From: Geobacteraceae bacterium
Lineage (GTDB): Bacteria; Desulfobacterota; Desulfuromonadia; Geobacterales; Geobacteraceae
DNA: 64,000 bases
Assembly (NCBI GenBank): GCA_024281055.1
Contig: JAMXLF010000035.1
Location: 124,001 to 188,000, forward strand
Direction: 5' to 3'
Shown here: piece by piece, positions 1-64,000 of the stretch
Numbering within the stretch: the first letter of the stretch is position 1
Layout of the letters: each line of letters begins with the position of its first letter
Notes under the pieces: generated by a model
Told to the model about the DNA's origin: nothing
What the model saw: only the letters and a program-made list of their open reading frames with translations
Databases searched by the model: none
Program-made: the position numbers and the translations under genes

Positions 1-2110
1 CATCGAGCGTCCGCCCTCCCTGCTTGAACACGTGCATGAACCCTTGGCCCTGACGCATGACATGCTTGTTCAGGTCGCGGCGGGCATCGGTGATGGCGTT
101 TCCCCACTCGGATCTGGCCGCCTCGGTGTCAATTCCACCCAGCTTGGCGATGGCAACGGCGATGTCATCCTTAGATGGGTCAACCGTGCGGTTTTGCGGC
201 TTCTTTGTCCCTGTCGATGTCACAGGTTTTGTCGGCGTTGGAGTCTCTTCCGCGGGTGCAGGAGCAGAGTCGGCCGCGATGGGAGCGGCGGGAATGGTTT
301 TACCTCCCCATCCCGTTGCCGGCTGAACGACCGGCACGTCCGCAGTGGCCTGGCTCCGCCGGTAGGCAGTCAACACCCGTTGGTCGTAAGCGTTCGGGGA
401 TTCGCCCACCACTCGTTGCATCCCCTGCTGGCGTTTCGCCCAAGCCCGGGCCTCGTCAAGCACCAGTTCATTCGAGTTCTGAGTTCTGAGTTCTGACCCA
501 GACTGCGGGCCTGAAGAGTTCTGAGTTGATACTGCCGGCCCGGCCATACCGCCACCGTTCAAGCGCTCCTGTGCCGCCTGGATCTCTGTTGGCGTCATGC
601 CCGGCACTGTCTCCAGAGGCGAATAATCGGCCGGCGCCATGGCCTGTCCCTCGGGGGTGACACGCATGGTAGAGACCGGCACGGGCAGGTTGGACATCCC
701 CACCGCCCTGGTGAGTGGGCCGGACGGCGCGGGAAGGTCGGTGGCTTCTCCGGCCGCCTCGGGGTTTTGCGCCGGCTGCTCAAACGCGATTGCCTCTTTC
801 GCCGCTACCTTCTGCAAGGCGAAGTTCGCCCACTCCTCGGCATGGGCCTTGTCCACCGGGGCAAGCTGGTCATACACGAAACTGGCCGCCTCCAGTCTGG
901 TCTTCGGGTCTTGAGCCGGGTCACTCAGCAGGTCTATCATCCGGTTGCGGGTCACCGCCTGGGAAATGTTGGCGTGCACTCCAAGCGGGGCCATCAAGGC
1001 GGTCATGCCGAGGGTCGGCAGCACGGCATCTTTGGCCGCCTGCCACGGCGTGATGGTGCGGCCCGCCTCGTCCCTGGTCTCGAAGCCATAGCGTCCCTCG
1101 ACGTACGCCTCGCCGCCCCCCTGCCCCATCTCCGTCAGGGTCTCGGAGGCGGCGGTCTTGCCCAGGTCCTTAAGTCCTTCCTTTACCACCCGCCCCACGG
1201 TCTGGCGGGTGGCCAGCTCCTTCAGCACCTCCCCGGCGGTCTTCCCCGCCACCTTGCCACCGAAGCCGAGCGTCTTCACCGCCCATTTGGCCGGGCCGAG
1301 CAGGTTCCCGACTGCCTCGCCGCCGAACTCGATGGCGCCGGTCAGGTAGCTGGCTTTACGGGCGTCGGCCATGATCTGAGCCTTGTCGTCGTCGGTCAGA
1401 ACCGTGCCGGACGCCTCCAATTCCCTTATCTTCTCCTCCCCCTTGTCAAGGGTCTCCTGCGACTGGGACAGCCCGGCCGGCACTGCACCGAGAATACCGC
1501 CGATGGTCGCCGCCGCCCCGGTGGAGAGACCGAGCAGGCCGAGTCCGGTGGTAGCGGCCGCCGCAGGGAGGACCGACATCGGGATCATCTCTGCCCCTTT
1601 GGCCAGGGCGTAGGTCACCGGCCGGCCGCTCTCAGCGGTGACGGTCGGGGCGATGTTAGGCTGCTGGGCGATCTTTTCCGCATTCTCCGCCTGCCACCGG
1701 GTCTCCTCGTCTAACGCCGAGCCGGCCGGGATGAGACGGCGCGCCGCATTGTAGGCCATGCCGGAGGCGACCGGCAGGCCGCGCACCAGGCCGGTAGCGA
1801 TCTCGGCGACTGCCCCGCGCTCTTGTCCCTTCTCCGGGGCAGGAATGGCCTTGACGATCTCGGTAAAACTGTCGTCGTTCCTGACCCAGGGATGGTCCGG
1901 CAACTTGAAGGCGATCCGTTCCGCCGGCGTCTGCTCCGCCATGGTCTTGTGGGAACGGAGCATGCCGGGTTTCGCCAGGTCGGGCCGCAAGATATTTGCG
2001 TCGAGACTCGGGAGTTCCGCCCCCTTGTCCCGCTTCAGGTTCGTAGCGTCCAAGGAGGGGAGGTCGGCGGTCAATTCATCGAGGGCGATGGAGGGTACTT
2101 CGTCAGCCAT
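1..2110 (-). CDS. Large internal virion / ejection-type phage protein (3' end outside window)
   Basis: An open frame starts at ATG 2110 and runs off the left edge without a stop, giving at least 703 residues. The N-terminal third is acidic and charged. Around residues 170-330 there are Ala/Gly-rich hydrophobic stretches (for example GAEMIPMSVLPAAA and GLLGLSTGAAATIGGILGAV) of the kind seen in podovirus ejection proteins and phage polyvalent proteins. A Pro/Ala/Thr-rich linker follows near residues 480-610. It is the last visible gene of the late operon, 10 bp after the preceding gene. Its position after the tail genes and its large size argue for an internal virion protein; no enzymatic domain was recognised in the visible part. 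Confidence 0.7.
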   Translation of the reverse strand, partial: MADEVPSIALDELTADLPSLDATNLKRDKGAELPSLDANILRPDLAKPGMLRSHKTMAEQTPAERIAFKLPDHPWVRNDDSFTEIVKAIPAPEKGQERGAVAEIATGLVRGLPVASGMAYNAARRLIPAGSALDEETRWQAENAEKIAQQPNIAPTVTAESGRPVTYALAKGAEMIPMSVLPAAAATTGLGLLGLSTGAAATIGGILGAVPAGLSQSQETLDKGEEKIRELEASGTVLTDDDKAQIMADARKASYLTGAIEFGGEAVGNLLGPAKWAVKTLGFGGKVAGKTAGEVLKELATRQTVGRVVKEGLKDLGKTAASETLTEMGQGGGEAYVEGRYGFETRDEAGRTITPWQAAKDAVLPTLGMTALMAPLGVHANISQAVTRNRMIDLLSDPAQDPKTRLEAASFVYDQLAPVDKAHAEEWANFALQKVAAKEAIAFEQPAQNPEAAGEATDLPAPSGPLTRAVGMSNLPVPVSTMRVTPEGQAMAPADYSPLETVPGMTPTEIQAAQERLNGGGMAGPAVSTQNSSGPQSGSELRTQNSNELVLDEARAWAKRQQGMQRVVGESPNAYDQRVLTAYRRSQATADVPVVQPATGWGGKTIPAAPIAADSAPAPAEETPTPTKPVTSTGTKKPQNRTVDPSKDDIAVAIAKLGGIDTEAARSEWGNAITDARRDLNKHVMRQGQGFMHVFKQGGRTLD
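474..496. repeat. Short tandem repeat GTTCTGA inside the large virion gene
   Basis: Three adjacent copies of GAGTTCTGA-like units occur here, with a further copy at about 516-524. They are in frame and encode a Ser/Asn/Gln-rich linker, so the repeat is tolerated in a low-complexity part of the protein. Confidence 0.6.
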
Positions 2111-2120
2111 GGTTGCTCCT

Positions 2121-4049
2121 TTAGCGCAGCTTGCCGGTGTCCACCACGTACCTGCCGTTTTCGAGCCTGGCGGGGAGATAGCCCCCTTTGGGATGCTTCA
2201 GGTATGCCTGGCCGCTTGTGTCCTTGATCAGGGCGCCGCCGTTGTACGACTCCTTGACCTGGATGCTGTTCCCCTTCGGCTGAGGCGATGGCCCGGCGGG
2301 TGCGGGCTTGGCGGCCGGTGCCTTCGCGCCGACGGTCGGCCTGTCCCGCCCGGTGAATGCCGTGCGTGCCGACTGCCCCTCGCCCACCACCCCCTTGATG
2401 GTGCCGCGCGCCAGGTCGGCTTTCTCCATGGCCGCCGTCTGCCGGTCAAACGCCTGTCTACCCTTGAGGGCCGCCGCCACTACATCCGGCCGCTGCAAAT
2501 CCTCCTCTGTCCGGCCCTCTCCGCCGACGATCCCTGCTTTTGCCAGGGTTTCCTGAGACTTGGCGATATCATTTCCCGCTTCGTTCGCCTCCCGGTTCGC
2601 CTCGCGGATGTCCCCCACCGAGTTGTTCAGGACAAAGGTGGTGAGCAGCTTGTCCACCGACTTGGCAAAGCTGTCATCGTCCGGCTTGGTTTCGGCGAAA
2701 TAGGGTTTCCCATCCTTCACGATTCCGACGTAGTATTTTTTCGGATCGAGGCGCGCCCCGCCGAGCAAGTCCGCCGGGATCGAGCCGCCGAGCACCGGTT
2801 TGGAGAAGAGCGTATGGGGCGCCACCTCCTTTTTGTCGCCGACGATCTCCTTTGTGCGCGTGTTGTAAATGCGGCCATCCCCCATGGAAACGTACTGCGT
2901 GCCACGCAGTTTCGCCACGGCCTCCGCCGCATCCTTTAACGGTTCGCCCGCATTCAGGTACATCTGCATCGCCTGCTGGTCAAAGTCGGACTCGGTGAAA
3001 TCATCGTTCGGATCGTCCAGCCGGGCTTGCAGTTTTGCCAGCCCGTCACCCACCGCACGGGAGACGGCAGCTTTCTCCTGCCGTTCCCGTGCCGCCTTTC
3101 TCTCGTGGTAATACTCTTTCGCCCCTTCGCTTCCCATGTTCGCCAGGATGTTGCGGTCGATATTCTCCCTGGTCGCTTTACTGTCGATCAGCTGCCCCTT
3201 GCGCGCCAGCTCCAGGGCAAACTGCGGATCTTTGCCCGCCATTTTCTCCGTCTGGCTCAGGAGACTTTGAGTGTAGCCGAGCTTCAGGAGCTGCCCCTGT
3301 ATCGGCAGTTGCTTGACCGGATCGTTCTGATCGTTTGTCTGGTTCACGGTGGCCGGAACCATGATCGGTTGATCCCTGTCATTAAGGAGTTGAGCGTTGT
3401 CCGCCGTATCTTCGACGTGGAAGGTAGGTGTGTAGGAAACCGGCTTGCCATCGGACCCCGTCTGGATGATGAACCCGCCGGTTTCGTAAGGCCGGTACTG
3501 CGTCCCCGGTGCGCCCGTCACCGTCCCGTCCGTGTCGTCGTGCGGCTGGAACCGGTCTTTCGACAGCAGCGTGTCATGGGCCTCGAACAAGGGGGTCGTA
3601 TCGTAGCCGTTCAGGTTCTCTCCCCTGTTGATGGTCAGTACACTGTTCGGGCTGAACTTCAAGCCCTGGAGTTGTTTCAGGCCGCCGTAGAGAACCTCTC
3701 CCGCCTGGCGATACCGGGGGATATCTTCAATGTTGTCAGGGGTCCCGGCCGTCTCCAGAAACTGGTATTTGAGGACGGGTTTCATCTTCTGCAACTGCTC
3801 GGGCGTAGCATCGTCGACGTCCGGAAAGGACATGAACTTCTGGAGGTTCGCGTCCCTTTCCGACTCGCGCTGGCGCTGCTCATTCTGCAGCTCCAGCCCC
3901 TTCTGCTGGAGCGCCTCGGTCCTCTCCTGCGAGGCAAGCCGCTTCTCCTCCAGATCGAGCCGGCGCCGGTTATCGAACATATTGGCAACGGTCGCCATGC
4001 TGTTGACAAAAGCGGCCCCGTAATCATGCGCCTGGAAATCCATTCCCAT
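2121..4049 (-). CDS. Phage internal virion protein, coiled-coil N-terminus, 642 aa
   Basis: This long late-operon gene has no recognised enzymatic domain. Residues about 25-75 are rich in Glu, Gln, Arg and Leu and predict a coiled coil. The centre is mixed alpha/beta and the last 80 residues are Pro/Ala-rich before a compact end. It lies between a small glycine-zipper protein and the large partial protein, the place where podoviruses such as T7 and P22 keep DNA-ejection proteins. The start ATG at 4049 has a GGAGGT-type site just upstream. I infer a structural or ejection role from context only. Confidence 0.75.
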   Translation of the reverse strand: MGMDFQAHDYGAAFVNSMATVANMFDNRRRLDLEEKRLASQERTEALQQKGLELQNEQRQRESERDANLQKFMSFPDVDDATPEQLQKMKPVLKYQFLETAGTPDNIEDIPRYRQAGEVLYGGLKQLQGLKFSPNSVLTINRGENLNGYDTTPLFEAHDTLLSKDRFQPHDDTDGTVTGAPGTQYRPYETGGFIIQTGSDGKPVSYTPTFHVEDTADNAQLLNDRDQPIMVPATVNQTNDQNDPVKQLPIQGQLLKLGYTQSLLSQTEKMAGKDPQFALELARKGQLIDSKATRENIDRNILANMGSEGAKEYYHERKAARERQEKAAVSRAVGDGLAKLQARLDDPNDDFTESDFDQQAMQMYLNAGEPLKDAAEAVAKLRGTQYVSMGDGRIYNTRTKEIVGDKKEVAPHTLFSKPVLGGSIPADLLGGARLDPKKYYVGIVKDGKPYFAETKPDDDSFAKSVDKLLTTFVLNNSVGDIREANREANEAGNDIAKSQETLAKAGIVGGEGRTEEDLQRPDVVAAALKGRQAFDRQTAAMEKADLARGTIKGVVGEGQSARTAFTGRDRPTVGAKAPAAKPAPAGPSPQPKGNSIQVKESYNGGALIKDTSGQAYLKHPKGGYLPARLENGRYVVDTGKLR

Positions 4050-4090
4050 TTCAGACCTCCCATATATAGGTTCGACCGTCGAGCCGGTTA

Positions 4091-4393
4091 TTACCCGAAT
4101 TCCGACATCAGCCAGCCGGCCAGGGCGCCTACACCGGCGCCGATGATCGCCCCCGGACCTGACCAGGACATGGACGTGGCCCCGGTTGCCGCCCCGCTGC
4201 CGGCCCCCATGGCTGCGCCCGCCATCATCCCCGACGCCGCCATGCTGGCCGTGGTCGACTTCACCGTGGCATCGTGGGCCGCCTCTATCTGCTTCTTGGT
4301 GTTCTCCCGTTCGGTCTGCAGTTCCCCGGCCTCTCCGAATCCCTTCAGCCCTTCCTGGCCCAAAAACCGGTTCATCCCCATCAGTGATGCCAT
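4091..4393 (-). CDS. Small glycine-rich, membrane-active phage protein, 100 aa
   Basis: The N-terminal half is polar. The C-terminal half is almost entirely Gly, Ala, Ser and Met with GxxxG spacing and ends in GAIIGAGVGALAGWLMSEFG, a glycine-zipper-like amphipathic segment. Proteins of this shape next to ejection genes are often internal virion proteins that enter the host envelope, but a membrane-perturbing lysis role cannot be excluded. The start has an upstream GAGGG ribosome site and the gene follows its neighbour by only 18 bp. Confidence 0.65.
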   Translation of the reverse strand: MASLMGMNRFLGQEGLKGFGEAGELQTERENTKKQIEAAHDATVKSTTASMAASGMMAGAAMGAGSGAATGATSMSWSGPGAIIGAGVGALAGWLMSEFG

Positions 4394-4411
4394 CGCACCC
4401 TCCCGGGCGGC

Positions 4412-4831
4412 CTATGCCGCGTAATCCCTTTTCGCCATGCTCCCCATCCCCGCCACGATCTGCCGGTTCAAGTCGGCCTGGAACCGGTTGGCGTCGTTGT
4501 CCACCCCGGCCAGGGCCGCCGCCTTGCTGAGCGCGGCCGAACGGTCCAGGGCCGCCTGCTGCGTCGGGTCGGCCGCCATGCCGTAGTGGCTCTGCTGGCG
4601 TGCCGCCGTCCCGGTCGTGGTGGCAAAGGAGTTTGCCACGTTGGCCGCGCCCTGCTCCTTCAGCTCGCCCACCACGCCGGTATTCCCCGCATAGGTGGTC
4701 ATCTTCATCAGGTCATCGCGCACCGGCAGCGCCGTGTTGACGAAATCTTCCCACTGCGCGCGGATGAGGTTCGCCTGGGTCTCGCGCGGAAAGAGAAAAG
4801 CCAGTGTCGGATCCACATATCCCGTTGTCAT
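4412..4831 (-). CDS. Late phage protein of unknown function, 139 aa
   Basis: This soluble, mainly helical, Ala-rich protein begins MTTGYVDPTLAFLFPRE. No signal peptide or membrane segment is visible. It sits in an unbroken late-gene run 15 bp after the previous stop, with an AGGGGAGGG ribosome site before ATG 4831. It may be an internal virion or head-completion component; no family was recognised. Confidence 0.65.
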   Translation of the reverse strand: MTTGYVDPTLAFLFPRETQANLIRAQWEDFVNTALPVRDDLMKMTTYAGNTGVVGELKEQGAANVANSFATTTGTAARQQSHYGMAADPTQQAALDRSAALSKAAALAGVDNDANRFQADLNRQIVAGMGSMAKRDYAA

Positions 4832-4846
4832 GCCGCTGCCCTCCCC

Positions 4847-5383
4847 TTATCTCTTCCGCATCGAACCGTAGGCCATCCCGGCCCCGGCGCCGGCCAGGGA
4901 CGCCAGAGAGCCGACCGTGGCCGCATGCGAGGAATAATCCGCCTCGGCGTCGGCGATGTTCCGACTCACCGCGTCCCGGGCAAGCCCCGCCTGGGCGGTG
5001 TCGGCCGTGGCCTGCATCCCCATGGCGTTCTCCAGGTAGGCCGCTTCCCCTGCCGCCTTCTGGCCCACCGCCCCCTCCTGGAGGTCGTTCATCGATTTCT
5101 CCCGGATCTTGGCCGAGCGCATCACGGCCGCCGGGCTCATCCCGCCGTTGGGTCCGTTCGGCATCGAGGTCACCGGCGCCTGTTCGGCCAGGTCGGTGGC
5201 CGCCTCTCCCTGCATCCCTTTGGCCGCCAGGGTCGGGTCGCGGGAAATATCCTTCAGGTACGCCTCCTCCAGGGGCTTCCCTTCGAGGTAGGCGTTCCAC
5301 TCCTTGGTCGCCACTTCCGCCAGCGCCCCTTCCTGGGGGGTCGGCTTGTTGAAATCATCCGGCTTTGGCCCGCCGCCGCACAT
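4847..5383 (-). CDS. Late phage protein starting MCGGG, 178 aa
   Basis: The start at 5383 was chosen because GGAGGT lies six bases upstream, although the frame is open for a further 114 codons. The protein begins MCGGGPKPDD, contains an Ala/Glu/Met-rich helical centre and ends with a short Gly/Ala segment (SLASLAGAGAGMAYG). It resembles in style the small internal virion proteins encoded before large ejection proteins. The 19-bp hairpin at 5395-5413 lies immediately upstream of its ribosome site. Confidence 0.65.
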   Translation of the reverse strand: MCGGGPKPDDFNKPTPQEGALAEVATKEWNAYLEGKPLEEAYLKDISRDPTLAAKGMQGEAATDLAEQAPVTSMPNGPNGGMSPAAVMRSAKIREKSMNDLQEGAVGQKAAGEAAYLENAMGMQATADTAQAGLARDAVSRNIADAEADYSSHAATVGSLASLAGAGAGMAYGSMRKR

Positions 5384-5394
5384 AGTTACCTCCG

Positions 5395-5413
5395 TACCGT
5401 CGTCACGACGGTA
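5395..5413 (-). promoter_or_regulatory. 19-bp palindrome upstream of a late gene (copy 1 of 3)
   Basis: TACCGTCGTCACGACGGTA is a perfect 9-1-9 inverted repeat placed just before the GGAGGT ribosome site of the gene starting at 5383. Identical or near-identical copies sit in the same place before the genes starting at 14224 and 18235. There is no following T-run, so it is not a simple terminator. It could be a 5'-UTR hairpin, a processing site or a protein-binding site. Confidence 0.75.
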
Positions 5414-5417
5414 AATG

Positions 5418-5888
5418 TCAATCAGACAACGCGGACCGCCTCCGCAGGCGCCACGGGTGGGCGCTCTCGCCGGTCCGGTCATACAGCATGAGCCGCCCCT
5501 TGTGTTCGAAACACCCCGCTTTAATCCCCGGCTCCTTCTCGGGGAGCACATCCAGGAACATCCGCATGGACCCCGCCACTCCGCCACGGGAGGCGTAGTC
5601 CACGGAAAAGGCGACCGGCCCGGTGAAGATGTCGCAGGGGCGGACAAATTCCTGCGCGCACTCCAGGTCTTCCTCCCGGATCCGCCAGTAGGCGCAGAAC
5701 TGAGACACCCGACCCTCGCCGTCACGCTCGATCAGGTACAGGTCATGGTCGAGGCACTCCAGTACCCGACGGCAGTGACCGGAGTGCATCCGGGAGTAGA
5801 CGCCGCCACATTCCTGCAGGAAGGTCACCACTTCCATATAGAGCTCTCGCAACCCGTCCAGGTCTGTTTCGTGCCGTGGTCGTCGCAT
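5418..5888 (-). CDS. Phage protein, possible GNAT-like fold, 156 aa
   Basis: The start at 5888 follows an AGGAAAA ribosome site; the longer frame to 5975 would run through the promoter-like element. The sequence has the alternating pattern of a small alpha/beta enzyme (YLIERDGEGRVSQFCAYWR, then FSVDYASRGGVAGSMRMFLD), which is reminiscent of acetyltransferase-like proteins encoded near podovirus tail genes. I see no clear acetyl-CoA loop, so the assignment is weak. The gene appears to have its own promoter at 5900-5934. Confidence 0.6.
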   Translation of the reverse strand: MRRPRHETDLDGLRELYMEVVTFLQECGGVYSRMHSGHCRRVLECLDHDLYLIERDGEGRVSQFCAYWRIREEDLECAQEFVRPCDIFTGPVAFSVDYASRGGVAGSMRMFLDVLPEKEPGIKAGCFEHKGRLMLYDRTGESAHPWRLRRRSALSD

Positions 5889-5899
5889 GGGTTTTCCTT

Positions 5900-5934
5900 G
5901 TTCGTAGTTACTCCGAACTCCATAGTACAACATG
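5900..5934 (-). promoter_or_regulatory. Phage promoter/operator element (copy 2 of 2)
   Basis: GTTCGTAGTTACTCCGAAC (5900-5918) is an imperfect 19-bp palindrome with eight of nine arm positions matching. Next to it, 5922-5934 reads on the minus strand CATGTTGTACTAT, containing a -10-like TACTAT. The same palindrome and the same 13-bp string occur at 24715-24768 in front of the terminase operon. Here the palindrome lies downstream of the -10-like box; there it lies upstream. Confidence 0.6.
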
Positions 5935-6000
5935 CAGTCAAAAACAAGGGGGAAAGCGCACCGGCTCTTTTTCACCCGGTTAATTGAAAGAGTTTGCGCA

Positions 6001-6028
6001 TTGAAACTGGCGGTGATATATTTAAAAT
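6001..6028 (+). promoter_or_regulatory. Sigma70-type promoter of the lipoprotein moron
   Basis: TTGAAA (6001-6006) and TAAAAT (6023-6028) are separated by 16 bp in an AT-rich patch directly upstream of the plus-strand lipoprotein gene at 6055. Confidence 0.65.
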
Positions 6029-6054
6029 ATTTAATTCAATCACAGGAGGCATCC

Positions 6055-6660
6055 ATGAAATCGTTCGTTGCCGTGTGTATGCTGCTCGCCTTGTTGCTTG
6101 GGGGGTGCGGAGGAGGAGGAAGCGACCCCGTCGCCGTGACTGCCACAACCCCCACAACAGCCAAAACCTACTATTCTGTTATCAAGCAAGCAACCATCAC
6201 AACGCAGCTCAAGCATTTCTTATACTTCGACAGATCGACGGGCACCATCATCGGGCAGGGGTTTGCCACGGATGAAGTGCTGGCTGTTCCCCTTTCCGAT
6301 CCAACCAGGGACGTAATCATTGCCGACCCGATAGACCCCGCCGCCTACACCATTGTGGCAACATCGGATAACACCTACATGCTGAAACATCTGGACAACG
6401 GCGAGGAAACCGGGCCTTACCCTTCCGCCATTACCAGGGGCTACGCGGATTGGGCCGAGTGGATCGTTTTCGACATGCAGACCGGTGATATTTTGTGGGT
6501 CGTGGGTGCGCCTGCAATCAATATATATGGGAGCATCATCGACAATGGCGCCCGCCTCCTTCCGCCGGAAGGTCTTTACCTTGACGGCGACCCGGACAAG
6601 TACATTCTGTCGGGGCAATTCAAGATCGACACCATTACGGGCGAGATTGTCCCGAAGTAG
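6055..6660 (+). CDS. Prophage-encoded lipoprotein (moron), 201 aa
   Basis: This is the only plus-strand gene inside the late region. The start at 6055 has an AGGAGG site eight bases upstream. The N-terminus is a lipoprotein signal (MKSFVAVCMLLALLLGGC) with lipobox LGGC followed by GGGG, so the mature protein should be anchored in the envelope. The rest is a soluble, beta-rich domain of about 175 residues with no recognised family. It has its own promoter, opposite orientation and lower GC than its neighbours, all typical of a moron expressed in the lysogen. A role in surface change or superinfection exclusion is possible but not shown. Confidence 0.8.
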   Translation: MKSFVAVCMLLALLLGGCGGGGSDPVAVTATTPTTAKTYYSVIKQATITTQLKHFLYFDRSTGTIIGQGFATDEVLAVPLSDPTRDVIIADPIDPAAYTIVATSDNTYMLKHLDNGEETGPYPSAITRGYADWAEWIVFDMQTGDILWVVGAPAINIYGSIIDNGARLLPPEGLYLDGDPDKYILSGQFKIDTITGEIVPK

Positions 6661-6811
6661 CCTTTGGGTAGCGGGTTTTCACCGCAAGTACCCGCTGCCT
6701 CATATCCTCCGCCTCTTGCCCCCCTTTCCAGAGAGCGTCAAGTTGCTCTTCGATGGGGGGGTATTCTTTTCTGCGCCTCTCCCGGCAGTCGGATTCATGG
6801 TGTAACTTCAA
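6635..6811 (-). CDS. Small phage protein with YPPIEEQLDALWKG motif, 58 aa
   Basis: The frame has no suitable ATG. A TTG at 6811 preceded by GGAGGT with five-base spacing is the likely start, overlapping the end of the upstream gene. The sequence EYPPIEEQLDALWKGG followed by a short helix and a KTRYPK ending matches the pattern of small proteins found after tail-fibre genes in many tailed phages. The 3' end overlaps the plus-strand lipoprotein gene by 26 bp tail to tail. Confidence 0.6.
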   Translation of the reverse strand: MKLHHESDCRERRRKEYPPIEEQLDALWKGGQEAEDMRQRVLAVKTRYPKATSGQSRP

Positions 6812-7208
6812 GCCACACCTCCAGTGGTAGATACGGGAACGCCTCAATCCTGACGCTGTAGCGGCCGGGGTAGGCAAATGTCAACTCAACCATCCCATCA
6901 TCAATCTGCGTCCTGTTTCCCTCAATGGTGATGTAGCTGCCAGGGGGAATGCCGGTTATGACACACCCCTCGGACACGCGGAAACTCGGCCGATCGACAG
7001 TTGCGGAAATCGGTTGTTTTTCCTTCAACACGTCGACAGCGCCCCGATCAACGAAATATCCATCAGGGTCGACGGGCTCCTCAACCTCCAGGGCGAACTG
7101 TCCCTCCAACAGACTATGAGCCGGTTTCCAGCCGTCCGCCAGGACCGGCCGCGACATGACACAGAGGATCGTGCCGGCGGCGTCGTAGATCACGGTATGT
7201 TTCATCAT
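6795..7208 (-). CDS. Tail-fibre-associated phage protein, 137 aa
   Basis: The start ATG at 7208 overlaps the stop of the tail fibre gene (ATGA), with GGAG eight bases upstream, so translation is probably coupled. The protein is beta-rich with the segment GCVITGIPPGSYITIEGNRTQIDDGMVELT cut by a Pro-rich turn, the kind of Ig-like or fibre-accessory domain seen in small proteins downstream of phage fibres. No catalytic motif was recognised. Confidence 0.65.
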   Translation of the reverse strand: MMKHTVIYDAAGTILCVMSRPVLADGWKPAHSLLEGQFALEVEEPVDPDGYFVDRGAVDVLKEKQPISATVDRPSFRVSEGCVITGIPPGSYITIEGNRTQIDDGMVELTFAYPGRYSVRIEAFPYLPLEVWLEVTP

Positions 7209-9895
7209 CTGCGGCACTCCAGGGTAAATATCTTGTTGTTGGCCAGGGTAAAGAAGTCCGAGGTCTGCCAGCGGTTCGCGTGGACATACACCCGCAGCGA
7301 ATAGGTATGATTGCCGGCAGCCGGCTGGTGCATGTAGAAGCCACCCAGGAGCAGCCCCGGCTCCGTGTACGTTGTGGCACCCGAGAAATTCCGGGTCAGG
7401 ATGTTGGTCACAGCGGTGCCGTCACAGCAGAGGTCCACCGTGATGCCGTCGTTCGAGTTGGTGTTGCAGGTGAGGGCATAGGAGAGCAGGCTGTTGATGT
7501 GGATGTAGACCTTGCCGCCGTAGTACGGGTTGCTCTGTGTCAGGACCACGTTGGTGTACCACCAGCCACCCTGCCACAGGGAAATGGCGGTTGCGGTGAA
7601 ACTGCCCAGCGAGTTTATCGTCGGCACGGTAACGCTGTTGCCGGCGATCTTCAGGGTACTTACCTGCAGGTCGTTGATGTTCCCCTCGTTGACCATGAGG
7701 GTGTTCGCCTTCAGGCTCGACGCCTGGATGTCGCCTCGCGCGTAGATGTCCTGAAACTGCGCGTTGCCGCCGTCATAGATGGCCCACCCGGTCACCCCGG
7801 CTTGGTACGTCGAACTGAAGAGGTTTCCCCGGGCCGTGATGCCGTTGAACTCTGCATCGCCGGTGTTTCTGATTACCCACCCTGCCACGTTCGGGACATA
7901 GTTATCGCTCATAACCGTCCCCCGGGCATTCAGGTTGAAGATATCCACGTTGCCGGCCTTGTCGATCTTCCATCCCACCCCGTTGGCGGCATCATAGTCG
8001 CGGCTCTGGATGACGTCGCCGATCATGGCGTTCTCGATGTCACCCGTGCCGATGATGACCTGGGCAATCGTGCCGGCGGTGACAAAGAGGCGGTCAGCGT
8101 TCACAGTACCGAGTTTCGCATCGGTAATGGTGCCGTCCTTGATGAGGGCGGTATCGATAACCACGCCGTAGGCGGCATCCACCACGAACGGGGTGAGCAC
8201 ATCGGTCCAGTGGGCCGCGTTCCACGGCTCGGGGACGGCAATCGGCACGGTACACTTGTACTGCTTTCCGTTTTGAGTACAGCGCGCCCCCACGTTGTAG
8301 GTGGCGGTCGGGGAGTAGGCCGGGGCGTCCGGGTACATGATCCAAAAGCGGTCCGCCAGGATCCCGAAGTCGGCGCTGGTGCCGTCGTTCGCCATGCCGA
8401 TGCCGGAAACATACCCGTTAACATCGAGCCGCAGGGTATACTGGGCGTAGAGGTCGGTGCTGATTGCCGTCCAGTGGGCCGGGTTCCACGCCTCCGGGAT
8501 AAGGATGGGAGTGGTGCACCGGAACAGGCCGTTGTTGTAACAGGTCTTGCCCACCACGTAGGTCTTGGCCGGGTCATAGTCCGGGGCGATGGCGGCGGCC
8601 CGGACGTTGTACTCCACCTGGATCGCGGCGGTATTGCTCCCCTGCTGGGCCACGAGCGTCTCTATGTCGCTGGCCATGGCGGAGTCCGCATCGGAGCGGG
8701 CCTGCTGCTCCACGGACAGGGCGGCGATATTGTCGTCCACTTTGGTGGCGAGGAGAAGTCGGGCGGTCGCCTCTGCGCTGACGGCGTCGGCATTGGTCTG
8801 GATGTCGAATTGGGCCTGGGCGATGTTGGCGCTGTTCAGGCGGGTGAGGTCCGCTTGGCCGCTGGCGAAGAGCATCAACCACGCCAGCGCCTCCGGGATG
8901 TCGCCACCGGTGAGCTGGGCGAGCGCCTCCGGATCCACGAGATCCTGTAGCTCCTGCACCTGGGTATCGACATAGGTGGTGCTCGCCTTGAGTTCGATGT
9001 CACCCTGCAGCTGGGTGATGGCGGTCTGCGCGTCGGTTATCTCGCTGCCCTGAATATTCACCGTGTCGGTCAGGGAGGTGATGGAGCCATCGGCGGCGTT
9101 CATGCCAAATTCAAGGTCGGAAAGCCGGGCCTCCACGTCGGTCGTGATGGCGGCCAGCGCCTTGAGCTTGATTTCCCCCGTTACAGGGTCGATGTCAATG
9201 GTGGCGTCCGAGATCGCCCGTTCCTGCTGGAGCTGCAGCCAGTAGTCGTTGTACTTGGTGAGGAAGTCGAGCTGGGCATCGCTGAACAACCCGAGGACGT
9301 CCACGAGCCCGGAGCCGGGCGTGTCGATCAGGTTGATGCGCTGGTTCAGGGAGTCGTACAGGAGGCTTTCGGTAATCCGGCCCGTCAGTATCTCCAGGAT
9401 ATAGCCCGGGTCGTTCGCCGTGGCGCCGCTCGCCATGTCGGAATACGGGCCCACAATGGTCGCCTGCGAGACGATGCGCCCCCAATAGTAATAGGTCACC
9501 GCCAGCGAGGCGTTAGGGGGCGCGTCCGAATACATGAGCGCCTGGGTCGTGCCGACCTTCACAGCCTGGCCGATGTCGGGAGTGGTTGCGCGCCATATCT
9601 CCACGTAGGCGAGATTGCGGTACCGCGGATTATCCCAGGTGAGCAGGATACTGCTAAAGGCGCCGTGCGCCGCGAAGTTGACGAGCTTGGGTGGTATGGT
9701 AGGGTCGGTGTACGGCGGCGTGACCGGGGTGCCATCGCCGCCTACCACGCCGGCCGCACGCAGCTGGCCAACCGTCGCAGCACCACCCTGCTTCCTCAGG
9801 GCGGTGAAGAACGTGCGCAGCTGGTCGAATCCGTCACGGACACTGGCATCGACGCTGGATGGTATCGTGCGTATGTTTGGGACCAGGTTCCCCAC
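7205..9895 (-). CDS. Tail fibre / host-specificity protein, fibronectin-like and sugar-binding-like repeats, 896 aa
   Basis: A GTG start at 9895 is preceded by GGTGGTAATCG. Residues about 60-150 look like a fibronectin type III domain. Residues about 200-430 are coiled-coil rich with the style of phage J-protein central regions (DUF1983-like). Two related modules follow at about residues 437 and 527 (YDPAKTYVVGKTCY... and YSPTATYNVGARCT..., each ending in a W-N-x-A-H-W motif), resembling CBM5/12-type chitin-binding modules. The C-terminal half contains repeated short beta-rich units (GNVDIFNLNARGT, GDAEFNGITARG, GNAQFQDIYARG), typical of a trimeric fibre shaft. It probably binds the host surface. 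Confidence 0.8.
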   Translation of the reverse strand: MGNLVPNIRTIPSSVDASVRDGFDQLRTFFTALRKQGGAATVGQLRAAGVVGGDGTPVTPPYTDPTIPPKLVNFAAHGAFSSILLTWDNPRYRNLAYVEIWRATTPDIGQAVKVGTTQALMYSDAPPNASLAVTYYYWGRIVSQATIVGPYSDMASGATANDPGYILEILTGRITESLLYDSLNQRINLIDTPGSGLVDVLGLFSDAQLDFLTKYNDYWLQLQQERAISDATIDIDPVTGEIKLKALAAITTDVEARLSDLEFGMNAADGSITSLTDTVNIQGSEITDAQTAITQLQGDIELKASTTYVDTQVQELQDLVDPEALAQLTGGDIPEALAWLMLFASGQADLTRLNSANIAQAQFDIQTNADAVSAEATARLLLATKVDDNIAALSVEQQARSDADSAMASDIETLVAQQGSNTAAIQVEYNVRAAAIAPDYDPAKTYVVGKTCYNNGLFRCTTPILIPEAWNPAHWTAISTDLYAQYTLRLDVNGYVSGIGMANDGTSADFGILADRFWIMYPDAPAYSPTATYNVGARCTQNGKQYKCTVPIAVPEPWNAAHWTDVLTPFVVDAAYGVVIDTALIKDGTITDAKLGTVNADRLFVTAGTIAQVIIGTGDIENAMIGDVIQSRDYDAANGVGWKIDKAGNVDIFNLNARGTVMSDNYVPNVAGWVIRNTGDAEFNGITARGNLFSSTYQAGVTGWAIYDGGNAQFQDIYARGDIQASSLKANTLMVNEGNINDLQVSTLKIAGNSVTVPTINSLGSFTATAISLWQGGWWYTNVVLTQSNPYYGGKVYIHINSLLSYALTCNTNSNDGITVDLCCDGTAVTNILTRNFSGATTYTEPGLLLGGFYMHQPAAGNHTYSLRVYVHANRWQTSDFFTLANNKIFTLECRR

Positions 9896-9898
9896 CGA

Positions 9899-10108
9899 TT
9901 ACCACCCGAGGATCGCTGCGTAGGCCGCCGCGTTTTCTACCTCTGCAAGGAACTGCTCCTTCTGGTCTCGGTTGTAGCCGCACCACGTCGGAACGCAGGA
10001 GACAACCTCCGCATCCCGGAGTATCTGGTCTTCCCAGCACACGTTGATGGTGTCGTCGGGCGGGATAACCGTAACCGATTTGAGTATCCGTTTCTCTGTG
10101 AGTGCCAT
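9899..10108 (-). CDS. Small phage protein between fibre genes, 69 aa
   Basis: The gene starts MALTEKRILKSVTVIPPDD and has an AGGAG-type ribosome site. Short proteins beginning MALT(E/K) are frequent next to phage fibre genes, where they may be connectors or assembly factors. It contains two Cys residues in a row of hydrophobic beta-strand residues (VVSCVPTWCGYN). It is followed after three bases by the fibre gene. Confidence 0.6.
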   Translation of the reverse strand: MALTEKRILKSVTVIPPDDTINVCWEDQILRDAEVVSCVPTWCGYNRDQKEQFLAEVENAAAYAAILGW

Positions 10109-10126
10109 GTGTAACTCCTCTCTCTG

Positions 10127-11791
10127 TTACGCCAGGGTGAAGCTGATAGAGCCCGAGCTGTTGCCTTTGGTGCCGGTGTTCGTAAATGCCGACCCTGCCG
10201 CATCCTTATAGAACGAGATGGTGCCCGCGTTGTCCATGGTGCCGTAACCCCAGCTATACACCCCGTTGTCCGTTACCCGGAAGCTGAATATCTTTGGGCC
10301 AGCCGGGCGTATCTGGGCCGGTGCACCGGTCACCGTGTAGGTGGTGGCGTTGCTCGTCCCGGAGATAGAAAGAATGTCCAAGGTGACCACGTTACCAACC
10401 CTGGTGTACTTAAACGTCGCCGTGGGGCTCGTGGTCATGCCGGTGGCGGTGGCGATGTATGTTCCCTCCTCGTACCAGTCGAGGACGTTGGCGGCCGCGT
10501 TGGCGCTGTTGCCGAGGTAAATGCCGTTCGTCACCTGGAGCTTGGCGGCACCGGTCGTGGTATTGTCAGTTGACGTGCCGATAAGCAGGTTACCGTTCGA
10601 CAGAAGCCGCGCCTTCTCGGTCACACTCCCCGCCGTGGCGGTGTTGAACGCGATGGACCCATTCTGGGCGGTATCCGTGTTGACCTCGATGATGCCGTTA
10701 ATGGAGGCATAATCGGCCTGATTGTTCGTCCCGGAAAGCGCCCCGAACAGGAGGCGGCCAGCCGCGGCAGAACCGGTGTTGATGTAGCGCCACAGCCGGA
10801 GCGTGTTGGCTGTATCCGATCGGAAGCTGCCAGCCAGGGCCGTGCCGTGCATGACCTGGAGGCGTTCCTGGCCGGTTGTCTCGGTGGTGGTGCCGATGAG
10901 GAAGTTGCCGGTACTGGTCACTCTGGCTCGCTCGGTGCCGGTCCTGGTCACCGCGTCGGCGGCGGTGTAGAGCGTGATGAGTGAAGCAGCGTTGTAACCG
11001 GACGACAGCCCGCCGATACTGACCTGGTTGCCGCCGTTGTAGCCGTAGCCGCCGATGACGAAGAAGCCCTCCGGTTCGGCCGTGGAGCTGTACTGCTGGC
11101 TGGCGATGTAGCCGCTCTTGTTGGTGGCGTCGGTGGTCATCCCCAGTATCATGGTGCCGCCAAGCTGGAACTTGTTAACGCCGTCGTCAGCCGTGAGGCC
11201 GACGAGGAAGTTGCCGCCCGTACCGAAGCGCGCCCGTTCACCCCCGGCCGTGGCCACCGCCAGCACGTCCGCCGCCGGAAAGAAGAGGCCGGTGTTGGTG
11301 TCGCCGGTCGTGGAGATACTCGGCCCCGCCGCCGTGCCGGCCGCGAACTTGCCGGCGGCGATCTTCGCAAGGCAGTCCACGTTGTAGGTATTGCCCAGCG
11401 CATCGGTGAGCGGGTACTTCCCGTCGTTGGCCGGGCCACCGTTCACCGTACCACCCAGCCACGTCCGAAACTGGTCCTGCGAGGTCTGCCAGTTGTTTAG
11501 GAGTACCGTGAGCTTGCCGGCCAGTTGGGCGTTGGTGGTGCTGGTGAAGTTCCGCACAACCGCGTACGCCTGGTTGGAGAGCGTGGCACCGTTGTAACCG
11601 GCCACCCCACCCAGGGTCTTGATGGACAGGTGGGTATCGTCGGGGACAACGGTTATCTCGTACATGGCGAGATCAGGCCCGATGAAGATATCCCCGGCGC
11701 TCGCCTGGGAGGTGAACAGGGTCCCAGTACCCACAACCGTGGGACTCCCGTTGATGACGGCTACCGTGCCGCTCCTGTACCATGGTGGCAT
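10127..11791 (-). CDS. Tail fibre protein, 554 aa
   Basis: The start at 11791 (MPPWYRSGTVAVINGSPTV) has GGAGA seven bases upstream; a longer frame to 11887 would overlap the upstream gene. The N-terminal part resembles the head-binding portion of fibres. The remainder is built of Thr/Gly/Asn-rich repeats containing GNFLVGLTADD, GNFLIGTTTETTG and GNLLIGTSTDNTT, typical of a beta-helical fibre shaft. The C-terminus is a compact beta domain; I see no S74-type self-cleaving chaperone motif. It likely forms side fibres for adsorption. Confidence 0.75.
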   Translation of the reverse strand: MPPWYRSGTVAVINGSPTVVGTGTLFTSQASAGDIFIGPDLAMYEITVVPDDTHLSIKTLGGVAGYNGATLSNQAYAVVRNFTSTTNAQLAGKLTVLLNNWQTSQDQFRTWLGGTVNGGPANDGKYPLTDALGNTYNVDCLAKIAAGKFAAGTAAGPSISTTGDTNTGLFFPAADVLAVATAGGERARFGTGGNFLVGLTADDGVNKFQLGGTMILGMTTDATNKSGYIASQQYSSTAEPEGFFVIGGYGYNGGNQVSIGGLSSGYNAASLITLYTAADAVTRTGTERARVTSTGNFLIGTTTETTGQERLQVMHGTALAGSFRSDTANTLRLWRYINTGSAAAGRLLFGALSGTNNQADYASINGIIEVNTDTAQNGSIAFNTATAGSVTEKARLLSNGNLLIGTSTDNTTTGAAKLQVTNGIYLGNSANAAANVLDWYEEGTYIATATGMTTSPTATFKYTRVGNVVTLDILSISGTSNATTYTVTGAPAQIRPAGPKIFSFRVTDNGVYSWGYGTMDNAGTISFYKDAAGSAFTNTGTKGNSSGSISFTLA

Positions 11792-11805
11792 ATCGTTCTC
11801 TCCTT

Positions 11806-13527
11806 TTACGCCTGCGCCAGCTCCCGCATCGTCTGCGCCAGGTAGATGATGTTCACACCGTTCGTGCCGACCGCCTCCACCTGCCACTTGATGGCCCGAA
11901 AACCGGCGGCGCCGCGGGAAAGACGGAACGGCTTGTCATCGGCCACCGATTTCGTGTACTTCAGCACTCCGTCCGCGTAGACGTTGACGGTTACCGGGTA
12001 GGCGTCGGCATAGACCTGGGCCACACTGAGGTTCACCTTGCGGGGAGCAATGAACGGCTTCGAGCGCCAGGTATAGCTGATGCTTCCCGTACCGGCATCC
12101 CAGCGCACGATATCGTTGCCCACCTGGAGGTAAAGGTCGCCGGTCGCGGGGTCGTGATAGCCGGCCGTGGTCACGACGTCCAGGTCCACCAGGTCGCCGG
12201 TCGAGGGGTTGAACATGAACGTCCCGGTACTGGTGAAGCCGACATAGCACCCTTCATACAGGTAGGCATGGAGGGAAGCGGGGTCACGGGCCTGCCAGTC
12301 ATCGCGGGTCATGACCTTGTCGGTGGCGAGCTCCGCACCGTTCACCCCGGCCATGCGCAGCCCGCCCGGCTCGGGGTAGATGACCGCGAAGCCCATATCC
12401 ACCGTGCCGCGCTTCGAGACACAGGCGTAGCCGGTTTCCAGCCGTTCCGGAGGGGAGAGGTTTTCCGGATCCTGCACGGTGATGACATAGGGCGCCCCGG
12501 TCGTGGTAATCAGCACCCGGTTGCCGAAGGCCTCTATCGACACGATCTGGTCGGGCACCGTGACGCGGTAGTTGACCGGCCAGGCATGGGGCATGTAGGG
12601 AACCGACAGGCAGAACTTCTTGCCGGAAAAGCCGGCCAGGCAGCCGTTGGGCAGGGCGCGCAGTCCGGTCAGGTCCGCCGGGGGCGCATCCCACAGGATG
12701 CTGTCGAGCATTTCTCCCAGTGCCGACGCCTCCTTGCTATCCTCGTAGCCGGACGTGGCCACAGCCACCGCGGCGGTATAAAGATAGGCGGTGTCAGTGC
12801 TCCCGGTGTTGGAGCGGAACAACTCCTTGGTCTCGATGTTGTACGGTCCGGTCGGCGCCGTGTCCATGGCGTCCACCTGGACCTTCTGCCCCGGCGCCAG
12901 CACCACCTTCGCCGAGGGAGGGCTGGGCGGCCCGGGCTCGCCGTAGGCCGAGAGGTAGCGGTAACAGTAAACGCGGCTCTCGTACAGGGTCACGTCGGGC
13001 TCATCCCAATGCGTGGCGTCCCAGGCCTCGGGGGTCTCGATATCCTGGTTTGCCATGTAAATCTTGGCGTCCTTGGTAACCAGGTCACCTTCGACATAGG
13101 TTGCCGCCGGATCGTAGGCAGCCGGCGCGATAGCCGTAACGGTCGGGGCGTTCACCGGCGCCGGGATGCCAAGGGCATACGAGTTGTTTGGGTAGTTGGT
13201 GCCGCCGGCCGCCAGAATATCGAGCGGTGCCATCTTCGGGGCGCCGTCCCCGGTCCAGTAGACCCGCTTGAAGGCATCGTCCGCGATCGGGCTCCTCACC
13301 ACGTCCACGTCCTGACCGACCCAATGAAGCCAATACCCCTCGAAGGGGAAGATGGTGCTCTTGGTGCCCGGCTTGGTGGGGGTATTGACCGGGAGGGTGG
13401 AGCGGAATGCCCGCAACGCCCCGGTGCCGAGCTTGCAGTTGCGGGCCAGCGTGGCGGCCGGATCGGGGAGAAGGTGGGGCGCCACCCTGGGAATGATGCC
13501 GGCGAAGGAGGCGAGCTTAACCAGCAT
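11806..13527 (-). CDS. Tail nozzle / stabilisation protein, beta-propeller type, 573 aa
   Basis: Repeated beta-rich units with alternating aromatic residues (VYWTGDGAPKMAP, YLYEGCYVGFTSTGTFMFNPSTGDL, LYLQVGNDIVRWDAG) indicate a propeller-like tail protein. Its place after the adaptor gene fits T7 gp12-like nozzle proteins, which seal the podovirus tail and bind fibres. Near residue 137 there is one copy of the same YDPAATY...W-D-A-T-H-W module seen twice in the fibre gene at 7205-9895. The start overlaps the adaptor stop by 11 bp. Confidence 0.65.
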   Translation of the reverse strand: MLVKLASFAGIIPRVAPHLLPDPAATLARNCKLGTGALRAFRSTLPVNTPTKPGTKSTIFPFEGYWLHWVGQDVDVVRSPIADDAFKRVYWTGDGAPKMAPLDILAAGGTNYPNNSYALGIPAPVNAPTVTAIAPAAYDPAATYVEGDLVTKDAKIYMANQDIETPEAWDATHWDEPDVTLYESRVYCYRYLSAYGEPGPPSPPSAKVVLAPGQKVQVDAMDTAPTGPYNIETKELFRSNTGSTDTAYLYTAAVAVATSGYEDSKEASALGEMLDSILWDAPPADLTGLRALPNGCLAGFSGKKFCLSVPYMPHAWPVNYRVTVPDQIVSIEAFGNRVLITTTGAPYVITVQDPENLSPPERLETGYACVSKRGTVDMGFAVIYPEPGGLRMAGVNGAELATDKVMTRDDWQARDPASLHAYLYEGCYVGFTSTGTFMFNPSTGDLVDLDVVTTAGYHDPATGDLYLQVGNDIVRWDAGTGSISYTWRSKPFIAPRKVNLSVAQVYADAYPVTVNVYADGVLKYTKSVADDKPFRLSRGAAGFRAIKWQVEAVGTNGVNIIYLAQTMRELAQA

Positions 13528-14224
13528 TGGGTGCCCCCTGCTGCGGTGCCTTTTTCGCCAGGGCCAGCTCGTTCACCTGTTTGGCGCCCAGGGCAGTACG
13601 GAACGCGTTGTAGAACATGAGCGCCCGGTTGTCGCTGCCGTCCTCGCCGTCTTTCAGGTAACAGCGGTAGAGGAGGTAGTCGAGAAAAGCGTTCTCGTAG
13701 ATGTCGTCGAGCAAGCCGGCGCCACCCAGGGCGTTCACGTTCGTGTATGAGGAAAGATTTTCGTCTGCGTAGTCGATGTCGGCGGGTGGTATATAGGTTA
13801 CGGCCTCCACTTTAGAGGGAGAGGAGGGCTGGGGCGGGTAGACGTAGAAGGTTTTCGGGTCCAGCGGATCACGGGTGAAGTACTTGACGGCCGCTGCCGG
13901 CGTGGTCGTGTGCCAGTCGGGAATGGTGGCGTCGAGCACATCGCGGGAGACTTCCTTGATTGCCCGCCCGGGGGTGGCGCCATCGACGCCCATGTTGCGC
14001 ACGAGCCCTCCAAAGCCGAGGGCGGTGGCGGAGATGGTCTGTTTCGTCCCGGCCACAAGTTCCATATTGCCGTTCGAGGGGAGCGCCGTGGGCTTCAGCA
14101 GCACCAACTCCTTGCCGGCACTGTTTAGCCAGCCGATCAGCTCCTTCAGGGTCCAGCTGGCGTGGTCTTCATCCTGCAGAAGAGCATCGAGCTTCTCAAA
14201 AAGCTGCTTCACCGTGGTGGGCAT
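13517..14224 (-). CDS. Head-tail adaptor-like protein (DUF6682-like), 235 aa
   Basis: The mainly helical N-terminus (QLFEKLDALLQDEDHASWTLKELIGWLNSAGKELV) and the DPLDPKTFYVYPPQ segment are characteristic of the phage adaptor family that joins the portal to the tail in podoviruses. The C-terminus ends in a helical stretch with many Tyr residues (AFLDYLLYRCYLKDGED). It is preceded by a 19-bp hairpin (14241-14259) and the ribosome site GGAGGT, and followed directly by the nozzle gene, the order expected for a short-tailed phage. Confidence 0.7.
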   Translation of the reverse strand: MPTTVKQLFEKLDALLQDEDHASWTLKELIGWLNSAGKELVLLKPTALPSNGNMELVAGTKQTISATALGFGGLVRNMGVDGATPGRAIKEVSRDVLDATIPDWHTTTPAAAVKYFTRDPLDPKTFYVYPPQPSSPSKVEAVTYIPPADIDYADENLSSYTNVNALGGAGLLDDIYENAFLDYLLYRCYLKDGEDGSDNRALMFYNAFRTALGAKQVNELALAKKAPQQGAPNAG

Positions 14225-14240
14225 GCCTCGTATACCTCCA

Positions 14241-14259
14241 TACCGTCGTCACGACGGTA
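14241..14259 (-). promoter_or_regulatory. 19-bp palindrome upstream of the adaptor gene (copy 2 of 3)
   Basis: TACCGTCGTCACGACGGTA, identical to 5395-5413, again directly before a GGAGGT ribosome site. The flanking bases farther from the gene also look alike (AAA-TGTC-AATCAG at 5412-5424 and a close match here). Confidence 0.75.
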
Positions 14260-14287
14260 AACTGTCTGAATCAGGATTTGCCGGATT

Positions 14288-14905
14288 TCAGTCCCCATAC
14301 CCTTCGTTGATGGCATCCGCCACGGCCTGCTCGTCGGCCATGGCCTTGGCCGTCAGCACCTGGTCGACCTGGGATGTCACGATCGCGACAAAGGCCTGGT
14401 CGGCTACCACCGCCAGTCCCTCCTTGAGCACCGCAAAAGCTCCCTCGGCATAGACACCATCGAAGGTGCCCCAGAACGGCAGCTCATCATCCATGAGTGC
14501 CGGCGCTGCCGGGCGGACGAAGGCCGGGAGGAGCATGGTGTAATCCTGGTCGGCCGGCGGGTAGATGGCCATGCTGCGCCCCTTCACCCTCTGCCAGCGC
14601 GGCACCCCGGGCGTGCTGAACACGGAAAGGGTCAGGTCGGCATCGGCCGGCAGCGGAAATACCTTCCCCTGTCCGGTCACCGTAGGGAGCCCGTCCGGGG
14701 CAAAGTAGTTGTCGGGCACGGAAATGCTCGTGGCATCCTTGGCCACGTCGACCGGGATGGTCTCCTTCACCAGGTCCGAGCGCTTCAGGAGCAGCCGGTT
14801 CACGATGATGCCGTGCACCGAGGCCACCGCCTCCAGGATCGAGCACTGCGGCCGCCCCTCTCCCAGTCGGGGGATTACATTGTCAAGTACGTCTTCAACG
14901 ATCAT
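14288..14905 (-). CDS. Phage head-completion or adaptor-type protein, 205 aa
   Basis: The start overlaps the stop of the methyltransferase-glycosyltransferase gene (ATGA). The protein shares layout with the neighbouring adaptor: a helical N-terminus, a beta-rich middle with VPDNYFAPDGLPTVTGQG and YPPADQDYTMLLPAF, and a helical Ala-rich C-terminus. That pattern is common in connector proteins. No catalytic motif is visible. Confidence 0.6.
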   Translation of the reverse strand: MIVEDVLDNVIPRLGEGRPQCSILEAVASVHGIIVNRLLLKRSDLVKETIPVDVAKDATSISVPDNYFAPDGLPTVTGQGKVFPLPADADLTLSVFSTPGVPRWQRVKGRSMAIYPPADQDYTMLLPAFVRPAAPALMDDELPFWGTFDGVYAEGAFAVLKEGLAVVADQAFVAIVTSQVDQVLTAKAMADEQAVADAINEGYGD

Positions 14906-16560
14906 TTGCGCCTCCAGTTGCGGTAAACTTTGGCCACCGCCTCATAGATGGCGGCCGGAGAAATGTTGTACGCGCAGAGAGCGGCACCCGTGTGGAAGCG
15001 GTCTTCCCTCAGCGCATCGGGGGAGAGTTCCCGGCATTCCCGGATGGTCGCCTCATCCAGCGCGCTCAGGGGGAGGGTCTTTTCCGTGCAGAACTCGCTC
15101 CCGTAGTGGAGGAGATGACAGGGATGACAGGGGCAGTCCTCCGGCGTGAGCGCCTGGGTGTTGGTCCAGTGCTTGGTCAGATTGTTGGCCGAGGAGTGCG
15201 ACAGGTAGATGACCTTGTGCACCTGGTCATCCATGCCGACGGCGTTCAGCACGCCAGTTTCCGGCCCGACGACGCAGCGGCACTGTTGCGCCAGTGCAAG
15301 CGTATCGCGGATGGACATCTGCCCCGACAGGCACACCACCCGCTCTTCCCTTTGCCAGCCCTGTTCCAGCACACGGCATGCGTCATCACCGACCAGGAAC
15401 ACCCGTGCTTCCGGCATTTCAATCATGATCCGGGCTATCACGGCATCCATATGCGGCATCGCCTTGTGCATCGATGAGCCGGATAATGCCCACATGATGT
15501 TGAACGTAGCGCACTGGTTGTAATCGCCGATACCCGTCCGCGTCCTTGCGTTTTCCAGCTCATTTTCGCTGGCGTAGAACAGCCGGCACGGCTTAAACGG
15601 CACCCCGGCCAACTCCGCCGTCCACTCGTGGTAGTTGGTGTTCATCCGCTTCTTGCGGACCTCCAGGGGCCAGGCGTGGTTCGTGCGCCCGGGCAGCGCC
15701 AAAAGGGTCCCCTCGATCGACTCCGACAGGTTCACGAAGCGGTTGAAGCGCCGGGCCTGCTCGCGCCAGAACGCCACGAGCTCGTTGTTCGGCACCTGAT
15801 CCTGGTCGAGAATGTACCAGTCATCCACGTGCGGATCGTGGCGGATGATGTCCCGCCCCTTCGGGGTCGTCATCACCGTCACATGGTAGCCCTGCTCCTT
15901 CAGGCGCGGGAACACCAGGGAGGCCTGCAGCATGTCACCGAAACCGCCGAAGCGGCAGACACAGGCGGTCTTTTTCTGCGGCTGCGAATCTTTGTCCATC
16001 ACGACATAACTGCGACCGATAATCGCGTCTTCGATGGCGTTCTTACGCCACACCTCGAAGATGGAGTACTCGTTTCCTTCCCCGCGTTCCTCGCACTCGA
16101 TCTGGGTCCAATCGAAATTGTCGCGCATCACGTTCGATGTGATGAGGCGTGCAATGTCCCCCGGATAGATATCATGCTTGTGGTCGGGATTCGCCCCCGG
16201 CTCCCCGCATTTGGGATAGAGGTTGGCAGAAGGGACGTAGAGCACGAGGTACCCGCCGGGTTTGATCACCCTCCCCCACTCTGCCAGCGCCTTCCCCATG
16301 TCCTCCATGTGCTCCAGGACGTGGGAGGAAAACACGAAGTCCATGGAGCCGTCGGCAAACATCGACAGGTCGCAGGCGTCGGCCACGATATCCGCGGCAC
16401 CCCTGCCGAAATGGTGGCCGTTGTCCACGCCGATGAAATGCGGGTAGGCCTTCTCCATGCCGCAGCCGATCTCTAACCCTCTCCCCCGGGTGTACCGGGG
16501 GATCAGGTATTTGATCTTGCGCGATTCAAAGCCGCAGGAAGTCTCGGGGGTCCAGGCCAT
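14902..16560 (-). CDS. Fusion of a SAM methyltransferase and a GT9-like glycosyltransferase, 552 aa
   Basis: Residues about 1-170 form a class I SAM methyltransferase with the glycine-rich motif LEIGCG (about 29-34), the acidic VADACDLS region and the post-motif HVLEHM (about 80-86). Residues about 195-550 resemble the heptosyltransferase/GT9 family (GT-B fold), with an N-terminal nucleotide-like loop CRFGGFGDMLQASLVFPRL cut by a turn and the acceptor/donor motif GPETG near residue 433. The start codon overlaps the preceding stop (TAATG). The gene lies inside the capsid-to-adaptor run, so it is expressed late. It may modify a virion protein or host glycan during assembly; the substrate is not known. 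Confidence 0.75.
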   Translation of the reverse strand: MAWTPETSCGFESRKIKYLIPRYTRGRGLEIGCGMEKAYPHFIGVDNGHHFGRGAADIVADACDLSMFADGSMDFVFSSHVLEHMEDMGKALAEWGRVIKPGGYLVLYVPSANLYPKCGEPGANPDHKHDIYPGDIARLITSNVMRDNFDWTQIECEERGEGNEYSIFEVWRKNAIEDAIIGRSYVVMDKDSQPQKKTACVCRFGGFGDMLQASLVFPRLKEQGYHVTVMTTPKGRDIIRHDPHVDDWYILDQDQVPNNELVAFWREQARRFNRFVNLSESIEGTLLALPGRTNHAWPLEVRKKRMNTNYHEWTAELAGVPFKPCRLFYASENELENARTRTGIGDYNQCATFNIMWALSGSSMHKAMPHMDAVIARIMIEMPEARVFLVGDDACRVLEQGWQREERVVCLSGQMSIRDTLALAQQCRCVVGPETGVLNAVGMDDQVHKVIYLSHSSANNLTKHWTNTQALTPEDCPCHPCHLLHYGSEFCTEKTLPLSALDEATIRECRELSPDALREDRFHTGAALCAYNISPAAIYEAVAKVYRNWRRK

Positions 16561-17012
16561 TAGCTTTTCCCCTGCAGGTCAAGTTGCTTGTCGACTTCGG
16601 ACTTTTTCCCCTTGTCCTTGTTGGCGGTGTCCGTTCCAGACCCGGCAAGCTGCGCCTGCAGGTCGGCCACCAGGCCGTTCAGCCGGGCAATCTCCACGTT
16701 GGCGCTGTCAAGCTTACCCTGCACCTCTTCAACGGCCGCGTTCCCATCCTCGGCCGTCTGGAGCTTCAGCCGGTCGTTCTCCGCCTGGAGTCTGGCGTTC
16801 TGCCGCCGCTGTTCCTCCAGGTCCGACATCAGCCTGCCCACGTTCGCATCCGCACCGCTCGCCATCGGGATGTGTTCGGGAATCTTCACATCCTCGAAGC
16901 CCGGCAGCTCGTTTTCGTCGCTGTCGAAGAGGATGCCGTGCTGCTCGAAGCGGGCTTCCGCGTGGCCGTAGATTTCGCCGAAAGGGCGATTCCTGTCCAG
17001 TTTCCTTGCCAT
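16560..17012 (-). CDS. Coiled-coil late phage protein, 150 aa
   Basis: The start at 17012 was chosen for its AGGAG site six bases upstream; five extra codons are possible. Residues about 60-125 form a strong heptad-repeat coiled coil (LMSDLEEQRRQNARLQAEND). The ends are charged and flexible. It lies between capsid and methyltransferase genes and could be a head decoration, spacer or assembly protein. Confidence 0.65.
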   Translation of the reverse strand: MARKLDRNRPFGEIYGHAEARFEQHGILFDSDENELPGFEDVKIPEHIPMASGADANVGRLMSDLEEQRRQNARLQAENDRLKLQTAEDGNAAVEEVQGKLDSANVEIARLNGLVADLQAQLAGSGTDTANKDKGKKSEVDKQLDLQGKS

Positions 17013-17045
17013 CTGTATCTCCTTCACAGTGAAATGTGAAATCCG

Positions 17046-17213
17046 TTACTTGTCGCTCTTGGTATCGCTGCCGATCTTCGCGCTGTCGGTAAAGCCGCGC
17101 GATGTTGCCCCGCCCCCCGCCCCGTACTGGCTGGCGTTGTCATCGATGGTGCCCCGGTCCGGCAGGTCGCGGCCGTGACAGGTGCCATCGGGCATCTTCT
17201 GGTCTTTTTCCAT
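17046..17213 (-). CDS. Small polar late phage protein, 55 aa
   Basis: The ATG at 17213 has GGAGGAAGTC directly upstream. The product is Gly/Asp/Ser-rich with little hydrophobic core (MEKDQKMPDGTCHGRDLPD) and looks disordered. It follows the capsid gene and might be a small head protein; no family recognised. Confidence 0.5.
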   Translation of the reverse strand: MEKDQKMPDGTCHGRDLPDRGTIDDNASQYGAGGGATSRGFTDSAKIGSDTKSDK

Positions 17214-17287
17214 GACTTCCTCCACTGAACTATTGATTGATGATGAGGCGGCACGGAAGAGGTCACCCCCCTCCGTGCCGCCGGCTG

Positions 17288-18235
17288 TTACGCTGCCGAG
17301 TCCCACTTGACGATACGCTCGTCGGCGGCCGACAGGCGGTTCTTGGCGAAGCCGCCCAGGTAGTACCAGGCCACCCCTTTGGAGCGGCCGTAGTCGCCGG
17401 GGATCTTCCCGCGGACCTCTTCCGGTGTCGCGATACCCTCGGAGGTGGCGTCCTCCCCGAAGAAGAAGATAAAGCCCGATTTCCCCTGACCCCAGTTGGT
17501 ACCCTTGGCCACGTTGGTCTGCTCCACGTAGCGGGTGTTCTCGTAACGGCCGATTTCGCCGTTGAGAATCAGCTGGAACCCGGACTCGGTGTACTGGTGG
17601 ACACCTTCCAGGTCGTTCTTGAACTGCCGCAGCGTGGTCGGCCAGGCCAGGGCCATGTAATCGTCGCCGATGTAGGGCGGGATATTCCGCTCCTTCATGA
17701 TGTCGACGATGGCCTTGGCGTGGTTCTTGTTGTACGCCACGGCGTTGGTCGCGGTGGCGGTACCGTTGGTGGTGAGCGTCACGGCCGCGGTATCGGTACC
17801 GGCGGTCGGCGCCACGCGCAGCAGCGTCGTGTTGTACTGGCCGGCCACGCCCAGGTCGAACGCCTTCTTGGCGTCGTTCTTGAGCGCCTTGTTGACGATC
17901 TCGCGCACCGGGATCTCCGAGAGGTCGTCCAGCACGCCGGTGTAGGGGACCGAGTTGCCGTATTCACCGATGGTCATCGTCCCCTGGGTGATGGTGAAGT
18001 TGGTTTCCGGCATGGTGTTCGTTTCCACCAGGGTGGTACCCTGGGTGGCCACGTCGGAAAAGACGTCCCAGGTGAAAATCTGCCCCTTGTTCTTGCCCAC
18101 CGCATCCTTGATATCGGCGAACTGGCGGAATTTCACCATCGGCTGCACCACGTTGCGCAGCTCCTTCGAGAGGTTTTTCGACGACAGATAGCCGCCGACA
18201 GAGTTGGTTACCCAGACCTGTCCTGCCATGTTCAT
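17288..18235 (-). CDS. Major capsid protein, N4-gp56 family, 315 aa
   Basis: The sequence carries features of the N4 gp56 family of HK97-fold capsid proteins: the DLSEIPVREIVNKAL helix, a central GDDYMALAWPTTLRQFK segment and the C-terminal EVRGKIPGDYGRSKGVAWYY. Length is typical for the family. It follows the scaffold gene and has its own upstream hairpin (18244-18262) with GGAGG ribosome site, consistent with high expression. MNM at the start gives two possible initiation codons six bases apart. Confidence 0.9.
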   Translation of the reverse strand: MNMAGQVWVTNSVGGYLSSKNLSKELRNVVQPMVKFRQFADIKDAVGKNKGQIFTWDVFSDVATQGTTLVETNTMPETNFTITQGTMTIGEYGNSVPYTGVLDDLSEIPVREIVNKALKNDAKKAFDLGVAGQYNTTLLRVAPTAGTDTAAVTLTTNGTATATNAVAYNKNHAKAIVDIMKERNIPPYIGDDYMALAWPTTLRQFKNDLEGVHQYTESGFQLILNGEIGRYENTRYVEQTNVAKGTNWGQGKSGFIFFFGEDATSEGIATPEEVRGKIPGDYGRSKGVAWYYLGGFAKNRLSAADERIVKWDSAA

Positions 18236-18243
18236 GTCCTCCG

Positions 18244-18262
18244 TACCGTCATCACGACGGTG
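18244..18262 (-). promoter_or_regulatory. 19-bp palindrome upstream of the capsid gene (copy 3 of 3)
   Basis: TACCGTCATCACGACGGTG differs from the other two copies at two positions, which leaves most of the stem intact. It is again placed immediately before the GGAGG ribosome site, here of the capsid gene. Confidence 0.7.
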
Positions 18263-18443
18263 GTAGATGGTTGATAGTTAATGGGGCATGCAGGGCGTCA
18301 CGCCTGCTGGGTGTTATTGATGTTCCTCATTCCGTTGACTACACCATGACTTGTATACCAGACGGAATTAGCCGGGATAAGTCGTGTGGCCTACCACACC
18401 TATGCCCCTTGTATAAAGAATCTGCCCTGCCTCACGGCGGTCG
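18263..18443 (-). other. Non-coding spacer between scaffold and capsid genes with hairpins
   Basis: This 181-bp spacer is the longest gap in the late operon. It contains a GTGTGG-CCTA-CCACAC hairpin at 18384-18399 and a GC-rich hairpin at about 18290-18307. Neither has a T-run, so they may be mRNA processing or stability elements that let capsid and scaffold be made in different amounts. I see no open frame with a ribosome site. Confidence 0.5.
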
Positions 18444-19427
18444 TTACGCGGGCAGTCCCCGGGCCTTGCGCATGGAGGCGATAATGCTGCCGTGTGATTC
18501 TTCCGCATCCTCCTCCGCCACCACCTGGCGGGCGCCGGCGGCTACCGGCAGGTTATCGATCTGGCTCTTGCGCTCCGCCCGTTTCTCCTTCCCGCTCTTT
18601 TCTTCTTTCGTTGCAGGCACGGACAGGACCTGCCTGGCATCCTCCGCGGTTTTATCCAGCGCCTCGCGGTAGCTGAGTTCCCCGGATTGTACCCGTGCGG
18701 CGTAGTCGCGCTCGAAGATGTAATCACCTTGCACCCGTAACGGGCTGTGCGGCTTGGGTTGTCCCTGGTCGTCCGTTTCGTCGCGGAATTCCGGATTGTC
18801 CCGCAGAAACTCGTCCCATACCTTGCTCCCCGCAGCGGCCTGCTCTTCGGCCTGTCGCTCCTGAGAGAGCTCGGTTTTCACCCGGGAGATAATCGCCGTC
18901 TCGTCGACGGGCGGGGTGGCCTCCTGGCGCCCCTTGCCGAGTACTCCCTTGAGGGCTTCCCTTGCCGTGGTACGATCACCATCGACCATCGCGTCGATCG
19001 CCTCGTCGATCTTCTGGTCCACGGCCGCGTCATCCTCTTCGGACGATGGCAGCCGGGCCAACTCGATCTGGCGCTCCCGCTCCTGCAGGTCCCGTTCCCG
19101 TGCCTCCAACTCCTTTTCGCGGGTGGCAAACTGGCGAAGCCTTCCGTTGGCCGTCTGCAACTCCGCGACAACCTGCCCCACCGACCGCTCCTCGTCCTTG
19201 CCTCCCACCTTGACGCGGACCCTGAAGCGCTCGGGATCTTCCACCAGCACTTTCTCGTCCGTGGTCGCGGGTGCGGCTGCAGCCGGGGCGGCCGTTTGCT
19301 GCTCTTCCTGCTGGTCCAGCTTCTCCTCGATCGCTGCCAGCGCCAGCTCCCGTTGCGATACCGGGCGCTGCCTTTGCTCGGCTCCCTCTGACACGCCCTG
19401 GCGGGTGGTGCCGTTCTCGCCTTCCAT
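18444..19427 (-). CDS. Scaffolding protein, 327 aa
   Basis: The protein is very charged and low in aromatic residues, with a long coiled coil around residues 90-150 (TREKELEARERDLQERERQI) and a basic C-terminus, the usual make-up of podovirus capsid scaffolds. It lies directly before the capsid gene. The start at 19427 has GGAGGT six bases upstream; a second ATG two codons earlier overlaps that site. Scaffolds transiently fill the procapsid and leave before DNA packaging. Confidence 0.75.
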   Translation of the reverse strand: MEGENGTTRQGVSEGAEQRQRPVSQRELALAAIEEKLDQQEEQQTAAPAAAAPATTDEKVLVEDPERFRVRVKVGGKDEERSVGQVVAELQTANGRLRQFATREKELEARERDLQERERQIELARLPSSEEDDAAVDQKIDEAIDAMVDGDRTTAREALKGVLGKGRQEATPPVDETAIISRVKTELSQERQAEEQAAAGSKVWDEFLRDNPEFRDETDDQGQPKPHSPLRVQGDYIFERDYAARVQSGELSYREALDKTAEDARQVLSVPATKEEKSGKEKRAERKSQIDNLPVAAGARQVVAEEDAEESHGSIIASMRKARGLPA

Positions 19428-19429
19428 GA

Positions 19430-19714
19430 TCATACCTCCGTTGCTCGTAATTGTGCCTCTGCCTGGTACCCAGCTGCGATAGCCTGGGCCAGCCATCGGT
19501 CTATCCTCTTTGCCAGATGAAAATCATTCTGGACGGCGCGCACGGCCTTGGCGTCCTCGGGGTCCACCTCGGTCAGCCGCTCCTTGGCCGCCTCCTCTTC
19601 CTCCACGATCTTCCGCTTCAGGTATCGGCCTATCGGGTGTCTCTCAAGGAAGGCCTCCACCTCGATGCCGAAGGCGACGGTTTCCATGTGTTCTCTCTCT
19701 TCATTCACGTCCAT
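19430..19714 (-). CDS. Small phage protein between portal and scaffold, 94 aa
   Basis: This highly charged helical protein (ERHPIGRYLKRKIVEEEEAAKERL) starts right after the portal stop (TAGATG). A second candidate ATG at 19687 has an AGAGAGAG site upstream and would give an 85-residue product. Helical proteins at this position in podovirus-like head operons are often of unknown function. Confidence 0.65.
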   Translation of the reverse strand: MDVNEEREHMETVAFGIEVEAFLERHPIGRYLKRKIVEEEEAAKERLTEVDPEDAKAVRAVQNDFHLAKRIDRWLAQAIAAGYQAEAQLRATEV

Positions 19715-21811
19715 CTATGCCACCGCCTGACTTTCGAAGCCGCTCATCATCCCCCGGGTCGGCCGGGCCGGGAACATGGGCGAAGTGTTCTGCGGGATCA
19801 TCGCCGCGGCCGGGATGGCCTGCTTTCCCACGTCCGGGAAGATCGGGGGCGCATCCTGGTCCACGAAACCAGCGCTGCCGGCGATAGCATCGGCCACCGG
19901 CATGACGCCCGGCACGGTCACTCCCACCTGTCCGGTCTCGATGGCTGCATACAGCGCAGCTACCCGCCCCTGCATCGCCTTTACCTCGTTAAGAATCGTC
20001 TCGGAGTCGAGCTTCTTCACCTGGGCCGCGACCACTTCCGGCGGGTTCTTGGCCTTCAGCGCCTCCTCCAGCTGCTGAATCTGCTGCATCAGTTTCATCA
20101 GGCGGGGATCCTCGCCGTCCTTTGCCTTCACCAGGAAGCGGGCGCCGTCCTTGTAGCCGCACTTGCCGAAGATCTCCTTGGCGATCTCCTGCTCCTCCGG
20201 AGCAAGCGGTCGCTTCAGGAAGTCTGTGCCCAGGATGGCGGTCAGCGCCTTCATGGCGAAAATGAACCGCTCCAGCTGGGTTTGTGGGTTCACCGCCCCC
20301 ACCCCGACGTTGACGGTGAGGATCACGTCCTGCATGATCAGCGCCTCGATGGCTTCGCGCAGCTGGGCGAGGTCCACGCCGGCCTTTTTGGCCGCCAGGT
20401 TCAGGAGCTTGTCGTTCGTCTCGCAGGCCTGCTCCAGCACGATCAACTGGCGCAGCACCGGTTCAACCCAGGTCTCGGAGAAGGTCCGCAGCTGGTACTC
20501 GCTCACCCGGCTGGCGTTGGAATCGAGGAGCTGCATCCCCCCCACCGTCTCGTTGAGGCGCCGGTTGGTGGCCACGCTCGACCCGGAGAAGGCGCCGGCC
20601 AAGTCGTCAAAGTCGAGGTTCAGTCGGTCCTGTTCCTGGTAGGAGGAGGCGGTGGCGTCATCGGTGGTAACCACGCGCACGTCGTTCACGTCGTCGGCCA
20701 GGGTGACCGAGGCGGGGATGTTGCGGGTGAGGCTCCGGAGGTCGACGTTCTTGCCGCGGGCCACGATGTAGCGCTTCTCGTTGGCGAGCCGCACCGCCTG
20801 GCGCCGCTCGTTGGCCACATCGTTTATCTCGGCCTGCACCTCGCGGGTGAGCGACGCGACGCTCGATTTGTACGCCTTGTGGGCCTCCAGGATGGTGAAG
20901 CCCACCACCACCGGCCGCCCCTGCGGGTAGCGTTCGGTCACCTCCACGGGGTCCGACAGCATCGCCTCGGTCCCCAGGGTGAAGTAGACCACATCGATGC
21001 CGTCGATCCTGACGAAGTTCTCGTGCACCCACACGATGGTATAGTCCGAGTCGGCCGTGTTCGCCTGCTTGGAGTCCACCCCCTTCGCTTCCCGGGCGAG
21101 CCGGATGGTGTCGCTGCTGTTCTTGGCCGCCGAGAGGATCTTCGACTTCGCGTAGACCCGCCACTTGCCGTCCGCCATGCGGGCCTGCACATCCTTCACG
21201 TACATGGGCCACTGGATGATGAAGTAGGGGGAGGAGTCCACCGGATCGCGCCAGTCAGCGGCCGGGTCGAAGCGGTAATTCTCGATCGGGAGAAGGCGAA
21301 TCTCCGGGCGGTCCTTGTCCGTCAGCCAGTCCTGGTGCGAGGCCACCACGCCGATCGCGTCGCACTCCTGGTAGGCGCCGATACAGGTGATGAACCACGG
21401 AATGCCGTGGGGTTTCGGCATGGTGAGCCGCCGCTGCAGGAGCGTCTTGTGGAACACCGCCGCCGCCTGCTGAAGCGGGTCGTCATCGTCCTCCGGACGG
21501 ATTGCTACCACGTCCTCGGTCGAGAAAAAGGCAGCCGCGGCCGTCGCCTCGTTCTTCCGGATGGTGGCGCGGGTCTTCGGGCGGAAGAGCTTCGAGCGCA
21601 GCCGGTAGGCATCGGTGAAGTACTTCGACCCCTCCGGGTGCTCGCTCTGGAACTGGCGGATGTCCTGGATGATGCGAATGCGTACCGCCGTGTCGAAGTA
21701 TGTCGAGGACGAGGTGTAGGCATCGCTCGCCAACCGCAGCCAGAACGGGTCATGGTTACCGGTGGCGCCCTGGGAGGCCTCCGTCTCCTTCACTGCAGCT
21801 TGCTCCCTCAT
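19715..21811 (-). CDS. Portal protein (podovirus type), 698 aa
   Basis: The N-terminus (FDTAVRIRIIQDIRQFQSEHPEGSKYF), the central stem-like helices and the long Glu/Gln-rich C-terminal helix around residues 570-620 fit the large P22/N4-type portal family. The portal forms the dodecameric DNA channel at one capsid vertex. It sits between terminase and scaffold genes. The Pro/Met-rich tail after residue 650 may be exposed. Assignment rests on sequence style, size and gene order. Confidence 0.8.
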   Translation of the reverse strand: MREQAAVKETEASQGATGNHDPFWLRLASDAYTSSSTYFDTAVRIRIIQDIRQFQSEHPEGSKYFTDAYRLRSKLFRPKTRATIRKNEATAAAAFFSTEDVVAIRPEDDDDPLQQAAAVFHKTLLQRRLTMPKPHGIPWFITCIGAYQECDAIGVVASHQDWLTDKDRPEIRLLPIENYRFDPAADWRDPVDSSPYFIIQWPMYVKDVQARMADGKWRVYAKSKILSAAKNSSDTIRLAREAKGVDSKQANTADSDYTIVWVHENFVRIDGIDVVYFTLGTEAMLSDPVEVTERYPQGRPVVVGFTILEAHKAYKSSVASLTREVQAEINDVANERRQAVRLANEKRYIVARGKNVDLRSLTRNIPASVTLADDVNDVRVVTTDDATASSYQEQDRLNLDFDDLAGAFSGSSVATNRRLNETVGGMQLLDSNASRVSEYQLRTFSETWVEPVLRQLIVLEQACETNDKLLNLAAKKAGVDLAQLREAIEALIMQDVILTVNVGVGAVNPQTQLERFIFAMKALTAILGTDFLKRPLAPEEQEIAKEIFGKCGYKDGARFLVKAKDGEDPRLMKLMQQIQQLEEALKAKNPPEVVAAQVKKLDSETILNEVKAMQGRVAALYAAIETGQVGVTVPGVMPVADAIAGSAGFVDQDAPPIFPDVGKQAIPAAAMIPQNTSPMFPARPTRGMMSGFESQAVA

Positions 21812-22185
21812 GTGTCAGCCCTCAGCCTGCCGGCAAAGTCCGTCGGCAGCTCGTCGATCTGCTCCGGCCGTTTCGTGCCCCGCACCACGTGGAAGCGCTC
21901 CAGGATCTCCCCGCCGTACCGCATCGTCAGCTTTTCCAGTTCCGAGGCCGTGGCATAGCCGCCCATCTTGATGCGGCACCCCAGCTGTCCATCGAGGGAG
22001 ACGTTGCGGATATCGATAAAGCCCTTGCGATGATCCGCCTCCACCAGCCAGTCATAGCCTGGATAGTGACGGGTCAGCACCTGGGCCACCTGCACGCAAA
22101 TCTGCTGGTCGATGGGATCGACGATTTCCATCGGCTCAATGTCACGGTGAAAAATCGGCTTCTGTTCCCTATTGATGATTTCCAT
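21808..22185 (-). CDS. Small phage protein before the portal, 125 aa
   Basis: The ATG at 22185 overlaps the preceding stop (TAATG), with GGAG eight bases upstream. The sequence PIDQQICVQVAQVLTRHYPGYDWLVEAD and DIRNVSLDGQLGCRIKMG suggests a compact alpha/beta fold. It is conserved in style with small proteins found between terminase and portal in podovirus-like prophages. The function is unknown. Confidence 0.65.
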   Translation of the reverse strand: MEIINREQKPIFHRDIEPMEIVDPIDQQICVQVAQVLTRHYPGYDWLVEADHRKGFIDIRNVSLDGQLGCRIKMGGYATASELEKLTMRYGGEILERFHVVRGTKRPEQIDELPTDFAGRLRADT

Positions 22186-22328
22186 TACGCACACTCCGGT
22201 TCGGTTTCGCGGGTCACCAGGTTCTCCTTGTCCGGAGACCACAGCCACTCTTCCTCAGTCATCTGCCGCTTGATAGCTTCCGGCAGGATCCGGTAGCCGT
22301 AGTTCTGCTCCTCTTCCGGCCGGGTCAC
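22185..22328 (-). CDS. Very small translationally coupled phage protein, 47 aa
   Basis: A GTG start overlaps the stop of the preceding small gene (GTGA), and the stop overlaps the next start (TAATG). GGAG lies eight bases before the start. The product (TRPEEEQNYGYRILPEAIKR and so on) is polar with two Trp residues. The tight coupling on both sides supports expression. Confidence 0.55.
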   Translation of the reverse strand: MTRPEEEQNYGYRILPEAIKRQMTEEEWLWSPDKENLVTRETEPECA

Positions 22329-22459
22329 CGTTTCGGCTCCACGAACCGCCGCCCGTTGGAAAATTCGTAGGACGGGTGCTCCTCCTCGGTCGTGTCGGCC
22401 GCCTTCACCGCCTGGGAAAACAGGATCGAGGAGGAACTTACCTTGCTCTCGTCAGCCAT
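22325..22459 (-). CDS. Very small translationally coupled phage protein, 44 aa
   Basis: The ATG at 22459 overlaps the terminase stop (TGATG), with GGAGGT about six bases upstream. The product begins MADESKVSSSSILFSQAVK and ends in a basic tail. It is flanked by coupled genes on both sides. No family recognised. Confidence 0.55.
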   Translation of the reverse strand: MADESKVSSSSILFSQAVKAADTTEEEHPSYEFSNGRRFVEPKR

Positions 22460-24093
22460 CACGCCACCTCCGGCTCCAGACACCGCTCATCGATGATGAC
22501 CGGCGGTTTGTAATCCATGTCGTAAAGCCTCGAACAGCAGTCGAGGAAGTCGTCATGCTTCGAGAAGGGGTACACCATGTACTCGTCGAGGAACATCTTG
22601 TTGAGGCTGTAAACGTTTCCCTCGTGGTCCCGGCGCTTGGTCGGCTTCAGGATTCGGTAGGCCTCGCCCCGCTGCCGGCACTCAAGCTGCCGGGACGTCT
22701 CGTAGGCTTCCCACTTGCCGGGCGATACCTCCCGCATGGTGATGGCCGCCAGATAGAACTTGGCATGGCCGAAGTCGGGAACCAGGCGCTGGATGCGGTC
22801 AATTTTCGCCGCCGGCGTATCCTGCGGCCAATTGAGCTCGGTGATGGGGAAGGCGCCCACCTGAAGCATCTTCTCCTCGAAGTACTCCAGGTCCGACTTC
22901 ATCCCGAACCGCTCGTAGCCGACGAATACCGCCTGCACTCCCGGTTGCGCCAGCCAATGGCGTCGAAGCCCCAGCATGGCGGTCCAGCGCTCCTGCAGGT
23001 TCATCTTGTGGCAGTAGCCGTCCAGCAGATACTTGTTGCGGCTTGCGTCCACCCCGATGACCGCCATGGCCGTCCGGTCGCTCCCCTTCTTCTTGGAGCT
23101 GGCCGGGTCGACCAGGATGTAGACATTCAGGGTGCCAGGCCGGATGTCAATGAACCGCAGCTCTTCTTTCCTGAACATCGCCTCGTTGCCGGCGGTCGGG
23201 TTCTGAAGCATCTGAGCCGACAGGGTGAGGCGCTGCGTGATCTTCGTCTCCTCCCACACTTCCTGCGAGAGAAAGACCGGCTTGCCGTTGGGCGTCCCGT
23301 CGTGGGTGGCCGGGTAGATCCGCGGCTTCAGTATCCCCCGCTCCATGATTTCGCCGTAGGTGTCGGCGAAGGAGTACCGGGTGCCGATATGCCAGCGCCG
23401 CCGGGAGTGCGGCGATTTGAGGTTGTCAGAGAGCTCCCAGCACTCCGTGGTCTTTTGCACCATTTCGGGAGTCGTCACACTCTCCCGGGTCACCACGTCG
23501 TCATACACCCGCAGGCCGAAGTGGCTGCCGATGGGTTGGCCGTCCGTAAGGCCGTGCGCCTCGATCGTCCCTTCCTTCGGGTTGGTCCGGCGCTTGACAT
23601 CAATGCGGTTCTGGGACCAGATAGCTCCGGCCCGGGGAGCATCGAGCCGCGGATTCCGCCACAGCACATCCGGGTAGGTCTCCTTCAGCTCCTCGTTGTT
23701 CTCGAACTCGGTCTTCACCTGGCCGAGGAGCTTGATGGAAAGACCCTTCACGTGGCAGAGGTAGGCAACTGTCAACTCCGGGTCTTCCAGGACCTCCTGG
23801 ATGACGCCGGCAAAGGAGATGATGGTCGACTTGTAATGGAAGCGCGCCCACAGGTCCAGGTGCTCATCCGGATCCGCCTCAACCTCCCGGCACCGTGCGT
23901 ACAGCCAGGGGTCGATGGCATCGGGTCGGTGCAACAGCACCGTGAGCAGATAGTACCGGTCGCAGCGCCCCAGGGCCGCCTTGCCCCTGACGCCGAACTC
24001 TTCGATAACCGCTTGCCAAAGATCGACTACCTTATCAAACGGGGCGGACTGTATGGCCTGAACGATATCAGGAGGGAGTACCAGCCGCCCCAT
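22459..24093 (-). CDS. Terminase large subunit, 544 aa
   Basis: The packaging ATPase-nuclease shows a non-standard Walker A-like segment (ARFHYKST, about residues 84-92), Walker B VYDDVV (about 198) and the RNase H-like nuclease with ILVDPASSKK (about 329) and KHDDFLD (about 516). Replacement of the usual GxGKT glycines by RFHYKS is known in several viral terminases. It follows TerS with a 26-bp overlap and precedes two tiny coupled genes and the portal. It cuts and pumps phage DNA into the procapsid. Confidence 0.9.
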   Translation of the reverse strand: MGRLVLPPDIVQAIQSAPFDKVVDLWQAVIEEFGVRGKAALGRCDRYYLLTVLLHRPDAIDPWLYARCREVEADPDEHLDLWARFHYKSTIISFAGVIQEVLEDPELTVAYLCHVKGLSIKLLGQVKTEFENNEELKETYPDVLWRNPRLDAPRAGAIWSQNRIDVKRRTNPKEGTIEAHGLTDGQPIGSHFGLRVYDDVVTRESVTTPEMVQKTTECWELSDNLKSPHSRRRWHIGTRYSFADTYGEIMERGILKPRIYPATHDGTPNGKPVFLSQEVWEETKITQRLTLSAQMLQNPTAGNEAMFRKEELRFIDIRPGTLNVYILVDPASSKKKGSDRTAMAVIGVDASRNKYLLDGYCHKMNLQERWTAMLGLRRHWLAQPGVQAVFVGYERFGMKSDLEYFEEKMLQVGAFPITELNWPQDTPAAKIDRIQRLVPDFGHAKFYLAAITMREVSPGKWEAYETSRQLECRQRGEAYRILKPTKRRDHEGNVYSLNKMFLDEYMVYPFSKHDDFLDCCSRLYDMDYKPPVIIDERCLEPEVA

Positions 24094-24703
24094 GTGTCAC
24101 CGCCTTGAACCTGCCGCGCAGGCTGTCCAGCTTCGCCGCGTCATCCGTCACGCCGACAGCGCCCGAGTGATTCAGGTTGGCGTTCAGCTCCACGCACTCC
24201 TTCTGCATGCCGCCGATCTTCGCTAGCTCCACCGATGACTGGTGCCGGGTGGGAACCTTCACGAGGGTCCTGACGCCGTTCTTTGTCGACACCTGCTCGA
24301 ATTCGAGGATGGCAGCCGCCCGTTCATCCAACTGGTCGAACGGCTTCACGTTGCCGTTCGCGTCCAGGTAGGTCCGCCGGTCCACTTCCATCACGTCGAG
24401 ATGGTAGTTGATCACCGTGGCAGCCACCCGGCGACGCGCTTCCGCCGCAAGTTGCAGGATGCGGGCGCGGACCTTATCATTCCTTAACAACCGCGAAGCA
24501 CCAGATTCCGCGGCCTTGTCCGACACGTCCGGGTAGGCGAGCTTGTACGCCTTCTTGGCGTTGATCCCCCCTTGGAGGACGTAACGCTGGCAGAACTGTT
24601 CCTGCTGCGCGGGCAGGACGATGATCTCGAAACCCAGGATCGACTCGAATCCCGGGATGACCATCTGTCCCGTCAGGTTGCTCTGTTCCGCTTCAGTGCT
24701 CAT
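24068..24703 (-). CDS. Terminase small subunit, 211 aa
   Basis: Residues about 30-95 show the terminase small-subunit pattern (PAQQEQFCQRYVLQGGINAK, then KLAYPDVSDKAAESGASRLL), a helix-turn-helix DNA-recognition domain. The C-terminal half should mediate oligomerisation. The start at 24703 was chosen because it lies downstream of the promoter-like TACTAT and upstream of no better ATG; an upstream extension would read through the regulatory element. It is the first gene of the late operon. Confidence 0.85.
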   Translation of the reverse strand: MSTEAEQSNLTGQMVIPGFESILGFEIIVLPAQQEQFCQRYVLQGGINAKKAYKLAYPDVSDKAAESGASRLLRNDKVRARILQLAAEARRRVAATVINYHLDVMEVDRRTYLDANGNVKPFDQLDERAAAILEFEQVSTKNGVRTLVKVPTRHQSSVELAKIGGMQKECVELNANLNHSGAVGVTDDAAKLDSLRGRFKAVTHGAAGTPS

Positions 24704-24714
24704 GTTTCCAGCGA

Positions 24715-24768
24715 ATAGTACAACATGGGAACCAACGCAAGAAAAAAATGTTCGTAGTCTCTCCGAAC
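24715..24768 (-). promoter_or_regulatory. Late-operon promoter with upstream 19-bp operator (copy 1 of 2)
   Basis: On the minus strand the string CATGTTGTACTAT (24715-24727) contains a -10-like TACTAT just before the terminase small-subunit gene. About 30 bp upstream lies the 19-bp interrupted palindrome GTTCGTAGTCTCTCCGAAC (24750-24768). Both parts recur at 5900-5934. Position directly after a terminator and before terminase suggests the start of late transcription, perhaps activated by a phage protein as with Mu C. Confidence 0.6.
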
Positions 24769-24773
24769 GGCAC

Positions 24774-24799
24774 AAAAAAAGGCGGGGAAAATCCCCGCC
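24774..24799 (-). terminator. Rho-independent terminator of the middle operon
   Basis: On the minus strand GGCGGGGA and TCCCCGCC form a perfect eight-base stem with a three-base loop, followed by seven T residues. It closes the leftward middle transcript after the gene at 24807. Confidence 0.9.
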
Positions 24800-24806
24800 C
24801 TTCTCG

Positions 24807-25085
24807 TCACACCAGCGCCCCGCGCATCATCCGTTGCTGGAGCAACTCCTGTATCTCGCTGCTTGTCGCCGCAGCATCCGGCGGCTTCTCCACCGTGGGA
24901 GCCCGGGCCGGTTTCGTCTTCTCGACAGGTGGCTTCGTCCCCTTCTTCCGCTCTTCGTTTCGCCGGAATGCGGCACACGACCGGTCGCAATGCTCCCGCC
25001 TTTCAAAGTTCCAGTCTGGCTCTCCAGGCTGCTGGACGAGCACCTTGTTGCAGCGGCGCAATCTGCACCGCTTCCTCTCCTCCAT
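24807..25085 (-). CDS. Small Cys-rich (zinc-type) phage protein, 92 aa
   Basis: The N-terminus has a probable zinc site (CRLRRCNKVL and, 18 residues on, HCDRSCAAF), followed by a basic, Pro/Lys-rich linker and a short C-terminal helix. It is the last gene before the strong terminator at the end of the middle region. In Mu the corresponding position holds the late activator C; this protein has no evident C-like HTH, so I do not assign that role. Confidence 0.6.
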   Translation of the reverse strand: MEERKRCRLRRCNKVLVQQPGEPDWNFERREHCDRSCAAFRRNEERKKGTKPPVEKTKPARAPTVEKPPDAAATSSEIQELLQQRMMRGALV

Positions 25086-25121
25086 GACACTGCCCTCCCC
25101 GCATCGAAATGACCTGCCATG

Positions 25122-25505
25122 TCAAAACTGCACCCGCAGACGGGTCCCGAACGTCTTGTTTGCCATGTCGAAGACTTCCTGCAATTTGCGCCTCGACTCG
25201 TCCGTCGGCGCAGGGTACTCCGCGATCAGCTTGGCATCCTTCAGCGGCAGCCGCTTCGGAGTCGGCGCCATCGGAGACCAGTTGCGCAGGTCGGCAGGAG
25301 CCGGGAAAAAGGAGGAGTGGCCGAAGTGGTACTTCGCCGCCCACTCGAGCCGCTCGATGTGGACGTCCCGCAGCACCTCGAACCAGTCCGCCAGGTCCTC
25401 GGTCGTCAGCTTCCGGGGCACCATCTCCTGCCCCTTGCGCAGCGGGTACTTCTTGGCCAGCCAGTACATGACCGCGACAAACCGCGGCTTGTCCTCGTCC
25501 GTCAT
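25122..25505 (-). CDS. Phage middle-region protein, possible replication partner, 127 aa
   Basis: This helical protein (FVAVMYWLAKKYPLRKGQEM; FEVLRDVHIERLEWAAKYHF) has several conserved-looking Trp and Tyr residues and no membrane segment. It starts four bases after the preceding replication-like gene, so the two probably work together. Small partners of DnaT/O-like replication proteins have this size, but I cannot name a family. Confidence 0.6.
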   Translation of the reverse strand: MTDEDKPRFVAVMYWLAKKYPLRKGQEMVPRKLTTEDLADWFEVLRDVHIERLEWAAKYHFGHSSFFPAPADLRNWSPMAPTPKRLPLKDAKLIAEYPAPTDESRRKLQEVFDMANKTFGTRLRVQF

Positions 25506-25508
25506 CCG

Positions 25509-26381
25509 TCACCCCCCCATCCCGCAAAACTCCCGGGCCGCCTGCCTGTTCGCCTCCAGCGCCTCTTCCGCCAGCGAGCGCTCCGGGCTAGCCCGCGCCC
25601 CGTCCCCCTCCAGACGCTTGCGCACCCAGTTGAGGTTCTGCACGCCGGCCGCCTGGGCCGCCTTGAACGCATCCCGGATACATTCCGGAGGGTAGCGGCC
25701 GCACATCTCCTGCAACACCGTCACCTGCCCCGGACTCTCCTGGAGCCTCCCGAGACACGTTCGCATCAGGTGCGTCGCTTCGCTCACCACCATGCGCTCA
25801 GGCGGAGGCAACGCAGCCGGTTTTTCCTCCGGTTCACCTTCCCCACCCGGTTTTCCGTCCGCCGCCTCGCCCGCGCGCGCGGTCGGTTCTGACTGACTAA
25901 GGTTGGCAGCAGCTATTTCTGTTTCTGTTTCTGCTTCTGTTCCTGTTTCTGGTTTGGTAAACGGTTCTGTAAACCCATCCGGTAACGGTTTATCAAACCG
26001 TTTCACAAAGCCTTGCAGGGCGAGGATTACCGGATTGAGAGCGGGAGATTTCGGGAGACTCGCCAGCGCCTTAAGGATCGCCTTGAACTGGTTCGGATTC
26101 TCCGGCGGGTTGTGTTTCAGGTAATTCGTGACAACGGTTAGCGAAAGGGTTTCGTCAACCGTTACGAAACCCTTTGCCGCCAGTCGGCCGAGGATTTCCA
26201 GGTACTGCCCCCGCTCCCATCCCATGTCGTCAGCCGCATATCCGGGCTTCATCACGAATGCCCCCAGGCAGTTACTGTGCGGCGAGGTGAGGAGATAGAG
26301 AAACAGGTACTTCTCCGGCGCAGGCAATACCGAAAACTTCTCGTCATTCCATATCTGCGCCTCAACCTTCTGGTATCGCAT
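25509..26381 (-). CDS. Replication-initiator-like (winged-helix N-terminal) phage protein, 290 aa
   Basis: The start at 26381 follows GGAGGAGACGCGCG. The N-terminal 110 residues (MRYQKVEAQIWNDEKFSVLP; GAFVMKPGYAADDMGWERGQ) have the pattern of the N-terminal domain of phage DnaT/O-like replication proteins that join a winged helix to a helicase-loading tail. A Glu/Thr-rich low-complexity linker (EAETETEIAAA) separates it from a helical C-terminal domain. In a transposable phage it may load host replication enzymes after strand transfer. The gene overlaps its upstream neighbour by 20 bp. Confidence 0.55.
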   Translation of the reverse strand: MRYQKVEAQIWNDEKFSVLPAPEKYLFLYLLTSPHSNCLGAFVMKPGYAADDMGWERGQYLEILGRLAAKGFVTVDETLSLTVVTNYLKHNPPENPNQFKAILKALASLPKSPALNPVILALQGFVKRFDKPLPDGFTEPFTKPETGTEAETETEIAAANLSQSEPTARAGEAADGKPGGEGEPEEKPAALPPPERMVVSEATHLMRTCLGRLQESPGQVTVLQEMCGRYPPECIRDAFKAAQAAGVQNLNWVRKRLEGDGARASPERSLAEEALEANRQAAREFCGMGG

Positions 26382-26625
26382 CGCGCGTCTCCTCCGGATA
26401 CATCTGCTTGATCCGCTCGTTAAACTCATCGATCAGGTCGCCGGCCTTCTTGCTGTCCTCGAACGAAAACCCGTCCGGGTTGAACAGGTCAACCGCTTTA
26501 ATGCAGTTGTCCATTGCGTTGTCGAGCTTCCGGTACCGGGTTGATCCCGGCCGTTCCTCGTTGCGCACTGCCTCGAAGCACCCCAGCGCCACCGATAGAA
26601 AGAACGCCTTATGCCGGTCAGTCAT
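26362..26625 (-). CDS. Small helical phage protein, 87 aa
   Basis: The ATG at 26625 overlaps the stop of the zinc-ribbon gene before it (ATGA). The product is helical and charged (MTDRHKAFFLSVALGCFEAV; DFNERIKQ-type repeats). It sits in the middle operon. No function recognised. Confidence 0.55.
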   Translation of the reverse strand: MTDRHKAFFLSVALGCFEAVRNEERPGSTRYRKLDNAMDNCIKAVDLFNPDGFSFEDSKKAGDLIDEFNERIKQMYPEETRDAIPEG

Positions 26626-26744
26626 CGTGCCCCATCCTGGAAGCCGCACCTGTCACAGTACCGGCGGTTGTCCCGTATATGCGTGCGACCGCCGCATTTC
26701 TTGCACGGCAGGCCACGAGGTTCGTCATTCGGCTTCTCACTCAT
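26622..26744 (-). CDS. Small zinc-ribbon protein, 40 aa
   Basis: The frame ATG 26744 to TGA 26622 encodes a four-Cys zinc ribbon: CKKC near residue 14 and CDRC near residue 30. An AAGG site precedes the start and the stop overlaps the next start (ATGA). Tiny zinc ribbons of this form are frequent in phage early regions. Confidence 0.65.
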   Translation of the reverse strand: MSEKPNDEPRGLPCKKCGGRTHIRDNRRYCDRCGFQDGAR

Positions 26745-26766
26745 AATTCAACCTTCATCCTTGCCG

Positions 26767-26913
26767 TTACCAGGTAACGGTATAGGTCAGCACCGCCGCC
26801 GACAGCCAGTAGAGCATCTTGCGCCACTCATGCCACCCCTGCATGCCGTATCCGATAGCCGCCAGCACGTCCAGGGCGATCAGGAGGGTAGGGAAAAACT
26901 TCGTCGTCAGCAT
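26767..26913 (-). CDS. Small membrane protein, 48 aa
   Basis: The ATG at 26913 overlaps the end of the radical-SAM gene by seven bases, with GAGG upstream. One or two hydrophobic segments are visible (FFPTLLIALDVLAAIGYGM and MLYWLSAAVLTYTV). Its size would suit a holin-like or regulatory membrane peptide, but its position in the middle operon is not typical for lysis. Confidence 0.55.
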   Translation of the reverse strand: MLTTKFFPTLLIALDVLAAIGYGMQGWHEWRKMLYWLSAAVLTYTVTW

Positions 26914-27701
26914 CGCTCGATAACCTCCCGGATGGAATCCTTCCACCGCACCTTGTCGAGCCCGAACCGACATATCTCGACTAACTTCAGGATCGAGGCG
27001 TCATCCTGGAGGTGCTCCACCATCCTGACCGCCGCGGCCACCGCCGGTCGCTTCATGTCGCAGCGCAGCCGGGCCTTGTTCATCCGGCCGATCCAGATGG
27101 TGTCAGTCACCAGCGGATACACCGCCCGCAGTACCCTGATGGCCTCTTTCCACCCCGCCAGCATCGGCTCGATAGAAACGCTCGTCTTGAATCCTCGCTC
27201 GTGCGCCAGCTGCAGCGCGTCGAAGCGCTCCAGGAAGAGCGGCGCCCCCGGCTCCCAGAAAAGCAGGTCGCTGTCCATGGTCGAACCGATCGTGAACCGG
27301 AACAGTACCTGGTCGCGGTAGGGGGCGAAGGCATCCGTAAGCTGCCTGATGGAGTCTAAGCGCGGCTTGGTCGTAATGAGCAGACGGTTACCCTTCGCGA
27401 GCATCACAAGGGCGACACGGACGAAATGCGGCAGGTAATACGGGGTAATATCGTGGGTCGATGGGAACATGATGACGCCGTCACGCGCCGGGAAGGAGGT
27501 GATGTCGGCATTAGCCGAGAGCTGCTCGTGGGACCACTGCGAGCGCTTGCGCCAGGCACCATAGAACGGGTTCGCCGCCATGGCCGCCGCGTAGCAGTAG
27601 AGACAGTCGTTCGCGCATCCCTTGCCGATATTGAAGTTAGTCTCCGCCCACTCGCGCGTACCGGTACCCGACCGGGCGTGGTCAAACGTTTCCTTGCTCA
27701 C
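26907..27701 (-). CDS. Radical SAM protein, spore-photoproduct-lyase-like family, 264 aa
   Basis: A GTG at 27701 preceded by AGGAGGGTAGTT is the best start, though the frame opens 8 codons earlier. The CxxxCxxC cluster motif CANDCLYC lies at about residues 27-35, followed by a YCYAAAM-type segment and a TIM-barrel-like chain with LLITTKPRLDSIRQL and SIEPMLAG, the pattern of SPL-like and phage Gp37/Gp68-type radical-SAM proteins. It should bind a 4Fe-4S cluster and SAM. The substrate in phages is unknown. Confidence 0.7.
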   Translation of the reverse strand: MSKETFDHARSGTGTREWAETNFNIGKGCANDCLYCYAAAMAANPFYGAWRKRSQWSHEQLSANADITSFPARDGVIMFPSTHDITPYYLPHFVRVALVMLAKGNRLLITTKPRLDSIRQLTDAFAPYRDQVLFRFTIGSTMDSDLLFWEPGAPLFLERFDALQLAHERGFKTSVSIEPMLAGWKEAIRVLRAVYPLVTDTIWIGRMNKARLRCDMKRPAVAAAVRMVEHLQDDASILKLVEICRFGLDKVRWKDSIREVIERC

Positions 27702-27726
27702 AACTACCCTCCTGGAAAACATCAAT

Positions 27727-28050
27727 TCAGTTCATTCGAGCCATCTTGTAGCAGCTCTTCTCGATCCTCTCCAGCGCGTCAGTAAAGCCGCATACCCGCC
27801 ACGGTTTTCCGTTCACATCGATGCGGTAATTATTCTTGCGTGTGCCGGGATGAAAAGTGAGCACCTCGCTCTTGCCGGTCATTAGGTTCTCGAACGTCAG
27901 CCGATACATATCGGCGGGAGGATCGGGCGGAATCGGTTCGTCGGCAAGCGAATCGTGATATGCATCCCATCTTGCCTGAGCTGCCCGACTCGCCCGGTCA
28001 CTTCTCTCGCGTTTCGCTTGCGTTGAACGATACTTACGCCAGTTTGGCAT
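27727..28050 (-). CDS. Small basic phage protein, 107 aa
   Basis: The product starts MPNWRKYRSTQAKRERSDRA, a basic helical segment that could bind nucleic acid, and continues into a beta-rich half (YRLTFENLMTGKSEVLTFHP). It lies between the two radical-SAM genes and may be co-transcribed with both. No family recognised. Confidence 0.6.
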   Translation of the reverse strand: MPNWRKYRSTQAKRERSDRASRAAQARWDAYHDSLADEPIPPDPPADMYRLTFENLMTGKSEVLTFHPGTRKNNYRIDVNGKPWRVCGFTDALERIEKSCYKMARMN

Positions 28051-28084
28051 AATTCAAAACTTCCTAAGTTGGGATAATGCCTTG

Positions 28085-28954
28085 TTATAAATTCATTGCG
28101 CTATGGCCTTCGGCCAGTGGTTTCCAATGTGCATCGTATTCCGTGGCGATGATTGCCGCCCTTGCCCTTGTCCGCTGCCATGCTCCCCAGCCCGGACCCT
28201 TCCGCCCTTCCTTGCCCTGGTACGCCATCGCCTGCGGCAAGAATCCGGCGTGTATTGTCTCGACGATCCGTCGCTCTGCCGCCTCGAACGTGTCTTTCGG
28301 CCAACCAACGAGCACATAAGCCCGTAAACCATGCGCTGCCGTTGTCCATCCGGCATCCCGCAACATCTCGCCAGCACGTTGCAGGGGCTCCAAATCATCC
28401 GGGGTGTCGTAGGCAAAAAAGACCTGCTTCGGTCGCAGTTCGCGGAGAGCAGCAACAAACCATTCCTTTTCAATCATCCGCTTCGCTTCCAGCCCACCAG
28501 TGAATTGCAGCGGTTGCCGAAACGCCTTCTTCGCCCGTTTCGCAGAGGCTAGCACGGCCCGGATATGCTCGTCAGAGCAGGCCAGCAGGTTCCCGGTTAC
28601 GTGATTGTAGCCTTCCCGAATCGGTATTTCCCGAATCGGTTTCTTTGCCTCGCAACAAAACCAGCAGGCATTTGGGCAGCCCCTCGAAGTGATTGTGTAG
28701 CCGTGCTTCAGGTACATTCCAGGGACGAACTCCCCGCCAATATCTCCCGTTGCTGGTCCGCCAATCATCGTCGGAGCCACCGGAGCCCACGCCGCCGCCA
28801 GCTTTTCAGCCCGTGCCAGGTCATAGCTGAACGCCACGGAGACATGCACCTCGTCGGCCTCGTCGAAGAGTGTCGGGGCGCAGTTGATCCGCACCAGATC
28901 GTCAATCGGTGTGGCCTCTGTTCGTCGCGGAAATACTCGGATGATCCGTTTCAT
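28085..28954 (-). CDS. Radical SAM protein, 289 aa
   Basis: The start at 28954 has AAGGGG upstream. The CxxxCxxC motif (CPNACWFC within SRGCPNACWFCCEAK) is at about residues 88-97. The N-terminus resembles the cobalamin-like or dimerising lead domain of B12-type radical-SAM proteins, with GGPATGDIGGEFV, and the C-terminus has GLRAYVLVGWPKDTFEAAE. Two different radical-SAM enzymes in one phage middle operon is uncommon. Modification of phage DNA or tRNA is a possible role, not shown here. Confidence 0.7.
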   Translation of the reverse strand: MKRIIRVFPRRTEATPIDDLVRINCAPTLFDEADEVHVSVAFSYDLARAEKLAAAWAPVAPTMIGGPATGDIGGEFVPGMYLKHGYTITSRGCPNACWFCCEAKKPIREIPIREGYNHVTGNLLACSDEHIRAVLASAKRAKKAFRQPLQFTGGLEAKRMIEKEWFVAALRELRPKQVFFAYDTPDDLEPLQRAGEMLRDAGWTTAAHGLRAYVLVGWPKDTFEAAERRIVETIHAGFLPQAMAYQGKEGRKGPGWGAWQRTRARAAIIATEYDAHWKPLAEGHSAMNL

Positions 28955-29045
28955 ATGCCCCTTCGGGTCACGCCTTCGGCGGCGCAATGAATTTCTAACC
29001 AAACATTCAAGCGGGCTGGTGAGGCCCGCCGCTTAACTCAAGCTG

Positions 29046-29348
29046 TTATCCGTCGAGCCGCCTCATTGCCGTTTTGAGAATGGCAGAGTCGGCCTTGCCG
29101 ATTGCTTTGAAATATTCTGGCTTCGCGGTAGCAGACCACCGCATGTCACCTTCCGCTGATGCCAGCACGAACGGGTCCACTGATATGACAATGGCGTAGT
29201 CATAAGCACCGCACCCACTGAAAAGCCGATGCCCTCTGATTGGCACAACTACATCACCGACAGACGGATAACCCGCAGATGCAGCGGGGGTTTTCAGACA
29301 TTCCCCCTTGCATGGCAGATTACAGGTTCCGCAGTCTTTCTTTTCCAT
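29046..29348 (-). CDS. Small Cys-rich phage protein, 100 aa
   Basis: The N-terminus is a compact Cys cluster (CGTCNLPCKGEC) like a small metal site. The rest has a beta-rich YPSVGDVVVPIRGHR stretch and an alpha-helical tail. A GGAGGG site lies before ATG 29348. It belongs to the early-to-middle gene group rich in zinc-type proteins. Confidence 0.6.
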   Translation of the reverse strand: MEKKDCGTCNLPCKGECLKTPAASAGYPSVGDVVVPIRGHRLFSGCGAYDYAIVISVDPFVLASAEGDMRWSATAKPEYFKAIGKADSAILKTAMRRLDG

Positions 29349-29375
29349 TGTTCCCTCCCGCTGATCTGCAACCCG

Positions 29376-29624
29376 TTAGCTCTTCTTTTCGTCCTCACTT
29401 TTTCGGTACGTCTCCAGCGTCTTGAACGCATCATTTACCTGCATCGGAACCGACTGGAGATAATGGCGGAATCCGTACTTCATTTCGTAGTGGATACAGG
29501 CCATGACAGCGCATTCCCTAACCTCGGAAGGGGTGAATTGTGCCTGATGCAGAAAACTTTCGATCATGTCGCAGAGTCGCTTGTATTGCGGATCGTTCTC
29601 GTATCTCTCTTTTGGGTTCGACAT
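29376..29624 (-). CDS. Conserved-style small phage protein, 82 aa
   Basis: The start at 29624 has AGGAG six bases upstream. The helical product (MSNPKERYENDPQYKRLCDM, then FTPSEVRECAVMACIHYEM) is of a kind seen in many proteobacterial prophages. No catalytic residues are visible. Confidence 0.65.
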   Translation of the reverse strand: MSNPKERYENDPQYKRLCDMIESFLHQAQFTPSEVRECAVMACIHYEMKYGFRHYLQSVPMQVNDAFKTLETYRKSEDEKKS

Positions 29625-29692
29625 GCTTTCTCCTTTCAACTATGAGCTAACCAGAACGGTGGAAACGGCCTTGGCCGTTCACCGTCTGGCCG

Positions 29693-29782
29693 TTAGAACA
29701 ACTCGCCTTGGCTCTCGGCTGGCTTCATCTCTTCATCCTCAATAAGCCGCTGCGAAATGATTTTGGCCCACCAGGGACATTT
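29693..29782 (-). other. In-frame continuation after an amber codon
   Basis: The frame of the gene at 29783-30085 continues past its TAG for 29 more codons to TAA at 29693. The continuation starts KCPWWAK, so the amber codon splits a C-TAG-KCPWW sequence that would otherwise complete a zinc-ribbon Cys pair, and ends ESQGELF, a normal-looking C-terminus. This suggests a recent nonsense mutation or readthrough of TAG. Confidence 0.5.
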
Positions 29783-30085
29783 CTAGCACTTGACCGCATC
29801 ATAGCGCCAGTCGTTTTCATGTCTGGAGCCGGTATCGCGCCGCTTGTTCGGCTTGCGAATGACACTGAACCGGCCATGTTTGCTGCACTCAGCTATGATC
29901 TCGACCTTTGCCACCGTTACCCCCTCGCCAGCTTCCCCCTGACGCCATTCATCGCATACACGCCGCGAATTGACCTGCAGCTGAACAATATCGCATCTCC
30001 AGCCGGCAAAGGAATTGCGCTGCCGATTGGCGCAGGTGCCGCAATTGACCCGATCATCCAGGGCTATGCGGAAAGCAGCCGCCAT
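29783..30085 (-). CDS. Cys-rich phage protein, probably truncated by an amber codon, 100 aa
   Basis: The start overlaps the Gam-like stop (TAATG). Residues about 15-45 hold a Cys site (CGTCANRQRNSFAGWRCD, then RVCDEW), followed by a second Cys pair (AECSKHG... DAVKC). The stop is TAG, and the next codons in frame encode KCPWW and a plausible tail. A GTG with GAGGGGG upstream near residue 56 could be a separate start, so the region may be two fused cistrons. Confidence 0.5.
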   Translation of the reverse strand: MAAAFRIALDDRVNCGTCANRQRNSFAGWRCDIVQLQVNSRRVCDEWRQGEAGEGVTVAKVEIIAECSKHGRFSVIRKPNKRRDTGSRHENDWRYDAVKC

Positions 30086-30624
30086 TACGCCGCTTCCTCC
30101 TCCATCTCCCTTTCCTCGGCATCCCCCAGGAGCGCATCAACCAGCTTGTCGATCTCATTGCTCGTCGGCTGGATCACCACACCATCACCGGTCTCGCTCA
30201 CGGTAACGCCGAGCTTCTTCAGCTTATCAGCCGGGAGCCGTGCCAGGTTCTTCTTGATCGGCTTCTCGGTGGTCTTGATGTAGAGGAGCCGCTCTTTCTC
30301 ATCGGTGAACATGGCCTTGATCCGTTTGAGCACCATCTCTTCGGAGTCCCAGGAGAGTTTACCGACAAGCTTCTTGAAACCGACCACGATCCCCGCGATG
30401 ATACGGGTCTTCGGCTTATTGAACAGGCCGCGGCTCTCGGCCACCGCCATGTGAAGCGCCTGCTTCCTGCGCGCCGCTTCCTCAATGGCTGCGCGGATCC
30501 CCGGCATCTTCTCATCCTTTGACTTCTTGATTTCCTCGTTGAGGAGCCACACCTGGTTCTTCAGCTCTTCCCGTGCTTCCTCGTACTGGTTTGTCAGCCC
30601 CTCGATTCGTGCCATTGTTGCCAT
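30085..30624 (-). CDS. gam: Gam-like host-nuclease inhibitor, 179 aa
   Basis: The protein has the Mu Gam architecture: an N-terminal coiled coil (about residues 5-60), then a short beta segment GLFNKPKTRIIAGIVVGFKK, and a helical Lys-rich C-terminal half with YIKTTEKPIKKNLARLP and KKLGVTVSETGDGVVI. Length is close to the 174 residues of Mu Gam. Gam coats DNA ends and blocks host exonucleases. It is encoded between GemA-side genes and the middle region, which matches the Mu early order loosely. Confidence 0.7.
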   Translation of the reverse strand: MATMARIEGLTNQYEEAREELKNQVWLLNEEIKKSKDEKMPGIRAAIEEAARRKQALHMAVAESRGLFNKPKTRIIAGIVVGFKKLVGKLSWDSEEMVLKRIKAMFTDEKERLLYIKTTEKPIKKNLARLPADKLKKLGVTVSETGDGVVIQPTSNEIDKLVDALLGDAEEREMEEEAA

Positions 30625-30654
30625 GCATCTTCTCCTTTTATTGATGCGTTGTCC

Positions 30655-30682
30655 GTAGGGGCGACCGGCCGGGCACCCCTAC
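30655..30682. repeat. REP-like palindrome, GTAGGGGCGACCGG family
   Basis: GTAGGGGCGACCGG followed by its near-complement ending CCCCTAC. The same family occurs at 31716, 42931, 43418-43468 and 46372, in both prophage and host. Confidence 0.75.
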
Positions 30683-30687
30683 ACCAT

Positions 30688-31047
30688 TCACGCCGCCTTT
30701 TCCGGTTCCTCGGCCGGCTCGGTGTCGAGAAGCATTTGCCCGAGAAGACGGGGAAGGCTGATCCGCTTCAGCCGCGCTTCCTGCAAGAGGCTGGTCATGG
30801 CCCGGGAGCGGAGAAAGGCGCAGGTCGACGTGATGTCCGCAGCGGAGCCGGCCAGGTAATAGCCGGTGTTCGGATGGCCGCAGATAGGCACCCCCTGCAT
30901 GCGCAGGGCGGTGATATGCGTGCGCAGCGTCCTGAGCGCCACCGGGTTGTCATCGCCGGTGATCTCCCGCGCCAGGTCCTCGGCCCGGATGCCGCTGCTG
31001 CTCCCCTCGTGTTTCCGCAATGCCTCTAAAACGTCGCTTCCATTCAT
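30688..31047 (-). CDS. Winged-helix-type regulatory phage protein, 119 aa
   Basis: Residues about 1-60 show a DNA-binding helix-turn-helix pattern (DVLEALRKHEGSSSGIRAED, then NPVALRTLRTHITALRMQGV), where the recognition helix is followed by a GYYL wing. The C-terminal half is helical. It may control early or middle transcription. It lies between the Gam-like gene and small membrane or zinc proteins. Confidence 0.6.
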   Translation of the reverse strand: MNGSDVLEALRKHEGSSSGIRAEDLAREITGDDNPVALRTLRTHITALRMQGVPICGHPNTGYYLAGSAADITSTCAFLRSRAMTSLLQEARLKRISLPRLLGQMLLDTEPAEEPEKAA

Positions 31048-31071
31048 CTTCCGCCCCCTTTTTAAACCGAA

Positions 31072-31215
31072 TTATGACAGTGAGCCGCCCCGTTCCAGCC
31101 ATGCATCAAAACCCTGCCTGCAGTCGAGGCACTTTGTGTAATCGTGCCCGGGCATGCCGAAACCGATACAAGCGTATGAGGGGCCGAATCCTCTGATTTC
31201 TCCGCGAATGTTCAT
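31072..31215 (-). CDS. Possible separate small Cys protein, 47 aa
   Basis: This is the C-terminal part of the 132-codon frame, with its own ATG at 31215 preceded by GGAAGGTGGC. Its start overlaps the stop of the 49-codon gene (ATGA), which supports independent translation. The product contains CLDC and ends in DAWLERGGSLS. Confidence 0.4.
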   Translation of the reverse strand: MNIRGEIRGFGPSYACIGFGMPGHDYTKCLDCRQGFDAWLERGGSLS

Positions 31216-31470
31216 GCCACCTTCCGTGGCGGGACAAGCGCTCCTGAGCCGATTAGACCCGCTATCAGTCGCGAATTGGACCGGTCGCGAAGGAAGCGTT
31301 TCGTCCGTCCGTAAACCCGCCGCCACTTCAGATGCTCGATGATTCGCCTGATCGTGTTCATGCCGTTTCTCCTTTCGTGTGAACAGCCAGATAAAGAAAG
31401 CCGTAACAGCCACACCGATAAAAATGCCCGCGTAAATGGCCACCATAAACTTTGCGAAGAAGTCACTCAT
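31072..31470 (-). CDS. Small membrane phage protein, possibly fused by frameshift, 132 aa
   Basis: The first 30 residues form a clear transmembrane helix (FMVAIYAGIFIGVAVTAFFI). After KEKRHEHD the frame becomes low-complexity and less protein-like until residue 86, while another frame (31212-31361) encodes a coherent small protein there. From residue 86 (MNIRGEIRGF) the sequence looks real again. The likely original state is three coupled genes, with the first having lost its stop. Confidence 0.45.
   Translation of the reverse strand: MSDFFAKFMVAIYAGIFIGVAVTAFFIWLFTRKEKRHEHDQANHRASEVAAGLRTDETLPSRPVQFATDSGSNRLRSACPATEGGMNIRGEIRGFGPSYACIGFGMPGHDYTKCLDCRQGFDAWLERGGSLS
31212..31361 (-). CDS. Small basic phage protein in an overlapping frame, 49 aa
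   Basis: ATG 31361 has AGGAGAAACGGC upstream and the stop overlaps the next ATG (ATGA). The product MNTIRRIIEHLKWRRVYGRT and onward is strongly basic and helical. It overlaps the larger frame of the membrane protein, so one of the two is not translated over this stretch. Confidence 0.45.
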   Translation of the reverse strand: MNTIRRIIEHLKWRRVYGRTKRFLRDRSNSRLIAGLIGSGALVPPRKVA

Positions 31471-31688
31471 ATCCGTGCTCCTTCAACCCGCCGCGCCATT
31501 CCCTTACCACCTAAGCCGAGTTCGGCCCGGGTCGGGCGGCGCAGCTCGAAATTGCGGTAAATGCGGTGGCTGCAGAGAACACATTTTACCGAGGTCACCT
31601 CGTCTTTGAGCGGGTTCTCCCGCTCGGCTATGAACGGGCCGCCGCACGAGCAGCGCGGCCACCTTTCTTTCTTCGCACCATCATCCAT
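31467..31688 (-). CDS. Small zinc-ribbon phage protein, 73 aa
   Basis: Two Cys pairs are visible, CSCGG near residue 13 and CVLC near residue 36, spaced as in zinc ribbons. The C-terminus is basic. ATG 31688 has GGAGGGCACGGGA upstream. It overlaps the next gene by four bases (ATGA). Confidence 0.6.
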   Translation of the reverse strand: MDDGAKKERWPRCSCGGPFIAERENPLKDEVTSVKCVLCSHRIYRNFELRRPTRAELGLGGKGMARRVEGARI

Positions 31689-31704
31689 TCCCGTGCCCTC
31701 CTTA

Positions 31705-32199
31705 TTAAATATTGTGTACGGGCGACCGGCCGGTCGCCCCTACCTTCCGCATTTCAGAAATCGCTTTCACCACCATCTGCACCTGCCAACCCTTGAGGAA
31801 ACGGAAGTGATCCACTCCGACTATCCTCCGCATAAACACCCACAAGGCCCGCTCCCGGTCCTCCTCCGTAGCGGCCCTGGACACCTCCGCCCACATCCCC
31901 GCAATCATCCGCGCCTGCTTTCCCGAGCACATCCCGGAGCGCCCGTCCAGCTCGGTGTATTTAAGCCCCCTCTCCTCACGGTGGGAGAGGGCGGGGGGTG
32001 AGGGACGCTTGCCGTTGAGGCTTTCCAGTAGTTCCTCTGCCTGCCGCCAAGAGAGGTTTTTGCAGCTTTTTACCTTGTAGCGGTCCCGCAGGATGCCCCG
32101 GTAATCCTCGTCATCCATGCCGATCTTGTTGATGCTGGCGTGGATCGCCTTGATCTGGCGCGGGCTGATGGTGTGGCGCTGTTGGTGGGTGGTGTTCAT
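31705..32199 (-). CDS. gemA: Transcription regulator GemA (Mu gp16 family), 164 aa
   Basis: The sequence SPRQIKAIHASINKIGMDDE and WRQAEELLESLNGK is typical of the GemA/DUF1018 family, which in Mu alters host gene expression and supercoiling. A REP-like sequence at 31966-32004 lies inside the gene and encodes PSPPALSHREERG, absent from family consensus as I know it. Another palindrome (31716-31743) supplies the last residues VGATGRSPVHNI and leads to the stop. The start at 32199 overlaps the preceding stop. Confidence 0.8.
   Translation of the reverse strand: MNTTHQQRHTISPRQIKAIHASINKIGMDDEDYRGILRDRYKVKSCKNLSWRQAEELLESLNGKRPSPPALSHREERGLKYTELDGRSGMCSGKQARMIAGMWAEVSRAATEEDRERALWVFMRRIVGVDHFRFLKGWQVQMVVKAISEMRKVGATGRSPVHNI
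31716..31743. repeat. REP-like palindrome forming the 3' end of gemA
   Basis: GTACGGGCGACCGGCC followed by its complement ending CCCCTAC. It overlaps the last codons of gemA, so the C-terminus of the protein derives from the repeat. Confidence 0.75.
31966..32004. repeat. REP-like repeat inserted in gemA
   Basis: CCCTCTCCTCACGGTGGGAG and GGGGGGTGAGGG form a hairpin-like GC-rich element. A close relative lies at 34123-34159. It is in frame and extends the protein. Confidence 0.65.
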
Positions 32200-32549
32200 G
32201 ACATCACCACCGTTTCGGGAAGGCGAATACACATCCCCTTGCCATTGGCTGCGTCTACGTAGGCGTTTTTGCCCGCAGCCAGAATCCTGGCGACAGACCA
32301 GCAGACCCGCCAGAAAGCGTGCGTTGCCGGCGCAAAGATCGTCCCCTGTCTCGCCTCCCACTTGTCCACGTCCCACTCCTCGTTATCGGCAGGACGGTAG
32401 TCATCAACCTGAATACGGAGCAGGTTGGGAATGGCCGGGGCTGTAGCATCGAAACTGCCATCTCTGTTATCAACCACGTCGACAAAGATATGATCCCGCA
32501 ACATCGGAGCGAAATCGCTGATATCTGAACGAGTGAAAAAAGGTTGCAT
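32196..32549 (-). CDS. Phage early protein of unknown function, 117 aa
   Basis: The product starts MQPFFTRSDISDFAPMLRDH and is soluble with several Trp residues (WEARQGTIFAPATHAFWRVC). An AGGAG site precedes the ATG. It is between the MuB-like gene and gemA. No known domain was recognised. Confidence 0.6.
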   Translation of the reverse strand: MQPFFTRSDISDFAPMLRDHIFVDVVDNRDGSFDATAPAIPNLLRIQVDDYRPADNEEWDVDKWEARQGTIFAPATHAFWRVCWSVARILAAGKNAYVDAANGKGMCIRLPETVVMS

Positions 32550-32584
32550 GTTTTTCTCCTTTCCTGATCCCGAGTTCCCGATCC

Positions 32585-33892
32585 CTATATCGCCTCCACC
32601 ACCTCGGCCGTGACCATCGCCTCCTTCAACGCATACGCCTTGTTGATCGCCTTGACCGCATAGAGATTGACGAGGCCGGGATAGGCGATACTGATGGTGC
32701 GGCCCTGGCCGTCATTGGAAGCGAGACGCCGGGAAAGGGCCTCTATGGCGTCGGGGGTGAAGATATCGTCGATCTTTGCGCCGATCCGCTCAAACTTGAA
32801 CTTCAAATAGGCAGGCATGTTATCGCCCAGCCCCTGGATTTCGGCAACCTGGGCGCGCTGGGTCACTTCGCGCAGGTCAGGGTGCAGCCGCTCGTCGAAA
32901 TACTCGTACAGCTCGGGTTGGCCGATCAAGATGATGGAGAGAAGTTTCTTGAAGCCGTCCTCGAACTCGTAGATCTGCTTCAGGTACTTAAAGGCGACCT
33001 TTGTGAGGTTCTGCGCCTCCTCGATGATGATAACGTGCCGGTGGCCGTTACGAACCCGATCGGTCAAGAGTTTTTCGACCTGGCGCACCTTGTCCTCGAC
33101 TTTGTTCTTTGGGACCTCGCTGGAGATGTCCTTGATGATGGCGTCGCACAGGTTGTTCGCGTTGATGCGCGATTTCTGTTTGTCCTTTTCGCTGCCACGA
33201 CTATCGTTTACCTTGGATGAGCGGGGGTAGATGACGGAGTTCTTGCTGTCCTTGATGAGGGTCTCCACCAGTTTCTTCCGCATGATCGACTTACCTGCCT
33301 GTACTTCGCCGATGACGGCGACGAACCCGCAGTGCAAGGCGGCATCCTCCATGATCGCCTCCATGAAGCGGTGCTCCTCACTGAGGTAGATATCCTTTTC
33401 GCTGCGGATTTCGTTCTGGAACGGATTCCGGAAAAGCCTGAACTGTTTCATAGCTCCCGGGTGTAATGCTTCTGCCATGTTCGCACCTCCTTCAATGATT
33501 GTTGGATCTCCCATCACAAGTTTGCTTCTCTGTATGCCTGCCTGCGTTCTGCCTATGTGTCCGGACAGCTGCCTCATGCGCAGATCATCGCCCAACGGCA
33601 GCCAGATATCCGTGAGCTTCCTACCGTTCTTTAACAGCCATTCGAAAACATTGTCCCGCTTCGGGCAGCTCTGGAGAAACGCTTCCATTTTTCCCTTGAA
33701 CTGCGGGGTCTCGGAAGGGATATATCCCCTATTGAGACAGGAATTGATTGCAGAGCGGGAAACATCAAGGGCATCAGCGATCTCCCCCTGGCTTATGTCG
33801 CAGTCGACTACCAGCTTCTTCAGCCAGATCGGCTCGAACGGCATCTGGGTGACTATCGTTCCCGTCGTCTTTTTGCGTCCAGGTTTCGCCAC
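32585..33892 (-). CDS. MuB-like transposition AAA+ ATPase, 435 aa
   Basis: The N-terminal 60 residues form a helix-turn-helix (SQGEIADALDVSRSAINSCL), as in MuB. The ATPase part has Walker A GEVQAGKS near residue 199, Walker B HVIIIEEAQ near residue 287 and a sensor-like LIGQPEL. It is of the ExeA-like branch of AAA+ proteins. MuB binds target DNA, activates MuA and provides target immunity. The start is GTG with AAGGGGG upstream; it follows a 65-residue gene after the transposase, the MuA-MuB order. Confidence 0.85.
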   Translation of the reverse strand: MAKPGRKKTTGTIVTQMPFEPIWLKKLVVDCDISQGEIADALDVSRSAINSCLNRGYIPSETPQFKGKMEAFLQSCPKRDNVFEWLLKNGRKLTDIWLPLGDDLRMRQLSGHIGRTQAGIQRSKLVMGDPTIIEGGANMAEALHPGAMKQFRLFRNPFQNEIRSEKDIYLSEEHRFMEAIMEDAALHCGFVAVIGEVQAGKSIMRKKLVETLIKDSKNSVIYPRSSKVNDSRGSEKDKQKSRINANNLCDAIIKDISSEVPKNKVEDKVRQVEKLLTDRVRNGHRHVIIIEEAQNLTKVAFKYLKQIYEFEDGFKKLLSIILIGQPELYEYFDERLHPDLREVTQRAQVAEIQGLGDNMPAYLKFKFERIGAKIDDIFTPDAIEALSRRLASNDGQGRTISIAYPGLVNLYAVKAINKAYALKEAMVTAEVVEAI

Positions 33893-33902
33893 GTTCGCCC
33901 CC

Positions 33903-34100
33903 TTACGCCGCCCGCGCGATCAGCTCGCAGCTGGCGGGATCGATATATTCCCGCCGGGGCTTGATGTGTTCGTTCACGTACTCGATCTGGATCTTCTTTT
34001 TGCCAATCGCCGTGACCGTCGCCTCTTCCGTCTCGAACTGGACGCTGTAGACGTCGCACCGATCGCCCAGCTCTATTTCCATGCCGTCCCTGTACATCAT
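33903..34100 (-). CDS. Small phage protein between transposase and MuB-like genes, 65 aa
   Basis: This beta-rich small protein (MEIELGDRCDVYSVQFETEE, then KKIQIEYVNEHIKPRREYID) has AGGAGGTG before ATG 34100. It lies in the transposition operon and may assist it. Family not recognised. Confidence 0.6.
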   Translation of the reverse strand: MMYRDGMEIELGDRCDVYSVQFETEEATVTAIGKKKIQIEYVNEHIKPRREYIDPASCELIARAA

Positions 34101-34122
34101 GCTCGCACCTCCTTGATAAATT

Positions 34123-34159
34123 CCCTCCCTCGCCCTCTGGGAGAGGGCCGGGGTGAGGG
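34123..34159. repeat. REP-like repeat next to the transposase gene
   Basis: CCCTCCCTCGCCCTCTGGGA and GGCCGGGGTGAGGG form a GC-rich hairpin, related to the element inserted in gemA. It touches the 3' end of the transposase gene. Confidence 0.65.
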
Positions 34160-35836
34160 CTATAAAACCTGCGCCTGCTTATCCCGCCAATCTCCGCCCT
34201 TGGCGATTGCCTCCACTACCAGAACCACCTTCGCAGCCTCGATGGTGGTACCGAACTCAGCCCGCAGCTCTTTATTAAGGTCGGGGGTGAGAAGATTATC
34301 CTCCGCTAGCCGCTCCAGAAGCCGCATGATAGGCACTCTCACCGGCTCAACCGGACGGGCCAGCTCAATGGCCGTGCCGCGCTTGGGGAATACCGCCAGG
34401 TTGTCCACCTTGTCAGCAAACCCTTCGAAGGCGTTAAGGCCATAGAAGGGGGTTTCCTTCTTGCGGTTCGGCTCCTGGGTACCATAGGCCAGCTCATCCA
34501 TGCGCTTGTTCGCTTTCTGGGTAGCCGTCTCTGGCTGGGCCTTGAAGTTCTCGCCAATGATGGCGGCATTAGCCGAAAAGCCGCCAAGCTCGGCGGGAAG
34601 CTTCTCGATGGCGCGTGCCTCGAACCGGTTGTTTTCGTGGGCGATGATGACAATCCCTTCGCGCCACTTATAGAGGTTCTTGATGACGGTCACTTTCGCC
34701 CCGGCCGGGATACCGAAACCGCGCAGGCTGAATTCCTTGCCCTGGAAGGAGATGCGGCCGTTCGTAACGGTGCGGGTCTCTTCCGGCTTGTCGAGGAGAT
34801 CGACCAGCTCGGCCCGCTCGGGCAGCTCGCGAATCTGCTCGGTGGTGATCCGCATCCAGAGAGAAAGGCGGCTATACCCGTGGCGACTGTGCCGTTTCGT
34901 GGCGTTGTACCAGAGGCAGAACCCGAACGCCTTGCGGTTCAACTCCTCGACGGAGTTGGCCGGATCGACGCGGAGCCGCGTCTCGAACCATTCCTCCCAG
35001 ATGTTGTGAGTCACCTCGACTGAGCCCTGACGGCGGGAATTCCCGACAAGGCCGGGGAGGATGTCGACTCCGATCCCTTCCCAGAAAGGGAGTCCCATCG
35101 CCTTCGCCTTCGCCCGACAACCGCCGTCCATGAGCATCAGGAGCGGAGCGCCGCGGAACGGCATGCGCGGGTCTGATTTCACCTCCCAGGCGCAGCAGAG
35201 GAAGTCGAACAGATTCTCCGCTGTCTCCCCGGCGGAGACGTAGTATTTGACGAAGAAGAAGCCGGTGAAATGATCGGTGAGGATGTAGCGCTGAAGCGGG
35301 GTTTTGACCTTCTTGAAATTCTCTACCTTGTTCTTGTAGAACTCATCATCGGGCATCCGCTGCAGGCCGCTTTCGTCAAGGTAGAACTGGATACAGGTGG
35401 AAACGTCGACCTCGTGCACATGGTTGGGATGAAGGCTCCGCATTTCCGTGTGCGGAGTGGCGCTGTTCTGGTGGTTTTTGCTCATTTGCCGCTCCCGAAG
35501 GTTTTTCTGCACCGTGCCGATTGACACCTTGCCGCGGGTGGTAAGGCCGTTGTCGATAGCGAACTCCAGGGCATTTTCCACCGGCGAGATCACCCCTTTG
35601 CTCTCACGCCGCGTGACGCGGAGAAAAGCGCCGACCGCGTCAAGCTCCTCGTCGGACATGGAACGATTTCCCTTGTCCTTGCGCACTTTCCGGCCGCTAT
35701 CGAAGCTGTGCTGTTTCGCGATCCGCATCATGTGCTCATATGAATAGGGGTGCTCAACCTGGTACTTCTCAATGATCGCCCGGCGCTCGCGCGGCTTTGC
35801 TTCCTTCAATTCAAACGCCATGTCCCGTTGCCACAT
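34160..35836 (-). CDS. MuA-like DDE transposase, 558 aa
   Basis: An RNase H-like integrase core shows the DDE triad: Asp in HEVDVST (about residue 143), Asp in LMDGG (about 235) and Glu in QGSVEVTH (about 272). The N-terminus should bind phage ends; the C-terminus after residue 400 is helical and charged as in Mu transposase tails that contact MuB. The start at 35836 has GAGGG upstream. It performs strand transfer for integration and replicative transposition. The MuB-like ATPase follows two genes downstream. Confidence 0.85.
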   Translation of the reverse strand: MWQRDMAFELKEAKPRERRAIIEKYQVEHPYSYEHMMRIAKQHSFDSGRKVRKDKGNRSMSDEELDAVGAFLRVTRRESKGVISPVENALEFAIDNGLTTRGKVSIGTVQKNLRERQMSKNHQNSATPHTEMRSLHPNHVHEVDVSTCIQFYLDESGLQRMPDDEFYKNKVENFKKVKTPLQRYILTDHFTGFFFVKYYVSAGETAENLFDFLCCAWEVKSDPRMPFRGAPLLMLMDGGCRAKAKAMGLPFWEGIGVDILPGLVGNSRRQGSVEVTHNIWEEWFETRLRVDPANSVEELNRKAFGFCLWYNATKRHSRHGYSRLSLWMRITTEQIRELPERAELVDLLDKPEETRTVTNGRISFQGKEFSLRGFGIPAGAKVTVIKNLYKWREGIVIIAHENNRFEARAIEKLPAELGGFSANAAIIGENFKAQPETATQKANKRMDELAYGTQEPNRKKETPFYGLNAFEGFADKVDNLAVFPKRGTAIELARPVEPVRVPIMRLLERLAEDNLLTPDLNKELRAEFGTTIEAAKVVLVVEAIAKGGDWRDKQAQVL

Positions 35837-35894
35837 ATCGCCCTCACTTCAAGAGGATTTCATTTCATCATTCAACCTTCATCATTCAACCTTG

Positions 35895-37013
35895 TTACTT
35901 GAACCCGTTCTCCTTTTCCCATTCGGAGAAATCCTCCAGGAGCCCAGGAATCATGGCGGCGTCGCCAACTTGGGCGACGACAGTGTCGTACAAAGCATTT
36001 GCCTGCATCTTGATGGTATCGATGGCGGCAATAACCGCCGTCTTCATACGGATGGTCATATCGGCGGGAATGATGTTGTCCTCGGCGTTGGGATCGAGGG
36101 CGATAAGGGCGCCCTGGGCGAGATCGCGGAAGCCGGCGACGCGGGTAATGAAGCCGTCCTCTTCAAGGGAGAGCCCGCGGGCCTCGGCCTTCTTGGCGTA
36201 CTGGTCGTTTTCCTTCTGCAGGTTGACAATGGCCTTGTGGTTGAGGTCCTGGACGCGCTTGTGCGCTTTCTTCTCTGCTTCGAATTCTTCCTTGATCTGC
36301 GCCTGTGTTTCTATGACCTGTTCGATGGCGGCCTGGAGGTCTTCCTTGTGATCGGCGTCCAGCGGGATGCTTTCCTCGCCAATTCGAACACATTCGGCGT
36401 CGATGGTGATGGTGCCGTCGTGGGTGAGGTAACGAAGCTTGCGGAGATCGCGGTAACCGAGAGATAAACCGCCGACGTTGGCGAGAAACTGCTCTCCGAA
36501 TGTGGCAATATTCAACAGATCCTCGTCAACCTTCTGACGGGATAACCCCACGGATTTGCAGAAATCTTCCCACGTTCCAATGCCGGGCAGATCGCGATAA
36601 ACCTTCGATTCTTTGACTTGCTTCAGCCAGACCAAACCGCCGACGTTGGCGAAATCTGCGATCATCTTGACCGTCTTTATCTGGCCGATCATCTCGTGAC
36701 ATTGAGCAATCCGTTGCTCCCGATCCGTCTGCTGCTCTTCTTTGATCCGCTCCAGGTTGCGCTCCTCTTCAACGACCGTCAGCGCGGTCTTTGTATCCAC
36801 ATCGGTGCCTTTTCTCCCCACGTTTTCCTCCTCAGTTTTTTTGTTGAGAACATGAGCCCGCTTCACCAGCTCCTTTTCGGGCAGTGTGTAATAACACATC
36901 TGGCGGCCATTGCAGGTATCTGCACATTTCTCGCAGCAGCGCTCACAATGGGGCCGTGCGCTGCTACAAAGACGGCAGGCGAGCAATTTGGCTGCAAACG
37001 ACAGCTCCGCCAT
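35895..37013 (-). CDS. Early phage protein with N-terminal Cys cluster and coiled coil, 372 aa
   Basis: The first 45 residues carry nine Cys (CRLCSSARPHCERCCEKC and further), suggesting a zinc or Fe-S site. Residues about 60-110 and 230-300 are coiled-coil. A central segment (GLVWLKQVKESKVYRDLPGI, then TWEDFCKSVGLSRQKVDEDL) resembles a DNA-binding or ParB-like helical region. A GTG with GAGGAAAAC upstream near residue 64 could start a shorter form lacking the Cys cluster. The gene begins right after the HTH gene stop (TAGATG). Function unknown. Confidence 0.6.
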   Translation of the reverse strand: MAELSFAAKLLACRLCSSARPHCERCCEKCADTCNGRQMCYYTLPEKELVKRAHVLNKKTEEENVGRKGTDVDTKTALTVVEEERNLERIKEEQQTDREQRIAQCHEMIGQIKTVKMIADFANVGGLVWLKQVKESKVYRDLPGIGTWEDFCKSVGLSRQKVDEDLLNIATFGEQFLANVGGLSLGYRDLRKLRYLTHDGTITIDAECVRIGEESIPLDADHKEDLQAAIEQVIETQAQIKEEFEAEKKAHKRVQDLNHKAIVNLQKENDQYAKKAEARGLSLEEDGFITRVAGFRDLAQGALIALDPNAEDNIIPADMTIRMKTAVIAAIDTIKMQANALYDTVVAQVGDAAMIPGLLEDFSEWEKENGFK

Positions 37014-37316
37014 CTAGCTCCCCTCCTCCAGGGTCTGAATATCCCGCTCGATCCGGTCCCGCTGCCCCTCCAGGAGCGCCTTTTTCCGCGCCCAGATCGT
37101 GGCCGCCCCCATGCCGAGCTCGAACCCGCCGCCGACCTGACGCACGTAGTTCTTGTCCTGCAGCGTGATCAGGTGACACATCACCGTCGCCGTGGGCAAC
37201 TGTACCGCCTTGGCGATATCCGGCCCGGTGGCCGGTTCCTTCTGAGTGGCCAGGAATTCCAGAACCTCCAGGGCCTTGATTACTGCTTCGATTCGTCTGT
37301 AGCTCGATGCTGCCAT
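37014..37316 (-). CDS. IclR-type winged-helix protein, 100 aa
   Basis: Residues about 10-75 match the IclR N-terminal DNA-binding domain (ALEVLEFLATQKEPATGPDI, then LPTATVMCHLITLQDKNYV). No effector domain is present, as is usual for phage versions. An AGGAGG site precedes ATG 37316. It may control the early promoter. Confidence 0.65.
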   Translation of the reverse strand: MAASSYRRIEAVIKALEVLEFLATQKEPATGPDIAKAVQLPTATVMCHLITLQDKNYVRQVGGGFELGMGAATIWARKKALLEGQRDRIERDIQTLEEGS

Positions 37317-37327
37317 GTTCGCACCTC

Positions 37328-37759
37328 CTACTTGATTCCGCGTTTCGCGCGGATATGCTGACTCTCAGCCTGCAATTCCCGAATCTTTTCCTCCACCCTC
37401 GCCAGTCGGATCAGATCCCGATCCTCCGGGTTGAGCACGTCGCTCCCCAGGGGTTCCAGGAGGTAGCGAAAAACCTCCAGCGAACCGGTCACATGACAAA
37501 AGGCGACCAGGGCGTCAGCCGGCGGCCGGTAGGCAGCATCGCTCGACACGTACTTGTCGAGCATATCTTTTGACAACTCGCGACCGGTAAGGCGGCTGAT
37601 CTGCATCGCTACCACATGTCGGTTGTGGCCGTTCATCTCCCGCGACATCAACTGCTTCAGGCCGAGCAATATATCGAATATCCCATCAGGCATTGACATA
37701 TCAAACAACCCCGGCTGCCCTGATAATCCCCTGTCAGTTTTCGCGTTTCGTTTAGACAT
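37328..37759 (-). CDS. Early phage protein of unknown function, 143 aa
   Basis: The helical product contains GRELSKDMLDKYVSSDAAYR and PADALVAFCHVTGSLEVFRY. Proteins of this pattern occur near the repressor in other transposable prophages. A C-terminal coiled coil is likely (RLARVEEKIRELQAESQHIR). The start has GAGG upstream. Confidence 0.65.
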   Translation of the reverse strand: MSKRNAKTDRGLSGQPGLFDMSMPDGIFDILLGLKQLMSREMNGHNRHVVAMQISRLTGRELSKDMLDKYVSSDAAYRPPADALVAFCHVTGSLEVFRYLLEPLGSDVLNPEDRDLIRLARVEEKIRELQAESQHIRAKRGIK

Positions 37760-37817
37760 GACGCCTCACTTTTTTACTGTTAGGATCAACTCAAATTTGA
37801 TATACAGAGGTGAATAT

Positions 37818-38048
37818 TTATGCAGCCACAGGCATTTCTGGGTCTTCCTCATCGGGCCAAAGCTCTGAAACAGACACACCGCACGCTTCGGCAATTGCCC
37901 TGCGGATACGGTGGCCAACGCGCCGGCCCGTGACGACAAAGGTGACATAACCTTCGGAGACTTTTTCCTTTTCCGCGATCTGCGCCTGGGTCACCCCGTG
38001 AAGCATCATAGTGGCGCGTATCTTGCGGTACTGAGCTGTATTGGTCAT
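37818..38048 (-). CDS. Ner/Cro-like HTH regulator, 76 aa
   Basis: The protein is a single HTH domain (RKIRATMMLHGVTQAQIAEK, then EGYVTFVVTGRRVGHRIRRA). It is divergent from the CI-type repressor and heads the early operon, the place of Ner in Mu and Cro in lambdoid phages. It probably represses lysogenic or early transcription. GAGG lies before ATG 38048. Confidence 0.75.
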   Translation of the reverse strand: MTNTAQYRKIRATMMLHGVTQAQIAEKEKVSEGYVTFVVTGRRVGHRIRRAIAEACGVSVSELWPDEEDPEMPVAA

Positions 38049-38129
38049 GGCAAGGCCCTCTTTTTTTTCGGGTCAAGTGTCAAAGTTGTATTGCGTCAAG
38101 AATGTTAGACAATTGAATACATCTTAATT
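38049..38129. promoter_or_regulatory. Lysis-lysogeny switch region between Ner-like and CI-type genes
   Basis: This 81-bp AT-rich gap separates divergent regulators. For the minus strand, TTGTCT and TACAAC spaced by 16 bp form a plausible promoter. Repeated TCAAG/TCAAA motifs (about 38073, 38079, 38095) may be operator half-sites. The plus-strand promoter is not clear. Confidence 0.55.
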
Positions 38130-38624
38130 ATGCAAATGTCAATAAAAAAATATGCAAAAGTCCACGAACGTCTTGAGGCTGTGATAAACTATTATGGTCT
38201 CAAGGGTTATCCAGCGTTGGCCAAATTTCTCGACGTTCCATACCAGACTGTAATGGCATGGAAAAAGCGCGGGAGCATCGGAGACTACGCCTCGTTCATG
38301 GACAAATGTCCAGGCATCAGTTTGGAGTGGTTAAAAACTGGGGATGGTGAGATGTTTCCTGGTGGGGGCGAGCGAGCTTCGACTATACAGACGGTTAATG
38401 ATGTAACCAAGAAATACGAAGTGGTAAAAATCCATCGAGAGTTGTTGCCGTGGGAAGCGGAGCTGCTTGACGCATTGAAAATATTTCCCGATGCACGTGA
38501 AGCTATGGAGGCGTTTTTACAACTCCCTCCCCGTAAGCAAAAAATCTACCTGGGCAAATTACTTGAAGAAGTAGAGAAATTGCAGGGGGAGGGAGAGCTC
38601 GTACCACCGTGCGTCAGGGATTGA
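38130..38624 (+). CDS. CI-type phage repressor, 164 aa
   Basis: Residues about 10-75 match the Bacteriophage CI repressor HTH family (LEAVINYYGLKGYPALAKFL, then YASFMDKCPGISLEWLKTGD). There is no S24 peptidase domain, so RecA-stimulated self-cleavage is not expected; length also argues against it. The C-terminal part is helical. No good ribosome site lies before ATG 38130 or the alternative ATG at 38136, so the message may be leaderless or weakly translated. It should maintain lysogeny. Confidence 0.8.
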   Translation: MQMSIKKYAKVHERLEAVINYYGLKGYPALAKFLDVPYQTVMAWKKRGSIGDYASFMDKCPGISLEWLKTGDGEMFPGGGERASTIQTVNDVTKKYEVVKIHRELLPWEAELLDALKIFPDAREAMEAFLQLPPRKQKIYLGKLLEEVEKLQGEGELVPPCVRD

Positions 38625-38751
38625 TCTGGCGCTTATGGAGAAGCACCAGGGCGATCGCCGCCGACTGCGTGACTGGTGGCAGCGGCATTTCGCTGATTTT
38701 ATCGATAACCTGCATTTTTTCGCATACTTCACAAGATGTACAGTTCCTCAT
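38614..38751 (-). CDS. Small Cys-containing protein antisense to the repressor end, 45 aa
   Basis: ATG 38751 has AGGAGGCC upstream, a strong ribosome site. The product begins MRNCTSCEVCEKMQVIDKIS with three Cys. The gene converges on the repressor and overlaps its 3' end by 11 bp, so transcription could interfere with repressor expression. Confidence 0.55.
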   Translation of the reverse strand: MRNCTSCEVCEKMQVIDKISEMPLPPVTQSAAIALVLLHKRQINP

Positions 38752-38794
38752 GATGGCCTCCTTTGATAACAAAATATGGTTAAACGATATTATG

Positions 38795-38809
38795 ATTGTG
38801 TGACACAAT
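38795..38809. promoter_or_regulatory. 15-bp perfect palindrome between two divergent small genes
   Basis: ATTGTGTGACACAAT is a 7-1-7 perfect inverted repeat in the AT-rich 83-bp gap between the genes starting at 38751 (-) and 38835 (+). It looks like an operator for a dimeric repressor. Confidence 0.6.
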
Positions 38810-38834
38810 ATGGCGCGGCTTTAGGAGGGTAAAT

Positions 38835-39200
38835 ATGAACTGCATTGGATGTGACACACCTATCCCACAAGGAAAAAAGGAATGCCCGATGTGTGGGGCC
38901 AAGGTTACAATCGCAACGTGCCTTCCAAGCACACCTTCCCAATCTCCAATTGTCCAAACCGTTTCAGAAGTCCATCATCATCACCACGTCACACAGGATC
39001 AGCCTGTTCTTATCGAAAAGACCTCCAAAAAGTGGAAAAAGCTATATCTTTGGGCATGGCTGTTCATTTTTCTCGGGGTGGTATCATGTTCCGGAGGATC
39101 CGGATCACCTGGAGCTTATCAGTTTTCCGGAATTTGCTGGGTAATCGGAATTGCAATTTATATATATGCTCGTTTTGGTGCCTGGTGGCATCACGGATAA
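38835..39200 (+). CDS. Zinc-ribbon membrane protein of the lysogeny module, 121 aa
   Basis: The start at 38835 follows AGGAGG. The N-terminus is a zinc ribbon (CIGC...CPMC, residues about 3-22), then a His-rich stretch, then two hydrophobic segments (LWAWLFIFLGVVSC and GICWVIGIAIYIYARF). A cytoplasmic zinc domain with membrane anchor at the prophage end suggests a role in superinfection immunity or host change, by position only. Confidence 0.6.
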   Translation: MNCIGCDTPIPQGKKECPMCGAKVTIATCLPSTPSQSPIVQTVSEVHHHHHVTQDQPVLIEKTSKKWKKLYLWAWLFIFLGVVSCSGGSGSPGAYQFSGICWVIGIAIYIYARFGAWWHHG

Positions 39201-39212
39201 TTTGGAGGTATC

Positions 39213-39548
39213 ATGAAAAAACGAACAAAGATTTTCTTATACGTACTCGTTGCAGCTATTGTTTTTGCTGTTTTGATGGAAAGTGTAAAGACTGGCCCAG
39301 CTGTACTGGTGAAGACGTTTATTGTTTTCGGCTTCGGCTGGTTGGTATGGCGCATTATCCTTTTTATCAGAAACCTTTTACGCCCGACTGCTGAAGCATT
39401 GGAACCAATTGCAGCCAAGGTAAATCCCAGCCTCGAAAAACTGAATAATCATGTGGATCAATCTCTGCGTGATGCTGGGTTAGGTAAAATTGCTGACGCA
39501 AATAAGACTTTTCAGAAGGGAATAGAAGGTTTCCTGAAAAAGAAATGA
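39213..39548 (+). CDS. Membrane protein of the lysogeny module, 111 aa
   Basis: Two transmembrane segments occupy about residues 7-25 and 33-52 (IFLYVLVAAIVFAVLM and TFIVFGFGWLVWRIILFI), followed by a helical, amphipathic C-terminus. GGAGGT precedes ATG 39213. It starts 12 bp after the zinc-ribbon gene, so the two form one unit. A short hairpin follows the stop. Confidence 0.6.
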   Translation: MKKRTKIFLYVLVAAIVFAVLMESVKTGPAVLVKTFIVFGFGWLVWRIILFIRNLLRPTAEALEPIAAKVNPSLEKLNNHVDQSLRDAGLGKIADANKTFQKGIEGFLKKK

Positions 39549-39570
39549 GGGGCAAACCCCGCCCCTCATA
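39546..39570 (+). terminator. Possible terminator after the lysogeny module
   Basis: GAGGGGC and GCCCCTC form a seven-base stem with a seven-base loop directly at the stop codon. There is no good T-run, so efficiency is uncertain. Confidence 0.4.
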
Positions 39571-39703
39571 AAAGTCAAAACCAGGCCCGCGATCGATATC
39601 AAAAACAATCGAATCGCGACGCGCGGCCGACACATCAAAACCATTTTGATTTTGTCCCGATTTTCCTCCAAATGTCACCCTTCCGTAAAGCATCGTAAAC
39701 CTC

Positions 39704-39765
39704 ATTATGACATTTCCTGCACCCTTATTATGACGTCCCCTATAAGCGCCCCTATTTCATTGACA
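39704..39765. other. Candidate prophage right terminus with transposase-site repeats
   Basis: Read inward on the minus strand, the sequence begins TGTCAATGAAATAGG, then CGTCATAATAAGG and TGTCATAATGAGG, each about 20-30 bp apart. TG at the tip and spaced copies of a common motif are typical of Mu-type phage ends. The gap 39571-39703 holds no gene that I can support. Confidence 0.5.
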
Positions 39766-39840
39766 CCCCCCGGAACCCGTGGTAAGTATCTTATCCATTT
39801 TCAGAATGTTCTTATTTATTAGATTAAGCCCGGGAGCACC

Positions 39841-41541
39841 ATGTTCGCCAACCGCTACTTTTCCTCTCTCCGCGCCACCTCATTCTTCATGGTCGGCTGC
39901 GGACTCCTCATGGGGGCGATGTTCCCCCTGTATTCGGCCATCTTCTTCGGCACGAGGGCCTTCACACCGCTCTACGCCATCGGCTGCCTTGCCGCCGGAT
40001 TCTTCGTCGGGATCTTCTGCTACGCCATCATCAGACAGGTCCTCAAGGTCCACGTGCAGGCGCAATGGCGGACTCTCACCCGCATTGCCGGCGCAGACGT
40101 CGCTCCTCCCGTCGCCGGAGGGGACGAACTCCGGGCGCTGATGGAGTGCCATGATACGCTGCTGGAGAGGGTATTTGCCATGGCCTCCCGGACCTCCTCC
40201 CACGTCACCGAAATCTTCCCCCTCTGCCATCGTCTCGACGCCGCGTCACGGCACATGGTCGATGGCAGCGGTCAGCAGACAACCAAGGGGAAGGAGACCC
40301 TCCGGGCGGTGGAAGAGATGAACACCTTTTTCAACGATGTTCTCAGGGAGATCGAGGAACTCGCCGTCCGGACCGACGAGCTGGCGTCCATCTCCACGGA
40401 AATGAGCGCCACCACCGATGCCATCGCTGCCAACGTGAAGGAATACTCTGCATCGGTGGTCGCAAACACCGCATCCATGGAGGAAATGGCCATCAGCATC
40501 AGGGAAACCGCCGCCAACATCGAGGCCCTGGCCGCCTCTACCGAACAGACCTCGAGCTCCATCAACGAGATCAGCAGCGCCATCGTCAACGTGCGCGACC
40601 TTGCCCAGATGTCCGCCGAGCACGCGGAAAAGGTCCGGCTCCAGGCCCGGGAAGGGATCGGGGCGATGGCCGCCACCAGCAGCGCCATGATGGAGATCGA
40701 AGCGAGCAGCAACGACTCCTTCAGCGCCATCAAGCGCCTCGCTCTCCATACCGCCCGGGTCGGTGAATTCCTCGACGTCATCAAAGAGGTGGTGGCCCAG
40801 ACGAACCTCCTCTCCCTCAACGCCTCCATCATCGCCGCCCAGGCGGGTGAGAGAGGCAAGTCGTTCGCGGTCGTGGCCGAGGAAGTCCGGGGGCTGGCCC
40901 ACCGGACTGCGGCCTCGACCAGGGAAATCGAAGAACTGGTGAAGAATATGCACCAGGAGACAGCCGCCGTGGAAAAAGCAGTGACCATGGGAAAAGAGAA
41001 GGTCGCCGAAGGGGTGGGAATCTCGGCCGGGGCCGTCGAGGCGCTGCACCGGATCGAGGAGAGTGCTGCCGACGCCTCGTCAATGGTGAAGAAGATAGCC
41101 TCTGCAACCGTAGAGCAGGCAGCGGGAAGCAGACTCATCACCGACGAGGCGCAGAAGAACCTGGAACGGGTGAAGCAGGTGACAAGGGCCATACAGGAGC
41201 AGGAGCGGGGAATCAGCCAGATCGTCACGACCCTGGAGCACATGGGCACGGTAGCCCAGAAGATCACCATTTCCACCGAGGAGCAGGCCCGCGGCAACCG
41301 CCTCTACCTGAAGAGCGTGCTGGAGGATAACGACAAGGTCAAGAATCTCCGGGATACGAGCATCCAGCAGATCATGATGGGGGATGTAGTTCTCAACTAC
41401 GTGCGGGAGGCCGGAGCCCTCATCGAGGCCAATGCGACCCAGACTCGACAGGCTCTCGCGGAAATCGAGTCCATAAACCTGCTGACCGACAAACTCCAAG
41501 AGGAGCTCACCTGTTTCAGGCATCAAGATCGAGCAGTCTGA
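39841..41541 (+). CDS. Methyl-accepting chemotaxis protein, 566 aa
   Basis: Two N-terminal membrane helices (about residues 12-30 and 40-60) are joined by a short loop, so there is no large periplasmic sensor and no clear HAMP domain. The long coiled-coil signalling part contains the conserved tip ([20 protein letters not shown], then [15 protein letters not shown]) near residues 325-355. It should signal through CheA/CheW from an internal or membrane cue. The prophage is inserted upstream, so its original promoter may be shortened. Its 3' end overlaps the arsR-type gene by 26 bp. Confidence 0.85.
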
Positions 41542-41803
41542 CCAGTTCCGGAAGCATCCCGCCTTTGAGGGAGTAGCAGACCTTCGCCCCATCCCGCCGG
41601 GACTCCAGAATGCCGTGGTCCTTCATCACCTTGAGATGCTGGGACACGACCGCCTGGGGCATTTCCAGGCATTCCCAGATTTCCTTCACGCAGGCGCATT
41701 TCCGTGCCAGTCCCGCCACGATCCGGAGCCGTACCGGATGGCCGAGAATCCGCAGCAGCAGCGCCTTGTCCTCCAGATTCATATCCATGGCAAACTCGTT
41801 CAT
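41516..41803 (-). CDS. ArsR-family transcription regulator, 95 aa
   Basis: A winged-helix DNA-binding domain covers nearly the whole protein ([20 protein letters not shown], then [20 protein letters not shown]). CAC near residue 32 ([10 protein letters not shown]) in the pre-recognition helix could bind metal or sense thiols. It is the last gene of the efflux operon and its start overlaps the stop of the metallo-beta-lactamase gene (TGATG). It probably represses the operon promoter at 49899-49927. Confidence 0.85.
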
Positions 41804-42627
41804 CACACTTCCAGGGTGTACCCCACGTGGGCCGGGTGGAAATGGCCGGGAAACTCCCGCAGGAGCCTGGCCGAAGCGGCAAATCCCGTGCAGTGGCTGC
41901 CGAGAATCTTCTGGATGTGGCATTCCCGCAGGGCCGCGATGGTTTCCTCCAGCTGATTGGAAGGCGTAAACCCCAGGTGGGTCCCGCCGATCACGGCGTA
42001 GATCCCGTCAACGCCGGTTTGCTGCCGGGCATGGGCGATGGTGTTGACGATCCCCGCATGGCAGCAGCCGAGCAGCAGGACCAGCCCCCTGGCGGTCTTG
42101 ATGACGAGGGACTGGTCGTCGCGGATGACATCGACCACGCAGCCACACTCGTCGCAGTACATGCCGTTGTCTCCCGTCTCGAAGGCGGTCTGGCGCGGCA
42201 CTTCACCGGTCAGGAACATGCCGGGGGCTATCTCCCGGAACCCCGCGTCGAGGCTGAACCTTGCCCCCACTCCCCTTAGATACGCCTCCTCGTAAGGAAT
42301 GCCAATGGCGAAGCTCTCCCCCGTGTCCTTCACCCGGTAACGACGGCCGAACACTCCGGGATGGGCCAGAACCTCCTTCCCGCCGCAGCTTCGCAGGAGC
42401 GGCAGGAGCCCGCCGGTATGGTCGTAATGGCCGTGGGACAGGACGACCAGCCCGACCCGGTGCAGGTCCCTGTTCATCCGCAGGGCGTTGTGGAGAAGGG
42501 TCTCCCCCTGGCCGGTATCGAAGAGGAGCGAGCCTCCCTCCCATTCCACGAGGGCCGCAAACCCGTGCTCACCGAGGGTCCCGGCGAGAGGGCCGACCGA
42601 ATTGTCGCACAGGATCGTGATGCGCAT
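41803..42627 (-). CDS. Metallo-beta-lactamase-fold hydrolase, 274 aa
   Basis: The zinc-binding motif SHGHYDHTGG lies near residue 63, with later His residues in LLGCCHAGIVNT and GSHCTGFAAS. The pattern matches the branch of the superfamily that includes archaeal-type dihydropterin synthase-like enzymes, seen in many anaerobes. A Cys-rich segment (YCDECGCVVDV) might bind another metal. The true substrate is not known. The start at 42627 follows GGAA-type sequence. Confidence 0.75.
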   Translation of the reverse strand: MRITILCDNSVGPLAGTLGEHGFAALVEWEGGSLLFDTGQGETLLHNALRMNRDLHRVGLVVLSHGHYDHTGGLLPLLRSCGGKEVLAHPGVFGRRYRVKDTGESFAIGIPYEEAYLRGVGARFSLDAGFREIAPGMFLTGEVPRQTAFETGDNGMYCDECGCVVDVIRDDQSLVIKTARGLVLLLGCCHAGIVNTIAHARQQTGVDGIYAVIGGTHLGFTPSNQLEETIAALRECHIQKILGSHCTGFAASARLLREFPGHFHPAHVGYTLEV

Positions 42628-42628
42628 G

Positions 42629-42695
42629 GAAATTCCAAATCTCAAATTCCAAATCCCAAGGTCGCTTCTTTGGAATTTGGAATTTGTGCTTGTGA
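42629..42695. repeat. AT-rich inverted repeat (AAATTCCAAATC family), copy 1
   Basis: AAATTCCAAATCTCAAATTC is followed, after a short spacer, by its near-complement TTTGGAATTTGGAATTTGTG. A second member lies at 47290-47399. It fills the gap between the metallo-beta-lactamase and DUF2892 genes. Confidence 0.65.
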
Positions 42696-42696
42696 T

Positions 42697-42900
42697 TTAT
42701 CCCCGTTCGGGGAACTTCGGCACTCCCAGCTTCTCCAGGATGGTCATCATCGGGCACCAGTTGGTGAACGCCGACTGGAAGAGGTTCAGCCCCACGAAAC
42801 CGGTGAACCATAGCCAGTTGGGGTTGTGGAAATGGGCCAGGATGAGGGAGAGCATCACGAAGAACCCGGCTATGAGGCGCAGCATGCGATCGATGTACAT
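42697..42900 (-). CDS. DUF2892 membrane protein, 67 aa
   Basis: Two transmembrane helices ([32 protein letters not shown]) followed by a Cys-containing [13 protein letters not shown] motif are typical of DUF2892/YgaP-type small membrane proteins, often linked to sulfur or thiol metabolism. The start at 42900 has AGGAG upstream. Confidence 0.8.
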
Positions 42901-42930
42901 CTGTGTATCTCCTTTTTGCTTCTGTGTTGT

Positions 42931-42987
42931 GTAGGGGCAGGCCCCTGTGCCTGCCCGACATGGGCAACCACAGGGGGTTGCCCCTAC
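42931..42987. repeat. REP-like palindromes, GTAGGGGC family
   Basis: GTAGGGGCAGGCCCCTGTGC and the nearby GGTTGCCCCTAC form nested inverted repeats. They fill the gap between the DUF2892 and DUF302 genes. Confidence 0.7.
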
Positions 42988-43001
42988 AGAACGGTTTGGT
43001 T

Positions 43002-43400
43002 CTACAGCGCCGCCAGCACCCGTTCCATCTTCCCCCGCACGGTCCGCGCCAGCTCGGTCAACTCGGAATTGCCGATCACGGAGAGGGCCGCCACCGGGTC
43101 CATCACCATCACCACGGTCTGGCCATCGTTGCCCGTGTAGACGCAGACGTTGCACGGAAGGAGCGTGCCGATGTCGAGCTCTTTGCCGAACGCCTCCCAG
43201 GCGAGGGCCGGATTGCAGGCTCCGAGGATGATGTAGTCGCGGAACTCCCGGCCGAGCTTCTCGCGGAACTTCTCCTTCACATCAATCTCGGTGAGGACCC
43301 CGAACCCCTCTTTCTGCAGTTCCTCCCGGACCTTCCGCTCCGCCTCCGTATAGGACAACACAACGGTCTTGCCGAACGCATAGGGTGTCGTCAGTTCCAT
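43002..43400 (-). CDS. DUF302 family protein, 132 aa
   Basis: The protein has the DUF302 pattern ([20 protein letters not shown], then [16 protein letters not shown], with NVCVYTG). Such proteins are common beside RND and C_GCAxxG_C_C genes in deltaproteobacteria and may bind a small ligand or cofactor. AGGAGG precedes ATG 43400. Confidence 0.85.
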
Positions 43401-43417
43401 CTGCCGCCTCCTTATCG

Positions 43418-43468
43418 GTAGGGGCGAGGGATGCTCGCCCGTAGGGGCGACCGGCCGGTCGCCCCTAC
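43418..43468. repeat. Double REP-like palindrome, GTAGGGGC family
   Basis: GTAGGGGCGAGGGATGCTCG runs into a second unit GTAGGGGCGACCGGCCGGTC that ends in GCCCCTAC. The second unit supplies the stop codon of the C_GCAxxG_C_C gene. Confidence 0.75.
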
Positions 43469-43893
43469 GTCCCCAAAAGCTCCGCCACCTTGCCGGCTAC
43501 CCGACCCGTAATGAGGGGACAGCCGCTCTTCCCCCCCTTCGACGTGAGGACCCGACAGCAGGTGGCGCCGTACTCCCCCTTGAACCAGGTATGCAGCTCG
43601 CGGGTCAGCTCCATCACCCGTTTTTTGTCCCCCGGCGCGATCAGGCCAAGGGCCATGGTGCCGCCGCTGACCGCCCCGCAGATACAGCCTGAGCCGGAAC
43701 CACTGCCGAACCCCGCGGCAAGCCGCACGATGTCGTCCCCCGCGGCAGGGAGAAAATTGTTCTTCACGGCAGCAAGCACCGCTTCGGCGCAGTGCATCTT
43801 GCCGGAGCGGTAGAACCCTTCCGCCTCGATGGCCACCTTGTCCGCCCTGCTCTCTCCAGCACCTTCCGTCGTTTCCTTTTTAGACCAGAACAT
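43465..43893 (-). CDS. C_GCAxxG_C_C family protein, 142 aa
   Basis: The family signature is visible as HCAEAVLAAVKNNFL, GCICGAVSGGTMALG and a later CCRVL...CPLIT, giving the conserved Cys set. The proteins are found in anaerobes and may bind an Fe-S cluster or act in redox or metal handling. A Ser/Gly-rich insert (GFGSGSGSG) precedes the GCICGA motif. The stop lies inside a REP-like repeat. Confidence 0.85.
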   Translation of the reverse strand: MFWSKKETTEGAGESRADKVAIEAEGFYRSGKMHCAEAVLAAVKNNFLPAAGDDIVRLAAGFGSGSGSGCICGAVSGGTMALGLIAPGDKKRVMELTRELHTWFKGEYGATCCRVLTSKGGKSGCPLITGRVAGKVAELLGT

Positions 43894-44017
43894 CCTTCCT
43901 CCGTTGCTCGGTTTTCTTGATTTTCTTGGGAAACGCGAATTTTTCGCAAGATCAAGGCTGTCGAGGGATTGCGCGGAGGCGTAGCAGCGCTACGCCGCAC
44001 AAGCAAATCCCGAAGAC

Positions 44018-47284
<3,267 letters not shown>

Positions 47285-47289
47285 AAGAA

Positions 47290-47399
47290 TTCCCACGGAA
47301 ATCCCGAATCCCAAACTCCAAATCTCAAACAAATCTCAAAAATTCAATTCTTGATTGATTGGTATTGTTTGTGATTTGAATATTGGAATTTGAGATTTA
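47290..47399. repeat. AT-rich inverted repeat (AAATTCCAAATC family), copy 2
   Basis: ATCCCAAACTCCAAATCTCA and GGAATTTGAGATTTAT form the arms. It fills the gap between the RND and membrane-fusion genes and includes the stop of the latter. Confidence 0.6.
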
Positions 47400-48503
47400 T
47401 TCTATCCTTGCTCCGTCGACGACCTTCTCCACGCCGGCGGTTACCACCTTTTCCCCGGGGGAAAGCCCGGCGAGGACCTCCACCCGCCCGCCGGCGGCCC
47501 TTCCCACCTTGACCAGCCGCATCCGGGCCACGTTTCCGCCCCCCACCACCCAGACCGAGGTGAGCGCGCCCCGCTCGACCACGGCACCCTTCGGGACGAG
47601 GAGCGTCTGTCGATCCCCGACCGGGAAGTACGCCCGGCCGTACATGCCGGAACGAAGCCCCTTGGCCGCGATATCCACCTTGACGGTAAAGGTGCGGCTC
47701 GCCGGGTCGACGGTCGGCACCACTTCGGCAACCCGGCCGGTCATATCCCCGCCGCCGTCGAGACTCACCCGCAGGGTAGCACCGCTTTTCACCCTGCCGA
47801 GCAGCGCTTCGGGGACCGCCACTTCGAGCCGGTAGCTCCCTTCCTCTTCCACGGTCATGAGCTGCGTCCCCGGAAAGACCGTCATCCCCGCATCCACTGT
47901 CTTGCCGGTGACGATGCCGGTGATCGGGGCAGTGATGCGCGTATAGCCCGCGATGGTTCCCGCGGCCCGGGAGGTCTCCCGCGCCTGGGTGAGCCTGGCC
48001 TCGGCTCTCGCCACCCCTTCGGCCGCCACCGCCCTCTCGGTTTCCTTCCCGTCGAACTCCTGGCGGGTGACCGCCTGTTCCTGGAACAACTTCCGGTAGC
48101 GCTCAAAGGTGGCGTCCGCTAGCTTCTGCCGCGCCCTGGCCTCGTCCAGCGCCCGTTTTGCCTCTTCTGCACCGGCCGCGGCGCCTGCCGCCCCGGCCGT
48201 GCTCTCGGCTGCCTCCAGGGAAACGAGAAGCCTGCCCCGCTGAACACGGTCCCCTTCCTTCACGTTGACGGCCCTCACCGTCCCCGCAAGACGGGCCGCG
48301 ATCAGCGCGCTGTTGCGCGCCTTGACTGTGCCGACCGCCTCCTGCTCGTCGGGGAGAACGCTTGTCCCTGCTTCCTCGACGGTCACCCCGCGTACGACCG
48401 GCGGTGTTCCTGCGGCGCCCCCCTGTTCCTTCCGGGCACAACCGCCCAGTGTCAGCAGTCCCGCGGCAAGCAGACAGACAATCGCCGGGTACCGTTTCCT
48501 CAT
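47397..48503 (-). CDS. RND periplasmic adaptor (membrane fusion protein), lipoprotein, 368 aa
   Basis: A lipoprotein signal (MRKRYPAIVCLLAAGLLTLG with lipobox LGGC) is followed by the standard adaptor layout: lipoyl half-motifs (LAGTVRAVNVKEGDRVQRG), an alpha-hairpin around residues 110-190 rich in Ala, Glu and Arg, and a beta-barrel with ITAPITGIVTGKTVDAG. It links the RND pump to the TolC-type channel. The start overlaps the TolC stop (ATGA). Confidence 0.9.
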   Translation of the reverse strand: MRKRYPAIVCLLAAGLLTLGGCARKEQGGAAGTPPVVRGVTVEEAGTSVLPDEQEAVGTVKARNSALIAARLAGTVRAVNVKEGDRVQRGRLLVSLEAAESTAGAAGAAAGAEEAKRALDEARARQKLADATFERYRKLFQEQAVTRQEFDGKETERAVAAEGVARAEARLTQARETSRAAGTIAGYTRITAPITGIVTGKTVDAGMTVFPGTQLMTVEEEGSYRLEVAVPEALLGRVKSGATLRVSLDGGGDMTGRVAEVVPTVDPASRTFTVKVDIAAKGLRSGMYGRAYFPVGDRQTLLVPKGAVVERGALTSVWVVGGGNVARMRLVKVGRAAGGRVEVLAGLSPGEKVVTAGVEKVVDGARIE

Positions 48504-49846
48504 TGCATGACCTCCTTCTGCAGCACGCCGGCCGCATGGTAGAGCTGGGCCGTGGCCAGGGCGAAGTTGCTCTCGTTGTCGACCAGGCTTGCCCTGGTCC
48601 GGTTGAGGGCCGTCTGGGCATCGAGGAGGTCCGCCATGGTGGCAAGCGAATTCTCGAACCGGCGACTGATGAGGCGCGCACCCTCCTCGGCATCGGCGAG
48701 GGCATGGCGGGCCACCTCGAGCCTTTGTCCGGCCTCCTCCCGGCGCAGGTAACTCTCGGTCACCTGAAGGGCGATCTCCTGGCGGTAATTCTTGAGGGAT
48801 TCGGCAGCCGACTGTTGCTGTGCCCTGGCCTTCGCCAGCTGGTTTCCACGGCGCAAACCGTCGAAGAGTTCCCAGCGGAGCGTGGCACCGGCCACCCAGC
48901 CGTCGTTGTCGCGGCCGAACGGAATGTCCCGGTCGTTCATCCGGTAAGCGACGCTGGCATACACCGTGGGGAGGTAGGCGCTGCGTGCCTTGTCCACCGT
49001 CGCCTCGGCCCGTTGCACCTGCTGTTCCTGCTCCTTCAGGTCGGGCCGGTTCCCGAACGCCAGGTTCTCCAGGTCGCTCTGACTGAGAGAAACGGGAAGC
49101 GCCGCGGCGTTTCCCGTCACGTCGAGCGTTTCGCCAGCCTCCCCGCCGGTTGCCAGGGCCAGGCGCATTTTCGCGAGCGCCAGCGCGTTGCGCACCGTGA
49201 TTGACTGCTGCTCCACATCCGCGAGAAACGTCCGGGCCCGCAATTCGTCAGATTTCAGGCCGGTCCCCGCCGCGCTCCTGACCTTGGCGAGGCGCAACTG
49301 CTCCCTCGCATCCTGGAGGGCCTTGTCGGTCGCCTCGATCTGCGCTGCCCCCCTCTGTACTTCCAGATAGGCAGTTACCACCCGGAGGATCACATCCTCC
49401 CGCCGTTTTTCCAGGGCCTGCCGCTGGGCCGCCTCTTCCCTGCGGGCAATCTCGACGTCATGGCCGATGCCGAAGTCGAGGATGGGCTGCTCCAGGGAAA
49501 ACTGCGTACCGAAGTCCCCCTGTGTCCGCGGATGGTTGAGATTGTCGACGACGAAGTCGTTCTGGGTGAAGCGCCCTTCGTCCAGCTTCATCATGAAGAC
49601 CCGGGTCGGTACGTTCGTCACCGCAGCAGTCTCTTCCAGAAAGACCCGCGGCAGGTAACGGCTCCTGCTCACTGCCGTGCCGTGCTCGGCAGCCTGCTGG
49701 TCATAGGCGGCGGCCTTGATCAGGTGGTTCCGGGCCAGGGCCAGCTCGACAGCCTCCTTCAGCGACACACGGCCCGCATCGGCCATACCCGTGTCCGGCA
49801 GCACCAGCACCAAAGCCAGGACCAGGAAAATGCCCATCGCTTTCAT
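48500..49846 (-). CDS. TolC-family outer membrane efflux protein, 448 aa
   Basis: A signal peptide (FLVLALVLVLPDTGMA) is followed by two OEP repeats with the long helical hairpins typical of TolC (LALARNHLIKAAAYDQQAAE; LAFGNRPDLKEQEQQVQRAE). It is the first gene of the operon. A GTG at 49852 is an alternative start because GGAGG lies four bases before it; ATG 49846 has the same site at ten bases. The promoter lies at 49899-49927. Confidence 0.9.
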   Translation of the reverse strand: MKAMGIFLVLALVLVLPDTGMADAGRVSLKEAVELALARNHLIKAAAYDQQAAEHGTAVSRSRYLPRVFLEETAAVTNVPTRVFMMKLDEGRFTQNDFVVDNLNHPRTQGDFGTQFSLEQPILDFGIGHDVEIARREEAAQRQALEKRREDVILRVVTAYLEVQRGAAQIEATDKALQDAREQLRLAKVRSAAGTGLKSDELRARTFLADVEQQSITVRNALALAKMRLALATGGEAGETLDVTGNAAALPVSLSQSDLENLAFGNRPDLKEQEQQVQRAEATVDKARSAYLPTVYASVAYRMNDRDIPFGRDNDGWVAGATLRWELFDGLRRGNQLAKARAQQQSAAESLKNYRQEIALQVTESYLRREEAGQRLEVARHALADAEEGARLISRRFENSLATMADLLDAQTALNRTRASLVDNESNFALATAQLYHAAGVLQKEVMQ

Positions 49847-49898
49847 GTTCACCGGTCCTCCCATGGATTGTTATAGGTCAGTAACATATACGAATTAA

Positions 49899-49927
49899 TA
49901 TATATATTGGCCGCATTATATTGTCAA
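49899..49927 (-). promoter_or_regulatory. Sigma70-type promoter of the efflux operon
   Basis: On the minus strand TTGACA (49922-49927) and TATATA (49899-49904) are 17 bp apart. An AT-rich, partly symmetrical stretch (ATATACGAATTAATATATAT) overlaps the -10 box and would suit an ArsR-type operator, in line with the arsR-type gene at the operon end. Confidence 0.75.
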
Positions 49928-49999
49928 GCTAAAATTATACCGTGAACTGGACAAGTTTCAGGGGTTAAGCGTAACTACGCGGTTCGCCGGTTAAATGGA

Positions 50000-50028
50000 T
50001 TGACAAAGCAGCGGAGGGACTTTAGACT
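50000..50028 (+). promoter_or_regulatory. Sigma70-type promoter of the DUF2062 gene
   Basis: TTGACA (50000-50005) and TAGACT (50023-50028) with a 17-bp spacer lie directly before the DUF2062 start. Confidence 0.7.
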
Positions 50029-50051
50029 GGGGCTTCGGAAAGGGTGACGAC

Positions 50052-50534
50052 TTGTTCGACAAGGAAAAGTTGAAAAAACGGTTCAAGGATGTCCTGTCCC
50101 TGGACAGCCATCCGGGACACATTGCCGCCGGTTTCGCGGTGGGGGTCTTCATCAGCTTCACCCCATTCTTCGGCATCCACACCCCTCTGGCCATCGCCGC
50201 CGCCTTCATCTTCAGGCTGAACAAGCTGACCTGCATCACGGGGGCCTGGGTCAATACCCCGCTGACCGTTTTCCCGCTATTGGGTTGCAGTTACAAGCTG
50301 GGCAGGGTCCTGCGCGGTCTTCCCCCCATGGAGCTGCACGTCAAGAGCCTGGAGTGGCACTGCCTGAAAAAGTACGCTACCTCGCTCCTCATCGGCTCGT
50401 CCATTCTCGGCTTCTTTGCCGCGCTCTTGGCCTATTTTCTCTGCTACTACCTGGTAGTCAGGTTCCGCCAGAAGGATGAGGCCCTGGCAGAAGAAACCCA
50501 CGAGATGGAACAGGTTGGGGAAGAAATAGAGTAG
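50052..50534 (+). CDS. DUF2062 membrane protein, 160 aa
   Basis: The protein shows the DUF2062 pattern: a short basic N-terminus, GHIAAGFAVGVFISFTPFFG with the conserved Pro-Phe-Phe-Gly, and three or so membrane helices ending with LLAYFLCYYLVVRF. The start is TTG at 50052 with AAAGGG upstream. A strong terminator follows. Function unknown. Confidence 0.8.
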   Translation: MFDKEKLKKRFKDVLSLDSHPGHIAAGFAVGVFISFTPFFGIHTPLAIAAAFIFRLNKLTCITGAWVNTPLTVFPLLGCSYKLGRVLRGLPPMELHVKSLEWHCLKKYATSLLIGSSILGFFAALLAYFLCYYLVVRFRQKDEALAEETHEMEQVGEEIE

Positions 50535-50556
50535 GGATTCCCTGGAAATGGTACGA

Positions 50557-50591
50557 AAAAAGGGGCAGCCTCAATGGACCGCCCCTTTTTC
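50557..50591. terminator. Bidirectional rho-independent terminator
   Basis: AAAAAAGGGGC and GCCCCTTTTTT form an 11-base stem with a loop of about 13 bases, giving T-runs on both strands. It serves the DUF2062 gene. Confidence 0.85.
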
Positions 50592-50605
50592 ATAGTGCTT
50601 CGAAA

Positions 50606-50723
50606 AGAAACGCGAATTTTGCAAGATCAACGCCGAGATTGCGGACAATTCGCCCCTGCGAATTGGACAGCAGAGGCTGCCCGTAGGGCGAGGCCATCAG
50701 GCCGATTCAAAAGTCGCGTTTCT
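50606..50723. repeat. MITE-like inverted repeat element, GGAAACGCGA family, copy 2
   Basis: It begins AAACGCGAATTTTGCAAGAT and ends AAAAGTCGCGTTTCT. The centre differs from copy 1. The element ends at the stop codon of the PiT gene. Confidence 0.6.
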
Positions 50724-51726
50724 ATTTGCCGAGGAACGGGCTCATCACCATATACACCAGAAACGCCACGATCGCCGAGGCGGGAATGGTGAGGACCCAG
50801 GCTATGACGATCCGGTAGGCGATCCCCCAGTTGACGGCGGACATCCGCTTTGACAGCCCCACGCCGAGGATGGCGGAGGTGATGACGTGGGTGGTGCTCG
50901 TCGGCAGGCCGAAGGCCGCAGCGCTGAGGATGACCGAGGCCGACGCCGCATCCACGGAAAAGCCGTTGACCGGCTGCAGCTTCACGAAGTCCCGACCGAC
51001 CGTCTTGATGATCCGCCACCCCCCGATAGCCGTGCCGAACGCCATGGCCAGGGCGCACGCAATCTTGACCCAGGTCGGAACCTCGAAGGTCGGAATCATC
51101 CCGTAACTCAGCATGGCCATGGTAATGACCCCCATCGACTTCTGGGCATCGGCGGTACCGTGGGAAAAGGCCATAAACGAGGCGGACAGGAGCTGGCACT
51201 TGCGAAAGACCTTGTTCACCCCGTAAGGGGAATGGTTACGCAGGCTCCGGAGAAAGATCACCATGAAAAGGTAACCCACGACCGTGCCGAGGACCGGAGA
51301 GATGAGGAGGGCGAGGATGATCTTCTGCAAGCCTGCCCAGTGCAGGGCTACGCTGCCGGCATGGGCGATGACCGCCCCCATGAGCCCGCCGATAATGGCG
51401 TGGGACGAGGAAGAAGGGAGCCCGTAATACCAGGTGATGAGGTCCCAGATAATGGCTCCGGCAACGCCGGCCAGGACCACCATCTGCGTGACGTTGACCG
51501 GGTCGACGATCCCCTTGCCGATGGTGGTCGCCACCTTGGTGGAGACCATGGCACCGGCAAAGTTGAGGACCGCGGCAAGCATGATCGCGGAGCGAACCGA
51601 GAGCGCCCGGGTGGAGACGCTCGTGGCGATGGCGTTGGCGGTGTCGTGGAAGCCGTTCACATAGTCGAACACAAGTGCGGAGCCGATCACCAGCACCAGC
51701 ATGACGGCCGGTACGTGCTCAAGCAT
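50722..51726 (-). CDS. PiT-family inorganic phosphate transporter, 334 aa
   Basis: The conserved PiT repeats are present: GFHDTANAIATSV near the N-terminus, GLPSSSSHAIIGGLMGAVIA in the first half and GLPTSTTHVITSAILGVGLS in the second. About ten membrane helices are visible. It imports phosphate, probably with metal ions and protons. It overlaps the DUF47 gene by eight bases, the usual pairing. Confidence 0.9.
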   Translation of the reverse strand: MLEHVPAVMLVLVIGSALVFDYVNGFHDTANAIATSVSTRALSVRSAIMLAAVLNFAGAMVSTKVATTIGKGIVDPVNVTQMVVLAGVAGAIIWDLITWYYGLPSSSSHAIIGGLMGAVIAHAGSVALHWAGLQKIILALLISPVLGTVVGYLFMVIFLRSLRNHSPYGVNKVFRKCQLLSASFMAFSHGTADAQKSMGVITMAMLSYGMIPTFEVPTWVKIACALAMAFGTAIGGWRIIKTVGRDFVKLQPVNGFSVDAASASVILSAAAFGLPTSTTHVITSAILGVGLSKRMSAVNWGIAYRIVIAWVLTIPASAIVAFLVYMVMSPFLGK

Positions 51727-52336
51727 TCTTCACCACCACGCTTTCCAGGATGTTGGCGGCGTCCTCGCATTTGTCGGTCGCCTTTTCCAGGGTCTCGTAG
51801 ATCTCCTTCCACTTGATGAGCTGGATCGGGTCCTTCTCCTCGTCGAACAGGCGGCTGATCGCCTCGCGGCAGACCCGGTCCGCCTCGTTCTCCAAGGCGT
51901 TCACCTCAACGCAGTGCTCGGCGATGTGCTCGAACTTCTTCCCCAGGTGGGAAACCGCCTTGGCGACAGTCTGCGCCCCCTTCAGGATGAGAAACGCCAG
52001 TTCCCTGGCCTCGGGGGTCGTCTTTTCCACGTTGTACATGATGAAACGCTGGGCAGAGGCATCGATCAGGTCGAGGATGTCGTCGAGGGCCGAAGAGAGG
52101 GCGTAGATGTCCTCCCGGTCGAAGGGGGTGACGAAGCTCTTGTTCAGCTTCTTGATGATCTCGTGGGTGAGGTGGTCCCCCTTGTGCTCGATGTCCTTGA
52201 TCCGCCGCTGGCTCCCGGCAGGATCGTCGTAGGTGTCGAGCATCTCCTTCAGCAGCTCCGCCCCTTCCACGATGTTCCAGGTCATCTCCTTGAACATCTC
52301 GAAAAACTTCTCTTCCTTGGGTATCAGACCGAACAT
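51719..52336 (-). CDS. DUF47 / PhoU-like Pit accessory protein, 205 aa
   Basis: The product is entirely helical with PhoU-like pattern (FEMFKEMTWNIVEGAELLKE; FVTPFDREDIYALSSALDDI). The motifs with Glu and Asp (EDI..LDDILD) bind metal in the family. It regulates or assists the adjacent Pit transporter. It is first in this two-gene operon. Confidence 0.9.
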   Translation of the reverse strand: MFGLIPKEEKFFEMFKEMTWNIVEGAELLKEMLDTYDDPAGSQRRIKDIEHKGDHLTHEIIKKLNKSFVTPFDREDIYALSSALDDILDLIDASAQRFIMYNVEKTTPEARELAFLILKGAQTVAKAVSHLGKKFEHIAEHCVEVNALENEADRVCREAISRLFDEEKDPIQLIKWKEIYETLEKATDKCEDAANILESVVVKNA

Positions 52337-52524
52337 GAAAACCTCCGAAGGTCCGTAATCGCCAACGGACCGCTGTTCTTAACAAACCTGTAACTCATAG
52401 CACATATTTCACTGAGTTCCCACAAAAAACTTAAGTCGCCCCCTTTACTATAAGCTGGATTTAACTTGATTTTCTCCACTGCTTCCCCTATTGTGCACGG
52501 GCTATAATCAACAGGAGACGTCCT
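52337..52524. promoter_or_regulatory. Divergent promoter region between the DUF47 and uppP genes
   Basis: This 188-bp region is AT-rich in the middle. A TATAAT box at about 52502-52507 lies a short distance before uppP; its -35 match is poor. CTGTAACTCATAG near 52388 resembles half of a Pho box for the phosphate genes, but the match is weak. Confidence 0.45.
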
Positions 52525-53340
52525 ATGAACCTGCTCCATGCCGCCGTGCTCGGCACCCTCCAGGGGCTGACCGAGATTCTCCCCATCAGCAGCTCCGCTC
52601 ACCTGATCCTGGTCCCCTGGTTGTTCGGGTGGCCCGAATCTGGTCTCACCTTTGACGTGGCGTTGCACCTGGGCACGCTCATCGCTCTCTGTCTCTATTT
52701 CTGGCGCGACATCATCGAGCTGGCCATCAATTTTTTCAACGTGATCACCCGCAGGGGTTTGCATGCACCGGCTGACCGCCTTCCCTTCTACATCATCGCC
52801 GGCACCATCCCGGCAGCCATCGTCGGCAAGACCCTCGAAGGTCCCGTGGAGGAGATGTTCCGTCACAGTCCCGCTCTTATCGCCGCATTCCTCATCGCCT
52901 TCGGCCTCCTCCTTGCCTTTGCCGACACCACCGGTGCCAAGCGCTGGAAAATGGACCGGATCGACCTCCGTGCCGCGCTGATCATCGGCCTGGCCCAGTG
53001 CCTCGCCCTCGTTCCCGGCGTCTCCCGCTCGGGGATCACCATCACCGCCGCGCTCCTCCTCGGCTTCAACCGGGAGACTTCCGCCCGCTTCTCCTTCCTC
53101 CTCTCGCTCCCCATCGTTGCCGGCGCAGCAGTGTTGCAACTCGGCCACCTGGCCAAGCACGGCCTCCCGGCCAACGAAGTGGCCCCGCTCCTGATCGGCA
53201 TTGCCACCTCCGCCTTCTTCGGCTACCTGAGCGTCGTCTTCATCCTCAAGCTCGTGCAGAAAAAGTCCCTCTATCCCTTCGTCTGGTACCGGCTCCTGGC
53301 AGGCGGCGGGGTGCTCGTCTGGATCTTCTTCGGCCGCTGA
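52525..53340 (+). CDS. uppP: Undecaprenyl-diphosphatase, 271 aa
   Basis: The conserved motifs are LTEILPISSSAHLIL near residue 15 and PGVSRSGITITAALLLGFNR near residue 165, with eight membrane helices. It removes a phosphate from undecaprenyl diphosphate so that the lipid carrier returns to cell-wall synthesis. AGGAG lies before ATG 52525. Also known as BacA for its link to bacitracin resistance. Confidence 0.95.
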   Translation: MNLLHAAVLGTLQGLTEILPISSSAHLILVPWLFGWPESGLTFDVALHLGTLIALCLYFWRDIIELAINFFNVITRRGLHAPADRLPFYIIAGTIPAAIVGKTLEGPVEEMFRHSPALIAAFLIAFGLLLAFADTTGAKRWKMDRIDLRAALIIGLAQCLALVPGVSRSGITITAALLLGFNRETSARFSFLLSLPIVAGAAVLQLGHLAKHGLPANEVAPLLIGIATSAFFGYLSVVFILKLVQKKSLYPFVWYRLLAGGGVLVWIFFGR

Positions 53341-53451
53341 GCATCGCACCGCCGCATTCTCCTGCCCATTTGCTTTCGCGCGGCAAAGGGATAAACTCTC
53401 AAAAACGGCCAGCTGTCGACCAGGAACGTTGACCAGACAAGGGGATGGCAC

Positions 53452-54003
53452 ATGGCGGGCAAACTAGGTGCGATCTGGGGAATTGCAGGAGTTTTTTTGC
53501 TCCTCGGCAGTGCCGTCTATCGCCTGGCTCCGCTAGCCCTCGCCCCCCTTTCCACAGATCTCGGCTGGTACCACTGGCTCGCCCTGGCGGCTAGCGTCCT
53601 GTTCATGGCCCACGCAGAAGGCTACCGCGGCTTCCAGCAGCATTTCTCCCCGCGTGTCGCTGCCCGGGCCAAGTACCTGCGCGACCACCCGCTCCCCTTT
53701 TTCGTCGCCCTGGCCCCCTTCTTCTGCATGGGATATTTTCACGCCACCCGGCGTCGCCAGATCGTTTCCCTCTCCCTCACCGCAGGGATTGTCGTCCTCG
53801 TCCTGGTAGTCAGGCAGGTTCCACAGCCTTGGCGCGGGATCATCGACGCGGGAGTAGTGACGGGTCTCGTCTGGGGACTCGTCTCCCTCGCGTGGTTCAC
53901 CATCAGGGCGTTTACCGTGGAGTCCTTCGGCTATTCTCCCGAAGTACCGGAAAACCTTTCCCCAGACCCATTTTCCTCCTCTCCCGACCAGCCCCACCTG
54001 TAA
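53452..54003 (+). CDS. Membrane protein of unknown function, 183 aa
   Basis: Four hydrophobic segments (IWGIAGVFLLLGSAVYRL, WLALAASVLFMAHAEG, PLPFFVALAPFFCMGYFH and IVSLSLTAGIVVLVLVV) are visible, then a soluble Pro/Ser-rich tail. I do not recognise the family; an associated lipid or envelope role is possible given the neighbouring uppP. Its stop codon lies inside an operator-like repeat. Confidence 0.7.
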   Translation: MAGKLGAIWGIAGVFLLLGSAVYRLAPLALAPLSTDLGWYHWLALAASVLFMAHAEGYRGFQQHFSPRVAARAKYLRDHPLPFFVALAPFFCMGYFHATRRRQIVSLSLTAGIVVLVLVVRQVPQPWRGIIDAGVVTGLVWGLVSLAWFTIRAFTVESFGYSPEVPENLSPDPFSSSPDQPHL

Positions 54004-54103
54004 ACAAAGTTTACACTCGTAAACTTTGTTTACATTTGCCGCAAGCCTAGGCACCGCAAGACTTGACAGCCGCACTGCCAGCACCTGTGTAAACTCTGTT
54101 GAC
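54000..54103. promoter_or_regulatory. Three operator-like sites GTAAAC-N3-GTTTAC
   Basis: Perfect 15-bp palindromes lie at 54000-54014 (GTAAACAAAGTTTAC) and 54019-54033 (GTAAACTTTGTTTAC), 19 bp centre to centre, with a third copy carrying one mismatch at 54089-54103. TTGACA at 54063 may belong to a promoter for radC. Helical spacing suggests a cooperatively bound dimeric regulator. Confidence 0.7.
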
Positions 54104-54244
54104 GTTTTATCTGCCACTCCTCCGCTCCCCTGAATCGTAACCTGCTGAAATTGCGCAGACAAGATAACTGGCACGGTTCATGATAGGTGATGACGCACCA
54201 TCAACCGTATTTTCGATTGTTTGAATTGACGCAAAGGAGTTGCC

Positions 54245-54934
54245 ATGCCAGGCGGAATCAAGCACTGGCCCGAGGACGAGCGCCCGCGGGAAAAACTCTT
54301 GAAACGGGGCCCGGAGGCCCTGACCGACGCGGAACTGCTGGCCCTCATCCTTCGCACCGGCGACGCCGCGGCGAAGCGGAGCGCCATCGACCTGGGGCGG
54401 GAGCTGCTCCGGGAGTTCGACGGCGATTTGCGCCGGTTGGCTGGCGCCGCCGTCGCCGAGATCTGCCGGGTGAAGGGAACCGGCCCGGCCAAGGCCGCCT
54501 CCATCAAGGCGGCGCTGGAGCTCGCCAAGCGCTTCGAGGACGACCGGATGCGGAGCCGCGACCGCTTCACCTGCTCGGAGCAGATCTTCAACCACTACCA
54601 CCACGCCTTCCGCGACCGGAAAAAGGAGCACTTCATGGCGCTCCTCCTCGACGGCAAGAACCGGGTGATCCGCGAGGTGCAGATCTCCGAAGGGTCACTC
54701 AACCAGAGCATCGTTCACCCCCGCGAGGTATTCAACCCGGCGGTCCGCGAATCTGCGGCCGCCATCATCCTGGTCCACAACCACCCGACCGGCGACCCGA
54801 CGCCCTCCCGGGAGGACCTGGAAATTACCCGCCGGCTGCGGGACGCGGGGGACCTGATGGGGGTAAGGGTCCTCGACCACATCATCATCGGCGACGGACG
54901 GTACACGAGCTTCGCTGACCGGGGCATGATGTAG
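54245..54934 (+). CDS. radC: RadC family JAB-domain protein, 229 aa
   Basis: The N-terminal helix-hairpin-helix region (VAEICRVKGTGPAKAASIKA) precedes the JAMM-like metal site (LVHNHPTGDPTPSREDLEIT). Length and order match RadC. Despite the name, a role in DNA repair is disputed; the family may act as a nuclease-like enzyme. AAAGGAG precedes ATG 54245. Confidence 0.9.
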   Translation: MPGGIKHWPEDERPREKLLKRGPEALTDAELLALILRTGDAAAKRSAIDLGRELLREFDGDLRRLAGAAVAEICRVKGTGPAKAASIKAALELAKRFEDDRMRSRDRFTCSEQIFNHYHHAFRDRKKEHFMALLLDGKNRVIREVQISEGSLNQSIVHPREVFNPAVRESAAAIILVHNHPTGDPTPSREDLEITRRLRDAGDLMGVRVLDHIIIGDGRYTSFADRGMM

Positions 54935-55053
54935 CGTATGTCGTGCTGATTGCCACCAAACCGCAAAGAATGGGTTTTCTTGCGGCAAATATTGTGCTAG
55001 ACTTTTAATGCATACAAATTACACGACTCGTGTCGTTTAAAGGAGCTTGCATC

Positions 55054-55293
55054 ATGGACAAGAGAGGAACCGAAACCGCATTGGTCGCCTTTTTCACCGG
55101 AGCGGTGATCGCCGCCGGCATCACCCTGCTGCTCACCCCGAAGACCGGCAAGGAAGTGCGGGAAAAGATCGGCGAGGTGACCGACGAGGCGGCAGAGAAA
55201 CTCAAGGCGTGTGCCCGGGAAGCGAAGTTCAAGGTGAGCCCGAAGACGAAAACGGACGCCTTCAACTACGACGGCGGCAGCTGCTGGGTCTAA
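55054..55293 (+). CDS. YtxH-domain protein, 79 aa
   Basis: A single N-terminal membrane segment (VAFFTGAVIAAGITLLLTPK) is followed by the KTGKEVREKIGE repeat of the YtxH family. The start at 55054 follows AAAGGAG. Such proteins are often stress-induced. The C-terminus has a Cys-Trp end (GGSCWV). Confidence 0.8.
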   Translation: MDKRGTETALVAFFTGAVIAAGITLLLTPKTGKEVREKIGEVTDEAAEKLKACAREAKFKVSPKTKTDAFNYDGGSCWV

Positions 55294-55354
55294 CACCCCG
55301 ACAAATCCTGCCGGATCCCTGCTGAAGGGAGGAGCACTCCGTAATTGTGCGGCA

Positions 55355-55391
55355 CGAAAACGCCGGCCTTTGGCCGGCGTTTTCGTTTTTT
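55355..55391 (+). terminator. Rho-independent terminator after the YtxH gene
   Basis: CGAAAACGCCGGCC and GGCCGGCGTTTTCG give a perfect 14-base stem followed by T residues. Very likely a strong terminator. Confidence 0.9.
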
Positions 55392-55440
55392 ACGACCGCT
55401 GATGTGACATGATCAAAGTGCGGTGGTTGAGAATACTTCC

Positions 55441-56325
55441 TTACGGCCTGAGGTATTTCGCGATCCCCGCCTCGAAGCGCTCCGGCGCGAAACGGAAGGT
55501 CTCTTGCCATCTCCCGTCGCAGATGTTCTCCTCCACGAGCATGGCGATCTGGTCCATGGTGATGGGAAAGAAGGAGAACCCCTGGAGGAGCGGTACCACT
55601 GCCTTCATGATGCCGAGGGGGTTGGGGATCTTGACCACGCGGGATTTGCCGAGCAGGCGGCCGATGGTGTCGAGGAGCTCGTTGTAGGTGAGGCGGTCGG
55701 GGCCGCACAACTCATAGGTCTGACCGGCAGTCTCCGGCATCTCCAGGGCCATGGCGAAACAGCGCGCCACGTCATCGGCGGAAATCGGCTGGAGCCGGTA
55801 GCGCCCGTCGCCGATGACCGGAACGGCCGGATAGCTGCGGATGTAGCCGGCCAGCATGTTGACGAAGGCATCCCGCGGCCCGAAGATGAGGGATGGCCTG
55901 AAGATGGTCCAGTCGAGACCCGAAGCCCGCACGTGCTCCTCTCCCCGGTACTTGGTCCGGTGGTAGAGGGAGGTGGCGTCGGGGCGCGTCCCGAGGGCCG
56001 ACATCTGGAGGTGACGCCGAATGCCGGCCCCTCGTGCCGCCTCGACCACGTTTTTCATCGCCTCCACGTGGAGCTTCTCAAAGGTGATCCCCCGGGCGGG
56101 GAACTCCCGGATGATCCCCACCAGGTTGATGGTGGCGTCGCACCCGGCAACCGCAGCAGCAAGAGTTTCGGGTCGCGTCACGTCTCCTTCCGCCTGCTCC
56201 ACCCCGGCCTCGAAGCTCTCCCTTTTCCGGTGCACGAGGAGCCGGATGGTGTGCTCTCGCTCCAGGAGGGCTTTCCGCAGATGGCCGCCGACAAACCCGG
56301 TGCCGCCGCACAGGAATATCTTCAT
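55441..56325 (-). CDS. NAD(P)-dependent epimerase/dehydratase-like protein, 294 aa
   Basis: The Rossmann motif GGTGFVGGHL is at the N-terminus, with SALGTRPDATSLYHRTKYRG holding the catalytic-type Tyr and Lys spaced as in extended short-chain dehydrogenases. It resembles the NDUFA9-like branch (complex I NDUFA9 subunit family), which binds NADPH without a known reaction. GAGGAGG precedes ATG 56325. Confidence 0.8.
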   Translation of the reverse strand: MKIFLCGGTGFVGGHLRKALLEREHTIRLLVHRKRESFEAGVEQAEGDVTRPETLAAAVAGCDATINLVGIIREFPARGITFEKLHVEAMKNVVEAARGAGIRRHLQMSALGTRPDATSLYHRTKYRGEEHVRASGLDWTIFRPSLIFGPRDAFVNMLAGYIRSYPAVPVIGDGRYRLQPISADDVARCFAMALEMPETAGQTYELCGPDRLTYNELLDTIGRLLGKSRVVKIPNPLGIMKAVVPLLQGFSFFPITMDQIAMLVEENICDGRWQETFRFAPERFEAGIAKYLRP

Positions 56326-56378
56326 CGCGAACCTCCTCACGTAGACATCTTACCGCGCTTGTCCCACCATCTCTGGAG

Positions 56379-56521
56379 GGGGGCAGGGGACTTTCGAGGG
56401 GAAGAGAGTCAGCACTAAGGTTGCCATTCTTGACGAAGAAACCACCAGAGCCACTGCTTTCCCTCGAACAACGCCACTGCCAGAAGGCATACTCTCTTTT
56501 CCTCGAAAGTCCCCTGCCCCC
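56379..56521. repeat. Inverted repeat with 31-bp arms and 81-bp spacer
   Basis: GGGGGCAGGGGACTTTCGAG at 56379 onward pairs with the arm ending at 56521; 29 of 31 positions match. The spacer holds no credible gene. It lies in the 460-bp gap between the epimerase-like gene and the ferritin-like gene and could be a non-autonomous element or a structured RNA. The rest of the gap (56522-56690) shows nothing else that I can support. Confidence 0.7.
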
Positions 56522-56696
56522 TTCCCACGTTCTTACCCGACCCCATGCCGAATGTCATTAGAATTGTACCCGACAATTGAGCATTTACCAGAAACGCGCT
56601 TGTCGGTACAATCACGCCATGGCAAAACTCTCTGGCCGGCAGGAAGAAGGTTAGGGGACAAACCCCTTGAATCGCGGTAAAATGGAGGTAACCTTA

Positions 56697-56748
56697 ATTG
56701 TATTCTGTATACAATCTGCTTGTGATTGTCGCACCGTTGTGGTAAAAG
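56697..56748 (+). promoter_or_regulatory. Promoter and palindromic operator of the ferritin-like gene
   Basis: TTGTGA (56720-56725) and TAAAAG (56743-56748) are 17 bp apart. Just upstream, ATTGTAT (56697-56703) and ATACAAT (56709-56715) form a symmetrical site that may be bound by a repressor. Confidence 0.6.
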
Positions 56749-56785
56749 AGGCCGGTATCCTTCATGTTACGGAGGTAGGAACGCG

Positions 56786-57259
56786 ATGAGCGAGAACAAT
56801 GTCTGTTATACCTTTGAAGCCGCCCTCGAAATGGCGGTCAAGATGGAAGACGATGGGTTCCGGCATTACCTGACGGCGATCCAGAAAGTGGCAAACAAGG
56901 GAGCCCGGGAGATCCTCCGGGAAGCGGCCCTGGACGAGTTGGTGCACAAGCACGAGCTGGAAAAGGCCCTCGTGGAAGGGCACATGGGGAACGGTAAGGG
57001 GTTGAGCAAGCCGGTCCCCACCATGAACCTGGACTACGTCCTGACCAAGAAAGAGCTCCGTCCCGACTCTGACGCATGCGAGGCGCTCATTTACGCCATC
57101 CACCTGGAAAAGGGCTCCGTTGACTTCTACAAACGGATGGCCCAGGGGTGCGCCGGTGCGCCCATGGCCCCTCTGTTCGAGCGGATGCTGGCCGATGAGA
57201 CCCGCCACCTGCAGGCCCTCGAGGACATGTACGAGAAGCACTGCCTGCCGGAGGGTTAA
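56786..57259 (+). CDS. Rubrerythrin-like ferritin-fold protein, 157 aa
   Basis: A four-helix bundle with the di-iron ligands appears as Glu in MAVKMEDDGFRHY, ELVHKHELE, and later EKGSVDFYKRM and ADETRHLQALE. There is no C-terminal rubredoxin domain. It may reduce peroxide or store iron in an anaerobe. The start at 56786 has GGAGG ten or so bases upstream. Confidence 0.85.
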   Translation: MSENNVCYTFEAALEMAVKMEDDGFRHYLTAIQKVANKGAREILREAALDELVHKHELEKALVEGHMGNGKGLSKPVPTMNLDYVLTKKELRPDSDACEALIYAIHLEKGSVDFYKRMAQGCAGAPMAPLFERMLADETRHLQALEDMYEKHCLPEG

Positions 57260-57321
57260 AAAAACCGTTCAATGTTCGATGTTCGACGTTCGATGTCTGC
57301 ACGAACAGTCGAGGCAATGAA

Positions 57322-57354
57322 AAAGGGGGATAAGCGCTGAGCTTATCCCCCTTT
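57322..57354. terminator. Bidirectional terminator between converging genes
   Basis: AAAGGGGGATAAGC and GCTTATCCCCCTTT form a 14-base stem with a five-base loop, serving the ferritin-like gene and the SlyD-type gene from opposite sides. Confidence 0.8.
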
Positions 57355-57360
57355 AGATTG

Positions 57361-57530
57361 TTAAGAGCTGGTTTGTAAATACCAATCGCGCAGAACCGCG
57401 GCCGGATTTGCGGCAGATTTGGCTGGGCCGATTGAGCAAAACCGCAGGCGTAGTACCCACAGGACATAAACAGCGCTACGTCGAGGATTTTGCGATTGAG
57501 GCCGGGGCAAAGATGCCGTGAAGACGGGAT
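57361..57530. repeat. MITE-like repeat, Geobacter-type, copy 3
   Basis: The stretch contains GCGCAGAACCGCGGCCGGAT, GGCGTAGTACCC and CAGCGCTACGTCGAGGATTT, elements related to copy 1 but rearranged. It fills the space between the terminator and the SlyD-type gene. Confidence 0.5.
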
Positions 57531-57536
57531 GCGGGG

Positions 57537-57989
57537 CTAGCCGATTTCCACCAGCCGCAGGTCGAAGGTAAGATCCCGCCCCGCCAGGGGATGGTTGGCG
57601 TCGAGGGTCACGGTGGTATCGGTCACTTCGGTGACGAGCACCGGGAAGGTGTGCCCGTCCTGCTGGGTCACCTCCAACTGCTGCCCCACTTCCGGCTTCA
57701 GGTCGGGCGGCAGGTCGCTCTTGCCGACCACCGCCACCATTTCGTCCATGCGCGGGCCGTAGGCCTGCTCCACGGGGATGGTGACGGTCTTGCTCTCGCC
57801 CGGGCTCATGCCGACGATGGCATTCTCGAAGCCGGGTATCACGTCCCCCTCGCCGATGGTGAATTCCAGGGGGCCGGTACCACAGCCGCAGCCGCTGTCC
57901 TCGCACTCCGACGAATCGAAGACCTCGCCGTCAGCCAGCTTCCCCGTGTAATGGACCTTGACCCGGTCCCCTTTTTTTGCCTGAGACAT
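57537..57989 (-). CDS. slyD: SlyD-type FKBP peptidyl-prolyl isomerase, 150 aa
   Basis: The FKBP core (VKVHYTGKLADGEVFDSS; FTIGEGDVIPGFENAIVGMS) and the inserted chaperone flap (VEQAYGPRMDEMVAVVGKSD) match SlyD. A Cys-rich insert (CEDSGCGCG) after residue 28 could bind metal and is not usual for the family. The His-rich tail of Escherichia coli SlyD is absent. It folds proline-rich or metalloenzyme clients. Confidence 0.9.
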   Translation of the reverse strand: MSQAKKGDRVKVHYTGKLADGEVFDSSECEDSGCGCGTGPLEFTIGEGDVIPGFENAIVGMSPGESKTVTIPVEQAYGPRMDEMVAVVGKSDLPPDLKPEVGQQLEVTQQDGHTFPVLVTEVTDTTVTLDANHPLAGRDLTFDLRLVEIG

Positions 57990-58075
57990 ATGTTTCCGCC
58001 TTTCGTATTGTCATTGTCGTACGTGCATCGACAATACCAGAAACGCAGAAAATATGCCAAGCATTTAAATTCCTG

Positions 58076-58297
58076 CTATTTTTCCTTCAACTGAAAGGCC
58101 ACTTTCAACACCACTTGGTACTCCTTGATCTCCCCGTCCTCCCCCACGTGCCCGCGAATCTCGCCAACCTCGAACCAGGAGAGCTTCTCCAGGGTCGTGT
58201 GGGCCTTGCGCACCGCCGACTGGATGGCTGCCTCGAAGCCGTTCTTCGAAACCCCGATCACTTCCACCTTCTTGTAGATCCTGTCTTCGCCGTACAT
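58076..58297 (-). CDS. Dodecin, flavin-binding protein, 73 aa
   Basis: The sequence VYKKVEVIGVSKNGFEAAIQ-like start and the conserved LSWFEVGEIRGHVGEDGEIK are typical of dodecin, a 12-mer that stores flavin. The true start is 58297 (GGAGGGAGTC before ATG); a longer frame upstream covers a repeat and is not used. Confidence 0.9.
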   Translation of the reverse strand: MYGEDRIYKKVEVIGVSKNGFEAAIQSAVRKAHTTLEKLSWFEVGEIRGHVGEDGEIKEYQVVLKVAFQLKEK

Positions 58298-58304
58298 GAC
58301 TCCC

Positions 58305-58445
58305 TCCGTGGGGAAACCGCCCTTTTCCGCAATCTCGGCGTCAATCTTCGGGCTTGCGTGTGCGGCGTACCTCCAGTACGCCTCCGTGCAATCCCTCAAT
58401 TTCCTTGACCTTGCGAAAAATTGCTCGTTTCCTATATTTTTGACG
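58305..58445. repeat. MITE-like inverted repeat element, GGAAACGCGA family, copy 4
   Basis: GGAAACCGCCCTTTTCCGCA at one end and TTGCGAAAAATTGCTCGTTT at the other, with GGCGTACCTCCAGTACGCC palindrome in the centre, repeat the design of copy 1. Confidence 0.6.
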
Positions 58446-58554
58446 TGCTTTTGGTTCAAGCTTAGCACCCTGGTCGGACAAATCAACGCTTCCCATCCCC
58501 GGCGGATGATGATATTTTTTCGATTTGTCAGATCAGATTTGACAGACACATAAC

Positions 58555-58632
58555 TCCCCCTGCCCCCCTCTTGCCTTAAGAGGGGGAAAATCACTCACCT
58601 CCCCTTAAGCTAAGGGGAGGCCGGGAGGGGTT
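58555..58632. repeat. Pair of GC-rich hairpins before the NUDIX gene
   Basis: CCCCCTCTT/AAGAGGGGG (58564-58586) and CCTCCCCTTA/TAAGGGGAGG (58598-58620) are perfect short stems. Together they resemble a mobile REP pair. The gap from 58446 to 58554 holds nothing that I can support. Confidence 0.65.
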
Positions 58633-58653
58633 ATGAGCATAAGGAGTCAGCTG

Positions 58654-59175
58654 ATGGAAACTCGCAAACGGGCCATCCTCTTCGAGGGCCTTGTGGTAAA
58701 GATTGAACAGATGGAAGTGAAAGTGGGCGAAAAGGGGTGGCACGTCTACCAGATCGTCCGCCATCCGGGCGGGGTGGCGGTGCTCCCGCTCCATGACGAC
58801 GGCACGGTGACACTGATCCGTCAGCTTCGGCCGGCAGCCGACGATTTCCTCGTCGAGCTTCCCGCCGGAAGACGCCAGCCGGGGGAAGACCCTGCAGAGT
58901 GCGGCCGGCGGGAGCTGGTGGAGGAAACCGGCTTGGTCGCCGAGCGGCTGGAACCCCTCGGGATTCTCCACTCCTCGCCGGGGGTATTCGACGAGGTGAT
59001 CCACCTCTACCTCGCCACCGGCCTCTCCCAAGGGGAGGCAGAGCCCGAGCAGTACGAGGACATCGAAACCGTGCGCCTGCCGCTCGCCGAAGCCCTGGAG
59101 ATGGCCCGGGACGGACGGATCAGCGACGGCAAGACCGTTGCAGCCCTCTTTAGGGCGGCGGGGAGGCGGGGATGA
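58654..59175 (+). CDS. NUDIX hydrolase, 173 aa
   Basis: The Nudix box is GRRQPGEDPAECGRRELVEE, ending ETGL. The N-terminal part (ILFEGLVVKIEQMEVK) and RHPGGVAVLPL match ADP-ribose pyrophosphatase-type enzymes. The start at 58654 has AAGGAG seven bases upstream. It overlaps the next gene by four bases. Confidence 0.9.
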   Translation: METRKRAILFEGLVVKIEQMEVKVGEKGWHVYQIVRHPGGVAVLPLHDDGTVTLIRQLRPAADDFLVELPAGRRQPGEDPAECGRRELVEETGLVAERLEPLGILHSSPGVFDEVIHLYLATGLSQGEAEPEQYEDIETVRLPLAEALEMARDGRISDGKTVAALFRAAGRRG

Positions 59176-60056
59176 TCCTCAGGGGGTTCGTTGGACCGGA
59201 ACAGGCGGGGCTGCGCCTGGACGACGGGGCAAAGGCCCTGTTCCCCCAGCTGTCCAAGGGGGAGATCCGCCGGATTATCGACTGGGGCGGCTGCGCGGTG
59301 AGCGATGTGATGGTTCGGGTCGCCTCCCGTACGCTCCGGGAGGGGGACGAGCTCATCCTCGGGGTGATGGAGGCGGAGCGTTGCGTGGAGCTCGCCTACA
59401 CAGCGGCGGACATGCTCTACGAGGACGCGGATTTCCTGGCGGTGAACAAGGCGGCGGGGCTCAACTCCCAGCGCACCCCCTACCAGCTCAAGGGAACCGT
59501 CGAGTACGCCGTGGACCGCTATCTGAAGAGCCAGGGGAGCGGCGAGCCGGCCCGGGTCATCCACCGCCTCGACCGGGGGACATCGGGGGTGATGTTCTTC
59601 CCCAAGCAGAAGAAGGCCGCCACCCACATCTCCTACCTCCTCAAGAACGGCGAGGTGGAAAAAATCTACTGGGCGCTCGTGCCGGGCCGGCCCGAAGAGG
59701 ACACCTGGACCGTGGACGCCCCCATCGCCAAGCTGAACAAGTTCCGCTACGGGGTGGCGCTTCCCGGCCGGGATGCGCGCACCATGTTCCGGATTCTCAC
59801 GGCAGGCCGCGGGGCGACCCTCGTCGAGGCCCGGCCGTTCACCGGCCGTACCCACCAAATCCGGGTCCACCTTGTCCACTCCGGACTTCCCATCATCGGC
59901 GACCAGCCCTACGGCGGGCTTCCGGCGCCGCGCATGATGCTCCACTGCCGTGCCATGGCATTCAAGACAAGGGCCGGCCGGGAGGTGCGGGCCGAGGCGC
60001 CGGTGGATGAAGCCTTCGCTTCTGTGTGTGCGGAATACGGGATCGAGGTGGGATGA
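59172..60056 (+). CDS. RluA-family pseudouridine synthase, 294 aa
   Basis: The catalytic motif RVIHRLDRGTSGVMFF, with the catalytic Asp in HRLD, lies near residue 130. A short S4-like N-terminal region and the GRTHQIRVHL motif complete the family pattern. It converts uridine in rRNA or tRNA; the exact site cannot be told from sequence. The start overlaps the NUDIX stop (ATGA). Confidence 0.9.
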   Translation: MILRGFVGPEQAGLRLDDGAKALFPQLSKGEIRRIIDWGGCAVSDVMVRVASRTLREGDELILGVMEAERCVELAYTAADMLYEDADFLAVNKAAGLNSQRTPYQLKGTVEYAVDRYLKSQGSGEPARVIHRLDRGTSGVMFFPKQKKAATHISYLLKNGEVEKIYWALVPGRPEEDTWTVDAPIAKLNKFRYGVALPGRDARTMFRILTAGRGATLVEARPFTGRTHQIRVHLVHSGLPIIGDQPYGGLPAPRMMLHCRAMAFKTRAGREVRAEAPVDEAFASVCAEYGIEVG

Positions 60057-60097
60057 ACTGCGGTCAAAGCTGCTGGGGAGCCCCAACGGATGCGGAA

Positions 60098-60622
60098 TCA
60101 GCGGGCATTACGCTCCATCTGAACCTCGAGGCTCTTCAACCGTTTGATGCTGCTGCGCAGTTCCTTGTTCTCTTTGGACAATGAACTGTTGTTGGCTTTA
60201 AGATTGCGATTTTGAGCATTCATGTCTGCGACGGCATAGAGGTAGGCGAGCAGCGGTTTGGCCTGCACCGTCCACACACTGTCCCCGTATTCGCGTCGCA
60301 GCCGTTCGAGGTAGCGGATGGAGGCGGCAGATCCATCCTTTTCCCCATTAAGAAGTTTCAGCACGCCCAGGCGGAACAGCGCTTCATCGGTTACCCCTCT
60401 GACACTCGATCCGGCAACGATCTCCTCAAGAATAGCCATGGCAGCAGCCTGTCTCCCCTGCTCCAGTTCCTGGAGGGCTGAGGAGAGTCTTTGGCTTGCT
60501 TCAGAACGAGACAGTTTCGGACGTTCGCCGGCACGACCGGAAGCGGTCTGCGGCGTCCCCTTGAGGGTACTGCAGCCGGCCAGCCCGAGAAGCAGAAGTG
60601 CGATGAGGAACAGCGGTTTCAT
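60098..60622 (-). CDS. Lipoprotein with C-terminal coiled coil, 174 aa
   Basis: A lipoprotein signal MKPLFLIALLLLGLAGC (lipobox LAGC) is followed by a TPR-like helical domain (LQELEQGRQAAAMAILEEIV; ALFRLGVLKLLNGEKDG) and an Asn/Ser/Leu-rich coiled coil (NRNLKANNSSLSKENKEL). The start overlaps the stop of the GGDEF gene (ATGA), so the pair is an operon. Family similar to YbgF-like or envelope-assembly proteins. Confidence 0.8.
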   Translation of the reverse strand: MKPLFLIALLLLGLAGCSTLKGTPQTASGRAGERPKLSRSEASQRLSSALQELEQGRQAAAMAILEEIVAGSSVRGVTDEALFRLGVLKLLNGEKDGSAASIRYLERLRREYGDSVWTVQAKPLLAYLYAVADMNAQNRNLKANNSSLSKENKELRSSIKRLKSLEVQMERNAR

Positions 60623-61935
60623 CGATTGGCCTTGCGACGATTTATCAAATAGTTGCTCCCGGGAAACCCCTTGACGTAGTCCTTGATTTGCGCTGCGGCC
60701 TTGGCAATTTCCGTTGTCATACTGTATTCGCCACTGCTGCACAGGACGACGGCAATGGAAATGGTCATAATCGGGAAAACCCGTTCCACGCCATAGCGGT
60801 CAACGCCTTCGATGGCACCGCGCGCCAGGTCCTCTGCCGAATAATGCTTGACTATTTCCGCCTCGAAATCGGCGATGATCTGCTTGCATAGCGACTCCGC
60901 CGGTTCGGCATCGGCGACGATGACGAAATCGTCACCCCCCACATGGCCGACAAAGGCTTCGGAATCCGCGATCTTCCTGACAGCCTGGTGGATCACCTCT
61001 GCCGATATCTTGATCACGTCACTGGCTTGGACGTAGCCGTAATGGTCGTTGTACGCCTTGAAATTGTCGAGATCGGCGTAGTAGACGGCAAACGGCTTTC
61101 CGTCAGCCAGGCGCCTGCTCACTGCCCGCTCGATGGCGATGTTCCCCGGCAAACGGGTGAGCGGGCTGGCATCGAGGCTTATCTGTTCCATAACTTTCAG
61201 CCGTGCTGCCATCCGGCTGAAGTCCTGGGCTAATCTGCCGATCTCGTCACCACCTGGAATCTGCGGATCATGGTCGAAGTCTCCCTCGGCAATCCGCTGC
61301 GTTGCATTTTGCAGTTTCGTGATGGCGGAAGAAATATTGAAGATGGAAAGGGCAGCCACGGCAATTGCCAGGATAATGCCGCTCAGTGCAAGCAAGAGTG
61401 ACCATCTGACTGTGGAGCTCTCTTTTTGATCCGCCGATCTGAGTTTGGCGCCGAGCGTGGTCCGCTCGTGGGTATAGAGCTTATCCAGGAAGGTTACGAT
61501 TCTCTTCGATGCGTTCTGCAGGGGAGCGATGTCCGTCGTTTTGCCGGTGAAAACCGGTGCCGATTTTTCAAGGAAATCGGCATACATCTTGTCGAGAGCC
61601 TGTTTATCCGCAAGGTGCCGGGAAGTGTCGAACCCGCTGAGAAAATCCTTGACTTCGGCTTCGCGACGCCGGAACAGTTCAACAAAATCGGCTTCCTTGA
61701 GGACGGAATATTTCCCGGCATAGCGCTCCTGCGCCAGAACCGATTCGCGAAGTTTGTTGACGGAATCGATAAATACGAGATCGTTGCCGGCGATTTCCCG
61801 CGCGGTCCTATTCAGGGAGAACAGGCCGAGAATGGCAAAAACCAGGGCTGCCATGGTAAAGAGTGCCATGGCCGCATAACTGGCTGACAGTTTCTGGACG
61901 AGACTGAACCTATTTCGCGATGGTCTGGCCGTCAT
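60619..61935 (-). CDS. GGDEF-domain membrane protein (GGDDF variant), 438 aa
   Basis: Two membrane helices at about residues 17-40 and 185-205 surround a helical sensor part, then a HAMP domain (IFNISSAITKLQNATQRIAE) and a GGDEF domain. The signature reads HVGGDDFVIV, so the fourth residue is Asp where Glu is usual. The substrate region ADLDNFKAYNDHYGY is intact. Activity as a diguanylate cyclase is uncertain. Confidence 0.8.
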   Translation of the reverse strand: MTARPSRNRFSLVQKLSASYAAMALFTMAALVFAILGLFSLNRTAREIAGNDLVFIDSVNKLRESVLAQERYAGKYSVLKEADFVELFRRREAEVKDFLSGFDTSRHLADKQALDKMYADFLEKSAPVFTGKTTDIAPLQNASKRIVTFLDKLYTHERTTLGAKLRSADQKESSTVRWSLLLALSGIILAIAVAALSIFNISSAITKLQNATQRIAEGDFDHDPQIPGGDEIGRLAQDFSRMAARLKVMEQISLDASPLTRLPGNIAIERAVSRRLADGKPFAVYYADLDNFKAYNDHYGYVQASDVIKISAEVIHQAVRKIADSEAFVGHVGGDDFVIVADAEPAESLCKQIIADFEAEIVKHYSAEDLARGAIEGVDRYGVERVFPIMTISIAVVLCSSGEYSMTTEIAKAAAQIKDYVKGFPGSNYLINRRKANR

Positions 61936-62008
61936 GAAAACCCCGCGTAATTCTAGGTCAACGGGGCCGAGATGTCAACCGGTCAAGCGCGGACGCCGGT
62001 GTCTTCAG

Positions 62009-62422
62009 TTACGAAGATAGCATCAGTGTTGTCGTTCCGTGAGCTACCAGTTTGTCGTGCTGGTTCTTCACTGTCACCGCCAGGCTCGCCATCCGCCGCC
62101 CCATGTGCAGTAGCTCCGCACGCGCCACCAGGCGATCCCCGATGGCGGCCGGCCTGACGTAGGTGACGTTGAGGTTGGTGGTCGTGCAGGATTTGCCTGA
62201 GGGAAGGAGCGGGCGGGGAAAGAACGAGACCGTATCCACCAGCGTGGCGATCAGGCCGCCGTGGGCACCACCGAAGTAGTTGCCGTGCATCTCGCTGACC
62301 GACACCTCCATCACGGCGTGGCTTGCCCCGATCTCCCGCAGGCTGATGTTCAGCGTCCGCAGCAGCGGGATGGCGTTGCCCGATTCCAGGGTGGCTGGCT
62401 CGATCTTCTGCATGAATGGCAT
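62009..62422 (-). CDS. PaaI-type acyl-CoA thioesterase, 137 aa
   Basis: The hotdog fold is indicated by GNYFGGAHGGLIATLVDTVS with the conserved His-Gly-Gly and a following Asp. Starts at 62422 (GAGG six bases upstream), 62434 (GTG) and 62413 are possible. It should hydrolyse a small acyl-CoA, substrate unknown. Confidence 0.8.
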   Translation of the reverse strand: MPFMQKIEPATLESGNAIPLLRTLNISLREIGASHAVMEVSVSEMHGNYFGGAHGGLIATLVDTVSFFPRPLLPSGKSCTTTNLNVTYVRPAAIGDRLVARAELLHMGRRMASLAVTVKNQHDKLVAHGTTTLMLSS

Positions 62423-62485
62423 TCCTTTCCTCACGCGGTGTTTGCCGGGCTACGACTTCCTTTTATCCCCGCGGATGTCCCCGTG

Positions 62486-63688
62486 TCAAGCGCTGCCGTC
62501 TTTCCTCTTTTCCTTTGGCTTGCGTTTCCCCTGTTTCTTCATCCCGGGCACCTCGTTCCTCGATACCGCCTGGCCTTGCGTCAGGACCCCGCAGTTGTCG
62601 GAGCCCGTACGGCAGAATTCCAGCGGGAACGAAACGAGATCGAAGCCCGGACCCGGCGAACTCGCGTTTCTCGAAGCACCGGCTGCGGGTTCCGGGTGCC
62701 AGACGGTGAGCTGCAGGTATGCATGCTTGCCGTTTCCCGCCGCACCGGCCGTGCCGATGACATCGTCGGTCGACACGGCCTTCCCGACGATCACGCCATC
62801 GGCAATCTTTCCGAGATGGCTGTATGTGCCGATCGTCGCGTCGTCATGAAGAATATCGATCCTGTCATCCGCCGCGATTCGAACCACTGTGCCTTTCCGC
62901 GCAACGAGCACCGGCGTGCCCGCGGGCACGGAGAAAACGACGGCGTTACGGGTGTACGGCGTGGCGGTGGCTTTATCGCTCACACTGGCAAAACCGCGTA
63001 CGTTTTCGCCGAAGGGGAATCGGTAATGCTCGGGGCACCGATGGCGTGCCGTATAGTCGCCGATGCTCCACGAGTACCTGTAACTGAGATTGAAGGCTTC
63101 GTTCTTCATTTTGGGCCCGACATGCACCACGGCCCGGTTCGTGTTTGGCGCGACGACAGCGGTGAGCGGCAGGGCCTTGTCGGTTGAAATGTTACGGGAC
63201 GAGGCGACATCGATGCCGATGGCGACGGACACCGGCGCGTTGCCCCAATTGAAGGCGGTTATGTCGTAGGTGGTACTGACCGCATCAGAAGGCAGGTATG
63301 GTGGCGGCACGATCTTGATATCGCTTACCGTGAAGTCATAGTCCTTTTTCCCCTTGTTCTCCGTTTTGCCCGAATCGGGTTTGTCCGCGGACAGCGAAGG
63401 CGGCGGAGTTTTGGTCGCTGCTGCCTCGGAAGCTGGAGGCGCAGGGATGCGGGGTTCAAGAGTTTCAGGTTTTACCGGGTTCGCGGCTTTGGGCGCCTCC
63501 CCGAAATTCGCCACATTGCCGCTGACAGCGAAGTGATTGCCGGTTTGATAATTCCCGGTATCCTTCGCATGCTCCCATGGCCAGGCACCCGACGGTGGCT
63601 GGGGGCCGCTCGCGCATCCGGACAAGATGCATGCCGCCAGGAACGGAAGCCACCTGCTGCATTTCATCGTGTAAGCCAGCATTTTCAT
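62486..63688 (-). CDS. Lipoprotein with degenerate M23-like domain, 400 aa
   Basis: The lipoprotein signal is MKMLAYTMKCSRWLPFLAAC with ILSGC lipobox. After a Pro/Ala-rich linker and a beta-rich domain, residues about 280-370 resemble the M23 peptidase fold (GTPVLVARKGTVVRIAADDR; IGTYSHLGKIADGVIVGKAV). The first zinc ligand motif HxxxD is missing and HLHFE is replaced by HAYLQL, so peptidase activity is doubtful. It may bind the cell wall or regulate an amidase. GAGG precedes ATG 63688. Confidence 0.75.
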   Translation of the reverse strand: MKMLAYTMKCSRWLPFLAACILSGCASGPQPPSGAWPWEHAKDTGNYQTGNHFAVSGNVANFGEAPKAANPVKPETLEPRIPAPPASEAAATKTPPPSLSADKPDSGKTENKGKKDYDFTVSDIKIVPPPYLPSDAVSTTYDITAFNWGNAPVSVAIGIDVASSRNISTDKALPLTAVVAPNTNRAVVHVGPKMKNEAFNLSYRYSWSIGDYTARHRCPEHYRFPFGENVRGFASVSDKATATPYTRNAVVFSVPAGTPVLVARKGTVVRIAADDRIDILHDDATIGTYSHLGKIADGVIVGKAVSTDDVIGTAGAAGNGKHAYLQLTVWHPEPAAGASRNASSPGPGFDLVSFPLEFCRTGSDNCGVLTQGQAVSRNEVPGMKKQGKRKPKEKRKDGSA

Positions 63689-63782
63689 GCCGTTACCTCG
63701 GGGAAATATTCCTTGCAAGGCGAGTATAACGGGCTGAGGCACCACCGGCTTGACTGGTGTTGCCGATGTTAGCCGTTTGGAG

Positions 63783-64000
63783 TTATTTATGGATTTCATT
63801 CTTACTCGTTGGAGCAGGGTGGATGTCGCTCTTAAATTTGTTGTCTGTGTGGACTTGGTTTGTATTGTCTCTTTGTGTTGTTTGCTTGTTTTCCTCGTTC
63901 GATTTCAAATAGATAATTACAGGTTTCTTCGTAGCCTTAAAGGCAACAACAAGCTGACCGATAGTCACAAACAACAGGATAATTGTAAGCCCACAAATCC
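63783..64000 (-). CDS. Partial AT-rich membrane protein gene (5' end outside window)
   Basis: An open frame enters from the right edge and ends at TAA 63783. The visible 72 residues begin with a transmembrane helix (GLTIILLFVTIGQLVVAF) and continue with a polar Asn/Lys/Thr-rich tail. GC content is clearly lower than in the neighbouring host genes, which suggests acquisition by transfer. No family recognised. Confidence 0.5.
   Translation of the reverse strand, partial: ICGLTIILLFVTIGQLVVAFKATKKPVIIYLKSNEENKQTTQRDNTNQVHTDNKFKSDIHPAPTSKNEIHK

Follow-up and report, generated by a model that had tools for sequence, protein, structure and literature searches.

Virion glycosylation has been reported for a few mycobacteriophages, in which it shields the particles from antibodies; according to an extract of the report (PMC12363180), Che8 and Corndog glycosylate their own capsids with phage glycosyltransferases (GTs). 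The Corndogvirus Firecracker, a relative of Corndog, has genes for TylF and GT-like proteins (gp33-36) placed between those for portal and capsid, and Che8 gp108 is a GT2-TylF fusion. These cassettes (Che8 gp108-110; Firecracker gp33-36) resemble the loci described here, which encode a methyltransferase (MTase) joined to a GT of family GT9 (MT-GT9), in combining phage GTs with an O-methyltransferase; Che8 gp108, like the phage MT-GT9 fusion, is a single GT-MT polypeptide, and TylF is common to the cassettes and some MT-GT9 loci. The enzyme families differ: the mycobacteriophage GTs have GT2/GT25-type Pfam matches, some of them below the cut-off, and the MTase is TylF, whereas the fusion combines GT9 with Methyltransf_11. 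Moreover, the cassettes belong to phages of mycobacterial hosts with reported glycosylation, whereas for the MT-GT9 loci it is a prediction from the genes.

Two groups of cellular enzymes are close to the GT part. The heptosyltransferases RfaF/WaaF and WaaC (CAZy GT9; PF01075) share with it the GT-B fold, the GD motif and the Lys of 1psw, but the phage GT is fused to a class I MTase and encoded near capsid genes. The TibC/AAH autotransporter heptosyltransferases share the GT-B fold, four C-terminal cysteines and the presence of an extra N-terminal domain, which is a beta-barrel in TibC/AAH and an MTase in the phage fusion; their acceptor, in the extract of PMC4358343, is a protein, as it presumably is for the phage enzyme. 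In contrast to TibC/BAHT, the phage fusion has no autotransporter partner gene among its scanned window neighbours, which are phage head genes. The titles and abstract openings listed from an open-licence library contained no description of a capsid-linked MT-GT9 phage enzyme and no report on its activity, substrate or donor sugar.

The window analysed here is a stretch of 64,000 nucleotides from a Geobacteraceae genome (contig JAMXLF010000035.1, positions 124,001 to 188,000). It contains a prophage, in whose virion operon the first-pass annotation had proposed a one-frame fusion of a class I SAM methyltransferase and a GT9-like transferase. This holds: the gene begins with ATG, has no internal stop codon, and both domains are intact as judged from Pfam, structure matches and homologues; its strand, which that annotation had left out, is minus (Table 1). 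Domain and structure prediction agree, with a Methyltransf_11 match, GT9 assigned via Pfam matches of relatives, and both folds matched. The AlphaFold2 model has a mean pLDDT of 75.1 and a pTM of 0.62; pLDDT drops below 50 at residues 177-194, in the region of the interdomain linker, which is also the site of gene splits and of homing-endonuclease-like ORFs in relatives.

Table 1. Features of the fusion gene and its head-gene neighbourhood in the window.
Feature	Position	Strand	Remarks
Adaptor, SU10 type	13517..14224	-	SU10_adaptor 1.4e-23, phrog_399 3.9e-43
Adaptor-like gene	14288..14905	-	SU10_adaptor 6.5e-4, below curated cut-off
MTase-GT9 fusion gene	14902..16560	-	552 aa; ORF, Pfam, structure matches, homologues
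GT9 (GT-B fold) domain	14905..15975	-	residues 196-552; PF01075 in relatives, fold, conservation
Interdomain linker	15976..16026	-	residues 179-195; low model confidence
Class I SAM methyltransferase domain	16027..16560	-	residues 1-178; Methyltransf_11 9.5e-14
155-aa gene upstream of fusion	16560..17027	-	conserved N-terminus LDRxxPFGxIxG..FEQxG
Major capsid protein (MCP)	17288..18235	-	phrog_1357 8.6e-20
Portal, SU10 type	19715..21811	-	PF23899 4.5e-27
Terminase large subunit	22459-24093	-	terminase pair matches: phrog_38 2.3e-35; Terminase_2 2.6e-14
Terminase small subunit	24068-24775	-	terminase pair matches: phrog_38 2.3e-35; Terminase_2 2.6e-14

The N-terminal domain can be assigned to the class I SAM methyltransferases by its Pfam profile (best stretch residues 58-107), motif I (EIGCG, 30-34) and the acidic motif II (D46); SSHVLEH (78-84) and NPDHKHD (124-130) are further motifs. 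G32, G34 and D46 are all present in the window sequence, and in the alignment G32 is found in 115/115 sequences and D46 in 110/115. Model residues from about 2 to 183 align with class I MTases (best 3dli, Z 15.8). PHROGs provide only a generic methyltransferase match for the fusion protein.

The GT domain of the window alone has no GT match in Pfam, so that its family assignment needed relatives: 9 of 15 aligned ones match PF01075 (Glyco_transf_9) at E<=0.1, the best at 9.7e-8. Residues 196-551 of the model align with the GT9 structures 3tov (Z 22.3) and 1psw (RfaF; Z 21.9), followed by WaaC (Z 19.1-19.2; 2h1h 19.1) and TibC (Z 18.9), and the predicted fold is two-lobed GT-B like that of RfaF/WaaC. 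Because a profile of 15 GT domains yields only marginal matches to PDB sequences (best 0.051, 3tov), the GT9 fold is argued from the fold comparison and from cellular matches; the GT profile finds proteins called GT9-like by eye from their motifs in 23 other genomes of 277 (E<=1e-10, best 5.5e-13). Similar folds among viral proteins in BFVD are A0A6J7WHE7 from an uncultured phage, named RfaF (E 1.1e-12), and the uncharacterised A0A3T0IIJ9 of Vibrio virus vB_VspP_SBP1 (E 6.5e-6), which are likened to the fusion GT by fold only, with 12-14% identity over the aligned part. On Caballeronia plasmids, a single ORF matched by both MTase and GT9 families of Pfam adjoins a gene with a filamentous-haemagglutinin domain, with a ShlB/FhaC-family gene nearby in one of two records; only its MTase part aligns with the phage fusion (hhalign), it has an extra middle region, and its GT9 match spans a short stretch only.

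Conserved motifs of the GT domain are GGFGD209, GSSMHK366 and GPE434TG together with cysteines 478, 481, 491 and 529. D209 and K366 are kept in 117/118 sequences, i.e. in all except a fragment of the broken locus L129; D209 aligns with the GD of cellular GT9-like proteins and K366 with the Lys of 1psw. In the extract of PMC4358343, Asp-110 of TibC is catalytic and Lys-230 phosphate-binding; D209 and K366 match these two in motif order, and we read them as putatively equivalent to the TibC/WaaC residues. The first-pass annotation had named the loss of catalytic residues as the sign of a remnant gene, a possibility we reject in view of their conservation in the window and its relatives. Position 434 sets the phage family apart: Glu is found in 117/118 sequences (one gap) where the 14 cellular alignments shown have the Asp of the D-S/T-G sugar-site motif. 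Hence, the donor may be other than ADP-heptose. The four cysteines, an iron-finger feature of TibC/BAHT, are kept in 117-118/118 sequences, yet they are common to other GT9-like proteins. We therefore do not take the four-cysteine knuckle to prove that the enzyme is a protein glycosyltransferase like TibC: the cluster stands near the C-terminus in 10 of the 14 cellular alignments shown, and the remaining 4 stop short of it.

In the window, the fusion gene is tightly packed among head genes. The MCP shares 48-52% identity with those of Escherichia phage PTXU04 and Vibrio phage 219E41.1. The TAA of the 155-aa gene overlaps the ATG of the fusion by 1 base (TAATG), and the adaptor-like gene starts inside its stop codon (ATGA). 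Overlapping starts between capsid and adaptor genes, as first described, are thus real, but one or two small genes, the 155-aa gene and a possible 86-aa ORF, separate the fusion from the capsid gene. The 155-aa gene has tblastn matches in 27 loci, compared with 111 for MT-GT; similar small ORFs, likened to it partly by eye, form a cluster of 60, of which 57 lie upstream of MT-GT.

The homologue search confirmed 441 of 471 stretches, and the best 80 of these were used. Far from being absent in close relatives, as a spurious fusion might be, the MT-GT fusion is present in 118 of the 128 distinct contigs or records that bear a GT (only closed ORFs are counted, in loci up to L210, and the broken L129 is taken as fused). 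This share is partly biased, since the fused protein served to retrieve many of them, and L150 and L151 seem to be two contigs of one phage. Full-length homologues across many contigs put the fusion far above chance. Furthermore, a neighbourhood search found the same fusion near capsid genes in relatives. One relative (L117) is a prophage of Aromatoleum anaerobium LuFRes1. Anchoring on the MCP, both MT and GT occur in 38/41 loci whose downstream sequence extends for at least 5 kb, a figure that covers capsids 62-88% identical (the top 80 among at least 585 capsid relatives), and in 50/54 when 3 kb or more is required. Anchoring on the GT, an SU10-type MCP lies upstream in 67/72 distinct contigs that extend at least 5 kb in that direction; in the remaining five, a PF05065 capsid gene (four Pfam-tested, L123 by homology) precedes it directly or one small gene away. 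More distant homologues are encoded behind capsids of two further types, a lambda-like protease-capsid fusion and an HK97-type capsid, with at most one small gene between; in the lambda-like set, the protease-capsid fusion is upstream in 23 loci at a median gap of 91 bp. The three head modules are not fully independent cases, since two of them have PF05065 capsids and sister GTs on the tree (92/97). PTXU04, 219E41.1, L147, L162, L168 and L203 are without the gene, which is therefore not required to build such a head. At the same spot, L168 and L203 have long repeat-rich genes, L147 has a different GT-like plus MTase pair, and homing-endonuclease-like ORFs occur there in relatives.

The GT part has no homologue by tblastn in 50,697 isolate-phage records at E<=10, the full-length query matches one record with its MTase part only, and two other family members gave no match to isolate phages. 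Among host-relative genomes, 81 of 97 (own included) match the fusion protein; of the matches listed, the window's own locus is the only full-length one, and the others concern the MTase domain or, in one case, the GT part. A GTDB search with the single sequence found nothing, while one with the alignment found 16; the query A5 found no relatives among viral contigs.

Because the MT-GT pair adjoins the capsid gene in many uncultured phages, we propose that its probable role is to attach a methylated sugar to the virus shell. As in phage virion glycosylation systems, the GT gene is encoded together with head/tail genes. On balance, we favour a bifunctional enzyme, expressed late, whose GT9 domain glycosylates a head protein and whose fused MTase then O-methylates the sugar. 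The GT9 domain would take a nucleotide-activated sugar, most likely ADP-heptose or a close relative, from the host cytoplasm and put it on Ser/Thr of the MCP or of a small head protein encoded beside it; O-methylation would cap the sugar, and in some relatives TylF, FkbM or GT2 enzymes might elaborate it further. The possible benefit would be virion shielding, head stability or adsorption. Acceptor, donor, linkage, late expression, step order and benefit to the phage are what we infer here. MT-GT9 is a specific and common candidate enzyme in phages mostly with Gram-negative hosts, with near-constant capsid linkage. Were the proposed reading correct, glycan-coated heads would be widespread in environmental phages; this would matter for how phages adsorb, for their stability, for immune recognition and for phage engineering, and glycosylated virions could be predicted from metagenomes by a genetic marker, namely GT9 and MTase encoded behind the MCP. 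More tentatively, a large group of phages of Gram-negative hosts, almost all of them uncultured, might coat their heads with a methylated heptose-type glycan by means of an MT-GT9 module that moved with or between capsid genes, distinct from the mycobacteriophage system and with non-homologous GT plus MTase pairs being interchangeable.

The first reading had left the choice between a virion protein and a host surface glycan. The former is better supported, given that in three head modules of different build the gene keeps its place shortly after the MCP gene; the latter, which we consider rather unlikely, would have the GT9 alter the LPS core or another glycan precursor of the cytoplasm, during late infection or lysogeny, with the MTase capping the sugar, and thereby reduce superinfection or the re-adsorption of progeny to debris. 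GT9 enzymes are typically LPS heptosyltransferases, RfaF and WaaC are among the closest solved folds, and the core-sugar GTs need no flippase, as the lipid A core is made in the cytoplasm; in addition, L120 has a GT2 neighbour with a match to phrog_841 ('GtrB-like O-antigen conversion', 6e-5). However, we would not expect lysogenic-conversion genes behind the capsid gene in three head modules, the fusion's codons overlap those of structural genes, and no O-antigen-conversion family is matched among 23 scanned window ORFs.

Capsid adjacency could also reflect a mobile cassette or late timing instead of the acceptor. That the pair is cargo without a capsid role, a mobile module near capsid genes where the spot tolerates insertions, seems improbable to us. 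The spot is indeed variable (repeat-rich genes in L168/L203, the other pair in L147) and hosts homing-endonuclease-like ORFs, but the near-constant retention in the capsid-anchored loci, the strict conservation of the active site and the purifying selection between L171 and L188 speak against it, and the presence there of another pair of GT-like protein and MTase points to functional replacement rather than random cargo. Very unlikely, in our estimate, is a packaged and ejected enzyme, i.e. a head component that modifies targets in the next host: its place among head genes and the MCP linkage would suit this, but homology points to glycosyl transfer onto glycan or protein acceptors. Glycosylation or methylation of modified phage DNA bases is hardly credible, for although phages do glycosylate DNA bases and the class I MTase fold is common to many acceptors, the MTase matches Methyltransf_11 and not DNA MTase families, the GT has a GT9 fold, the gene lies among structural genes, and the 23 scanned window ORFs include no match to a hydroxymethylating or base-modifying family.

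MTase motifs are altered or lost in L016, L171/L188, L108/L112 and L130/L131, where the listed GT residues are kept; the tree places four such changes, at least two of them forced by well-supported branches. Several lineages have a decayed or detached MTase, so that glycosyl transfer looks to be the central activity; in some lineages the MTase is dispensable. The fusion as a recent accident was rejected, given the prevalence of fused genes and the fact that the split genes form one clade among fused ones. For the window and L003, dN/dS is 0.19 in the MTase and 0.21 in the GT, at dS values of 1.35 and 1.17; as window pairs are thus near saturation, only unsaturated pairs count for selection. 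These are L171-L188 (GT 0.18, MTase 0.30) and L108-L112 (GT 0.33; MTase almost identical). Over 1034 pairs, the dN/dS medians are 0.43 and 0.47.

Additional sugar-modifying genes accompany some loci: 15 TylF-cluster ORFs occur on 13 distinct contigs or records, and GT2 genes in 3 and FkbM in 2 of 138 loci (not deduplicated; TylF from the same set), with identities given by Pfam on cluster representatives only.

One enzyme family holds the slot between the capsid and connector genes in three head modules: an SU10-type module, a lambda-like one with a protease-capsid fusion, and one with an HK97-type capsid (contigs L130 and L131). The window member, a methyltransferase-GT9 fusion (MT-GT), is a single ORF located where the first-pass annotation had placed a methyltransferase and a GT9-like transferase in one reading frame, and both domains are recognized. 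Residues 1-178 form a class I SAM methyltransferase (MTase; Pfam Methyltransf_11, 9.5e-14) with motifs I and II intact; residues 196-552 form a GT-B glycosyltransferase (GT) of family GT9. Searched alone against Pfam, the window sequence gives no match for the GT domain; the GT9 assignment is backed by PF01075, matched by 9 of 15 aligned relatives, by structure comparison, in which the predicted model superposes on GT9 structures across the entire domain, and by the GT profile, which matches cellular proteins carrying motifs of GT9 type in 23 further genomes (277 of the host class searched; E≤1e-10; best E 5.5e-13). Domain and structure prediction place Methyltransf_11 and then a GT9 fold in one protein. 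None of the other 11 sequences in alignment A1 has the insertion of ~27 residues that the window protein carries between conserved cysteines 3 and 4 (window 14992-15087, residues ~492-523).

Coordinates of the fusion genes, the interrupting ORFs and the Mu-type genes of the window element
Feature	Location	Strand	Remark
MT-GT ORF	window 14902-16560	minus	552 aa
Gam-like	window 30085-30624		Mu-type transposition gene
phrog_296	window 32585-33892		Mu-type transposition gene
phrog_310 transposase	window 34160-35836		Mu-type transposition gene
Mu-type transposition genes and CI-type repressor	window 30085-38624		joined to SU10-like head module
Homing-endonuclease-like ORF	L012:8516-9196 (same contig L105)		GIY-YIG/NUMOD3 in L105
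Homing-endonuclease-like ORF	L181:3915-4568		phrog_314
Caballeronia MTase-GT9 fusion	L237:5953-7722		beside filamentous-haemagglutinin-domain gene
Caballeronia MTase-GT9 fusion	L238:5953-7713		beside filamentous-haemagglutinin-domain gene

The minus-strand order is terminase, SU10-type portal, a gene for which the family search gave no significant match, major capsid protein (MCP), an 86-aa ORF, a 155-aa gene, MT-GT, two adaptor-like genes and a phrog_511 protein. The position between capsid and adaptor genes with overlapping codons therefore holds as first described (TAATG and ATGA at the start and stop of MT-GT), with one or two small genes intervening after MCP. The small gene directly upstream (16560-17027), without a Pfam match above cut-off or a PHROG match, encodes a protein whose N-terminus is conserved in the window and its relatives (LDRxxPFGxIxG..FEQxG) and whose tail varies. 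The element, carried in a 4.4 Mb genome, is a temperate phage in which Mu-type transposition genes and a CI-type repressor are joined to an SU10-like head module; two radical-SAM-type prophage genes lie close together at 26907-29002 (PF04055 8.7e-8; phrog_9298 2.8e-10).

Of the distinct contigs that extend at least 5 kb upstream of the GT (72), 67 have the SU10-type MCP gene there and five have another capsid gene (L123, L125, L126, L128, L130). In the gene-neighbourhood search in relatives that the first-pass annotation proposed, both MT and GT were present in 38 of the 41 capsid-anchored loci that extend 5 kb or more downstream and in 50 of the 54 that extend 3 kb or more; L147, L168, L203 and L162 lack them. 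In the lambda-like group, a protease-capsid fusion lies upstream of MT-GT (PF05065 in three of three tested, a weaker PF04586 match in two of them), and in one locus, L126, the downstream gene is Phage_attach. A set of 25 loci comprises 20 of the lambda-like capsid type, three of the SU10 type and two starting inside the gene. With a profile built from four GTDB loci, the lambda-like capsid and MT-GT are found together in 23 loci, these four included, at a median gap of 91 bp; two gaps are negative, the called start lying inside the capsid ORF. L130 and L131 have a PF05065 capsid gene followed in turn by a small gene, MT-GT and a gp6-like connector; in L130 an S78 protease is confirmed upstream. 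The capsid profiles of the three modules show no cross-match at 1e-4; because the lambda-like and L130/L131 modules have PF05065 in common, the three are distinct rather than wholly unrelated.

At the same place in L147 (8830-10209), a GT-like gene (weak call: phrog_12406 0.002, no Pfam match) and a different MTase (phrog_6636 6e-12) lie downstream of the capsid gene, possibly a non-homologous replacement. L168 and L203 have long repeat-rich genes, one of them virion-structural by PHROG, and in two further-removed isolates whose MCP is homologous, Escherichia phage PTXU04 and Vibrio phage 219E41.1, the slot holds small unnamed genes only. Genes that are tail-spike-like, or long and rich in repeats, occupy the capsid-adaptor interval at L139:7548-9212, L168:10420-12597 and L203:5620-7803, which suggests that this interval accommodates genes for surface decoration.

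A one-sequence search found 17 related viral loci; with an alignment query, 441 of 471 viral stretches were confirmed, of which the best 80 were analyzed. In GTDB genomes the same query found 16 loci, in Aromatoleum anaerobium, 13 Pseudomonadota MAGs, one Thermodesulfobacteriota MAG and a 3.3 kb Conexibacter contig that has just the MTase part. By tblastn, none of the 50,697 records of isolate phages contains a homologue of the GT domain; viral proteins of GT9 fold are present in BFVD. Among the matches listed for 97 host-relative genomes, the window's own is the only full-length homologue.

Neither absence of the fusion from close relatives nor loss of catalytic residues, which would mark a remnant, was found. 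D209, K366, E434 and Cys 478, 481, 491 and 529 are retained in 117 or 118 of 118 GT sequences, the exceptions being two ORFs of the broken locus L129. In the MTase, G32 is present in 115/115 and D46 in 110/115 sequences; motifs are changed or missing in L016, L171/L188, L108/L112 and L130/L131; on the GT tree this pattern takes four changes, and well-supported branches force at least two. For L171-L188, an unsaturated pair with a degenerate MTase, dN/dS is 0.18 in the GT and 0.30 in the MTase.

Closed GT-matching ORFs occur on 128 distinct contigs or records; 118 of these have the fusion, a count skewed towards fusions by the use of the fused protein as query for many loci. The GT stands apart from a recognizable MTase in the other ten: five contigs of one lineage have two separate genes (L139, L146, L150, L151, L176), homing-endonuclease-like ORFs divide the parts in L012/L105 and L181, L015 is truncated, and in L130 and L131 the N-terminal domain has decayed. 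In the GT tree, the GTs encoded as separate genes group in a single clade with full support, nested among fused ones, so fission looks derived in that clade. The two interruptions occupy separate tree positions, and a close sister of L181, L074, is fused. In L121 (3367-5429) a second, stand-alone MTase copy follows the fusion.

As to function, we lean towards the view that MT-GT glycosylates a head protein during assembly, an acceptor we infer from gene position alone. As donor the GT9 domain would use a nucleotide-linked sugar (ADP-heptose is the simplest choice), and the MTase would then methylate the transferred sugar. TibC is a GT-B-fold heptosyltransferase able to modify a protein (PMC4358343). 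The donor is uncertain, since the residue at the E434 position is Glu in all 117 sequences having one vs Asp in the 14 cellular alignments listed. The main rival, modification of the host surface, seems to us rather unlikely; it is served by a GT2 at L120 that also matches a GtrB-like O-antigen-conversion PHROG (6e-5), which counts against a head-protein acceptor. Across 138 loci, not deduplicated, a GT2 cluster numbers three and an FkbM cluster two (one representative each tested), and a TylF cluster has 15 ORFs, spread over 13 distinct contigs or records (PF05711 5.6e-19 and 7.8e-16 in the two representatives tested).

TylF-type O-methyltransferases accompany GTs in mycobacteriophages too: gp33 of Firecracker, a TylF, lies beside the GT-like gp35/gp36 in the portal-capsid interval, and in Che8 a single protein, gp108, fuses GT2 to TylF. 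The capsids of Che8 and Corndog are reportedly glycosylated by phage GTs (PMC12363180). None of GT9, class I MTases and phage virion glycosylation is new in itself; the titles and abstracts searched do not describe a capsid-linked MT-GT9 family, its occurrence across three head modules or its absence from tblastn isolate matches. On Caballeronia plasmids, an MTase-GT9 ORF that aligns with the window protein in the MTase part alone adjoins a gene for a candidate protein acceptor (see table) and is a candidate adhesin-modifying enzyme.
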